In this document: positions 1 through 64,000 of the stretch, piece after piece
How positions within the stretch are numbered: the stretch's first letter is position 1
How the letters are laid out: each line of letters opens with the position of its first letter
The notes under the pieces: model-generated
Seen by the model: the letters and a program-made list of their open reading frames with translations, nothing else
The model's database searches: none
Told to the model about the DNA's origin: nothing
Made by a program: the position numbers and the translations under genes
NCBI GenBank assembly: GCA_037043015.1
Contig: CM073328.1
Location: 62,001-126,000, forward strand
From: Bryum argenteum
Taxonomy: Eukaryota > Streptophyta > Bryopsida > Bryales > Bryaceae
DNA: 64,000 nt
Direction: 5' to 3'

Positions 1-1334
1 CCTCCCTTAGGTGCCGCTCTTTGTCCCTCTGTCGATTGTAAATGCTTTGCACCACATTCCTTCCATGATGGCCATGGCCGCACTTCTGTCGAGTCAGTTG
101 CTCCGCCAATGTCTGCTGTGTGTGTCAACTCCGGTGTCCTCGTACTCCGTGCGTGGCCTTTTTCTTTGGCGCTTGGTGCCGCGGCGTCCTTGACCGGCTT
201 GGTGGCGATGGCAATTTCCGACCTTTGGATTTCCACGAAGCTCGACATGGGAGGTAATCTGTTGTGCTCCTTGTGGTACCGTAGGCTTATTTGGATGTAA
301 GTGGAGAGGAAAGGCCCAATGGGGCTTGAGTAATCCGTGTACCTCACGGTGATTTTGCAATTCAATACGCGGTGGTCTTGAACAAGCATCCCCGCGATTT
401 ACTTTGGCTCTCGTGATCGCCGAAACAACAACTCTAATTGTCTTTGGTAAAATCTTTGTTGCGATTGCACTGCAATAGATTTGGGCGATGATACCGCGGA
501 TGCGAGCGAACCATGGCTCCTTGAAGATTGCGCCCGATCGTGTAAGTGTCGTAGCCCCGCCTTGTTCTTCGCTCTAACCCCGGCAACCTCTGCGCGATGT
601 CCGGCCTTGGGAATCCGCATTCTCTGTCCATTGTGTGAGCCCCGTGCCGTCCCCACCCATGCGATGATACGGGTAAGCCGCGGAAAATTGCACTGCACGC
701 CATCTACGGTACCGGTGGGGTAAGTGCCTCCCGCGGCTACTGGGGCGCCATTGTCTCAACAAATTGCTTGCGGTGGTTGATGTTGAGCCTCCAAGTTTTC
801 ATATCTTCCCAAAAACGATGCAACCCCGTGTTTTGTGTCCAAACTCCATCGATTCTGCTGCGCCGATCCGGAGAGCGCCGGCATGAAAAAGGGAGCCCCG
901 GGCCGGCCACGTGGAGTGAGGTTGCGAAGCGCCATGGAAACCGTGGATGGTGTGACCGAGAGGTCACGCAAGAAAATCGGAGCAATTGGCCGCGGGGACA
1001 AGGGATGGCGGCGCTTGTGAGCGAGAGTGAGCAGCGAGGCGGCAAGCGGTAGTGTAAAAAAGAGAGAGAGCGATGAGGGCGGTGCCGATTTTGAGCGATC
1101 TGTGGCTTCCGCGGTGGTGGGAGTTAATGTCGGCGGAGTGGGAGTAAGTCTTTGTCGGTGGCCATCGGTTAAGAGCCGTTTTGGCGGGCTGTAGTGGCTC
1201 CTTTGATATCCATGATGACTGTGTAGGTGACCGATGGGGGTCCGCCTTATTTTTTTTTGCTGAAGGTGCGGTGTCTAATCGTGCATGACGGCACCGATGG
1301 TCTTGGTCGTTTATGTAGGCCACTTGTATGTGAC
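1..1334 (-). pseudogene. G1 3' region, remnant of an extra ORF
   Basis: Between integrase and the missing 3' LTR lies over 1.3 kb with no long open frame. Short minus-strand segments (for example a DGTG...W stretch and an RIRGI-like stretch) resemble the extra 3' ORF of G2 (about 13024-13632) in the same order. I infer that both families carry an additional 3' gene and that this copy is heavily decayed. Confidence 0.5.
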
Positions 1335-4300
1335 TCACATGTAATATTGGGGTATTTGCCTCCCGCTATCCTTGCCATCCGTGATATCCATGTTTTGGTG
1401 CCTCTCTGCGACGCTTTTGAGGTCTTGTGTTGGTGTTTGTTCCTGTGCTTCCGAGGACAGTAAATTTTGTAATTGTCCCAGACTTATGGTTGGCTGGTGA
1501 TTCGTAGTATTGGAATGATATTTCTTTAATTTTGCCGCGTTAACTATGGTGGCCTGGGCGTCGTAGTTGTCATTATTTACCAAAAGTACTGTGTTATTGG
1601 GTAACACTAACTGCACCCTGTAGGGTCCATGCCAAATTGTCCCGAATTTGGCTTTCCTGATTTTTGGGTCTCTTGGGCACCATAGTACTTGATCACCTTT
1701 TTGAAATACCCGAGGAGGTTTAGTGCCTTGGAAATATTTTGCACTTAATGCTTGTCTTCGTAGGATATTTAGTTTAGCTTCTCCCCGGAATTCTTCAAGC
1801 CTGTGTAAATCGTCCATGCGGGTGCGAGGATACTGATGAGGTTGGTAATCACGTGGGCGCATGGATTTAAAGGTTGGCACAATATACTCTGTCGGTAACA
1901 ATGGCTGTGTCCCGTATACGAGTTCGAACGGGCTAAAATGGGTGGCCGCTTTTGTAGCTACCCTGTAGGCCCACAAAGCTGCAGGCAAACAGTCATCCCA
2001 GTCGACTTGGTTGGCGATCACGAATTTGCGCAACATTGTCGGATAGTTTTGTTGGTAGATTCTCGCTTGTCCATTTCCTTGGGGATAATAGATCAGATTG
2101 GTTGTGTTTGATGAGATGGTTGTCCATAAGGTCTTGATGACTGCATTGACGAAATGCGTGCCTTGATCCGAAACTATTTCCAAAGGGCACCCGAAACGAG
2201 TGATTACGTTCTCGTAGAGGAAAGTAGCGGTGACCATGGCAGTATTGTTGCGTAATGGTTTCGCCTCTACCCATTTGGTTGTATAATCTGTGGCAACCAA
2301 GATGTATTTGTATCCCTGTTTTGTTGCCGGTTTGATTGGACCCACAAAGTCGAGTCCCCATCTTTGGAACGGTCCCAGTGGTGGGATTGATTTTAGTGGC
2401 ACTCGTCCCTGATGCTGGAAATTGGTAGCTGCGGTCTCGCACGCGTGACAATTTTTGACATAGGTGTTGACATCTTTGTGTACCGTGGGCCACCAATACT
2501 TGGTCTGCTAATATCTTTTGGACCGTGGTCTCCGGTCCTTGATGTCCGCCTGCGGGGCCAGCATGGAGTGTGGTAATGATTTGATGTTGATCCCTGTTGG
2601 GCACACAGAGTCGTATCTCTAAATCGGTGCCTTTTCGATATAAATGGTTGTCTATCAGCGTGTATGGAAATGTGGTTCTCACGAAGCTGATTTTTGGGAG
2701 CTTGATCAACCCCTCCGGAATACTTCCCTGTTTTAAGTATTCCATGATGTCATATCTCCAATCTTTTTGAACCTCTGTGATGCCGCTGACATGGAGTTGC
2801 AGTGAGGCAGCTTGGATATAAGGCTCGTTAAAGGAGTCATCTATGCCTTCTTCGGTTTCGTTGGTGTCCCTGGAGAGATAATCTGCTACAATGTGGCGTT
2901 TTCCAGGTACAAAAACTACCTCGAAGTCATATTCCATGAGAATCATGATCCATCGTGCCACTCTTCCGGTGATTAACGGCTGATTTACCAGATAGGATAA
3001 ACTGTGGTGGTCTACCATGAACCGGAATTTATTTCCTAACAGGTAATGTCGGAATTTCTTTACTGCATACACCATGGCTAGCGCTTCTCTTTCCGTGGTG
3101 GAATAATTGCGCTCTGCTTGGTTTAGTAACCTGCTAGCGTACGCCACCGGTTGGTCGTGTTTACCATTGATGTTTTGTGCTAACATCACGCCCACGGCGA
3201 TTTTGGAGGCGTCTGTGTGTACGTGGAATGGCTTGGCCCAGTTGGGTGCTAGAAGGATTGGTGCCTCCGAGTACGCCTGCTTAATTTTGTCTAAGGCTGC
3301 CTGTGTTGCCGGAGTCCAATCTCGTGGATAGGAATAGCCTGGATGATTTAAGGCAGCTATTGGTGCCGTTAGATAGGCTAATTTTGCTATGTACATTCGA
3401 TTGAACTGTGATATGCCAAGTAGTCTTTGGACGCCTTTTTGGTCTCTGGGTGGGGTCATATCTAGGATGTCCTGTATTTTAGATGGATCCGGGAGTTTGC
3501 CATACTTGCAGACGATATATCCCAAGATGACTCCTGCAAAAAATAGGAACATACATTTGTCGGCATTGAGGCTCACCCCGTTTTCCCTGCAGGCCTGAAA
3601 TATCTGTCTCAGCTGGTCAACATGGTCTTGCATTTGTCCGTAAACGGTGCCGTCGTCTAGGTAAATCCGGAAAAATTTCTTTAGATAAGGACGAAAAATT
3701 AATTCCATGACACGTTGGAATGTCATAGGCGCATTCTTGGCTCCGAACGGCATTCTTTCGAATTGATATGGCCCCCACTCCGTGGAAAACGCGGTTTTGT
3801 TTTTATCTTGCTCTGCCATTGCTACTTGATAATACCCTGAAAAACAGTCTAGGAATGAGTACATTTCGTGTCCTGCCACTTCATCGATGATTTCTTCCAT
3901 GTAAGGTAGAGGGTAGTGGTCTTTTTTAGTCGCTGCGTTGAGTTTGCGAAAGTCAACACAGATTCGTAAAGCGCCGTTTTTCTTAGGAATGATTACCATT
4001 GGAGACAACCATGGTGCCGAGTCTACCGGGGAAATAAACTTGGCATTAAGCAGTTTATCCAATTCTGCCTTGACCTTGATAGCATAGTTAGGATTCATTC
4101 GGTATCTACGCTGTTGGACTGGATGAGCGTTTGGTACCAAATCTATTGTGTGTTCCGCTATCGTCCTTGGTATCCCCTTCAAGTCTTCATGTGTCCACGC
4201 GAAGATATCATGGTATTCTTTGAACAGTGCTATGGCAGCTCGTTTGATGTCATTAGGAGCATCTGCGTTTATTTTGACATTTTTTGGCTCCTGTTCGGTA

Positions 4301-4962
4301 CCAAGGTTGACAAGCTGTACTTGTTCTTTGGACCCATGTGTCCAGCCAGTTATCACTTGCTGACTTAGTGCTTTGGATGCAGGAGTGTTGTCAATGACGA
4401 CGCCTTCGGCAACTTCGGTGGTAAACCTGGAGGGAATATCAAGTGTATCTTCCTGGGAAACCACGCTGGCCAAGTGAATCTCGGCTAGCGGAATGAGATC
4501 AGGGTCGGCATGGAACACCAGGGCCTCTTGTTCATGCGTCAGTCCTTTACCCCATGCCGTACCAGCCTGGTGCCGTATTTGTTTGATTTTTTCTCTGGTA
4601 ATGCAACTGTCTACGGGGATTATCATAGTTTTCCCATATCTTCGGATCCTGATTTGATTTCTGGCCCAGTCATGAACCGCGTTCATGTCACGTAACCATG
4701 GTCGCCCCAATATCATAGGGAAATTGCTGCTATTTGGCATATCGATGACAACAAAGGTCGCCGGTGTTGAAATGCCATGAGTTGTGATAGCCACGGTGGC
4801 TAGGATTCCTAATGGTGTCACCGGGGCATCATTGGCCATTCGTAGGACAAAGCTATTTGTTGTTGGTCGTGGTAATCCCAACTGTTGTCTGAGGTGATCG
4901 CTGATTACATTAACCCCGGAACCCCCGTCGACCAGCACATTTCTTAATTGATGTTGTCCCAA
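1335..4962 (-). pseudogene. G1 pol region (PR-RT-RH-INT)
   Basis: Polyprotein of a Ty3/gypsy element on the minus strand. Visible in order: aspartic protease with VLVDGGSGVNV (about 4930), reverse transcriptase with LRICVDFRKLNA (about 3960) and the catalytic FRIYLDDGT (about 3665), RNase H with HVHTDAS (about 3220), integrase with a zinc-finger region (about 2430-2540), a DDE core containing [16 protein letters not shown] (about 2340) and a GPY-type C-terminal motif (WHGPYRV, about 1625). No chromodomain follows. Broken, about two or three interruptions. Confidence 0.93.
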
Positions 4963-6494
4963 TTGGATGTGTATATGATCTTTGCCTCGGTGTCGATGGT
5001 GGTTGCATTGATTTCCACGGTTGCCGTGGTCGTGGTCACGGTTTTGTGAATGTTCTGTATATATGTTTGAAGTTCGGGACTAATTTTGAGCAGATCTGCT
5101 AACGTGATTTTTACGTCAGTCTTTTCTAATATCTGCTGTAGGTCTGGGACTACCGCGGATTCCAAGTCGGCTTGTATTTCTGTTCGTAGATTGTGTAGTC
5201 TCTTCCAGTGCTGTTCCGCAAATGGTTTGCGGTGTTCGACGACATGGTTGTCTACGGTAGCCTTTGACCTGGTTGTTACTGCCGCAGTGCTTATGGTGGC
5301 GATGTTGGTACCGTGGACTTCGGTCAGAGTGACTCCTCCTCTCCTATTGCTGGAGCTCGGATCTGTGTTGCTGTGGTGGGCCTTGGTGTCTGAGGCAGTG
5401 CGAGTGTTGGCCCAGCGTTGTTTTAAAACTGGGCATTGGCCCCGTCGGTGATGGGGAGATCCACATTCCCAACAACCGTCATTTCGGCCAGGTTGGAGAG
5501 CATCCACATCGATTTCCTCTGGATACATGGCAGCGGCTTTGGTCCGTGTAGTCCTGGCATCATCGGATTTCGGTGTCGTATTGGAGAACCAACAGCGCCC
5601 TGCGTGAAGTTTTCCACACGTAACGCATGGGGTGAGTGTTGAGCGGGTGGTTACTCGGGTTGTTGGAAGTGGTAACAATGGTGTTTGAGATTTATCAATA
5701 GCGGTGAGCTCTCTGCTGATATCATTGGCCGCAGCTAGTATGTCTTGTAGTGTTTTCACTCCGCGGATGATAATGCCTTGCTGTATCCACGGTAATAATC
5801 ATTTCTTGAACCATTCGCACAGGTAGTCTTCCTCGGGTCGTTGACTGAGTTTGTCTGCCAATTGTTTGAATCTATCGTAGAATTTGTCAACGGGTTCATT
5901 TCTCTCCTGCTGAATGTTTCCTAACGCTCGGAGAATTTCGGAGCTTGTTTTTAGTTTTCTGAATTTCTGCAGAAAACTACGTTCCATTTCTTCCCACGTT
6001 GGTAACAAGTGCTCGGCCTCAAAGTCAATATACCAGTTGATGTGGTTGCCTTGGAGCGTGGTTCCGAAGATATTCTGTAAATCTTCCGTGCTGGTAACGC
6101 CGTTAGTTCGTGCTATTACTTTAAACCTGCGCACGTGCCAATCTGGGTCACCGGAGTCATCAAAAACTGGGTAAGGTATTTTTGGTAACTTGATGAGTCT
6201 GTCTCGTTCTTTGGATGTCATTGACGCAGCCATCATAGGATCGTTGGACGGGAGTTCTGATGGTCCTGCCATGGTGACTAGAGGTGGATTTGGGATAGTT
6301 GTAGACGTACCTATTCCCTGGAGATAGTGAGAATTTAGCAATTCAATCTTGGCATTGGTAGCATCATTTTTTGCTGCCAAATCGGTCATTTGCTGTTTCA
6401 TCCATTGGAGCAATTCTCTCATGGTATCCTGGTCATCTTGGGGTGCAGCCTCTTCAGGTTCTGCATTCTTCTCTGTTGCTTTTCGTGGAGGCAT
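4944..6494 (-). pseudogene. G1 gag region
   Basis: Retroelement nucleocapsid/capsid region, minus strand. It starts MPPRKATEKN, has a short N-terminal helical segment, then the retrotransposon-gag core with the typical WEEMERSFLQKF and PVDKFYDRFKQLADKL signatures. Downstream lies a CX2C-type knuckle-like region (CWECGSPHHRRGQC). It is closely similar to the gag of G2 (18000-19467). Broken: it lies in more than one reading frame. Confidence 0.85.
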
Positions 6495-6544
6495 GTTTCT
6501 TGTGCATTTATGATTTGATTGTTTTCGGGATGACTCAACATTCC

Positions 6545-6567
6545 ATCGGCAAAGATGGTCGCCAAAA
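6545..6567 (-). other. G1 primer-binding site region
   Basis: Directly inside the LTR the element strand reads TTTTGGCGACCAT. The same string occupies the same position in G2 (19561-19576). Plant Athila/Tat-like elements often have TTGGYG-type primer sites, which fits; the tRNA was not identified. Confidence 0.6.
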
Positions 6568-7352
6568 TGTTATCCTGGGTTACCGAGGATGGAATGCTTT
6601 ACGAGCTCATCGAGTCCGTTGATAGAAGAACGTGAATAGATGGGTGGCGGGCAAACTTGGTAGCGAATGGCCACAGAGGTGACTTTCTAGGAGTGAGGGA
6701 GTCTTTCTAAGTCAACGGCAAAGATTGTTAGTCGCCTTGGAGGGTGGCAGAGAAGGTGAACCGGTTACCGTGGGGAACCTCTCGGTTACGAGCGGGACCG
6801 GTGAAGTACGATGGACATGGAGCACAGGTGGTGGGTATGGCTGCGAGGCTCGGATGTCGAGCACGGGAGACCTAACCAAACTTACGGACTACCATGGGGT
6901 CTCGGTGTCCTCGGTGACGGTGTAGAAGTTTGGGGAAGGAGGACGGCGTTAGGCATTCATGGCGTCCCTGCAGTCATTGTTAGCCGCACAAGTGAAATGC
7001 CGAGTGAGAGGGAGACGAGAAATGGGAGAGAGTGTAGGCTCGGTGGCCTTTGTATTCATCAGATAACAAATGTAATACAATGGAGGGTGATGTTTCCACC
7101 AAGGGTTCGCTTCTACGGTGACTACAGAGAGTCCTCTCCCCTATTTTCTACTACTTTAAATACTACGGCACTCCTATGAATCTGGCGGTGCCCTTATCAC
7201 GGCTAGCGTGGTGGCGCATCGGTCTTCTGCCTCGGTTGCCTTGATCTCCTAGTTCGGCCGCTATCTCCTCCGTTGAGTGTGCCGCGGTGGTCCAGTGGCT
7301 GCTGTGGTTCCTGCTTGGTCTCCGAAGTTACCCTGTGACGTCAGCGGTAACA
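6568..7352 (-). repeat. G1 5' LTR
   Basis: About 785 bp, starting TGTTATCC and ending GGTAACA on the plus strand, so it has TG...CA ends. It abuts the primer-binding region shared in position with G2. The LTR of G2 has similar ends (TGTTAGCC...GGTAACA) but a largely different body, so the two are related families rather than copies. The right end is inferred from the TAACA terminus; the partner LTR is outside the window, so the target duplication cannot be checked. Confidence 0.75.
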
Positions 7353-7480
7353 GAATTTTTGTTTTATTAGTTCTCAAAAAAAATAAAAAAAATGCTCCAA
7401 ATCTTATTGTTATCTAGCGCCAATTAGCGCACTTGGCCAAATGCACAATTGCTTAATTGAGTGTTTAATATGATAAAAAA
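7353..7480. other. Short A/T-rich host stretch
   Basis: About 130 bp between the G1 LTR and the start of the segmental duplication. It has A/T runs and no open frame or RNA gene that I can see. Confidence 0.5.
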
Positions 7481-7616
7481 CATGTGGTTGGAGTTACACT
7501 TTGTACAAGTTTTCTCTTTAGTTGGTTCTATTCATAACATGTCTCCAAAGAAGATGTACAATATATATTCACCGAATTCTTCTTCATAAAGACCATTGTC
7601 AATGTCAACCAACTGT
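7481..7616 (+). repeat. Segmental duplication copy A, left fragment
   Basis: Matches 31717-31852 almost base for base (catgtggttggagttacac ... caaccaactgt) and stops exactly where the copia LTR begins. The same homology resumes at 21418 on the other side of C1. Copy B therefore preserves the pre-insertion site, with target sequence ACTGT at 31848-31852. Confidence 0.9.
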
Positions 7617-7927
7617 TGTTAGAAATTAGGTTGCTCGTAGTTTATAAGAGCAACTAATAGGTTTTAGAGTATGTTAGAGTAAGTAATAGAGGCTAGGTCT
7701 TAGTCCTCTAGGGTGTTTGAAGAGGGCTGGTCCTAAAAGCCTTAGAGAGACAAGAGAGGACTTAGCCTCTCGGTTATCCCATATTGTTTGTAGCACCATG
7801 TGTCTACCTATGGATACATAAGCAAGGGCTTGGAATGAGTATGTATCTCATTCAAGCATTCATTGCTCTACCTTGTGTGTAAGCTTTGATGTTTGTATTC
7901 TCTCTCACCCTCTATTGAGCTTCAATA
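7617..7927 (+). repeat. C1 5' LTR
   Basis: Starts TGTTAGAAATTAGG and ends GAGCTTCAATA, followed at once by GGTTATGGGCCCA, a plausible primer-binding site (tRNA-Met type by resemblance). Almost identical to 21107-21417. Confidence 0.9.
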
Positions 7928-8019
7928 GGTTATGGGCCCACTACTCTTGTGGTGAGGTTGAGTTTGAATACATTTGGAGGCTTGGAGAGGTCAAGGAGGT
8001 GTTGCACACACTTAGAGGG

Positions 8020-8170
8020 CTGATTTGCACTCCTTGGAGCTTTGGAGGAGCATTTGGAGCCATTTGGAGGTGTTTGCAACCATTTGGAGGTGTTTGGAGG
8101 TGATTTGAGGCATTTGGAGGCAATTGGAGCATTTTGGAGGTGTTTGGAGGTCTCTTGAAGGCATTGGAGG
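8020..8170 (+). repeat. GGAGG/TTTGGAGG simple repeat in C1 leader
   Basis: Degenerate short repeat of the type CATTTGGAGGTGTTTGGAGG repeated many times in the untranslated leader of C1. No coding function is apparent. Confidence 0.7.
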
Positions 8171-8452
8171 ATTGTGAGCTTCCCTTGTCTTGGTTAGAGT
8201 GTTTCTAACACAAGAAGGTGCTGATTTGCATTGATGGCTATCAAATCCTTTTGTTGAGAGTGGTTTTGAGCTTAGGAGTGTTCTTTGTGATCTACTTGAG
8301 TGCACTTGCGGAATTGAGGGCTGAATCTAGCTTTTAGGGTGCATGTGTGCACACAAGGGGCTGATTTGAGCATTTGTGGTGCAAGAGAGGTGTCTTGAGG
8401 CTCCTAAGTTGAGATTTGAGTGATTTGAGGTTCATGAAGCTTATTTGACATT

Positions 8453-8890
8453 GATTGAGGGCTAATCTAGTGTAGGGATTGCACAAGTGCTCATTTGGAA
8501 GCATTGTGGGCTGATTTGAGTGCTTAGAGGTGCAAATTGACCTTGTGTGTGTAGTAGACATCTATATCTAGTATTTGGAGGTCAAATAGCTTGAGTTTGA
8601 TCCAATTTGAGAGGGAGCAGGTGGATCTTGCTTGTTTTAGTGTAAGAGCAAGTGGATCTTGCTTGTTTGAGTAATTTGTTGATCTAGAAGCTTCTTTGAT
8701 ATAGATTGAGGGCTGATCTAGTGTAGGGAGTGCACAAGTGCTCATTTGGAGGCATTGAGGGCTGATTTGAGTGCTTTGAGGTGCATATACACCTTGTGGG
8801 TGTGGGGGAAGCCTAGATCTAGCATTTGGAGGTCAAAGAGCTTGAGTGTGATCTGATTTGAGTGGGAGCAAGTGGATCTTGCTTTTTTGA
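8453..8890 (+). repeat. Direct repeat of about 250 bp in C1 leader
   Basis: Two imperfect copies (about 8453-8640 and 8703-8890) that both run from GATTGAGGGCT...TCTAGTGTAGGG to GTGGATCTTGCTT. They lie between the LTR and gag. Leader duplications are common in LTR elements; this one makes the leader about 1.1 kb long. Confidence 0.75.
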
Positions 8891-9019
8891 GTGTTGGAGT
8901 GGCTTATTGTGCATTGTTGTGTGCACAAGTGTGTTTGCACACTCCTAAGGGGCTGATTTGAGTGTTTAGGTGGTAGATTTAGGTTGTTGGTGTTGTAAGG
9001 GCAGAGTTTGTGTCTAGCC

Positions 9020-10356
9020 ATGGCTTCTTTTGAGGGTGAGAGTGTAAGGGTGCTTGAAAAGTTCAATGGCAACAACTTCCACCTTTGGAAGTTTAAGATG
9101 AACTTGGCGCTCTCCGGGATGGACTTGTGGGAGATTGTTGAAGGCACGGAGGAGGCACCACCTTCTCATGCAAGTGACAAGGACAAGAAGGACTATCAAA
9201 GGAGGGTGAGGAAGGCCATGTCCATGATTGGGCTCAATTTGGTGGATGCCCAACTTGCTCACATCAAGAGTTGCAAAGGACCAGCGGAAGCATGGAGGGT
9301 ACTTTGCAACTTGCATGAGACAAGAAGCTTGGCCAACATCCTCTTCTTGAGGCGCAAGTTCTTCACAATCAAGATGGAGGAAGGGGCTGACTTGTTGGAG
9401 CACATCAACAACATCAAGGCACTTGCGGATCAACTTGCTTGCTTGGATGTGCCCATGAAGGAGGAGGATATTGTTATGACCTTGCTTGATAGTCTCCCAT
9501 CTTCATTTGAGCACTTGATAACGGCTTTAGAGACCTTGACCCTTGCTGACCTTAAGATGGAGTTTGTGGTGTCAAGGTTGATGCATGAAGTGTCCAAGAG
9601 GAAGGAGAGGGGTGCTCAAAGTGGTGAAGAAGCGTTGGTGGCGGCTCAAAACAAAGGGAGGATGCAAAATGAGCCAAGGTTGTGCTTCAATTGTGGCAAA
9701 CCGGGCCACATTGCAAGGTATTGCTCCAAGACAAGAAGGAGAAAGGGAGTGCCAATGTTGCAAGAAACAAAGACAATGAGGAGGAGTATGCGTTTGTAAG
9801 CGCCGTTGTTGCAAGCAAAGAGGAGATAAGGGAAGAGCATGCCTTTGCAAATGGAGATGGAGATGACAACAGCATTGACAAGTGGATCATGGATTCGGGA
9901 GCCACCAAGCACATGTCACCTCATAGGGCAGCATTTCAAACATATGAGGTAATATCACCACCACGAAATGTGCACTTGGGAGATGGTAGTATTGTGCATG
10001 CGGTCGGAGTTGGCACTATTGTTGAGGAAGTGAAGGTGATGGGAGTAAAGCACAAAATCAACATAAAGGAGGTTCTCCACATCCCAAAGTTAAAGAGAAA
10101 TTTGTTATCCATAGCAAAGCATGCTCTTAATGGCTTAAAGGTGGAGTTTGATGATGATGCATGCATTGTGAGGGCTGCAAATAGGAAGGTGATTGCTAGA
10201 TTGCCAAGAGAAGAGAGTTTATATCAAATGCCGTTCTCTATGTATGATATGGCCAATGTTGCACACCAAATGCCACAATCAGCGCCTTTGGAGCTACGCC
10301 ATAGGCGCCTTGGGCATTTGAATGTGAAGAATTTGAAGGTCCTTGAAAAGATGGTA
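9020..10356 (+). pseudogene. C1 gag-protease-preintegrase region
   Basis: Copia polyprotein start. From MASFEGESVRVLEKFNG it has the UBN2/gag core (W..W......NI..L..L), a CCHC zinc knuckle CFNCGKPGHIARYC (about 9684), the copia protease motif WIMDSGATKHMS (about 9885) and a GAG-pre-integrase HRRLGHLN motif (about 10305). G2 interrupts the gene shortly after that motif. Broken: about one interruption plus the G2 insertion and loss of the downstream RT part. Confidence 0.88.
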
Positions 10357-11207
10357 TGTTAGCCGGGGTCACGGTATGGAGGTGTCCGAGGTACGGGGAA
10401 GGGGAAGGAGGAAGGGTCAGGAGTATGAGAAGACCGAGGGGTGGTCTTCTACCAGGGGTACCCCAGGGGACAGGGTATGCTTGGGAACCGGCGTTGGGGA
10501 TACCCGTGGGTATCACAGGCAGGTTATCTCCGGGTCTAGGCCGGACTACTGTAGTCGTTGACTACACTCGTAATCACTTCAGTGATTGGAGCCGATCGGG
10601 GCAACCTACAGGCCGAGGGGGTGTCTTGGACCGACTGCAGCCCATGGTTACACTCGCGGCGGGGCGTCTCTGATCGGTGTGCTCACTCCTCGTCCTGGTC
10701 CATGGCTCAGTGTCTCCGTGGCGCAACAAGGAGCTGAGGAAATGGTTACACACAACCACGGCGTGTTCGTCCTCCTGAGACACACTTGATCCGAGGATTG
10801 CCACGGGCCTCGGCGTACACTGGTGTTAGAGCAGAAGAATAGAAGGGAAGAGGGAGAGTTTGGTGACTAGACAGAGTAGCGTAGAATCGAGCCCGTATTG
10901 CATTGCATTAGTGAAACTGCCGAATGGCTACAAGAGGTGTTTGCGGAAAGGGAGCACTCACGGCTATCACTACTCGTGCGATACTGCGACTAGTGTTTGT
11001 GTAATTCTATCACTATTTATAATAAAACCTAATCTTGCTGCGCTGTTGTTGCCTTAATTGCTTCTGCGTCCGCGGTCTCGATCCTCGTGGCCCCTGTCTA
11101 TCTGTGACACTGCACCCTCGGCCTCGAGCCCCGTAGCTGCTGTAACTCCATGGTCTCCCCGTGGCTTGGTCTTCGGTAATGATACCCGCATGCTATGGCG
11201 GGTAACA
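10357..11207 (-). repeat. G2 3' LTR
   Basis: 851 bp, TGTTAGCC...GGTAACA. Immediately to its right the element strand carries a purine-rich tract (aaggagggcaaaa), the polypurine tract. It differs from the 5' LTR mostly in small changes that sit at CAG or CTG trinucleotides. Confidence 0.93.
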
Positions 11208-11741
11208 TTTTGCCCTCCTTCGCAGAGTGCAATTCGTCCCGAATTGCTGTGTCAACGGCGTGTGGGGGCGGGCCTCCTGTTCGGCCTGGCATGTTCCCGG
11301 GGAAGCTGTCGGCCGCTGCGAGGGGGTTCTTCATCGTTGTGGATCCTTCGAAGTGCCTCGGCCACGGCTCGGTGTACCAGGACGTGGTTGCCACGGAAAT
11401 TGAGTGCATGGGTGTATACGTCAAACACCGTGCCTCCCAGTGTCCTGTTGCAGGCTGGGCATTGTCGGCCTTGGGCCTCGGGATCTGTATAATGCGCGGC
11501 GAGATCGGGATGCTCGTGGAAATATTTCAACACAAAGTGCATTGACTCCGTAGCCTCATCTCCGTCCTCGTCCGCGTTCTCGATGTTCCAACCCTCCTGT
11601 TCCTCCTGTTGGAGGAGGATTTGCCTGTGTCGTGCTAATGACAGGGGACATGGCCGCGTTCGTAATGGGGAAAACGTGGGTAGGGGTTCGGGCGTCATGG
11701 GTGATTACGCCCGTCGTGGCCGTGGGCACGTACCATCGGCG

Positions 11742-14000
11742 TTACATCTTACGGAGACTCATATTGTACGGTGGTGACAGGATGGGAGGTGATCTTTGGG
11801 GTGAACTCGCCGTGGTGTGTTGCCGTGGAGATTGATGCGGTGTTTGCTCCTGATCGGTGAATCCCTCCGGTATGTCTACTCTCTCCTCCCCTATCTGTGT
11901 CGAGAACTGGTACAAATCCTCCCCGGAGTTCGTGTCTCCCCCCCTGTCCTCGGTTTGTGCGTGTGTGTGCCCCTCGTATGCCTCGTCGTCGTCGTCCATA
12001 GGGGCGTGGCTCCGAGGCTGTGTGAGCTCCGGCTCCACCATGGTTTGGGGCTGTGCTTCCTCCTCGTCCTCGCCCAGGAAGGCTTCTCCTTGGCTGCCCC
12101 AGTTATGATCGAAGCCCTCGAGCTCCAGTGCCACCAGTGCATCTCCTGTGCATTGGTCGAGGAATACCGCGGGGGGTTCCATGGATGTGGGTGGTGCGGA
12201 CCACAGCATTTGATATGCTGTGGCTGCAATTACTCGGGCCGCGTTGGTTGTCCATGCCAATTTATTGGCCTCGAAATTCTCCCTGGCATTGTCAATCTCC
12301 TGGCGTTGCCGTTGTAGTGCTGTAATGTCCACGGTGCTGGTTGACGGGGCCGAGGATTTACCGGTGAGTTCCTCGGTCAAGGCCTTGCATTTGGCCACGA
12401 GCTCGACTGTCTGTTGGTCCAGTCGAGCAATCCTCTCGCGGTCCCGGGTGCTCTGCTCTTCGAAGGTTTTGGACCTCTCCGTGGCTGCCTGTAGTTCCAA
12501 ATCCCGTGCGTCGAGCTGGTTCTGAAGGGAGGTCACCTGCCCCTGGATGTGCTCGGTGTTGAGCTGAACCTCCCTCTTGTATTCCTCCATCGCTTTGCGA
12601 GCCGCGGTCTGTGTTGCGTGTACGAGCTGTGCCGTATGACGCTTGTGTCTGGCTTCCCAGTCCTTATGTTTGGCCGTGGCTGCCTGTTGCTGCTGCTCCG
12701 CAGTGTGGAGGAATTTCAGCATTTCCTCCATACACTTCTCCATGGTATGCTTCTGTGCGTTGAATTCCGTGGCGTGTGGGCCTAACTGTGTGGCCGTGGA
12801 GGTACTAGCGATTTCCATGGGGGCTGCTTCTATTGTACTGTCCTCCTCGGTGCGTGGGCGCTTTCCCCGGGGTGTTGGCGTGGTGTCAGGCCTCTCCGCC
12901 GCTGCCAATTCGCGCTGTATGTCCAGGAATGTCCCCATGGCCCAGGGGTGGTGGTTCACTCGATGATAATCGAGGAAATGGCCAATAAATTGCGTCAAAA
13001 AAGGGGCAATGGGGCTCTCGTATTCATCGCTCCGGGCGTGCCCTTTGATTTGGTTGACGCGTTCGGCCCACGAGTTTGCCCCGATTAATCTTCTCGCCAC
13101 GGCCCGCCATGACGCACAGGGCAATCTGATCCGGGTGTACTGCATTGCAGTCGTTCCGGAAAAACACTTGGCTGAGTATGCCGCGGATCCGCCCAAACCA
13201 TGGATCGGGCATATTCGGGTTGCTCCTCGTGATGTCGTACACATCGAACTTGTTATCTCCTTTCACGGGGTAGCCGTCAGTATAAATCGAGGTGTCGGGT
13301 TGGGGAAGTGTGCTGGTCTGAGGCGACCATCTCGTAACTCCGGTGCCATCCCATCCGAAAAACTGGTGTAGGTATCTCGGGGAGTACCGCACGAGGACTC
13401 CCTCTACGACCCCGGCCACGTCTGTATTGCAAGGGTCCTCCCTCTGTCTTTCCCTCATGGATGCGATGAAGGCTCTGCATCGGCCGAGGTCGATATTAGC
13501 GCGGAGGTGGTCTGCATACCGGAGCAACCCTGCCGTCGCGAGCCACTCCGCGTCCGGGTACTTCTTCCATTCTGCAATCTGCCTCGGGACATACAAGGGC
13601 TTGCGCTCCCGGGGGGCACCTCGCGCCATGGCTGTCGAGTCCTGCACCGAGGGATTCACACGGGGAGAGAGAGAGCTGCAAATCGGCGAAGTATGACTAG
13701 GAAGCGAGAGGCAGCAAGCGCAAAGCTGTAACACTGACTGCGAGGCACTGAGAACACTCCCTGGGCAATTCCCCGGCTTTTGAGCTTTCACTCGTCGCTG
13801 AGAGGAGAAAGTGGGAGTGATGATGGATCTGCCCGTGGCGGCGGTGTCTTTTAAAGGGTGAGGTGATGATGCCTCGGGAGTAAATGATGCCTCGGTCGGA
13901 TCCAGGGGGGTAATTATGGCATTGATTGGCCATTCCTCGGGGGTCGGGTGGTGACTGAGACTCCCTGGATTTTTGTCATGGATGACATGGATGTGGTTGA
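11742..14000 (-). pseudogene. G2 extra 3' ORF region with long coiled coil
   Basis: Between integrase and the 3' LTR lie two large overlapping minus-strand frames. The upstream one includes a segment starting MARGAPRERKPLYVPRQ with conserved-looking YSPRYLHQFFGWDG and NMPDPWFGRIRGIL. The downstream one has a globular start and then about 150 residues of heptad-like Q/E/K/A-rich coiled coil (MEEMLKFLHTAEQQQQAATA onward) followed by an acidic tail. I see no signal peptide or membrane segment, so it is not obviously env-like. Tat-lineage elements are known to carry an additional ORF here (some with a plant-mobile-domain fold); kinship with those is a guess. A decayed relative seems present in G1. 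Confidence 0.6.
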
Positions 14001-14436
14001 TGTATGCACATGGGATGTGCATGGGTATGGCCGAGGCGGGGAAGTATCCCTGTGCTGCTAAGTCCCAGGGGCTGACAACGTAGTCTTCTGACGGAGTCCG
14101 TTCGTGTAGTTGGTGCTGTTCCCCGGTGCCTCGTGTGTCTCCCTCGGATTTTGGTCTCCCTGGCTCCTGCATTTTTCCACGGTGCGCTGCCTGGCTTTGC
14201 CTGATGCCTTGGTAATTTTGGGTCTTGTGTGGAGTACTCCCGGCTGTCGTGGTTTGTGTGTTGTTGCTCGTTGTGTCCATATCCTGTGCCTCGTCTGCCA
14301 ATGTCTTATGAATGTCTTGCAGACTTAGGGCCGTCGTTAGCCGTGGCACCGTGGCGTGTAATCTTGTTTGAGCTTGGCGGAATTGACAATTGTAGCATGG
14401 GGGTCGAAATGGGTGCTGTTGACGAGGAGCACTGTG

Positions 14437-17400
14437 TTATTGGGCAGCGCTAATTGTACGGTGTAGGGGCCGTGCCATATCGATTCGAATTTGGATCGTT
14501 TGAGTTTGGAATCTCGGGGGCACCAGAGTACTTGGTCCCCTTTTTGGAACACTCGTGGGGGCTGCGTACCTTGGAAGTGGCGTGCGGCCAGGGTTTGTTT
14601 GTGTAGTATGTGTGTAGATGCCGAGGCCCGAATTTCCTCCGGATGATGGAGGTCCACGATCGAGTTGCGAGTATCTGTGCGGTGTATAATCCCGTGGCTG
14701 AAGGGTGTGAAATGTCGGCACGATGTATTCCGTGGGTAGCAGAGGTTGCGTACCAAAAACCATTTCGAACGGGCTTGCATTTGTGGCGGTTTTTACAGCT
14801 ACGCGGTATGCCCAAAGTGCAGCTGGTAAGCAGTCATCCCAATCTGCCTGATTTGCATGCACAAATCGTTTTAGCATATTGATCAAGGTTTTGTTTGTTG
14901 ATTCCGCTTGCCCGTTTCCTTGTGGATAGTACACGGTGCTGGTCCGATGTTTGATGACATGGTTGTCCAGGAGATCTTGGATCACAGTGTTCACGAAGTG
15001 AGTCCCCTGGTCGGAGATTATCTCCAGTGGGCATCCAAACCGAGTGATAATGTTTTCGTAGATGAACGTGGCCGTGACGACCGCGGTGTTAGTTCGTAGT
15101 GGCTTGGCCTCGACCCACTTTGTGGTATAATCCGTGGCGACGAGTATGTATTTGTAACCTTGGCGTGTCGTGGGTTTTATTGGGCCCACGAAATCTAAAC
15201 CCCATCGCTGAAATGGTCCCAGTGGAGGTATCGATTTTAACGGCGACTTGCCTTGGTGCTGGAAATTCGTCGTGGAGATTTGACAGGCATGGCAATTTTT
15301 GACATAGGTGATTACGTCTTTGTGCATTGTCGGCCACCAATACTTGGCAGAGAGTATCTTCTTCACCGTGGTGTCGGGGCCTTGGTGCCCTCCCGCGGGT
15401 CCGTCGTGGAGGTGTTCTATTATCTGTTGCTGTTGTTTGGTTGGTACACACAACCGAACCTCTTGATCCGGTCCTCGTTTGTACAGTTTTCCTTGGACCA
15501 CGGTGTATGGCAGAGTAGTCTGCACAAAACTGATTGTACGTGTTCCTGTTAACTCCGCGGGGGTAATGCCCGTGGTGAGGTAGCGCACGATGTTGGCCCT
15601 CCAATCCTCCTCGGTTTCCCCGGGGTCCTTTTCGATCTGCATGGCTTGTACGTAGGCCTCGTTAAAAGAATCATCTATTCCTTCCGCGGTGGTGTTAGTA
15701 TCCCGGGATAGGTAATCCGCCACGATGTGACGCTTCCCTGGAACGTATACCACTTCGAAATCGTATTCGAGCAGTATCATGATCCAACGCGCCACTCTCC
15801 CTGTAACCAAAGTTTGGTTTACGAGGTACGACAAGCTGTGGTGATCAACCATGAATCGAAATTTCTTCCCGAGGAGGTAATGCCTAAACTTTTTAACAGC
15901 GTATATCATGGCCAAGGCCTCGCGTTCCGTGGTAGAGTAGTTTCGTTCTGCTTGGTTGAGAAGTCGGCTAGCGTAGGCCACGGGTTGATCGTGCTTACCG
16001 TTTATGTTTTGGGCCAACATGACTCCCACGGCAATGTTAGACGCGTCGGTATGCACGTGGAAAGGCCGGGACCAGTCCGGGGCGATGAGGATGGGTGCAT
16101 TTGAGTATGCTCGCTTGATCTTCTCCAGCGCGCCTTTTGTGCCTCCGGTGTCGATCCCTCGGGTAGACGTATTGGGCGTGATTTAACGCCGTGATTGAGA
16201 AGGCATTATGTGGGCAAGTTTTTCGATGTAGATCCGATTAAAGCGTGCTAATCCTGCGAGTCGTTGTACACCCTTTTGATTGGTTGGCGGTGTCATATCC
16301 AAGATATCCTTGATCTTCTCAGGGTCGGGGAGTTTACCATGTTTACACACGATGTAGCCCAGGATAACGCCGGCGAAGTACAGGAACATGCACTTGTCTG
16401 CGTTGAGGCTCACCCCATTGGATCTACACGCGTTGAAAATTTGCCGGAGATGCGAGACGTGGTCTTTCATCCTACCGTAGACGGTGCCATCATCTAAGTA
16501 GATTCGGAAAAATTGTTTGAGGTATGGTCTGAAGATTAGTTCCATAACTCGTTGAAATGTCATGGGTGCATTTTTGGCCCCGAAGGGCATTCTTTCGAAT
16601 TGGTAAGGTCCCCATTCCGTGGAAAAGGCCGTCTTGCCTTTGTCTTGTTCTGCCATGGCCACTTGATAGTATCCCGAAAAGCAGTCCAGGAACGAGTACA
16701 TTTCGTGTCCTGCTACTTCATCTATAATTTCCTCCATGTAGGGCAACGGATAGTGGTCATTTTTTGTGGCTGCGTTGAGTTTTCTGAAGTCCACACAGAT
16801 GCGCAATGTACCATTTTTCTTAGGAATGATGACCATGGGTGATAACCATGGTGCCGCGTCCACGGGGGATATGAACTTAGCGTGGAGCAATTTGTCGAGC
16901 TCAGTTTTGACCCGGGCAGCGTAATTCGGGTTCATCCTGTACCGCCGTTGTTGCACCGGTGTAGCACCGGGGACGAGGTCGATGGTATGCTCGGCTAGGG
17001 CATTGGGAATGCCCTTCAAGTCTTCGTGATTCCACGCGAATATGTCTCTGTACTCATGGAACAAGGCGATGGCGGCTTGTTTAATTTCCGGGGGCGCGTC
17101 GGTATTAATTTTGATGTATTTCGGGTCATCCGCTGTTCCGAGGTTAACCAACTGTACCCTTTCCTTGGCTCCGTGGGTCCATCCTGTGATGGTCTCGTGA
17201 TGTAGTGCCTTTTTTGCAGGGACAGCATTGACCACGACCTCCTCGTCTATCTCCCGGGTAAAGTGGGCGGGGATGTCTAACTTTTCTCCTTCCTGTACCA
17301 AGCTGGCCAAGTGTATCTCGGCCATGGGTACGAGGCTGGGATGGACATGCAACACCAGAGCCTCTTGTTCGTTGGTGAACTGCCTTGGCCAGTCTGTTCC

Positions 17401-18000
17401 CGTCGATGTCCTAATTTGACTCATCTTGGCTCGGGTCAGGCAGCTATCCACAGGTATGACCACGGTTCTCCCTTGGCGTTGGATGTGTATTTGGTTCTTG
17501 GTCCAATCATGAATTGCCTCCATGTCTCGTAACCAGGGTCTTCCTAATATAACCGGGAAACCGCTGTCTTGAGGCATGTCGATTACCACAAATGTTGCCG
17601 GGGTGGAGACCCCGTGTATTGTGATTCCGACCATGGTAAGAATTCCCAGGGGTGTGACAGGTGCGTCATTAGCCATGCGCAAGATGAATCGCGCGCTGCG
17701 GGGTTGTGGTAGTCCCAGCGCTTGTCTAACGTGGTTACTCATTACGTTTACACCTGATCCCCCGTCAACGAGGACGTTGGTCAGTGTCTGTCCTCCCAAT
17801 TGGACATGGATCACCGCGGCATCCGGGTCTAATGTGGTGGCGTTAACCTCCACGAACTCGGGGTCTGGTTTGGCCGTGGTTATGGCGGTTTGTTGTAGGT
17901 ACTGTTGTAATTCCGGGCTGATCTGTAATAATTTAGCCAGGGTGATCGTCACATTGGTAGTGTCGAGGATTCGTTGTAATGCGGGGTCCGTGGCACGCCT
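14437..18000 (-). pseudogene. G2 pol region (PR-RT-RH-INT)
   Basis: Protease VLVDGGSGVNVMS near 17765, RT with LRICVDFRKLNAATK near 16800 and FFRIYLDDGTVYG near 16500, RNase [11 protein letters not shown] at about 16050, integrase zinc finger with CHACQIS near 15290, core with [16 protein letters not shown] near 15180, and GPY-type WHGPYTV near 14470. Long open stretches remain, so the element is young, but the region is interrupted about twice. Confidence 0.93.
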
Positions 18001-19467
18001 CTGGTCCGTGGGTGCCATTTCCAGATCCTTTTGCAGATCCGTTCGAAGATTATGTAATCGTTCCCAGTGGTTTTCGGGAATGGTTTCTTGTGTTCCACCA
18101 CGTGGGTCGGGGAGCGTGTTTTTGACCTTGTGGTTACCGCGGAGGCCGAGATTGTGGAAATGCTGGCTTCCGGCCCGTGTACCTCAGCAAGTGTCACCCC
18201 TCCTCGCCTGTGACCCGTGGAGTTTGCGTTGGGAGGCCCCGTGGATGTACTGGCCCGATTTTGTGCCCACTTCTGTTTTAGTACCGGGCATTGGCTTCGT
18301 CTATGGTCCAGGCCCCCGCATTCCCAGCAAGCGTCTGTGCGCCCTGGTTGGAAAGCGTCCACATTAACCTCCTCGGGATATACCGCGGCCATGGTGTTTC
18401 TGGGGCGTCTAGGATCCTGGGTCGGGGTTGTATTTGTTGAATACCAACACCTTCCATGGTGTGTTTTTCCACATGTCTCGCATAACTGTGGTGCGAGCCT
18501 AGCATCCTGGCGCGCCGCGGGTAGAGGTAACAGGGGGGTTTGGGTCTGTTTCAGGGCTGTGAGCTCTCGGCTGATATCGTTGGCCGCGGAGAGGATGTCG
18601 GGCAGTGTCTTTACACCACGGATAACGATACCCTGTTGTATCCATGGGAGTAGTCCTTTTTTAAACCACTCACACATGTATTCTTCTTCGGGTCGTTGGC
18701 TAAGTTTGTCGGCCAACTGTTTAAATCTATCGTAAAATTTGTCCACAGGCTCATTCGTGGATTGGGTAATCGAACCCAGCGCTCGGAGAACTTCCGAGCT
18801 TGTTTTTAATTTCCTAAACTTATGTAGGAAGCTGCGCTCCATGTCCTCCCAACTAGCATTGAGGTGTTCGGATTCAAGTCAATGTACCCAGTTGATGTGA
18901 TTCCCTTGGAGCGTGGTGTCAAGATATTTTGTAGGTCCGAGGCATTAACGATGCCGTTCGTGCTGGCTATCACCTTGAACCTTCGATATGCGGTCGGATC
19001 CCTGCACTCGTCAAACACGGGTATGGTATCTTGGGTAACTTGGCATGAGTGTCAAGGCTCCCCGGGGTGTGTGACACAGTGGGTAATCCCGTGGGTACCG
19101 CTACTGGTGCCGGTGATGGCATCCCCGAGGTGCTTGAGCTGGCCGCGGCGTTGTTCCCCTGCGGTATGGTGGCCGACCGTACTGCTTCTGCTGGTTCACC
19201 CACACTCCTTGGCGTGGAAGCAATAACCTCGGGGGCAACATTACCTTGGATGTCTCGATATTTCAGGCTGAGCAACTCCAATTTAGCATTCGTGGCCTCA
19301 TTCTGGGCCGCTAGATCCGTCATTTGTTGCTTCATCCATTGTAGTAATTCTCTGGTCTCATCTTCATGTTGCACGATTTCTTCCATATCTGCAACTATAT
19401 TTTCCACGGCTTTTTCCGCGGCGTGTTTTTTCGGGGGCATTTTCCTTCCCTGCAGGCTCGTAGCCAA
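18000..19467 (-). pseudogene. G2 gag region
   Basis: Gag starting MPPKKHAAEKA with a helical N-terminus (ELLQWMKQQMTDLAAQNEA) and the retrotransposon-gag core (KLKTSSEVLRALG, PVDKFYDRFKQLADKLSQRP), then a knuckle-like CWECGGLDHRRSQC near 18300. Closely similar to G1 gag. Broken. Confidence 0.87.
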
Positions 19468-19494
19468 AGAATCTTTCTCTTTCTATCTCTCTCT

Positions 19495-19497
<3 letters not shown>

Positions 19498-19541
<44 letters not shown>
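19498..19541. repeat. T44 homopolymer in G2 leader
   Basis: A run of 44 T on the plus strand (A on the element strand), preceded by a CT-rich stretch, between gag and the primer site. The length is probably unreliable in any assembly. Confidence 0.9.
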
Positions 19542-19544
<3 letters not shown>

Positions 19545-19576
19545 TCAGTACTCCATCCCCAGCATGGTCGCCAAAA

Positions 19577-20439
19577 TGTTAGCCGGGGTCACGGTATGGA
19601 GGTGTCCGAGGTAACGGGGGAAGGGGAAGGAGGAAGGGACGGGAGTATGAGAAGACCGAGGGGTGGTCTTCTACCGTGGGTACCCAGGGACGGGGGTATG
19701 CTTGGGAACCGGCGTTGGGGATACCCGTGGGTATCACAGGCGAGGAGTTATCTCCGGGTCTAGGCGGACCATCGTAGTCGTTGACTACACTCGTAATCAC
19801 TTTGGTGATTGAGCCGATCGGGGGCAACCTACAGGCCGAGGGGGTGTCTTGGACCGACTGCAGCCCATGGTTACACTCGCGGCGGGGCGTCTCTGATCGG
19901 TGTGCTCACTCCTCGTCCTGGTCCATGGCTCAGTGTCTCCGTGGCGCAACAAGGAGCTGAGGAAATGGTTACACACAACCACGGCGTGTTCGTCCTCCTG
20001 AGACACACTTGATCCGAGGATTGCCACGGGCCTCTCGCGCGACACTGGTGTTAGAGCGAGGAAGAATAGAAGGGAAGAGGGAGAGTTTGGTGACTAGACA
20101 GAGTAGCGTAGAATCGAGCCCGTATTGCATTGCATTAGTGAAACTGCCGAATGGCTACAAGAGGTGTTTGCGGAAAGGGAGCACTCACGGCTATCACTAC
20201 TCGTGCGATACTGCGACTAGTGTTTGTGTAATTCTATCACTATTTATAATAAAACCTAATCTTCTTCTTATTTGTTGTTGCCTTAATTGCTTCGCGTCCC
20301 GCGGTCTCGATCCTCGGCCCCTGTCTATCTGTGCGACACCGCACCTCGGCCTCGAGCCCGTAGTAGCTTCTTCAGAACTCCATGGTCTCCCCGTGGCTTG
20401 GTCTTCGGTAATGATACCCGCATGCTATGGCGGGTAACA
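19577..20439 (-). repeat. G2 5' LTR
   Basis: 863 bp with the same TG...CA ends as 10357-11207. It is adjacent to the primer-binding region TTTTGGCGACCATG (19563-19576, element strand). Confidence 0.93.
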
Positions 20440-20444
20440 TGGTA

Positions 20445-21106
20445 AATGGCATGCAAATCAAGCATAGTACATCAAATTCAGCGGCTCGTGATGTGGTGAT
20501 TGCGGAGGAGGCCACTTGTCGAGATGCGAATGTGGAGATGCATCCAAGTGGGAGTTTGGAGCCACTATGGTGATTGGGGTGGAAACAACTCCAATTTCAG
20601 CGTGCGTTGTACAAGAGGCTCAAGTTGGAGAAAAGCCTAAAGGAGTGCAAGAGCCGAAAGAGACACAAGAGGAGGATGTGGAGGTTGAATCACAGGAAGA
20701 AGATTGAAGAGGGGCAGTGTGCACAAGGCCCATGGTATCCAATAAGGGAGAGGTGGTCACTTGGTGAGTGGTAGTTAAACCATATTCTTCCACCATCTAT
20801 TGAGGTTGAACGTGCAAATCTTATTTGTTTTTTGATGATACTTTGAGTTTGGGTGATGCTTTGCAAAGTGTGCATGCAAGCAAGTGGGAGTTGACCAAAC
20901 AAGACAAGTAGACATCTAGTATGGCCAATGGCACATGGGAATTGGCTTTGTTGCCAAATGCAAGCAGGAAAGTTAGAAGATGGAGAGGAGAGCTTGAGGT
21001 ATTAGCAAATGGAGGACATGGTGGGAAATATGTGGACCAAGGCGTTTGCCAAGGTGAGGCACAAGGAGATGGGATTGCGAGGAGAAAACTACTCGCAAAG
21101 TGGGAG
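20445..21106 (+). pseudogene. C1 distal remnant
   Basis: Copia sequence that continues after G2. It has only short open stretches; one reads NGTWELALLP, resembling the start of the copia reverse-transcriptase region. A polypurine tract (aaagtgggag) directly precedes the 3' LTR. Confidence 0.7.
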
Positions 21107-21417
21107 TGTTAGAGATTAGGTTGCTCGTAGTTTATAAGAGCAACTAATAGGTTTTAGAGTATGTTAGAGTAAGTAATGGAGGCTAGGTCTTAGTCCTCTA
21201 GGGTGTTTGAAGAGGGCTGGTCCTAAAAGCCTTAGAGAGACAAGAGAGGACTTAGCCTCTCGGTTATCCCATATTGTTTGTAGCACCATGTGCCTACCTA
21301 TGGATACATAAGCAAGGGCTTGGAATGAGTATGTATCTCATTCAAGCATTCATTGCTCTACCTTGTGTGTAAGCTTTGATGTTTGTATTCTCTCTCACCC
21401 TCTATTGAGCTTCAATA
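21107..21417 (+). repeat. C1 3' LTR
   Basis: 311 bp, TGTTAGAGATTAGG...GAGCTTCAATA, followed by the ACTGT target duplication. Confidence 0.9.
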
Positions 21418-21422
21418 ACTGT

Positions 21423-22258
21423 GATGTGAATGTAATTATCCACCCTTAAAAATTAGGTTTCTCTTTCCCAAATTTCTCACAAATATTGAACATGAGATTG
21501 GGCCTTGGATGGGGCCTTCCAGTATAAAGTCTTCTGGCTCAATCGAAGACCCAATTCAATGTAGACTTTTTTGCTTTGGCCCTCCAGTTAGACCTTGGGA
21601 TTTTACATTGCAAGGCTTCATGCACTGCACATTCGGAAGTTGGGGTCCAAGTCAAGACCCAATTCAAGTCGATTGAACCGGTGGATTGGTATTTGGTGCA
21701 TTTTTGTGCTTTGCATTTGAGAGCCCGGTTCAAAATCGGGACGTCTAGTCCGATGAGACAAAACGGGATGTCCACCATCTTGTCCATTACATTGTGGAGG
21801 AAACTTGCCATGTCATCTATCTTTTTGTTCGTCGAGTGAATGATTTAAGATCGCTCTAGTGGACGTCTTGAGATTTTCATTCTTCTACCCTTCAATTACA
21901 AGAAATAATATACATATTATTATTTCACTACATAGTAAAATCCATATGAGTTTGTCCATTTGGACAAGTTTGGGGAGGTGACCCCAAATTTGTCCGAAGA
22001 AACATGTTTATTGTGTAGAATTTTGGTGGGAGAGAATGCCAACATGGCAAATCCCCTCCTGCGGACATCCCTTGATCGAAAGGGACTGGACAAAACCTAG
22101 ACATTGGCCAATGAGAAGCCAAATAATTTCATCCACCTCCACTGGACGTCCCAGTGTGAATCGGGCCTGAGAGACCCAAAAGTGAAGTCATGGTGGATCT
22201 GTCCAAGACTCCAAGGTGACTCCTTGTGCGCTCCATCCATTTCCCGACCTGCTCAACC
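21423..22258 (+). other. Non-coding part of copy A
   Basis: No gene seen. Homologous to 31853-32697. Differences between the two copies fall mostly at CAG/CTG sites of copy B (for example CAGACTG in B against AAGATCG in A near 21850). Confidence 0.7.
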
Positions 22259-22267
22259 CCTAACGTT

Positions 22268-23224
22268 GGGTAAGCGTTCATAGGAGCTACCAAGGAGGAT
22301 GGAGGAGGGGTAATGGGCCCCCTAATTTTTTGATGTATAGACATTAAATGCCAAAGAGTAGGCTTCCAAGGGTAATTTGGGGTCGCAGACCTCAAATTTG
22401 AATTCAGAATTATCAGGACGGCCTTGGGTGGTCCCCATGGATTCTAGCCCTGGAATGTCGGAGCGGCCATTTTATGTCCGATGAACAGAACATTTTCACT
22501 GTAACCTATTATTGCGGGATGAATTTCATTCATGATTTTTGTAATTGGATTTATGAATGATAATAGCATATCATGGAATTCATTTGAGGTCATTTAAGGT
22601 ATTTCCTAAGATCACATGTGGTATGAAAGTTGAAAGAATGGTTAAAAACAAGTCACCACACAGTTCATTTCTGCAACTTTTTCCTACTTTTATTAAGTCT
22701 CAAATTTAGGCAACTAAATGATCTCTTTTGAGTTCAAGCTCAATTCATAAAATGAATCTTACCAAGTCTTGTTTCTACTCCAAGTTAGAATTTCAAGAAA
22801 TTCCTAATATCTAGTGATTTCTCGACACCTTAAGTTTACATGCCTATAGGGTCTCTTTCTCAATTTTCAAATATAGCATGACACGAAACCATGGATTACA
22901 CCATGCTATTCTTCACTACAATGTCCCCTTATTCCAAAAATTTCAGATTTTTTGAAAGTGATTTGTATTTGATATGAATTATTTTTGGTTTTTCTTTGAA
23001 AATTCACTTGAATTTCAAATCTTCCCAAAAAAATCTGAAATTTTTACAGCATATGAAAAGCATGTGATCACATCTACGAAAAATAAAATAAAATATTTTA
23101 CTTTCAGGTAAAGTGGCGAAATGGAGGATTCAGAGTAAGACATATCAAAGTTCAGGCCACGGTTATGGGCTCCGACGTTCTAGGGCTAGGGTGCCTCCTT
23201 GGTAGCTGCTACGAACCATTGCCC
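22268..23224. mobile_element. MULE-like MITE, 957 bp
   Basis: Terminal inverted repeats of about 30 bp begin GGGTAAGCGTTC at the left and, reverse-complemented, GGGCAATGGTTC at the right, and both run into AGCTACCAAGGAGG. A 9-bp duplication CCTAACGTT flanks it (22259-22267 and 23225-23233). Copy B lacks it and has a single uninterrupted site near 32698-32708. The 9-bp duplication and G-rich termini fit Mutator-like elements. The body is A/T-rich with no transposase, so it is non-autonomous. Confidence 0.85.
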
Positions 23225-23233
23225 CCTAACGTT

Positions 23234-23960
23234 GGGAATTTGGGGTTGGGACCCGAGGATACCACCTGTGACGCGCAAGAGCGCCATCGGCATCATTGGG
23301 ACTTTGCGGGATCCTGTCTGTGCACCCCTGCCCCGCCCTTCCTCCCTCCCCATGGTGCGATCCGGTTGCAGCCCCTCGCCTCGCTGCTGGGGCTTCTGAA
23401 GGTGCGCTTTCTTCTGTTGCTCTTAGCCAGGCACCGACAGCGCACGGTCAGCTACTCCAAGTGCAGTTACACTTTGTATACTCCGTTGATTGGTCGGGCG
23501 GGCACATGACTGCGCCTTGCTGGGGCTGCCCCGCGTTGCAATCATGGCCCGCATCGACGATCCCGCCTTTTAGGTTTGCTAGCTCAATTGTCTCAATTCA
23601 TTTCGTGTAGTCAGCTCCCTTCCTTCCCTCTGCTGTGCTCTGTTCTTGGTCCGATCTCCTGGCTTCAGCACCGGTCAGTCGGCCTCTCGATCGTTCATCT
23701 CGATGTGGGTTGATGCCGGCACCTGTTCACCACTGATCTGCGTCGCTCCTTGCTGAACGTGGGTTTGCGCCATGGTTGTACTTGTTTCCACCCCTTTCCA
23801 GGCCTTGCCAATTCGGCCCTTCTCTTTTCCTTCGTTACTATTAGGGTTGATTTTCGGACGAGTACGAAGCTGAATTAGGTGCTTCGTCTTCTGCCTCCTT
23901 GTTCGCTGTGCATGTTTTCAGTATTTGTTGAAGGAGGACTTCTCGGCGAAGCCGTCGACA
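23234..23960 (+). promoter_or_regulatory. Upstream region of coiled-coil gene, copy A
   Basis: GC-rich stretch shared with 32709-33435. It likely holds the promoter and 5' UTR of the gene starting at 23961, by position only; no clear TATA element was recognised. Small open frames here look accidental. Confidence 0.35.
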
Positions 23961-25026
23961 ATGGCAACGGTGGATGGCCACTCAGGGCCCGTCCCTGCGA
24001 GGACCGAAAGTTTGGCCTCGGATCGATTTACAGCAGCGCTAGCGAATGTGACAGAAATGGGCCAATCGGTGGAATCGTTGCAGCTCATGCTCGGGAAGGC
24101 GGTGTATCTAGACGAGGAAGCTTTCGCGAATGCTTCTGCAGCCTCGAAACAAACGCGGACGGTCAAGGTTTGTTGAAACCTACTCTGAAACCTTTTCTAG
24201 AAGTGAAACTTTGGAGTGAATATCTGAGAAGAGAAGTATTGGGTTGTAACACAGTGGGGATTTTGGAACGAGGAGACATTCTCTCGCTTTCCATGAATGC
24301 ACGTTCGTTTGTTTGTCTTTCGAAGTAAAGCATACTGATCCCGTGATTGTCAGGCTCAAGAACGGAGAATAAAAGCGCTCGAGAGGGAGTTGGACGCGGC
24401 CATCGCTGCTGCGGGTCATGCACGGGCTGAGAAGAAACAAGCTGAGGCTGGCCAACGCGCAGCTGAAGCGCGCACGCAGGAGGTTTTACGGGAGCTGGAG
24501 AATACAACCGGTATAGTCAAACTTCAGCTTAGACGATTTCAATTTATGTCCGTCACCCAGGACTGAACGCTACAGTCGTACTACTTTGTGGGCAATTAGA
24601 ACGATAAATTATCGATGAGGCTGTCGAGGAAGCGGATACTCAGTAGAAGGGGACCCTGTTCTGCGATTTTGTCGTAATTTCATTATATGTTGGTCCGGTT
24701 GGAGCGGATTGATAATGGATATGAGGGCATCACCTCTAAGCTGCAGTTTGTCTGACCTCTAGAAATCGTTCAATGAATAGAGAAAATGTGAGGTGTTTGA
24801 CGATGAACAAGCTTTGCAAGGATCAGGAATGAACCTCATGGATGTACAATTCACCTGCGATTTTGATGGCGTGCGTGTGTGCGTACATGCTGCAGAGGTT
24901 TTCAAGCTGCACGCTGACGAACTAAGGTCAATACAGGGTGAACTTGGAAAGAAGAACGAGGAGATCCAGGTTCTGAAAGCCATCATCGACACATTGCAAG
25001 AGAAACCTGGGAAGCGACCTTCATGA
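23961..25026 (+). CDS. Small coiled-coil protein, copy A (3 exons)
   Basis: Exons 23961-24167, 24354-24510 and 24896-25026 join in phase with GT-AG borders to give 164 residues. Residues 1-69 read MATVDGHSGPV... with DRFTAALANVTEMGQSVESL and LMLGKAVYLDEEAF. Residues 70-121 are a strongly charged Ala/Glu/Arg coiled coil (ERELDAAIAAAGHARAEKKQ). The C-terminus (VFKLHADELRSIQ, QVLKAIIDTLQEKPGKRPS) is also helical. From memory this resembles a conserved small plant coiled-coil protein family of unclear role (LQLMLGKAVYLDE is its recognisable core), but I cannot name it securely. A frame-compatible upstream ATG exists at 23925; I chose 23961 because it starts the conserved part. Copy B is intact too. 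It lies about 1.1 kb upstream of DHAR on the same strand. Confidence 0.8.
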
Positions 25027-26141
25027 TATGGGGCGAAGGGCACAGCGAGGCTGTTGGCGCCTGTGGGCAAGAGAATCTGGTCTCAGTGAATTCACGGAGT
25101 TGCTCAGTTGCCTGGCACTGGGAACGTCTACTTCCGAAGCAACTGATTTAACTCGTATCACATCCTTGTTCGGACCAAGGAAATGAGTATGGACGTATCA
25201 AGCGAATGCATGAGCTTGGCTTCGGACCCCGGGCACTCACTCTGGGACTTAAAACTGTATATTTGAAGATTGAGTTTCTGGAAATAACATTTTCCCTCGA
25301 ATCTCTACTCTGAAGTGACGGACAGACAACAAGATTTCTGAGGCCTAGACGAAGTTTCGGACTTAATTATTTATCGTCGGTCTAGTTCTGTTATGAGAAT
25401 AGTGCCATGCTCCAAGGCCGCGGTGCATCTGCAGTTCTTAGCAGTTTGAGCTGATTTGGTAGAGGCAGACGTCGGACCAACGCCCAAAATGGCTTGTGGC
25501 AGCAGACGAAAGTGTTCTGCAGCAGATGAGTAACCGGAGGATTTTTGAGGAACTAGTTAGATTAGAGATTCCTTCATGAACTCTGTGAAGTTCCGTAGAG
25601 AAGGACAGGACAATACACAGCCTAAGTAACTATATGATTCGGTTGTACACAGGGAAAGATTCATTGCTTGTCCATTGAATTTCCTTCCTTTAAATATTGG
25701 CATTTCGTTCAATGTCCGAACTGTAGGGCGTACAGTACATTTGATGGGAGGATTGGAGACCCTGGAGTGCCAAACCGTTTTGTGCTTGTGTGTTTACGAG
25801 TGGTCTTTACTGAGCAACCAGCAGGATGAGAGCTGCAGGATGAGCTTTGGAGGGTTGTGACGTCGTACGTACCCGGAAGAGAGGGAGCCTTGCAGTAACC
25901 AACGTTTCCTTACTGCTGGCGCTAGTAAAGTAACTCATTTGTCTGAATCTGACGTTCACATGACAATCTTGGTATTTGAAGGAGCACCGTGCCCCGACTC
26001 TTGGTCAACTTCGCTGTCCCTTCCGATCTTCAGCGGTGTTGAGGAGGCTTGCTATGCTTTGCTTTGATGAGGCATAAAGACAGGAAGGAATACAAGCTGA
26101 GTCCCTGAATTTGCAGAATCTTTAGCAGCAGATATCTGCGC

Positions 26142-28039
<1,898 letters not shown>

Positions 28040-28381
28040 AGCTCTGCATTCTCGTGGCCATCACTCAGGTGGAGCTATGACAGCCCATGTCCGAATGCGT
28101 CTGTCTATTTCTTGAAAATCGCTCGCGATCTAGATTTCAGACCCGTTCTGCCCTGGAAGGGAACTCTGGTCGTGGACGCATGCAATTTTTTTGAAAATTT
28201 TTTGGAAATTTTTTGAATTTTTTTTGAAAATTGCGGTTAATTCTTAGTTGGTGTATCTCTAACATCAGCTTTACATGATATTCAGTTGCCGGAAATGCCA
28301 TGTCTGCATCTGTCTCTGTCTTACGATATGGAACTCGGCCTTATACTGAATGCGAGTATTTACTGAATGACCCAGAGAAGA

Positions 28382-28460
28382 ATTGAGGACCGGGCGCAAC
28401 ATTGAGGACTGGGCGCAACATTGAGGACCGGGCTGAGGACGGGGCTGAGGACGGGGCGGC
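28382..28460 (+). repeat. Minisatellite, 19-bp unit
   Basis: Tandem ATTGAGGACCGGGCGCAAC units (about three) grading into GGCTGAGGACGG repeats, inside the segment missing from RIQ copy 2. Confidence 0.8.
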
Positions 28461-28713
28461 ATCCTCCCCGGGGGTGGCAAGTGCCGTCAATCCTACCCAT
28501 TTGCCGCGAGGCTTACATCCGACCACAAGAATTTTGACGACGAGGAGAATTTGGACTAAATCATTATCCTGGTGGGCAGGGCGTGTGTTCGTCTACTGGT
28601 TGTGCAGATTTGGAGGGTGCTCGTCTATGCCCCAACTGCTGCACATTGATAGCGGTGGGATTGTCGTGAAGTTGTGAGAGGCTTGTTTCTTCTGTTGCAG
28701 GAAGACCACGGCT

Positions 28714-29316
28714 ATGGCGGCCATGGCTCAAACTGCAGTTGGAATTCAAGCATTGAGCTTCTCGGCGAATTGCAGCTCTGTGCAAAAGCTGAGCGATGGC
28801 TTGGTGCGCGACAAGAAGATGTGTCCTCCGGCTCGGAAGTCGGTCCAGGTGCGAGCTATGGCGCAGAAGAAGAAGGTGAATGCCTATGACGACGGGTGGA
28901 GTAAGCAGTGGTTTGGCGCGGGCATCTTCGCTGAGAACATCGAGTCGGAGCCTGTGAATATTGTGAAGACGCTGGAGAAGAAGAAGCTGTTGTCGCAAGT
29001 GGAGAAGGCGGGCCTGCTCAGCAAGGCAGAGAGCCTGGGAGTGAGCTTGTCACAAATTGAGAAGCTCGGCCTCCTGTCCAAGGCAGAGGACCTCGGATTG
29101 CTGAGCCTAGCAGAGAGATTTGCGACCGCCAGCCCCGCCGCGTTGGCGTCGCTGTCGCTGCCGCTCATTGTGGCGGGCATCTTCATCCCCATCCTCGTGC
29201 CCGACGATTCCACAGTCATTGTGGTGGCGCAGAATGTCGTGAGGGTGGTATGCCTAGCGACCGCCGGGGCTTTGTTCGTAGGCAGCATAGTGTTGAGCGG
29301 CTTGCAAGAGGAATAG
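28714..29316 (+). CDS. RIQ: RIQ/DUF1118-type thylakoid protein, copy 1
   Basis: 200 residues. An N-terminal Ala/Ser-rich region (about 1-50, MAAMAQTAVGIQALSFSANC) looks like a chloroplast transit peptide. The mature part has repeated LLSKAE(S/D)LG units (LEKKKLLSQVEKAGLLSKAE, IEKLGLLSKAEDLGLLSLAE), then a hydrophobic segment, the PDDST loop, a second hydrophobic segment and the C-terminus GALFVGSIVLSGLQEE. This matches the DUF1118 family of Arabidopsis RIQ1/RIQ2, grana-thylakoid proteins that affect LHCII organisation and non-photochemical quenching. An acceptor-like TTGCAG lies at 28695-28700, 13 bases before this ATG, and the frame stays open back to it, so an upstream exon (as at 51101-51162) may belong to the ancestral gene; here that upstream sequence has been replaced by DHAR copy A. 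Confidence 0.87.
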   Translation: MAAMAQTAVGIQALSFSANCSSVQKLSDGLVRDKKMCPPARKSVQVRAMAQKKKVNAYDDGWSKQWFGAGIFAENIESEPVNIVKTLEKKKLLSQVEKAGLLSKAESLGVSLSQIEKLGLLSKAEDLGLLSLAERFATASPAALASLSLPLIVAGIFIPILVPDDSTVIVVAQNVVRVVCLATAGALFVGSIVLSGLQEE

Positions 29317-30300
29317 CGTGGCGTAGCCCTGACAATATGACGAAGAGGAACAATAATACTAATAATAATTAATAACAGGAGCAGCAGCAGGAGGGATTTG
29401 TTGACACCACATGTGAGCGTAATTCAATTCAATGTAATTACACTTGTTCAGCATGACGGCTAGAAGTTTTGTAAATGCAATCCGAATCCAGCCAGCAGGA
29501 TTGGAGGAGTGCACTAGGAGCGTGAGCGTGTGCAGGAAGTATGTAGCTTAATCTAGTACACTCGTAGCTTGTACATGAGAGAGAGGTTCGAGCATTGTGT
29601 ACGACACAGCGCAACATCTCTCGGTTTCTTTAAGTGATGGCTGCATCTTTGCGAATGTCCAAACATTGTCAATTCTCTCCCGCATTGGAACTGTAAGTAG
29701 CTAGGCAGTAAATGTACGAAGTGAGGCAGTGGGGCGGGCATGCTTTTCTTATTATGGTACTAGTATGATCTCACCCTGCACGGCACTTACCTGCATTTGA
29801 AGGTTGAGGGGAATCGTGGAAGCTGTGATTTGACTTCACGCAGTTGCAACCCTGTCTGGGATTGTTGAGCTAGGGCTTCCTCACCTTGCCTGCATACAGA
29901 GTACTCGAAGATGGAACCTACCTCACCTAGCTCACGCACAATGTGTGGTGAGGAAGTATTGTTTACACTCTTTCCTCTCTTTTCCTCACAATTTATTGTG
30001 CTGCTTCCTCTTTCTAATTCCTCAGATGCTCGGAAGATGATTGCGGTGAGCTACTTCCAAATCTATACTTCTAGATTGCTAGGAAGGTGAATGCATAGAG
30101 CTCCTTCATGGGTATCGTAATTAAGGTTGAATTTTGGTGGAGAAGCATAAATTGGGATTTTGATCCAACACCCCACCTCAGGATAAGTAGCTTTGGAGTT
30201 TCCATTAAGCACTCCAAGTCTTGAAGTGTTGGCTCTTATTCTTCTTATTATCGCTATGCACATTGTCCATTTTCACTCCTAACATGTTGTTTCATGTATA

Positions 30301-31713
30301 ACTAGAAATGCATTCTACATTATTGGGTTTACTCTGAAGCCTTTATGCTTTGAAGGAAGTTGCAAACAAAAATGGAATAATTGAGCGTATTAGAATGGAC
30401 CAACGTTATACTTCAAGTTTGGTTGCCATAATTGACCCCTACACATCTTTGGTGTCAAAATCTAACAAGCTCAAATTTTGAAGAGCCATGTGATGCTACA
30501 AGTGTCTCTTCTCCTCATGCAAAAAGCCATGAGCTTCACGCTCCATGTGCCTTCAAAGAATGAACTTTGAAGAGATATAATTACTTTATTCATGATGCTT
30601 TCTCAATCACAAATGAAGCCTAGTTTTGTGGTAAAGGTTGCATATCTATCCAAAATGGTATGATTTTACAACATGTATAGTAGTAATGGCACCTCTTGTG
30701 TTAAGATTTTTTAACATGGGGCGAGTTTTTTACCATTGCAAGCCAATCATGTGAAATTATAATTAGTTTCTCATAAATTATCTTTTTTACAAAAGTATGG
30801 TCTTAAGATAAAACTCATTAACTTTCTAGTTTGAGAAGTTTTTATCCAACTAAATTTGGTCGTGGATTTCCAATGATGTTATTATAAGGAATAAATATCA
30901 AAGAAATACATGGTTCTTGAGGAGGTGTGTCTCCTTCATCCACATTCAACTTTATCTCTTGGATTGAAACCCATGCTTAATCTCGTTCTTCTTGTAAAAA
31001 TCTTTGCTGGAAGATCCAAAATGGAAGAAAATAATAAACTCGAATAGGTGATTACATTGTCCTTTTGCACTTGGTTTTTAAATTTGTCGAATTTAGCGTA
31101 AAAGCTTTGAGCCATGGACTCGTGGAATTGAATTGCCTCTACTAAAATTTTCTTCATCATCTCTTTGCTCTCTTTCTTGGTTCTTGATTGACTTTTCATT
31201 CATTGCTCATCCAACCACAATCACTCCCCTCCTCAACAATGTGTGGAATACAAAATTTTGGTGAAATATATCCCATGTTCAAAACATGAGACAAAGGTTA
31301 ATTTCAGAAGAAGAAGAAGAAGAAGAAGAACACTAGACCTGTGAGGGTTGGCGTGAATAAAGTGTCAGTTTGACCTACCCTTGATGATATGCCCACAGGA
31401 CATAACAACAACGGTATAGGACTACTAACCCTCTCAGGATGGACGCTACATGAAGAAGGTTAATTTCACATGAATGCATGCCATGAATTTATATAACTAT
31501 GAAGAGATTGTTACTTGAAGAACAAAAGAACCACATGTGGGAGTGCTAATGAGCAAATTGTGAAGACCAAGTAGCCAAGTGCAATTTTATTTAATTGTGC
31601 ATACTTCAAAGAGGGATCAAGTAAGTATTTTTTAATGTAATTGTCTAGTAGTTCTAAAATTACTCATAAATTAGATTCTCTGTACTATTGTTTCAAACAA
31701 TTAATACAATAAA
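30301..31713. other. A/T-rich intergenic DNA with (AGA)n microsatellite
   Basis: No gene recognised. A trinucleotide (AGA)n run lies at about 31306-31331. Short open frames (such as one on the minus strand at 30936-31199) have no recognisable domain and typical A/T-rich random composition. Confidence 0.6.
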
Positions 31714-37508
<5,795 letters not shown>

Positions 37509-38176
37509 GGTCTACCCATTTCGGGGTTGGGGCAGGAGCAAGAGAAAGGCTCAAGCCTCCGAATCACTTGCTTTCGAATTTCAGGAATCGTCACTGATCA
37601 AATAGATCAGAACAGAAGGAGAATCAGGCTGCGAGCAGAATGAGCCCGCCTCATGAATATTTCGAACCAGGACGCAAAAGATTCTTGCGCTCAAAATGGC
37701 TGAATGAGCCCCTGGGGCTCCCAAGGACCTCTAAAATTCAACCCCTGCGAGCCCAATCAATTCCGAGGAGCTGTTCCAAACTTTTAAGAAATAAATTGGA
37801 TATTTTAAATTTTCACTAGATTTTGGTGAGTTGAGAACCACACATCCAATTTACAGTACCTCGTTTAGAGTCATAGATTGTTCACTATTAACCTTCAAAT
37901 ACAAACAAGGCAAGATTTCCTTAGTGTTAAGAAACTTGCTATTTTGGGAAATTGATGGTGTTCCTCTTAGGTTATTAGTGGCTTTTCTCTACATTATCAT
38001 ATAATATGTGATTTTAGAAAATCATACCAATTTCCAATTACTAATAATAAAAAGTATAATTTCTATAAAGTTTCAAAGTTTTACTCTCTCTACCTTATTT
38101 AAAAATAAGTATTGTCTGTTTTATAATTTTTAACCGTATTGATTCAAGTCAAGCAATAAGATCTTCATAGTGTCTT
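37509..38176. other. Downstream of DHAR copy B, no gene seen
   Basis: Unique, increasingly A/T-rich DNA. It presumably holds the DHAR 3' UTR in its first few hundred bases; no poly-A signal stood out clearly. Confidence 0.5.
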
Positions 38177-38439
38177 TTAACCCTTAAACGCCCAAGGTGA
38201 CCCGAGGGGTCACCTTCCAACAAAATCTTCTCTGAAGCTCTCATTGTACTCAACTTTTCACTTATATTTTGATCTCAAATTGGTCACCTTCTTGTGATGC
38301 ATTTAAAAAGTGAAATTGTACAATTCAAATCACAATTTGTATGAGTGATTTTGTGCTTTAAAAGGATTGTGGTAGCGAGGTTGGGGTTGTACATAACCTT
38401 GTAGGAGGTTGCAATCTCATCATTGATTGGTGCATTCAT

Positions 38440-39768
38440 TGTCGCAACCCTTGCTAGCTCACCTTGGCTTACACCAACTTTTTCCCAACTCTAGCAAGTG
38501 TCACGAGCGCTAACTCTGCACATCCCCCACATGCACAAAGTTAGCTCTCCATACCAACCACCAAGCTCACTGCTTGGTTATCAATCCCTCCTACTCATGC
38601 AACCGGGACTCAACTCCTTCGTAGGTAGCCAATGGTTAGGTGCGGACTTCCACTTATGTCCAAGGCCCAACTTGGTGGCACTCCCATACCACGCGGCCTA
38701 ACCGCACTTGGTGGTGTCTCCTCACCACCGCCCATGACCACCATGGTGACCCCAAGGCCACCAAGTAATCACAACAACGGCGGTGTGAGACACCACCCCA
38801 CATCGGTAGCACTCATGGTCCTCATTTTGCCTATATGAGTCCCCATGGTGGAGCCCCAACACTAGCTCCACCACCGGGACTCACCTTGTCCTTATGAGCC
38901 ACCGTGGTGAAGCCCCAACACTAGCTCCACCCACCGTGCCTCATTTTGCACTTTGAGTCCCCATGGTGGAGCCCCAACACTAGCTCCACCACCGGGACTC
39001 ACCTTGTCCTTATGAGCCACCGTGGTGAAGCCCCAACACTAGCTCCACCCACCGTGCCTCATTTTGCACTTTGAGTCCCCATGGTGGAGCCCCAACACTA
39101 GCTCCACCCATTGGGACTCACCTTGGCTTGGGAGTCCCCATGGTGAGGCCCCAACACTAGCCACACCACTCGGGACTCCCACCTTGGTCACCACCAAGGC
39201 ACCATGGGAGTGGGGAGGGAGACCAGCCCTCCCCATAGTATACTCTGTGGGATTCGGCAGCCCCCTGGTCCTAGGTGAAGGGCTGGACCCTCACACCTCT
39301 TAGTTTTGGAAGACCACCCAATCTCCCAATGCCTTAGCCGCTGGAAGGCCCCGGGAGACTTCCCGAACCTTCCAGGGCTCGTATCTACCTCGTCCCGCAT
39401 CCAAACGCGACGAGCGACCACTCTATCGACATCTACTCGTCAAGCAGATGCCGATAGACACCTTACTTGCCTCATTCCGACAAGTATTGAGGGAGTTATG
39501 CCCCTCTGAAGATTCGGGAGTCCCGGGCCAGCTTCCCAGTCCAGCACTGTCCCTGGACAGCACTCACTTTAGTCCCACAATCTTCCAACTCCCATAACTT
39601 TTAGCTCACACCTCCAACTGAGGTGCTCCTTAGCATCCCGGAATCGTGGCAACATGAGCTTCCATAATCTCATGTCCATTCCGTCGTGGCTCCTAGTCTC
39701 CGTGGGTGAGAGGCGTCTCCACGCCCGGGGTCCTCTCCCACACTAGGCCCACTTAGGTTCCCTTCACC
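38440..39768 (-). repeat. G3 3' LTR
   Basis: Starts TGTCGCAACCC; the internal end is near 39768-39773 (homology to the other LTR stops after CCCTTCACC). It is about 118 bp longer than the 5' LTR because of one additional tandem unit. Confidence 0.88.
38837..39072 (+). repeat. 118-bp tandem repeat inside G3 LTR
   Basis: Two units (38837-38954 and 38955-39072), each beginning GAGTCCCCATGGTGGAGCCC, followed by a partial third. Each unit itself contains two related halves with CCCAACACTAGCTCCACC. The other LTR has only one full unit. Confidence 0.88.
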
Positions 39769-40689
39769 TTGGCACCCCAAGGCCCGGGCGTCACTCCGGT
39801 GTCCCCCTTGGGCCCTTGGTGTTGCGGGCACTCCTCAAGGAGAGGTGCGCGACACTCACCCCCACCTAATGGAGTCGATGCCCTCATCGACTATACTTGT
39901 AGTCGGTCACACCAACTCTTGGGTTGCCATCCCCATTGGTGCAAACATTGTGTTTCACCGGGCGCGACCTCCACAATGCACTCTCAAACTTTGGCAAAGT
40001 CTCAAAGGTGTCGTCACTAGGTGGTCCGTTTAGAACCCTGGACTTCTTCCAAGGCAACTAAACTACTCTAGACCCACCTACTTTGAGACCCTCTTGGATT
40101 GCCCTTACCTTGGCTCTCCAAGTTAGGCTCCACTAGCCTAACACTTCTTCCTTGACTACTAGGCTGGACCTCAATGCTTCCACCAAGTTGTCTTGGTTGC
40201 AAACCCAAGATGGCTTTTACACCACGACTCGATCGCACGGGGTAATGCCAAGTTCCGCCCAACTCGGATCCCACTATCTCTTTCGAGGCATGGGTTCATG
40301 ACTCCCATGCACTAGCTTGCACTAGTTTGTGGGAGTGGCGCTTTTATGAGCACGCGCCATTACCTTGTCCCCGCCCGGACAAGCCCAAGGCCAAGGGACT
40401 TCATGGTTTTATCCACTCTTTCTCCTAGCCTTGGTCCCCATTACTCGGCCTTCCCAACTCGGTTTCACATCTCTATTCCCCTCTTCCACCAACTTAGCAC
40501 AAGTACAAGACTAGGACTCCATCTCATACTCTTCTCTTTGCACACACCAAAGCCAAACTTTATTGCCAAATCCAAAGAACAAGTACAAGTGTTGTGGATC
40601 TACGCCCAAGCTACAAGTCATCCTCCCCCACTACGGAGCTTGATGTCCTCATCAATGCCTACGTTGCTTCTTGTTGGAGCTCCTATTCT

Positions 40690-41262
40690 TCTCAAAGTTC
40701 TCCACCACCTCCTTAGCATTCACCATGTCCTTTGCCGCCACCCACGTTGCTTCTTTCTCGTGGTATCTCGCCACTTCACAAGGTATTCCTTGCTCTTGTT
40801 TTTGAGGTTCCTACTCTTGAGGATGGCCTCTACCTCATATTCCAAATGTTGTCCAACAACTCACGGTGGTGGCCGAATCACTTGCTTGCGATCCGGCCAC
40901 AAGGTATCCTCCTTGAATGGCTTTAACAATGAAACATGGAATGTTGGATGCACTTTGATCTCGGGTGGTAGCTCCAACTTATACACATCTTTGAACACCC
41001 GTTCCACAATGGGAAACGGACCCGCAAACTTGGACATGAACTTTGGAGTGAGGCCTTCGGGCATGGTGAAGTTCTTGATTCAACAACACCTTTTGTCCCA
41101 CCTCATACTCCACTTCACGTCTTCTTCCGGCATTGACTTGCTTCTCATAGCGCCTTCTTGCCTTCTCCAACAACAACTTGGTTTTTTCCAACATATGTTC
41201 CCGCTTCTTGGCCAAGTCTTCACCATCTTGGTTGAACTCGGTGTTGAATGTGCCCCCGAGAG
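40690..41262 (-). pseudogene. G3 integrase C-terminus and chromodomain region
   Basis: Short minus-strand stretches show an SH3-like integrase tail (FAGPFPIVERVFKDVYKLELP, and HPTFHVSLLKPF) and then a chromodomain-like YEVEAILKSR...KEYLVKW. This identifies G3 as a chromovirus. Broken. Confidence 0.75.
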
Positions 41263-43551
41263 CTAAGTCGCAGGTTGGAGTGGCTCCACTCCATAGGCCA
41301 CTTTGAAAGGTGACTCCTTAGTCGCCGAGTGTGTGGCCGCATTGTAAGTGAACTCCGCCAACCCCACATAGTCTACCCAATCACGTTGGTCCGCACTCAC
41401 AAAGTTCCTCAAGTATTGGTTCAAGACCCCATTCACCCTTTCAGTTTGCCCATCTGTTTGGGGATGAAAGGCAGTGCTAAATGTCAACTTGGTTCCCACC
41501 TTCCTAAAGAAGTGTCTCCAAAATGCACTTGTGAACTTTGGGTCTCGATCTGACACAATCACTCTTGGCAACCCGTGATGCTTCCACCATGCATCGAGAA
41601 AGATCTTGGCGGTCTCAAGCGCAGTTGCAGTTCCTCTAGTTGGCACCATATGAGCCAACTTGCTAAACCGATCCACCATCACTAAGATGGCATCATACCC
41701 TTGCGACTCGGGAAGGCTTGTGATGAAGTCCATAGACACACTATGCCAAGGACCCGGCGGAATTGGCAATGGTTGCAACAAGCCCGCTTGCTTTTTATAT
41801 GAAGCCCGGTTAAGTTGGCACTTCACACAAGTCTTCACAAAGTGGGTTATGTCATCTTTCATCCCCGGCCAATAGTACCTCCTTGACACCGTTGCAATGG
41901 TAGCCTTTTCTCCCTTATGGCCGGCTATGGGACTATCATGTTCCTCCTTCAAAACCAACAATCTAAGCTTGCCTTGAGGAACATACACCCTACTTTGCTT
42001 ATACTTGAGCAATCCATTCACCAACTTGATCTCCTTGAGCTTCTTGCCCTTCCTAAGATCACCAAGCATTTGTTGTGCCTCGGGGTCCTTCATGTACCCC
42101 TCTCTTATCCGCCGTTCCCAATTGCCTTCACCCTTATACATGAGCCGCAAGACTTGGGTGGTGCTCATGGCATGAAACTCTTCCTTTCTACTTAGCGCAT
42201 CCGGCACCACATTGTCACGGCCCGGTTTGTGGATCAAGTCCACATTCATGAGCGCCAAGGTATCATGCCACCTCAATTGTTTGGCACTCATTTGTGCTTG
42301 TGTCTCAAAATACTTCAAAGACACATTATCGGTGTAGACCTTAGTCTTGTGCAACCCCAAGTAATGTTGCCATGTCTTCAAACAATGCACCACCGCAAAG
42401 AGCTCCTTCTCGTGAGTTGGCCATCTCATTTGACACCCATCCAACTTCTTGCTCTCATAGGCAATTGGCCTACCATCTTGCATCAAGACGCCTCCAATGG
42501 CAAAGTCACTTGCATCTGTGTGGACCTCAAAAGGCTTATCAAACTCAGGGAACTTCAACACTGGTGGAGATGACAACTTGTTCTTGAGTTCCTCAAAGGT
42601 TTGGTAGCAAAATTCATCCGATACTTGGTTCACCCCTTTTTTCAACAAGTCGGACAAAGGCTTGGCAATCTTAGAGAAGTTGCGTATGAAGCGGCGATAG
42701 TAGTTTGCTAGGCCAAGGAATGACCTAAGTCCCTTTTGTGTAGAAGGCCGCTTCCACTCTTGAATTGCCTTCACCTTCTTCATGTCCGGCTTGATTCCAT
42801 CTCCGGTAACCACATGGCCCAAGAGCTCCATCTCAAGTTGTGCAAACTCACTCTTTTCCCCATTCGCATAAAGCTTGTTGTCTCTAAGCTTCATGAGTAC
42901 TGCCTCAAGGTGCCTTGCATGTTCCTCGGCCGTCTTGGAAAACACCAAGATGTCATCGATGTAGACAATCACAAAGTCATCCATTTCCTCTCGAAAGATA
43001 GTGTTCATAAGGGTTGTGAATGTTGAGGGTGCATTGCACAACCCAAAGGGCATCACAAGTAACTCATAAGACCCATACCTTGTGCGGCACGCGGTCTTTT
43101 CCACATCCGCATTGGCAATGCGGATTTGGTAGTAACCCGACTTTAAGTCTATGCGACTAAAGTACTTAGCTCCCGCCAATCTATCAAAGAGATCATCAAT
43201 TCGAGGCAAAGGGTAGTTGTTCTTGATGGTCACCTTATTCAAGGCCCTATAATCAATGCACATCCTAAGCTTGCCATCCTTCTTGTCCACAAAGAGGACC
43301 GGTGCACCATATAGTGACTTGCTTGGTCTCACATAACCCCTTTCCAACAAGTCGTTTAGTTGCTTCTTTAGCTCCATCAACTCTTTTTGGTTTAACCGAT
43401 AAGGTGCCTTAGAAGGTGGCTCACTCGAGTAGCACCTCGATCTTGTGATCCACTTCTTTTCTTGGGGTAGCTCTTTGGGTAACTCATTGGTAAGCACATC
43501 CTTGTACTTGGCCAACACCTCTTGAATTTCTTTGGGAAGTGGTTGTTGCAC
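41263..43551 (-). CDS. G3 RT-RNase H-integrase region
   Basis: One open stretch of 762 codons of a Ty3/gypsy chromovirus. [32 protein letters not shown], the catalytic [13 protein letters not shown]. RNase [17 protein letters not shown] and [10 protein letters not shown]. Integrase: zinc finger ending CVKCQLNR, core [30 protein letters not shown] and [12 protein letters not shown]. It is typical in order and spacing for the family. The parent element as a whole is broken elsewhere. Confidence 0.96.
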
Positions 43552-43633
43552 CCCTTCCCCTCATGCCCAAGTTGCTCTTCACGAGCCATCACCACAAATT
43601 GATGTTCCAACATTTGGTCTAAAGAGACCAAGT

Positions 43634-45317
43634 TTAATTTGCCCCCGCTATTGAAGGGCCACGAGTTAACTTCAACACTAACTCCTTGCCATCACGGCGC
43701 ACCACTAACCGTGGTGGCTTGCGCCTCACATCCACTGTGTGCGCCTCAAAGAAGGTATCCCCTAAGATGAGGTCTACTTCATCCATCTCACATAATGTGA
43801 AATTCTCAACAAACTCCAATGTCCCACACTTCAAGGTCACTTGCAACGCCACTTCCTCCGTCTTGTGCGGTTCGCCTTTGCAAAACGCACATTGATGGGC
43901 TTGCTTGCCTTTTGCGGTGGCAAGCCCAACTCCCTTGCTAGTTTGGGACTCATGAAGGAGTGCGTTGCCCCGTATCAACCAAACATGAGACATCTTTGTC
44001 CTTCACTTGGGCCTCAAGAAACAAGAGGCCCGGCCTTGGCTTGAGGCTACTTGCCTTGGCCACAAAACCTCCTTCTAGTATGCGGTCTTCAACACAAGCA
44101 AGACTTGCAATGGTACTCACCTTCTTGTCGGGCACTCCGCAATGAAGTGGCCAATCTTGCCACAACCATGGCACCTCTTGGCCTTGGTGTCATCACCTTT
44201 GTCTCCCCCTTTAGATGGCTTTCCCCCTTGGTGTTCCCTTTTGTTAGAGGCTCCACCATCCACTTGTCCCTTGTGTTTGTTGCCAAAGCCAAACTTCTTG
44301 CGCTCTTTGCCTTGAGCCGCATTCCTATTTGATCCGCTTTGTTGAGAGGGGCCACTTGACTTCCTCTCGGGTCCATCACCTCAATCCTTTCAACAATCTT
44401 GATGATGCCCGCCACATCCTCGGAAGTTTTGGGAACTTGAACAAGGCATCCACCACCCACTTTTGAAGCCCACCCAAAAAGATGCACTTCTTAGAGAACT
44501 CATCCATCTTGGGTGTGGCATTCATTTGGGCATTGAAGTCACGCACATAGGCCTTGAGAGACCCGGTGTGCTCTCATTTGCACCAAGTTCATGCCTTCCT
44601 CAACTCCCGATACTTCGGTGTGAAGCGTTCACTCAACAAGTCTTTGAAGCCACCCCAAGTCAAGTTTGCCACCAAATCCGGATCTTGCTCCTTTTTGCTT
44701 GTCCACCATTGAAGAGCATGATCCTTGAGAAATGTCACCGCAATGGAAACCTTGTCCTCCTCATCCGGCTTTTGGACATCATAGTAGTTATCCATCTCAA
44801 GAAGGAATTCCTTCACCTTCCTTGCCTTACCAAGTCCCGAGAAGGTGCTTGGCATGTTTATCTTAGCCAACTTTTTGGTGGAAGATGAAGGTCGAGACCC
44901 TTGCATCATGAGGTGTTCAATCAACCTCTCTTGGCGATCCCTTTCTCCCTTCCCACGCTTGAGCTCTTGATTCACGGAGTCCATGAACTCAAGCATTCTC
45001 ATTTGAAAAGCCAATTGAGGATCTTGTCTTTCCACCCCTTAGGAAGACTCTAGGCGTCTCGACCTAGAGCGCTCCTCTTCACCCAAGGGCTCCTCTTGAA
45101 GTGACAATTCCATTTGCTCATTGCCCTCACTAGTGGCAGCTTGCTCATTGGAGTCATGAGAATGAGCCTCACTTGTAGGATCGGGGTCTTTGTTCCCCTC
45201 GTGCGTGGCCACTTGGAAGCTCGGCCTCATCACCCTCAATGGTCTTCTTCTTGCCCATTGCTCCTCACAACTTTGCACTTGGGTACTAAAAGCCTGCTCA
45301 CGATGCAAGTGTCGCAA
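43634..45317 (-). pseudogene. G3 gag and protease region
   Basis: Gag core (TFSGLGKARKVKEFLLEMDN, LKDHALQWWTSKKEQDPD, FKDLLSERFTPKYRELRK) near 44589-45035, a CCHC-type knuckle near 44170 and a retropepsin-like region near 43640-43990 (CLVDTG; LGDTFFEAHTVDV). Broken in several places. Confidence 0.85.
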
Positions 45318-46519
45318 CCTTGCTAGCTCACCTTGGCTTACACCAACTTTTTCCCAACTCTAGCAAGTGTCACGAGCGCTAACTCGCACATCCCCACATG
45401 CACAAAGTTAGCTCTCCATACCAACCACCAAGCTCACCGCTTGGTTATCAATCCCTCCTACTCATGCAACCGGGACTCAACTCCTTCGTAGGTAGCCAAT
45501 GGTTAGGTGCGGACTTCCACTTATGTCCAAGGCCCAACTTGGTGGCACTCCCATACCACGCGGCCTAACCGCACTTTGGTGGTGTCTCCTCACCACCGCC
45601 CACGACCACCATGGTGACCCCAAGGCCACCAAGTAATCACAACGCCGGCGGTGAGACACCACCCCACATCGGTAGCACTCATGGTCCTCATTTTGCCTAT
45701 ATGAGTCCCCATGGTGGAGCCCCAACACTAGCTCCACCACCGGGACTCACCTTGTCCTTATGAGCCACCGTGGTGAAGCCCCAACACTAGCTCCACCCAC
45801 CGTGCCTCATTTTGCACTTTGAGTCCCCATGGTGGAGCCCCAACACTAGCTCCACCCATTGGGACTCACCTTGGCTTGGGAGTCCCCATGGTGAGGCCCC
45901 AACACTAGCCACACCACTCGGGACTCCCACCTTGGTCACCACCAAGGCACCATGGGAGTGGGGAGGGAGACCAGCCCTCCCCATAGTATACTCTGTGGGA
46001 TTCGGCAGCCCCCTGGTCCTAGGTGAAGGGCTGGACCCTCACACCTCTTAGTTTTGGAAGACCACCCAATCTCCCAATGCCTTAGCCGCTGGAAGGCCCC
46101 GGGAGACTTCCCGAACCTTCCAGGGCTCGTATCTACCTCGTCCCGCATCCAAACGCGACGAGCGACCACTCTATCGACATCTACTCGTCAAGCAGATGCC
46201 GATAGACACCTTACTTGCCTCATTCCGACAAGTATTGAGGGAGTTATGCCCCTCTGAAGATTCGGGAGTCCCGGGCCAGCTTCCCAGTCCAGCACTGTCC
46301 CTGGACAGCACTCACTTTAGTCCCACAATCTTCCAACTCCCATAACTTTTAGCTCACACCTCCAACTGAGGTGCTCCTTAGCATCCCGGAATCGTGGCAA
46401 CATGAGCTTCCATAATCTCATGTCCATTCCGTCGTGGCTCCTAGTCTCCGTGGGTGAGAGGCGTCTCCAACGCCCGGGGTCCTCTCCCACACTGGGCCCA
46501 CTTAGGTTCCCTTCACCCA
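45310..46519 (-). repeat. G3 5' LTR
   Basis: 1210 bp, TGTCGCAACC...CACCCA, so TG...CA, followed by TTCAT. Confidence 0.92.
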
Positions 46520-46631
46520 TTCATGATGCCCTTGTTCAAAAAGTGCACTATTCATGATGCCCAAGCCCAAAAGATGCTGTGATCCAATTTTGGGCTGCCC
46601 ATTTCACACCCCATGGGCGTTTAAGGGTTAA

Positions 46632-48259
46632 GCACTACTTCACCCTTAACAACAAGATGTTCATTTTTTTAATGTGATGTTATAGTTTAAACTATCATTT
46701 CTCCCTCCAATTATTTTTCATTTGCCAAAATATAGAAAGTGATAGGTCTTTGCATGAACAAATGTGTGTATAATCATGAGTTGAATTCTAATTGTGTGAT
46801 GTTAATGATATTGTTCTATTGCAAGTTAGCTTGTTGGAAGCCAAAAAGAATATTGTGTATTTGAAAAAGTGCCCACTTTCGTACACTTCCTCAACTATTG
46901 TTAAACATCGACATGGCCTTTGCTAGGTCAAGCTCTTTTCACGTCTCTCCAAGCCATTCAACCCCATAAGTGTGATCATAATTGTGTAATTGTTCATTAA
47001 GTGTTTTAGTTTAGAGATACTTATTTTTTGTACTTACCACCAAGCAATTGGTGGTGTTTAAAACATGAATAAATGTGTAGCTTGCATCAAACTCTCGCAT
47101 TTACTGATGAGTTTAGATTCTTTTTAACAACCTTAACCCCTAGAGTTGGGAGAGGCCCATAATGACTTTAGGCAAACTTCCACTGACTCAATTCCAAATG
47201 TATGAAGTTGAAACCTTATGCTTCAAAAGTCCTTATACTTTAGAAGATATTCACTCTAAGATGTTACAAGTGCAAAAAAGGCCTGTTGATATTGTCCAAA
47301 GCTATCATATATGCTAATATATTCTCAAAATTTGCTCCAAATTAAGTGGATTGAAGAAAAATTTAAAATTCACTAAACTATAAATTTTTATTGTTTCATG
47401 CTTTATTTTTTGTTTACGTAAAAGAGATACTAAGGCATGATATCACCTTTCACATTTTTGATTCAATAACTCTGTACATACCTTCTCAATTGTTTGAAAC
47501 AAGCCTTTGTGGTTGAGTATACCTACGTGAGAAACTGCAAGCATTTCTTTAGGTTTAAAAGGTTTTATAAGGGTAAAGTTGTGTAGAGATATCTCTAATT
47601 CACTGAACAAAATAACATAAGTACAATAGAAAATCCTATGGTAAGAACTCTTTGAGTCCCCCTAAAAAACTAAACATTCTCTAATTAAGGCACTTTTGGG
47701 GAAAGCTCACGCCTTCAACCATTGAGCGTCTAGAGGTTGAAAATACAACATCATGAACATGTATAACAAACAAAATCTTAATGCGTACTTTTTTTACACT
47801 TTGGAATCAATATTAACAGCATTTTAATTCATCAATTGTAACGTAATATTGGGAGTCAAACAGAAAGGGCTCTTGCTAAGGGTACACTGAGCGCTAGCTT
47901 TATTAAGTTGAGGTCGATATATGCCGAAAAGAGGGTTTAGATTATATAAACCTTCTATATGACCTAAATTCTCCATATGACCTTCTACTTCATACCTAAA
48001 AGACCTCAGTTGAAGCAATGTTTAGAAATTAAATCCAATCTGTAGGATGTTAGAGTCAACTTAATCTTTAAATTACTTGTGAAATTTGAGCTATCGATTC
48101 GACCGCATTTGTGAGATCATAATGCTCAAAGTTGGCATAATCTTATTTGCGCAAGAACCCCATATAGTGTAATCTAGATTTTAAAGAACTTCAAGGGAGA
48201 GTTGCGGAGTAATTCAAAATTGTTGTTATAAAAAGCTAAAAAACTAGAATAGCGCTAGG
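46632..48259. other. A/T-rich DNA without recognisable genes
   Basis: No open frame with recognisable content, no repeat structure that I can delimit, and no RNA gene. Confidence 0.6.
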
Positions 48260-49679
48260 GTCAGGAGGGGTGGCGGCTAGCTATGGTGGCTGCGCTAAGC
48301 GGTCAACGAAGGCAACTAATGTGGCATGAAATCCAAAACATGTGAGGCAACCAAGGCATGAATCAAGGAATTGTTCCTTGTATACATTAACCGTCAAATG
48401 GAAGAGCGTCAGGATTACTAGATTTTCAAAAGGTTTGCTAACATAATTTGAGACTTATTCATGAACATAATTGTGGATGGGATGGACTAAAAAACAACAA
48501 TGGTGTCAAAGATGAAGCAAATAGTGAAAAACATTGAATGGTGGTTCTTGAAAACACACCTATGCGTGGTACTTGTACAAGGGATTATACTCTATCCAAA
48601 TGTATGGCTGGTTGCAAAACACTAGCACGATAGCAATGAAGGTGTTACCTCATTGATACATGTTATTACCGATGTAAAGAGGAGGAAAGGAATGTTGTCA
48701 CCAACTTTACGAAGTCGAGCGGGTAATACGACTCAAGAGTACAAGAACATATAGATATAGAGGCCAATGCTAGCGGAGGTGTTTGGAGCTGATGCAAGGG
48801 AATTTAGGGCATTACAAGTTTTTGCAGTGTACAAAGAGAAGTGTTTGGAACGATTTTAAAACATAGGGAAGAACTTAGAAGCCATTGATCAAACAATGAA
48901 AGTGGTTGGGAGATTATTTGGATCAGTTTCCCGAACAAGATAGGAGCACGCTATGCCCCTTTCTAGCCACAGGACAACCAAAGTACAAACACAAACCGTA
49001 AATGCACCTGCAACTTCTATCGAAAGTCAAGGTAGAACGTTGGACACGGATACGATGTATCTTATAATGAGAACAATGTTTGATCCGGAAGGAAAGCAAT
49101 ATTTTGGTCCTTGTAAGGGGTAAACCATCGAAAGCTAGGGCACCAAGAGCACCAATGAGATTTAGAGCAAAAAGAGCACCAATGAGATTTAGAACTTCAA
49201 TACTAGAGTCGCATGTACTAGTTGCACCGGAGAATGGAGAGTCTCCTTTACGCATTTTAGTTTGAATGATGACGTGAAGATTCGACACTTTGTAGTGCTC
49301 AGAGTAGATCCCACATGAGTTCAAGCGGGTGTACCATTTTATGTTCAGAAAGTCTTGGAATTTGGTCATGGAAGGTGGGCAACAAAAGTGAAAGTAGTGT
49401 GGTAATGGCTGAAATGAAGGGGATTGCAAGAAACATCAACGGTTCCCATCGACAATTGTATTCGAATGGCATGGAGTTACAGTGGGAGCTATCACGTGGA
49501 AGACAGTGATGAGTGGAGAAAGAAGCATCAATTTATCAATAGGTGGAAGAAATACCACATGCAAGAACCAAAGAATCGCAAGAACTTTACATTCTAAGAC
49601 ATGGGTGTTTCAACGGAACAAAACATCAAAGTCCCAACTTTTATAAAAACACACCTTCTAGAATACTTTGCAATGTTGG
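48260..49679 (+). other. Possible decayed coding remnant, unidentified
   Basis: Base composition changes from very A/T-rich to more codon-like. Short plus-strand open stretches around 48540-49160 (for example EVFGADAREFRALQVFAVYK) suggest an old coding sequence, perhaps from a transposon, but I cannot assign a family. Many stops interrupt it. Confidence 0.25.
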
Positions 49680-49683
49680 TTAA

Positions 49684-49944
49684 CCCCTAAAGGCCCACGG
49701 CCGCCGATTCTGCTTTTACGGTCAAGGCCAAAAAAAAATTACAGTCAACTTCAAATGTTATGATCTCACATCCAGTGATGATCCAACGGTTGAAAATTTT
49801 CACAATACTACCTATGGTAGTCTACTTCAAGATCCTACGGTTGAAGTTATCAAAAATTTCCAAAAATATTGGACGTACCCGCATTAGTACATAGTGGTCA
49901 GTGTTGGGATTTCAAGCTCCCAAAACATCATGGGCCTTTAGGGG
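49684..49944. mobile_element. piggyBac-like MITE 2, 261 bp
   Basis: The termini CCCCTAAAGGCCCA and its inverse are flanked by TTAA (49680-49683 and 49945-49948). The termini match MITE 1 at 12 of 14 positions. No coding capacity. Confidence 0.8.
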
Positions 49945-50171
49945 TTAAATACATAGATTACGAATGTCTTCAAAATGATATAGAATATTATTAGTATAGA
50001 GAAAGAAGGTATATTTTTAGTATTATGGGGTTTATTTTAGTAGTAATCATAAATTATAGTTGCTAACTAAAAGAGTTTGTAGGATTATTAGATATATTCT
50101 ACAATTACATGTTTTTTGTGTTACAAAAATGCGATAAAGGTTTGGATATCTTAGCCTTTTATACCACTTAA

Positions 50172-50509
50172 CTGATATTTAACTAATTATGGACTTATTT
50201 CAAACTTATGGACTTTTTGCAACCACTGAAGAACCTTGGTTTTATCGGCGGCCAGCCGACACATCCCCATATCTGCGACTTTCAAAAGGTCATAACTCAG
50301 TCAATTTTTGTCCAAATGAAACATATGAGGTGTTTTTTGACATCTACATTTTCTGTAGATATCAAAAAACACCTCATATGATTCATTTGGACAAAAATTG
50401 ACTGAGTTATGACCTTTCAAAGATTACGGATGGAGTCTCAAGGTTATATCGGCGGACAGTCGACATTATTTCTGGACTATGAATTTGTCCATAATTAGTT
50501 AAATATCAG
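50172..50509. mobile_element. Foldback MITE with long hairpin
   Basis: Perfect 23-bp outer inverted repeats (50172-50194 and 50487-50509; core TTAACTAATTATGGAC) and near-perfect inner arms of about 60 bp centred near 50350 (AACTCAGTCAATTTTTGTCC and its inverse). A transcript would fold into a long stem. No target duplication could be fixed. Confidence 0.75.
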
Positions 50510-50511
50510 AT

Positions 50512-51100
50512 ACTTGAAGGAGTCTAAAATTTTGGAAATGAATGGTGTACATAAAAATTGCCAAGATACATTGCATCCGGCTGTAAGGTTCAATAATCAC
50601 CGGAAACAAACATTTTTTCATGATGTTGATATTGAATGGGATACCACATTCAAGGATGAAATGGTCCACCCAATTTATCTGAATGCGATTTTTTGATCCG
50701 TCAATTTGCAAGTGCATGATTCTACCCCAAGTGCAAAAATTCCTAATTCTGTGTTATTTGGTTGAAAATGAGAAGGTCTCGTTCGTGATAGGTAGGGAAC
50801 GGGGAAGCCAAGTGGAAGGGGAAAGGGAAGGGGATGGGGAATTGCACTTTAATGGAGGACATGGAGGGGCAGAGCCAATGGGGGAGGGCGAGGGCAGATA
50901 CGGTAGGGAGGTGAGCGGCCAATCAGCAGGCATGCCCCTTATCCCTTCCTAACAGCTCGACCATCAGCGGATGCTGCCCTCGCCGCGACTGAGCGACTTA
51001 CTACAACTTGCCCACCCACACTTCGTCTTGCGCACCCTCGTTTCTGCCAACCCACCTCCCCTGCCCCCTCGCCACATCGTCTGCTCTGATCGCCGCAGCC
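50512..51100 (+). other. Upstream DNA of candidate plastid-protein exon
   Basis: A/T-rich at the start, then from about 50770 GA-rich and GC-rich. It could contain a promoter for the exon at 51101; no TATA box was clear. Confidence 0.3.
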
Positions 51101-51162
51101 ATGGCGTCCGCTGTCTGCGCTTCCTCCAGCGTTGCTGCTGCCGTAGCCACCCCCTCCACCAG
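51101..51162 (+). CDS. Candidate transit-peptide first exon
   Basis: The ATG follows CGCCGCAGCC and opens a 20-codon exon MASAVCASSSVAAAVATPST with a GT donor after CCACCAG. It is Ala/Ser-rich, lacks acidic residues and looks like the start of a chloroplast transit peptide. It lies about 500 bp upstream of RIQ copy 2, whose coding segment starts after an acceptor-like CAG, and the phases are compatible (…ST + R). It may be the true first exon of the RIQ gene or belong to another plastid-protein gene. Confidence 0.4.
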
Positions 51163-51327
51163 GTCTGGAATCTCACTTCTCTTTCAATCCCTCTTCTCCC
51201 TCACTTTTGTTATGTAATTGCCCTCCCTACCAACGTCGCATCATTAATGCCAATGAGTGCAACGATTTGCACCTCCATGAGACCACATACTGCCCCTGTC
51301 TGTCAGAGGATGGTCTTATCTGCCTTC

Positions 51328-53278
51328 GGGACACAGCTCAGTACTAGAGCTCTGCATTCTCGTGGCCATCACTCAGGTGGAGCTATGACAGCCCATGTCC
51401 GAATGCGTCTGTCTATTTCTTGAAAATCGCTCGCGATCTAGATTTCAGACCCGTTCTGCCCTGGAAGGGAACTCTGGTCGTGGACGCATGCAATTTTTTT
51501 GAAAATTTTTTGAAGTTTTTTTGAAATTTTTTTGAAAATTTGAAAATTGCGGTTAATTCTTATTTGGTGTATCTCTAACATCAGCTTTACATGATATTCA
51601 GTTGCCGGAAATGCCATGTCTGCATCTGTCTCTGTCTTACGATATGGAACTCGGCCTTGTACTGAATGCAGGATGACCACGGCTATGTCGGCCATGGCTC
51701 AAACTGCAGTTGGAATTCAAGCATTGAGCTTCTCGGCGAATTGCAGCTCTGTGCAAAAGCTGAGCGATGGCTTGGTGCGCGACAAGAAGATGTGTCCTCC
51801 GGCTCGGAAGTCGGTCCAGGTGCGAGCTATGGCGCAGAAGAAGAAGGTGAATGCCTATGACGACGGGTGGAGTAAGCGGTGGTTTGGCGCGGGCATCTTG
51901 GCCGAGAACATCGAGTTGGAGCCTGTGAATATTGTGAAGATATTTGGAGAAGAAGAAGTCGTTGTCGCAAGTGGAGAAGGCGGGCTCGCTCGGCAAAGGC
52001 GAGAGCCCGGGAGTGAGCTTGTCACAAATTGAGAAGCTCGGCCTCTGTCCAAGGGCGAGGAGGACCTCGGATTGCCGAGCCTAGCGGAGAGATTTACCGC
52101 CCTTGACCCCGCCGCGTTGGCGTCATTGTCGCCGCCGCTCATTGTGGCGGGCATCTTCATCCCCATCCTCGTGCCCGACGATTCCACAGTCATTGTGGTG
52201 GCGCGAGAATGTCGTGAGGGTGGTATGCCTAGCGACCACGGGCTTTGTTCGTAGGCGCATAGTGTTGAGCGGCTTGCAAGAGGAATAGCGTGGCGTAGCC
52301 ACGACAATATGACGAAGAGGAACAATAATACTAATAATAATTAATAACGGGAGCAAAGCAGCAGGAGGGATTTGTTGACACCACATGTGAGCGTAATTCA
52401 ATTCAATGTAATTACACTTGTTCAAACATGACGGCTAGAAGTTTTGTAAATGCAATCCGAATCCGGCCCGGCGAGGATTGGAGGAGTGCACTAGGAGCGT
52501 GAGCGTGTGCGGGGAAGTATGTAGCTTAATCTAGTACACTCGTAGCTTGTACATGAGAGAGAGGTTCGAGCATTGTACGACGACATGCGCAACATCTCTC
52601 GGTTTCTTTAAGTGATGGTCGCATCTTTGCGAATGTCCAAACATTGTCAATTCTCTCCCGCATTGGAACTGTAAGTAGCTAGGCAGTAAATGTACGAAGT
52701 GAGGCAGTGGGGCGGGCATGCTTTTCTTATTATGGTACTAGTATGATCTCACCCTGCACGGCACTTACCTGCATTTGAAGGTTGAGGGGAATCGTGGAAG
52801 CTGTGATTTGACTTCACGCAGTTGCAACCCTGTCTGGGATTGTTGAGCTAGGGCTTCCTCACCTTGCCTGCATACAGAGTACTCGAAGATGGAACCTACC
52901 TCACCTAGCTCACGCACAATGTGTGGTGAGGAAGTATTGTTTACACTCTTTCCTCTCTTTTCCTCACAATTTATTGTGCTGCTTCCTCTTTCTAATTCCT
53001 CAGATGCTCGGAAGATGATTGCGGTGAGCTACTTCCAAATCTATACTTCTAGATTGCTAGGAAGGTGAATGCATAGAGCTCCTTCATGGGTATCGTAATT
53101 AAGGTTGAATTTTGGTGGAGAAGCATAAATTGGGATTTTGATCCAACACCCCACCTCAGGATAAGTAGCTTTGGAGTTTCCATTAAGCACTCCAAGTCTT
53201 GAAGTGTTGGCTCTTATTCTTCTTATTATCGCTATGCACATTGTCCATTTTCACTCCTAACATGTTGTTTCATGTATA
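51328..53278 (+). repeat. RIQ segment duplication, copy 2
   Basis: Homologous to 28020-30300 but without the ~345-bp stretch 28354-28698. It is almost identical at 51331-51650 and 52620-53278, but about 3 percent or more diverged at 51880-52620, where changes cluster at CAG/CTG sites. It ends at CATGTATA. Confidence 0.93.
51685..52288 (+). pseudogene. RIQ: RIQ/DUF1118 gene, copy 2, frameshifted
   Basis: The N-terminal ~75 codons (MSAMAQTAVGIQALSF through the GWSKRWFGAG motif) are intact. Further on, small insertions and deletions relative to copy 1 shift the frame, starting in the stretch equivalent to LEKKKLLSQ (about 51940), again near 52045-52065 and near 52203. The downstream hydrophobic segments and PDDST are still legible in other frames. 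Most of the changes fall at CAG or CTG triplets of copy 1. It is either a true pseudogene or a functional copy with consensus errors. Confidence 0.85.
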
Positions 53279-54294
53279 GGGTATAAGTATGCTAGACTAT
53301 ATACTTTTTTGAGTCACACTGCCATTTTCAAGGAGAGGTTCAGTTTGCACTTGATATTGCTCGAACTTAGAAGTTGATTTTTCCAAAAATGTTTTTAGAT
53401 GCTAGACATGTTACACGTAAAGATCTTGTGTGCGTTGTTGATTTCTTGAAAAACCATGTTGAGTGGGAGAAATTTGTACTTTTAGTATAGTTAGTAAAAT
53501 GTCACAGGGTGCTTGTTCATACAAAAGTACAAACATCTGTATCGTTGGAAGTTGAAATGCATTTTTTTTTTTTTGGCAATGAAGATAAGGAGGGGAAGTG
53601 GCTTGGAATCTACTCTCACTCTCATGTCTGCCACTCACGATTGGCCAAAATCTTAGAAACAAGTTAGTTATGGTTTGCAATTGATATCTGGTGGAAAAAT
53701 GAAGATTTTTTCAATCGGATTGAAGATTCTGGATGCCAGCAGCTAGTTCTAGAATGGCTTCTGGTTGATTTCAGAAAAAGTTAAATTTACCGTTACTTAT
53801 GTTTAGGCGCATCATTATGTCATTTTGATACCTTGAGTACTGTTAGTACATGATTGTACTTTGGTTGGAGGAGTTTGAATTGAATGCTCATCCTGAATAT
53901 TACTGACAATTCTACGCATGCATCCTGGGTAGTACAGAAACTTCAATGCGCATCTTGAGCATTAGTCAGAAATAAATTCACATCCTAACGTTCTACTGAC
54001 AAATCTACGCATCTTGGGTATTAGGGACAAATTAATTCTTCTTGGATGCCGGTCCTTGGCGACGCCGCCACTACGTCCTTGGCCACGCCGCCACTGCGTC
54101 CTTGGCCACGTCATCGTTGTCTCTCTCAGGACAGCGTTTGCTGAGTGCGTCCGGGGTGATGTGTGATTCTGTGCGTTCTAGCTGTTATCGAAGCTTTCCT
54201 TGGGTTCGGAATTTTGTCAATCTTTTGTGCATTGGAAAACTGACGCTGATAGATTGCTCAGAAGTTGTTTGTCTTTGTCTATGAAATGTGAAAA
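53279..54294. other. A/T-rich left flank of transposase cluster
   Basis: No gene. It contains short recurring motifs (ACTGACAA(A/T)TCTACGCAT, CATCTTGGGTATTAG, CATCCTGGGTAGTA) at 53900-54030, possibly subterminal repeats of a DNA transposon. The start at 53279 coincides with the abrupt end of homology to RIQ copy 1. Confidence 0.4.
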
Positions 54295-54627
54295 ATGGTG
54301 ACGTCTACTGAACGCCCAGTTGTTCTCGTTCAAAAACGTATTACATCATATTTCACTGCAAGTGTTCCTACTGAGTCGGGTTATTGTAGTTTGAGGTCGA
54401 TTAGTGAGAGTAGTGACTCTGGATACAATTTGTGTTGGGAAACCCCCGTGTCTAAGCAAGGAAATCTAGCATTTTATCTAGGCCAGTGCAATAGAAAAGA
54501 CGGGTCAAGAAGGCGTTCTCTATTCAGTACCTCACAGTTAGCAACACATCAGACAACTACCTTCATTGTTGCAAATTCTCTTTCTACCGCGAGACTTCCT
54601 TGTGGGTCTTCAAGTGATAGCTGCTAA
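54295..54627 (+). CDS. Small ORF with PIP-box-like motif
   Basis: 110 codons starting MVTSTERPVVLVQ. Residues 13-20 read QKRITSYF, which fits the PCNA-interacting (PIP) consensus Q-x-x-(I/L/M)-x-x-(F/Y)-(F/Y). The rest is Ser/Thr-rich with no domain. It lies 210 bases upstream of the transposase start, and a good donor (GAGG|GTGAGT) occurs at 54667, so it may be part of a 5' exon of that gene, though the frame closes before the donor. Function unknown. Confidence 0.4.
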   Translation: MVTSTERPVVLVQKRITSYFTASVPTESGYCSLRSISESSDSGYNLCWETPVSKQGNLAFYLGQCNRKDGSRRRSLFSTSQLATHQTTTFIVANSLSTARLPCGSSSDSC

Positions 54628-54840
54628 TTTGGTCCGGCGAGGACGTGAGAAGGTCAACTTACGAGGGTGAGTTGTACAACATTCTCATGAAACAATGTTC
54701 ATTTTTTTGGCCAGCTTCTTTCTCCATGCATAGGTTTCATTGGATCATGTTAGCTTTGCAACTCTTGAACCACGTACTCTGGTTTCTAGTAGATGACTGA
54801 TGTCTGCATGCCTTCCAACTGTTTATTCTTTTGCGAAGGA

Positions 54841-57800
54841 ATGGGTAACGTTGCTAAAAGACAACGGGTGCGAAATGGCATCAATCGCCCGGGTTTAGCA
54901 GCAAGGGCCACTGCAGCTCGCTTGCACGAAGAGCAGCGCACTTTGGAGACTGAGAATGCAAGAGAAAGGAAGTCTCGCCAGAGATCACGAGATAGAGAAA
55001 GACACAGGGAAGCTCTTATTTTAGCGTCTGCAGCACCCGATGTTGAGGTGGACGACAGTTTATCAGTGAGAGAATTGAACCGAATCTCACTTCGAGTAGC
55101 GCAGTATTTAGTTCAGGAGTTGAGATGTTGTCCCGGTCCCCAGAGTAGGAGAGATGTTGTGGAGAGGGTATTGCGCCATAACACTGTATCGCCTTTGCTA
55201 CCTGAGTACTATGCTCGGCCACAAGAAGCAAAGGCCATTCATTCGTTCATTGAGAACTTCAGGAATGAATTGCAATTAGTAAAGGTGGCTAACTCCAACG
55301 AGTTGTTAGCCAGGAAGAGTGCCTTGTTGGATGCAGCAGTTAGCTTGGGAATTGATGGTGTGAGACCATTGTCCCGTGTTTTGAAGACGTCAGAACTGAG
55401 CATCAATATTGCTTTGAATAGAAGGATTCGGGCCGCTCATACTGAGGAAACGATGTTGGGACTTCGCTTACATCGCAAGAAGAGAGGGGGTCTCTCTGAC
55501 TACGCCAAAGATTGCATTGAGCGATGGTGGAATGCAGAAACTAAGGTGTCCCCAAACAGAAAGGACGTTATCAAACACAGAGTAGGTCGGAAAGACTGGG
55601 CTGAGCCTCATCCGACTCATTATCTGTGTGATTCTCAGGTATGTTCAAACTTATTGTTTAGGAGTTGATTTTTTCCCCTATTCGTGAGTCCTGATACACT
55701 TTTTGAGTCGTCTTGCAAAATTCCTACTTTTGCATAAATAGTGTTTTACAATGATTAGAAGATGGACACACTTAGACAAACCCATAAGCATGATGAGTTG
55801 TCTAGCTAGCACATCCACTATTCCAAGTACATTCTTAGCCCGGACCACAAGTGCTTCTAATAATATTCTGAATTGCTCTTGTAGTAGTTAATGGTGTAAA
55901 TGTATAGCCCATAGCACTTTGTTCACCTGTTGTACAATGCGGAAGTTAGAGCTTGCACATTTTTTACTTTGGACCTTAAAGGTTGAATGGAAAACCAAGT
56001 ACAAGCGGGTACTCATGTACTTTATGTTGCTAGTAACGTACCCTGTGTACATATAGCATCGTCAAGTATATATGGAACTAGCACTTTGTTCACCTGTTGT
56101 ACAATGCGGAAGTTAGAGCTTGTACATTTTTTACTTTGGACCTCAAAGGTTGAATGGAGAACCAAATACAAGCGGGTACTCATGTACTTTATGTTGCTAG
56201 TAACGTACCCTGTGTACATAGAAACTACCAATTTATGTACTTAGTGTATGCATCCAATGTACTATTGTATGATGTCCACTTAGGAACCCAAAGTTTGTAA
56301 TGCATACCGGAACACATGCATCACTTATAGTACATTGTGGTGATACTTTCTGTACAATTTGTATCTTTTGTGAACTTGTTATGTACATGGTTTACAAAAA
56401 GGTCCTCATTGTACCTATTGTGCATCCTTTTGAGTTTTGCAGACCTCGTTCTTCTTGCGGTTCAAGGAAGTCCACCCGGAATGTAGTGTGCGGCAGAGGG
56501 CATTTGAGAGGCTGAAGCCGTGGTGGGTGCGGAAACTGAAGGAGAGAAATACATGTTGCTGTATTTACCACGTTCAGATGGACTTCATGAAGATCGGACT
56601 AAGGAATCTGCGAGACAAATTGCGAGGGCTACACGTTAACTGTGTTTGTGTTTGTGTTATTTGCAAAAGCGATGCAGAGGGGATTTGCTGTGCACATGAC
56701 CAGATTTTTGAGCGAATAACCTTGCTGTGGGAAGCATGTGTGTGTCCGAAAGGGGAGTTCGATGTGTGGCATAAACTTGAATGCCTTATGGGAGATTGTT
56801 CTAGATGTGGTTTTCATTTGCTTTCATTTTGTCCTCTTGAGAAGTCTGTTTCTAACACATTTAGCTTGAAGTGGAAGTGTTTTGAGTACTACCAGGTGGG
56901 AGTGGACACTGAGACTGGAAGAGCCAAGAAAAGAATTAGGGAGGCTTTCAAAGAGACACCTGCACATGAATTTTTATCATACATGGAGAAAACTGTTACT
57001 ACCTTCATCACGCACAACTTCAAAGCTCGATGGCAAGATGAGCAATGCCAGCTGATGATGAAAAATGTGCCTGAGGGAGTTGTTGTGTCCCACATTGACT
57101 TTGCTGAAAATTATAGCTTTGCCATCCAGAATGAGGTGCAAAGCTTGTATTATTTCAGTACAAGTGTGACCATATTAGTTCACATTACAATGTGGAAAGA
57201 AGGAGACCAGACCATGAAGCAGACGCACTTTTATATCTCTGATGACAAATCCCATGATTCTGCTTTTGTTCAGCATTGCATGATGTTGCATTGGGATTGG
57301 CTACTTGACTCTGGATTAACTCCGGAGGAGCATTGGGTCTATAGTGACGGCTGCAGTGCACAATTTAAGTGTGCAACAGCGATGTACTTTGTGGCCCGGT
57401 ACCCTAGGCTTACCGGAGGTTGCAAAATGAATTGGAACTTCTTTGAATCCGCTCATGGAAAGGGTGAATGGGATGGTGCAGGGGCTGTTGTGAAGAGGGC
57501 ATTGGCTGCTGAGCAAATCACGAATCCCTTGAGGCCCTTGCGAAATGCAGCCGAAGTGGTGGATTTCCTCGAGAAGAAGTATACAGAACGTGTACCAAGT
57601 TCATACGCACGAGCTTCAACTTCCCCTCTTTCTCGTGTTTTTTGGTTGATTGGAGCTACAACTGTAGATCATGTAGATAACAGTATGAAATGCCACACTT
57701 TGTCAGGCTCCAAAAGTCTCTATTCTATTTCAGGCTTCTCCATAACAGACCCTACTCTCCTTAGGACTCGTGAGTTGTCATGCTTTTGTATCCCATGTAT

Positions 57801-58343
57801 AGATGGTGAATGGACTAATTGTGAGAACTTAGCACATGTGCAGGAATGGCGGGTTCAAAGGTTGCAGCCCCTCAGCGCTGCTGCTGTAGCTCAACAGATT
57901 GAGGAGATCGACAATGAAGCAAATTGGGTGTACGATGGTGTTTCTGAAGAGATTGGCGATTTGGTAGAAATTGGCGACAACTTCATGGTACCTGCAGAGG
58001 AGGGTAATGACGATGGGGTTGAATACTACATTCTCCAGTGTGTGGCGAAGAAGTTTGTATTACAAGAGCCCCTGACTTGTCCATGGGGGGGGTATTTAGA
58101 GCTGGAGACGCTATGATTCGAGCAAAATACTACCAGAAGCATGGGCGTGGAGAGGAAACGTACTTGTTTTGTGACAAGGCAGTTGATGCTCATGTAGAGG
58201 CTCATCTGGTTCGTGCTTGCAAATTCCCTATGATTCTTGCTTCCTATAGGGTGAAGGGAACCCGTGTATACAAGGTGTCCAGTGAAATACTTGAGATATG
58301 TGAAGAAGCCTTACGGGAGTGGTGGGCATTCAATGCTGATTAA
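54841..58343 (+). CDS. DDE-type transposase-like protein (2 exons, one frameshift)
   Basis: Exon 1 54841-55638 and exon 2 from 56443 join in phase (GT-AG, 804-bp intron). The frame is open back to 54793; I chose the ATG at 54841. The N-terminus is very basic (KRQRVRNG, ERKSRQRSRDRERHRE), probably nuclear and DNA-binding. Exon 2 has cysteine-rich pairs (CVCVICKSDAEGICC) and a probable RNase-H-like catalytic core: SHIDFAENYSF (Asp at 57097), VYSDGCSAQFK (Asp at 57346) and WNFFESAHGKGEWDG (Glu at 57445), with 82 and 32 residues between. I recall similar DF(S/A)ENY / SDG..(S/G)Q(F/Y)K / HGKG..DG proteins, uncharacterised, in many invertebrate genomes. The frame shifts by one at a G8 run (58085-58092); the C-terminal ~80 codons (FRAGDAMIRAKYYQKHG onward, to the stop at 58341) lie in the next frame. 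Superfamily not assigned. Confidence 0.72.
55913..56224 (+). repeat. 167-bp tandem duplication in transposase intron
   Basis: Two copies starting AGCACTTTGTTCACCTGTTG at 55913 and 56080. Each contains several GTAC motifs. The second is slightly shorter. It lies wholly inside the 804-bp intron. Confidence 0.88.
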
Positions 58344-58536
58344 GTATGTTCCATTGATCAGTTCAAGAGGTCCTCACTAAGAGTGTTTCTACTATTTTGG
58401 GCTTCGGTAGAGGGATTGGTTAGAAGTATTTGTAAATACTGTTAGTACTATGAGTATCAATAAATAGTTGTGAGTTTTTAAACCCACAATCATATAGGTG
58501 AGCAATAAGATGTTTATTTCGTATTTGCTTTGTGAT

Positions 58537-58602
58537 TACATATAGTACATGTACATAAAGTACATTTTCTACATATAGTACATGTACATAATGTACATTT
58601 TT
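58537..58602 (+). repeat. 33-bp tandem repeat between convergent genes
   Basis: Two units (58537-58569, 58570-58602) containing TAGTACATGTACATA, each partly palindromic. They sit in the 300-bp gap between the ends of the transposase and SUVR-like genes, so they could lie in both 3' UTRs. Each carries TGTACATA, which equals the PUF-protein RNA site UGUANAUA. Confidence 0.88.
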
Positions 58603-58658
58603 TACATCTATGAGTACAAAATTGCTACATCTAAAAGCGAGACAACATGAGTTCTAAG

Positions 58659-59727
58659 TCATCTAATCCTACGTGGCTTAGGTGGTTTTCGGGCTGATTT
58701 TCGCTGAAACTGGGTTGGTAACACCTTCCATTTGCAAAGGATACTGTTACACCTACAATGGAAATGCATTTGTGATGGTCCGTTGTGTTTGAAACATGTG
58801 CCGTAATCCCACGTCAACTCTTCTCCAACTTCAATGATGCGATTCGAAAAGAAGGCCACATGATAGCAGCGGCGGTCCACACACTCAATTGAGACAGGTA
58901 CGTCCACTAGATTTGGATCCCCACATCTGCAATGTCGAGGGACAAATGTTAGTCCTAGCAAAGAAGTAAAAGACAAAAAGAAAAAAGAAAAAATGGATTC
59001 GGTTTCGTACCTGTGGTTCAAAAATCTGGCCACGTTTCCGAAGTGAGTGGAATCCAAGCACAAAGCACTATTGTCATCTACCTCTTGCTCAGTAGCCCAG
59101 TCCGCATCTAATGCCATACTATAGGTGAGAGCGCCATCTTGCTGCTTATTTCTAACAATGAGCTCAGCATTAGTTAAAATCTCTCCTGTTAATTCAAAAA
59201 CGAATGCACCTTTCGGTATACGCTCAGCTCCCCGAATTCCCCATCCTGTAAGGGCTGTATGAAAGACCTCTAACCGGAACTTCATGCCCTGCTGAACAAC
59301 ACGATTCCCACATTCACTGCTGCACCTGCACTTCACATTACACTCTTTAAGGAAAATACGAGGAACATGACCCTCGCATATTTCCACACCCCTAATACAT
59401 GGGGCACCCTTCTTACAGAAATGTACATTATTATTGTTCCCCCCCCTCGATGAACTCATCTGCCAGAATGCCTCCGACGTATGCACTGTGACCCCCGACA
59501 CTTGCTTGGCATGGACAGGCAGCATCCACATCCATGCAATTGTCGGGGCATTGACAGTAGTCCCCAGGGTGCAGGCTCTCAAGTGTCGTAGGTACCTTTG
59601 CTTTATCAAAAATTACACTTTTTTGCATGTACTGAAAATCAGCCAAATGATGATCAGAGGAAACAACTCGGACAGGAGTCTTCTCCCGCCCCTTAGACAA
59701 ATCTTCAGCATCGTACCAAGTTTGGGC
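58659..59727 (-). CDS. SUVR4-type histone H3K9 methyltransferase
   Basis: SET-domain lysine methyltransferase. Minus-strand exons 59727-59011 and 58926-58659 flank an 84-bp GT-AG intron; any 5' exon is unresolved (first in-frame ATG at 59700). Pre-SET cysteines: YCQCPDNCMDVDAACPC, CKKGAPC, CNVKCRCSSECGNRVVQ. SET: GWGIRGAERIPKGAFVFE, TGEILTNAEL, MALDADWATEQEVDD, ALCLDS, GNVARFLNH followed by RCGDPNL (NHxCxPN motif completed by splicing), YHVAFFS and EELTWDYG. Post-SET: CRCNSILC. The EILTN-EL, LDADW and ALCLD signatures are those of plant SUVR1/2/4. A G8 run (59439-59446) shifts the frame by one between pre-SET and SET. The N-terminal WIYLD domain of Arabidopsis SUVR4 was not found. Confidence 0.85.
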
Positions 59728-59908
59728 CTGACAGCCACGAAATATGTTAGATCAACCCTCAAATGAAGCCTGCGTCAATGAGGGAGGGATCCTCACAATC
59801 CGTTGTATTAAAAAAAAGCATAGTTACGCACAATAAGAGCTCATCATTGCAGCTCAGTAGACCAAAACCCACAGTTAAATGCAATAACAAAAACACCCTG
59901 CTGTAGAC

Positions 59909-62900
59909 CTATTTTGTAGTGGCAACCCTCGCCTGCTTCTGCAAGGAAGTGCCACCTACCTTCTGACCCTTTCCCTTCTTAGCTGTGACCTTCGTAACCA
60001 TTTCTGCATCAACCTCCTTGGCAGCACGTGATCTGGTCCTCCGACTGGTCTCTGAAGCTAGAACCAGATTATCGGTACCTTGAAGAAGCTCCGATAAGTC
60101 CTTCCATGTCCTCTTCTCTGGGGAGTAGAGATTCTCAGGGGCGGGCCGATTTTCTGGTTCTAAATCATCTAGCTCTGGATGCTCCCTTTCCCTCCTTGCC
60201 TTGACCTCCGAAACTGACGTTGACGGTGGTATAAGGAGCAGCTCTCCTCCCTCCTGCATAGCCGTATCTGGGGCCTCCACTGCCACCGTTGTCGTGTGGA
60301 CCTCCTTCAATACTGGCGATAATTTAACAGAATGCTCCAGCGAAGAAGCTTCTAATGTTGTAGCCTCCACCGTAGTAGTCTCAACCTGTTCTGTGAGAGG
60401 GTCGAGACTCCTCTGAGAAACATCCACTTCTGTAGCTACAGCTTGCACCTTCGGCATCGTATCCCCCAACCCTTCTCTAATACTGTCCATATCGTCCTCA
60501 TTAGGTTTGACCGTAATCCCTTTCCCTCGCTGCCCTACTAAGCATTGTGACCCAGATTTGAACGCTATCGGGCTTCTACCTTCATCTTTCTCTAGCTCGA
60601 TCGCCCTCCCAATTGCCAATTCCTCTTTTTCCCCAGAAGTCGCTCTCGGAAGTTCTAACTGGGGCCTGGGATGCTCCAGAACATGAAATCCAGCGCTACC
60701 ATGGCTGCTAAACCCTGACATCATGCCATAGTCTTTGAACGCTGCCCCCTCACATTCTGAAATCTCTAGTTGAGAGTCCTCCTGGCCTTGTAGCGTAGGA
60801 TTCTCTTGACTGAACTCTGAGTCCATGACGTGCTTTTCCGCTTGTGTAGCATCCTTGGAATCAACATCGTTCTCTTCAATGATATCTGAAAGGTACAATA
60901 ACACAATCACATGAGTACTTACTGTACTCCGATACCAGAGGAAAGTACAAAATGGATATGAAACAAGAAATAGTTGTACAAAGTATAGAAATGTACAAAG
61001 ACTAGAAATGTAGAAAGTATAGGAATGTACATTCAAGGAATAGAAATGTACAAGGAATAGCAATGTTAAGGAATAGAAATGTACTAAGCTATCAACATGT
61101 ACTGAAAATACAGATGTACTCCACATAAACTATTCCATGTACTCTCAAAAACCCAATGTACTAAACAAACAGAAACGTACTTGGAATATCACTGTAGAAA
61201 GAATACCAATGTACTCAAAATACCAATGTACTCAAAATACCAATGAACTAATATTACAAAGCGTACAACTAGTAAAAAAAGTTATATACTATTTCTATTA
61301 CCTGAAAGTAGCGGTTTAATAGTACCAGCCCGAGGGAGCGTGAAGTGCCCATTGTACTCACAAAACAATCATTCAGTACTGTTTTCGTTAAGCACCATAA
61401 AAACAAAGCAGAAAAAGCATAGAAAATACCTGTTTCCGGTCCTCTCAGTACATTGTTGTTGGCAGACCCTGTCGTCAGCAAAAAAACACATTGTTTATTA
61501 AAGTCCTCGAAGTACCTATAGAGTGGTAATGTACATAGAAATTAGGCAGAGAACACAATCGTATGAACTGTCCCGGTAAGAAGTATAAACTCTGAAGGCA
61601 GAAACTCTAAGTGTACAATCATTCACACAAATTGAATCACAAGACATAGCTTCAATGAAATGTGAACTTACCAATTGCTGGTAACTTGGACCTCGCTTGG
61701 TGTATTCTGTCCTTCATAATTCTCTTCCTCTCTTCAGCCAACCCGAGCGTTAATTCCCTTTGTGATAGCTCTGCATCTGGCTCTCCCCAACCAAAGCTTC
61801 GATGCCACGCTGGATGAGACAACTTGAAGCAACCCTCAGCCACACACTTGCCATTTCTAGAGAAAACTACTGAAGCACAAAATGGATGATACAAATGCTT
61901 ACACGAGGATACTACAATGTCACTCTGAGGAAATGGGAATGAACACAAACTGCAAGCTGTAATTCTAATAAACCTGCTGTCATCCCTAAAATCACTAAAA
62001 TCACGTGATGGCAAAGGAGGATCCTCGGGAGAGTACACCATCGGCCATGGTAGGCAGTTCAAAGTACTCCTTCCTGCCGTCAGCTGAAACTTCTCTGCTG
62101 CTAGGGCATCGAATTGCAGCTGGCCATTTTCCAAGCTCCTTGTCAATGATGCCATGGCAGCTTCAGCTTTGCCGAGCTCCACTCTTGCCGCTTTCACCTT
62201 TGCAGCCTCCTCCTCCATCAACTCCTGAATTCCTTCCATCTTTATCGTTTCCTTGAATGTATCTTTGCCTGCTTCTTGAAGTGTCTTGATGAATGCCTTC
62301 TTTTGTGCCTCTTGCTTCTGCAAGGACAGCATTCCCCAATCAGATTGCTTGCAACTCAATGAAGCCTCTTCGAGCCTCTGTCTTGCCTCCTTCAATTCCC
62401 GAAGGTATTGCTGCTCCAAGTGAACTGCCTCCATCAGCTGTCGCACTTCTAGCAGGCGCTCTTCAAGATGTGAATTTTTCGAAACCAAACCTGTGAGCGT
62501 CCATCCACCGTTCTCTGGCACGCCGAGCCCTGAAGCCATCCCAGATACGTTGCCCGCACCATCGCAGTCACCCATTGAGATAGACGTCGAAAGACGTCGT
62601 GACTTTGAAGCATTCCTCCTCCCCTGAGAGGCATCCACCAGGGCTCTCTTCTTGCCGCTGCTTTCCTCATCTCCCTCCGTCTTCACTTGCACACCACGGT
62701 CTACTCTGAATCCACGCCATTCCTTGCCTCGCACGTCAACGTTTTTCTTCCCCTCCGCAGTGATAGACGCAGCGACTGCTTTCTTCAGTTCTTCCAACTT
62801 CTGACAGTCTAACGCGTATCGACTACGCTGACGCTTATTAGTCTCCTCTCCGAAGGCACACCAGTTCACTCTACCGCAACCTTCCTCGTACTCAAGCGCC

Positions 62901-63535
62901 ACCCCTTCGGCAAAACGAATCGTGACAAGATTCGGTGTTTCATCCTCGCCATGCTGGTAGAGGATCGGGTGCAAATACTTCACCCTATTCACAACCTCCT
63001 GCACATTGCAATCACCCCAAGCATACCCAGCCCGCCCCGATTCCCCGTATGGCTTCCCAAATAGCTTCCTCAGAGTCTCTGCAGGGACAATATTCTTGCG
63101 AAAGTGATGAGGATTCTCGCCTTTGTCTTCAAGCGCGAACTCTGTCTTAAAATCGTGCTTCTTCAGCTGTCGGGGGGGCTTCTTCAATCGCGCAATTTCG
63201 TCCTCAACATCCTCAGCAGACCTGAAAACCTTGAGAGATCTGTCCTTCCCCCTCCCTTTTGCTTTTGAAGTAGATCTGTCACCTCCCTGCAGCTCCCTCG
63301 GATCTTCCTCATTGCCGCTTGGCACACTCGATCTCCCCGAACGCGCCGGTAAACTACAGCACTTCGACGTCTCCAGAGCTTTGTCGGCGTTCCCAGCATC
63401 CAGCTTTCCCTCTTTCGCTTGCGCACTCTGTGCGTTCTCTTCGTTCACCAAAGCTACAGCGGCTTCCTGAAGGCTCCCCTCGGCGTCCTCGCTCTGCACA
63501 ATTGAAGCTTTCTGTTTTGGGCGCATACGCCCCAT
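59909..63535 (-). CDS. Large coiled-coil protein with RING-like domain (3 exons)
   Basis: Exons 63535-61672, 61468-61430 and 60885-59909 join in phase to 959 residues. I start at MGRMRPKQKA; the frame is open to an earlier ATG at 63595. Residues ~1-130 are charged and probably disordered. About 130-250 holds a compact unknown domain (LRKLFGKPYGESGRAGYAWG, VVNRVKYLHPILYQ). About 375-505 is coiled coil. About 528-570 is a RING-like zinc site CSLC...SSCKHLYHPFCA...CVAEGC (C-x2-C, C-x-H-x2-H-x2-C, C-x4-C), which could be a ubiquitin-ligase-type or other zinc domain. The last exon is acidic and Ser/Thr/Glu-rich and ends in a basic tail (RRTRSRAAKE). I do not recognise the family. An additional small alternative exon may end at 61302. 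It lies just upstream of the SUVR4-like gene on the same strand. Confidence 0.65.
60940..61270 (-). repeat. Degenerate TGTAC repeat inside an intron
   Basis: More than a dozen spaced TGTAC motifs, in units such as AATGTACTCAAAATACC repeated in tandem (about 61200-61250) and AGAAATGTACAAAG (about 60985-61080), in the second intron of the RING-like gene. Confidence 0.75.
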
Positions 63536-64000
63536 TTTGAGACTCACCGAGCACTCCCTCCAAACTACAGAGCAACCCACAAAAGCTAAACCCACAAAAG
63601 CTCAACCCACAACAGCTCAACCCACTCCCCGAACCTACAGCAGCACGTCGACCGGAGGAAAGTTGTTCAAAAACAGAAGTGGCGCGAAAGCAGAGTGAGG
63701 CAGCCTTCCGAACGAGAGAGACGACGGCTACCGGGTATCACCGGTCATCGATTTGGAGGCTATAATGGGTAACCGGTGGGCAGCGGTAACCTCAACTTAC
63801 TGAACTTGTCCATGTGACACATATGAGACCACGTGATGAGTAGATGTGACACATAGGCTCCAACTCATCAATCAGTTTTTCAGTACTCTCCAATGATGAT
63901 TACAAATCCATAAATGAAAACTAAAAATCAAATAATGAAGATCAAATATCAAAATTGACTACGTCAAGAATTTCAAAATGAAGATCAAATTTAATAGGAA
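63536..64000. other. Upstream region of RING-like gene and right edge
   Basis: Purine/C-rich near the gene with repeated CACAAAAGCT(A/C)AACC units at about 63578-63620, then A/T-rich with GAAGATCAAAT repeats at the edge. It probably contains the 5' UTR and promoter; GGCTATAATGG at about 63760 could be a TATA-like site on the plus strand only. No gene or terminal inverted repeat found. Confidence 0.35.

What the first reader, a model, noticed from the sequence alone, without database searches (positions are those of the whole stretch)
53279..64000. Transposase, SUVR4-like methyltransferase and RING-like protein in one compact cluster
Seen: a DDE-like transposase gene converges on two minus-strand genes within 10 kb, all three surrounded by the same TGTAC-rich non-coding DNA. 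Known: SUVR4 deposits H3K9 methylation on transposon chromatin. Inference: this may be a large DNA transposon that has captured a silencing methyltransferase, and perhaps a ubiquitin-linked partner, to shape its own or rival elements' chromatin. I know of no described plant transposon with this set.
Basis: partly seen in the sequence, partly recalled or inferred. Interest (0 to 1): 0.8.

Follow-up and report, generated by a model that had tools for sequence, protein, structure and literature searches.

The report
Plant jumping gene carrying chromatin-marking enzyme
A 13-kilobase jumping gene in a plant-like genome carries, besides its own jumping enzyme, a gene for a histone-modifying enzyme probably fused to a ubiquitin-type finger, and the same set recurs in other copies, so the mobile element appears to bring its own tool for marking chromatin.

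Summary
The window carries a 13,350-bp DNA transposon (window 53279 to 2,628 bases past the window end). Its ends were fixed with an empty duplicate of the insertion site in the same window: one TATA at the empty site, one on each side of the element. Imperfect 16-bp inverted repeats bound it. Inside lie a transposase gene with an integrase-like fold and, converging on it, a SUVR4-like PreSET-SET gene and a RING-like gene. Correction: these two are most likely one five-exon gene.

In the same genome, SET lies within 10 kb of 48 of 78 transposase loci, always convergent (0.7 expected); RING at 24 of 78 (0.4 expected); the full order recurs at 22 loci. Nine of nine paired ends read have 4-bp target-site duplications; five of these elements hold all three genes. 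SET-carrying DNA transposons are known from oomycetes, so this is a new variant: different transposase, plant-like host, SUVR4-type SET, probable RING-SET fusion. What the methyltransferase does for the element is inferred.

The parts
53275..53278 (.). Left target-site duplication TATA (right copy at window-equivalent 66629-66632)
   Evidence: Empty duplicate site at 30297-30300 has one TATA
53279..53294 (+). Left terminal inverted repeat GGGTATAAGTATGCTA; right end reads GGGTGTAAGTACGCTA on the minus strand, 14 of 16 bases alike, at G000:C8:128613-128628
53279..64000 (.). Part of the 13,350-bp transposon inside the window; it continues 2,628 bases past the window end (G000:C8:115279-128628)
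54841..55638 (+). Transposase upstream exon (basic N-terminal part; true start not settled), donor CAG|GTATGT
   Evidence: ORF; donor; phase by arithmetic on the ORF (the translation printed was started out of frame); resembles the N-terminal parts of P0087 and P0088 by eye
56443..58343 (+). Transposase main exon, invariant D222/D305/D347 (numbering from 56434), reading frame interrupted at the G8 run 58085-58092
61672..63535 (-). Exon 1 of the minus-strand gene: conserved N-terminal region, long coiled coil, RING-like C3H2C3 finger
61430..61468 (-). Exon 2 (39 bases), GT-AG borders, in phase
59960..60885 (-). Exon 3, acidic linker; donor AAG|GTAGGT also present in the C1:17.0 Mb copy
59011..59727 (-). 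Exon 4, PreSET and N-terminal SET; reading frame interrupted at the G8 run 59439-59446
   Evidence: relative P0108 reads across this place in one frame
58659..58926 (-). Exon 5, C-terminal SET (joined NHRCGDPNLVDVP, EELTWDY) and post-SET cysteines
55912..56430 (.). TGTAC-rich transposase intron with a 167-bp tandem duplication
58537..58607 (.). TGTAC-rich repeat between the two converging gene ends
60890..61660 (.). TGTAC-rich introns of the minus-strand gene (with exon 2 inside)
51667..53278 (.). Left flank, 96.1% identical to window 28696-30300
28696..31304 (.). Empty duplicate of the insertion site: left flank to 30300, right flank from 30297 (95.5% identical to window-equivalent 66629-67639)

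Best explanation
It is a family of large cut-and-paste DNA transposons. Shown: ends, 4-bp target-site duplications, an empty site, repeated copies, and a transposase whose predicted fold is integrase-like. Full elements carry a second, convergent gene for a SUVR4-type PreSET-SET protein that most likely begins, in the same polypeptide, with a conserved N-terminal region, a coiled coil and a RING-like finger (spliced model in phase; one transcript not shown). Inferred mechanism: the transposase cuts at the GGGTG(T/G)AAG-type termini and pastes into 4-bp targets; the RING-SET protein is a chromatin writer acting in trans on H3K9 at the family's own copies. Most likely direction (about 0.4): it interferes with host silencing by pushing H3K9me1 towards H3K9me3 and away from the H3K9me2 loop. 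Next (about 0.3): it deepens silencing to limit copy number or rival elements. The remaining 0.3 is another substrate, such as the transposase, or no current role. The confidence given is for the anatomy; the mechanism carries the odds stated here.
Against: No transcript, protein or enzyme data. RING identity is weak (below Pfam cut-offs). An in-frame stop follows exon 3 if it is not spliced, so two transcripts remain possible. This copy is interrupted at two G8 runs, and many other copies hold stops. 30 of 78 transposase loci have no SET, and 54 of 78 no RING, within 10 kb (lists truncated). Of the 22 transposase loci under 52% identity none has a listed RING and 2 a listed SET. The two passages of PMC7218100 on SUVR4 disagree on what ubiquitin does (me2 with ubiquitin and me3 without in one; ubiquitin favouring me3 in the other). 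The transposase superfamily is not settled.
Confidence: 0.82

Rival explanations
1. Host genes or accidental neighbours: a resident SUVR4-like gene and a RING gene happen to lie beside a transposase.
For: SUVR4 is a plant host gene family; transposases lie near genes by chance.
Against: All lie between one pair of TIRs and TSDs with an empty duplicate site; convergent co-occurrence at 48 of 78 loci against 0.7 expected; the SET group is split from the sampled host-type SUVR4s.
Confidence: 0.02
2. Self-limitation: the RING-SET protein adds H3K9 methylation to its own family or to rival elements and so keeps copy number tolerable.
For: SUVR4 deposits H3K9me2/me3 (PMC7218100 passages); the title of Veiseth 2011 in its reference list speaks of H3K9me3 on transposon chromatin; SET is under purifying selection between two copies.
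Against: PMC12730594 reads transposon-borne chromatin genes as a counteraction to silencing (passages); selection for self-restraint is harder to sustain (inference).
Confidence: 0.3
3. RING and SET are two separate genes in one element, read from separate transcripts.
For: A stop follows exon 3 (59909-59911) if it is unspliced, and the same stop is present in the second copy.
Against: All joints are canonical and in phase; the exon 3-4 donor and acceptor are present in a second copy; SET lies downstream of RING on the same strand in 43 of the 44 RING loci (of 67) that have a SET within 10 kb.
Confidence: 0.2
4. Passive cargo: the SET gene was captured once and is carried along without benefit to the element.
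For: Many copies have interrupted frames.
Against: dN/dS 0.16 between two diverged copies; the NHR part of the SET motif is read in 5 of 5 copies examined and EELTWDY in 3 of 5 (ELMWDY in one, EELTW without the following DY in one); deep shared group.
Confidence: 0.12

Closest known systems
HarbingerS and MuDR DNA transposons of Phytophthora carrying a SET histone methyltransferase gene (Kojima and Jurka 2014, as cited in PMC12730594; passages seen, originals not seen)
   Same: DNA transposon that has taken up a SET methyltransferase gene
   Different: Oomycete hosts; Harbinger and MuDR transposases. Here the transposase matches no Pfam model, TSDs are 4 bp, the SET is SUVR4-type and probably fused to a RING-like finger, and the host looks like a plant
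Sola superfamily (PMC10741241 and PMC3627910, passages)
   Same: DDD transposase, 4-bp TSDs, variable TIRs, some elements over 15 kb, present in a moss; some Sola2 elements carry captured genes (Fanzor1)
   Different: Sequence kinship to Sola transposases could not be tested; TSDs here are not consistently AT-rich as stated for the Sola2 families of that paper; no SET or RING is mentioned in the passages seen
TET/JBP-carrying DNA transposons of fungi (PMC12730594, abstract and passages)
   Same: Transposons encoding an epigenetic enzyme, proposed to counter host silencing
   Different: A DNA dioxygenase rather than a histone methyltransferase; fungi
Arabidopsis SUVR4 and the WIYLD-PreSET-SET class (PMC7218100 and PMC5725981, passages)
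   Same: PreSET-SET of the SUVR4 type, with the NHRC form of the SET motif (its presence in Arabidopsis SUVR4 is recalled)
   Different: Host SUVR4 has an N-terminal ubiquitin-binding WIYLD domain; here that end is a coiled coil with a RING-like finger. The domain combinations in the PMC5725981 passages seen include no RING-SET

Membership tests
Cut-and-paste TIR DNA transposon | Terminal inverted repeats shared by several copies | tested here: met
   14 of 16 bases in the window element; same or similar ends in 8 further pairs
Cut-and-paste TIR DNA transposon | Target-site duplication | tested here: met
   4 bp in 9 of 9 pairs read: TATA, AGAA, TAGA, ACGT, CACC, TGGT, ATAT, CGCA, TTGA
Cut-and-paste TIR DNA transposon | RNase H-fold transposase with conserved acidic triad | tested here: met
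Sola superfamily | 4-bp TSD | tested here: met
   definition
Sola superfamily | DDD transposase | tested here: inconclusive
   Three invariant Asp, but their active-site roles are inferred
Sola superfamily | Sequence kinship to Sola transposases | not testable with these tools
   No Sola transposase sequence was at hand; Bao 2009 is not held
Sola2 group | AT-rich 4-bp TSDs | tested here: not met
   ACGT, CACC, TGGT and CGCA among the nine TSDs; feature
HarbingerS / MuDR SET transposons | Harbinger or MuDR transposase | tested here: not met
   No Pfam family at E up to 10 for the main transposase exon (that Pfam holds models for both is recalled); Mutator TSDs are 7-12 bp against 4 bp here
SUVR4 histone methyltransferases | PreSET and SET domain of SUVR4 type | tested here: met
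   (PreSET just under its cut-off)
SUVR4 histone methyltransferases | N-terminal WIYLD domain | tested here: not met
   No PF10440 match in any piece of the gene at E up to 10; the joined protein was not scanned
SUVR4 histone methyltransferases | Groups within host SUVR4 proteins | tested here: inconclusive
   The 21 window-type rows and 21 host-type rows lie on opposite sides of a 100/100 branch, but no outgroup was used, so a sister group within the wider SUVR4 family is possible
RING E3 ubiquitin ligases | RING zinc-finger pattern | tested here: inconclusive
   C3H2C3-like spacing with an unusual last C-x4-C; Pfam E 0.0013, below cut-off; cysteines and histidines largely conserved in relatives

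The most novel reading that the evidence does not exclude
A transposon-borne single polypeptide joins a ubiquitin-ligase-like RING to a SUVR4-type H3K9 methyltransferase, replacing the ubiquitin-binding WIYLD end of host SUVR4. It would make the ubiquitin signal and use it, setting its own H3K9me3 on the element family's chromatin; the SET has travelled with this transposase long enough to form its own deep group and to seed much of the SET sequence of this genome (71 of 121 listed SET loci lie within 10 kb of a transposase or RING match).
Probability: 0.33. Interest if true: 0.9.

Novelty: new variant of a known kind. Interest (0 to 1): 0.76.

Why it matters
[quoted passage not shown] A plant-like transposon family that carries its own SUVR4-type writer, in many copies and with purifying selection seen between two of them, makes it directly testable whether mobile DNA can steer the very mark used against it. 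It also warns annotators that much SUVR4-like SET sequence in such a genome may be transposon-borne, not host: 71 of 121 listed SET loci lie within 10 kb of a transposase or RING match.

Tried and rejected
Long TIRs: the repeat finder on window 50000-64000 and a 12-mer search with the right flank gave none; the ends came from the empty duplicate site. TGTACNNTGTAC as a marker for copies failed: the element itself has none, and 28 loci picked with it (224 kb, L001-L008 and L010-L029) held no element. Viral contigs: no match to the patterns used. Structure of the RING exon: mean pLDDT 48, not used beyond the coiled coil. Foldseek alone gave weak matches, NurA, Argonaute and RuvC among them; VIA-align gave the integrase match. 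Ginger1 TSDs are CCGG-like, unlike these; Kolobok and Academ were weighed from recall only. Equal contig lengths of database hits (RING P0096 with SET P0108, 8592 bases; transposase P0004 with SET P0120, 5267 bases) were tested against jittered lengths, typed by hand with named-species rows left out: chance 0.02 and 0.19, so the second is weak.

In the tree, 41 of the 120 listed hits and the window were used; I chose and labelled them before building. Of the 21 host-type rows 16 come from species named and 5 are unnamed (P0119, P0121, P0125, P0126, P0141); six further unnamed WIYLD-bearing hits (P0135, P0136, P0153, P0178, P0181, P0226) were left out. dN/dS of the window against L032 was discarded because the rows were out of register; window against L030 and L031 gave no dS.

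In one search the TIR pattern at up to 2 mismatches is not above its control genome-wide (451 against 422); the argument rests on hits lying in inverted pairs around copies, and on the TSDs. By eye, 11 of the 26 hits with 0-1 mismatches lie at an end of a copy found by protein search. Only the first places were printed, so the pairs are a convenience sample; six of the nine lie on C1. Of 20 end stretches fetched, 16 form the 8 pairs and 4 are single ends, one of them differing in its first base (TGGTATAAG, C1:28658681). TSDs were read by eye from coordinates, as the script's own split was off in five rows.

SET loci come from the rows printed (202 counted, list cut), less the last 22 printed rows, each of which lies beside a row that was used. 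Probes near the expected ends of the C1:17.0 Mb copy missed them: homology to the element begins only at element position 295 on the left; its right end was later read at C1:17003658. That copy and the C1:30.6 Mb copy share nearly the same right flank, so they probably stem from one insertion; both are counted among the 78 loci, only one among the nine pairs. Random placement assumes uniform loci; the shift controls do not.

Full report
What was checked. The window is bases 62,001-126,000 of contig C8 of an unnamed 258.8-Mb genome. Nothing names the organism. A plant is inferred from a DUF1118 gene (Pfam E 3.3e-45; that this family is chloroplast-related is recalled) and from the SUVR4-type SET.

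The element and its ends. The left flank (51667-53278) is 96.1% identical to 28696-30300 in the same window. The right flank, 2.6 kb past the window end, is 95.5% identical to 30297-31304. The duplicate at 28-31 kb is therefore most simply the insertion site without the element; a clean excision there cannot be excluded. Its single TATA (30297-30300) stands on both sides of a 13,350-bp insertion. That insertion begins GGGTATAAGTATGCTA and ends TAGCGTACTTACACCC, 14 of 16 bases inverted.

The minus-strand gene. Exons 63535-61672, 61468-61430, 60885-59960, 59727-59011 and 58926-58659 have GT-AG borders. The first three join without a stop and in phase with the fourth. The joined product would carry a conserved N-terminal region, a long coiled coil, a RING-like finger, a linker, PreSET, SET and post-SET cysteines. 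The exon 3 donor (AAG|GTAGGT) and the exon 4 acceptor are present in the C1:17.0 Mb copy, the acceptor with a 12-base duplication. An unspliced exon 3 would meet a stop soon after, also present there, so two proteins remain possible. Twelve relatives of the RING exon were found, 41-88% identical, none from a named species. The frame of exon 4 breaks at a G8 run, and the transposase frame breaks at another G8 run. A close relative of exon 4, P0108, reads across in one frame, as transposase relatives such as P0002 and P0004 do. Whether the breaks are errors or decay is not known.

Copies in the genome. Searches gave 97 transposase (78 of 544 candidates scored), 89 RING (68 of 454) and 202 SET matches (125 of 355), all lower bounds. 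Merged, they are 78, 67 and 121 loci, the last from the printed rows. A SET lies within 10 kb of 48 of 78 transposase loci, median 1.4 kb away, convergent in 48 of 48. Random placement gives 0.7 on average, 5 at most in 2,000 trials, and five shifted controls give 0-3. A RING lies within 10 kb of 24 of 78, convergent in 24 of 24, against 0.4 at random, 4 at most, and 0-1 with shifts. SET is downstream of RING on the same strand at 43 of the 44 RING loci with a SET in reach, out of 67. The full order transposase, SET (within 10 kb), RING (within 15 kb) occurs at 22 loci. By transposase identity, RING pairing is 2 of 4 (80% and over), 9 of 14 (63-79), 10 of 32 (57-62), 3 of 6 (52-56) and 0 of 22 (under 52); SET pairing is 4 of 4, 12 of 14, 24 of 32, 6 of 6 and 2 of 22.

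Direct reading of copies. Six short probes downstream of other transposases all hold a SET: four, one, one. The last belongs to the under-52% group and its SET was not in the printed list, so low pairing there is partly a limit of the search; SET association may be older than RING association (inference from one locus). Between two diverged copies (L030, L031) the SET has dN 0.150 and dS 0.914 over 124 codons.

Shared ends. The pattern GGGTRTAAGTAYGCTA at up to 2 mismatches is no commoner genome-wide than its control (451 against 422), but several of its best hits sit in inverted pairs around the copies. I read 8 such pairs. With the window element, 9 of 9 have perfect 4-bp duplications: TATA, AGAA, TAGA, ACGT, CACC, TGGT, ATAT, CGCA and TTGA. 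Five hold all three genes in order (13.4, 34.4, 42.7, 11.8 and 69.8 kb; the long ones probably contain later insertions). One holds SET and RING, one SET only, and two of 600 and 845 bp have none of the three.

Origin of the SET. In a tree of 42 rows (window, 20 unnamed relatives, 21 host-type SUVR4s including Closterium, Selaginella and Diphasiastrum), the two groups are split at 100/100. The rows were chosen by me from the listed hits, there was no outgroup, and no moss SUVR4 was among the named hits listed, so the split describes a lineage, not a full census.

How it probably works. Shown: a mobile unit, its ends, its target duplications and its recurring gene set. Inferred: the transposase moves it, and the SET protein writes H3K9 methylation. 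Passages of PMC7218100 say that Arabidopsis SUVR4 turns H3K9me1 into higher states and that its WIYLD domain binds ubiquitin in vitro; the two passages disagree on whether ubiquitin yields me2 or me3. Here a RING-like finger stands where WIYLD is in host SUVR4. PMC12730594 (abstract and passages) reads transposon-borne chromatin genes as a counteraction to silencing, and I follow that with about 0.4 probability; self-limitation gets about 0.3. That H3K9me3 can be a permissive mark in plants was seen only in the title and opening abstract lines of PMC13017857.

Comparison. PMC12730594 states that SET methyltransferase genes were taken up by HarbingerS and MuDR transposons of Phytophthora, so the kind is known. 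This one differs in transposase, host, SET type and probable RING fusion. The 4-bp TSD, three Asp, size range and a moss example fit Sola as described in PMC10741241 (passages). The mixed TSDs do not fit the AT-rich TSDs of the Sola2 families in PMC3627910 (passages), and no Sola protein was at hand. Superfamily: open. Seven literature searches showed no plant transposon with this set.

Noticed in passing
window 58085-58092 and 59439-59446: Both genes of this copy lose their reading frame inside a run of eight Gs, a coincidence that suggests sequence error at homopolymers but could be real decay or slippage.
   Followed up: partly
window 28020-31706 and 51328-53278 plus L009 2629-4062: A stretch with a DUF1118 gene is duplicated; one copy holds the element, the other is the empty site.
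   Followed up: yes
G000:C1:7196271-7197115 and C1:27955907-27956506: Short (845 and 600 bp) elements with related ends and 4-bp duplications, probably non-autonomous relatives.
   Followed up: partly
G000:C8:11272822-11274492 and about 21 similar loci: A sister group of transposases (mostly about 50% identical, many without stops) has no listed RING partner, but a SET was found beside the one probed.
   Followed up: partly
G000:C1:17003658 and C1:30620076: Two copies share nearly the same right flank, so they probably stem from one insertion in a duplicated region.
   Followed up: no
G000:C1:27304784-27305446: A dense array of a 7-base TGTACGC-type repeat, apparently unrelated to the element.
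   Followed up: no
window 1996-5079, 8999-9796 and 41266-43560: Retrotransposon ORFs (Pfam reverse transcriptase, Copia-type gag, and reverse transcriptase with integrase); two further ORFs at 11745-14436 matched nothing.
   Followed up: no
L009 86-164 and 560-638: Inverted repeats of about 79 bp (88.6%) lie in the right part of the element, in front of the RING-SET gene.
   Followed up: no
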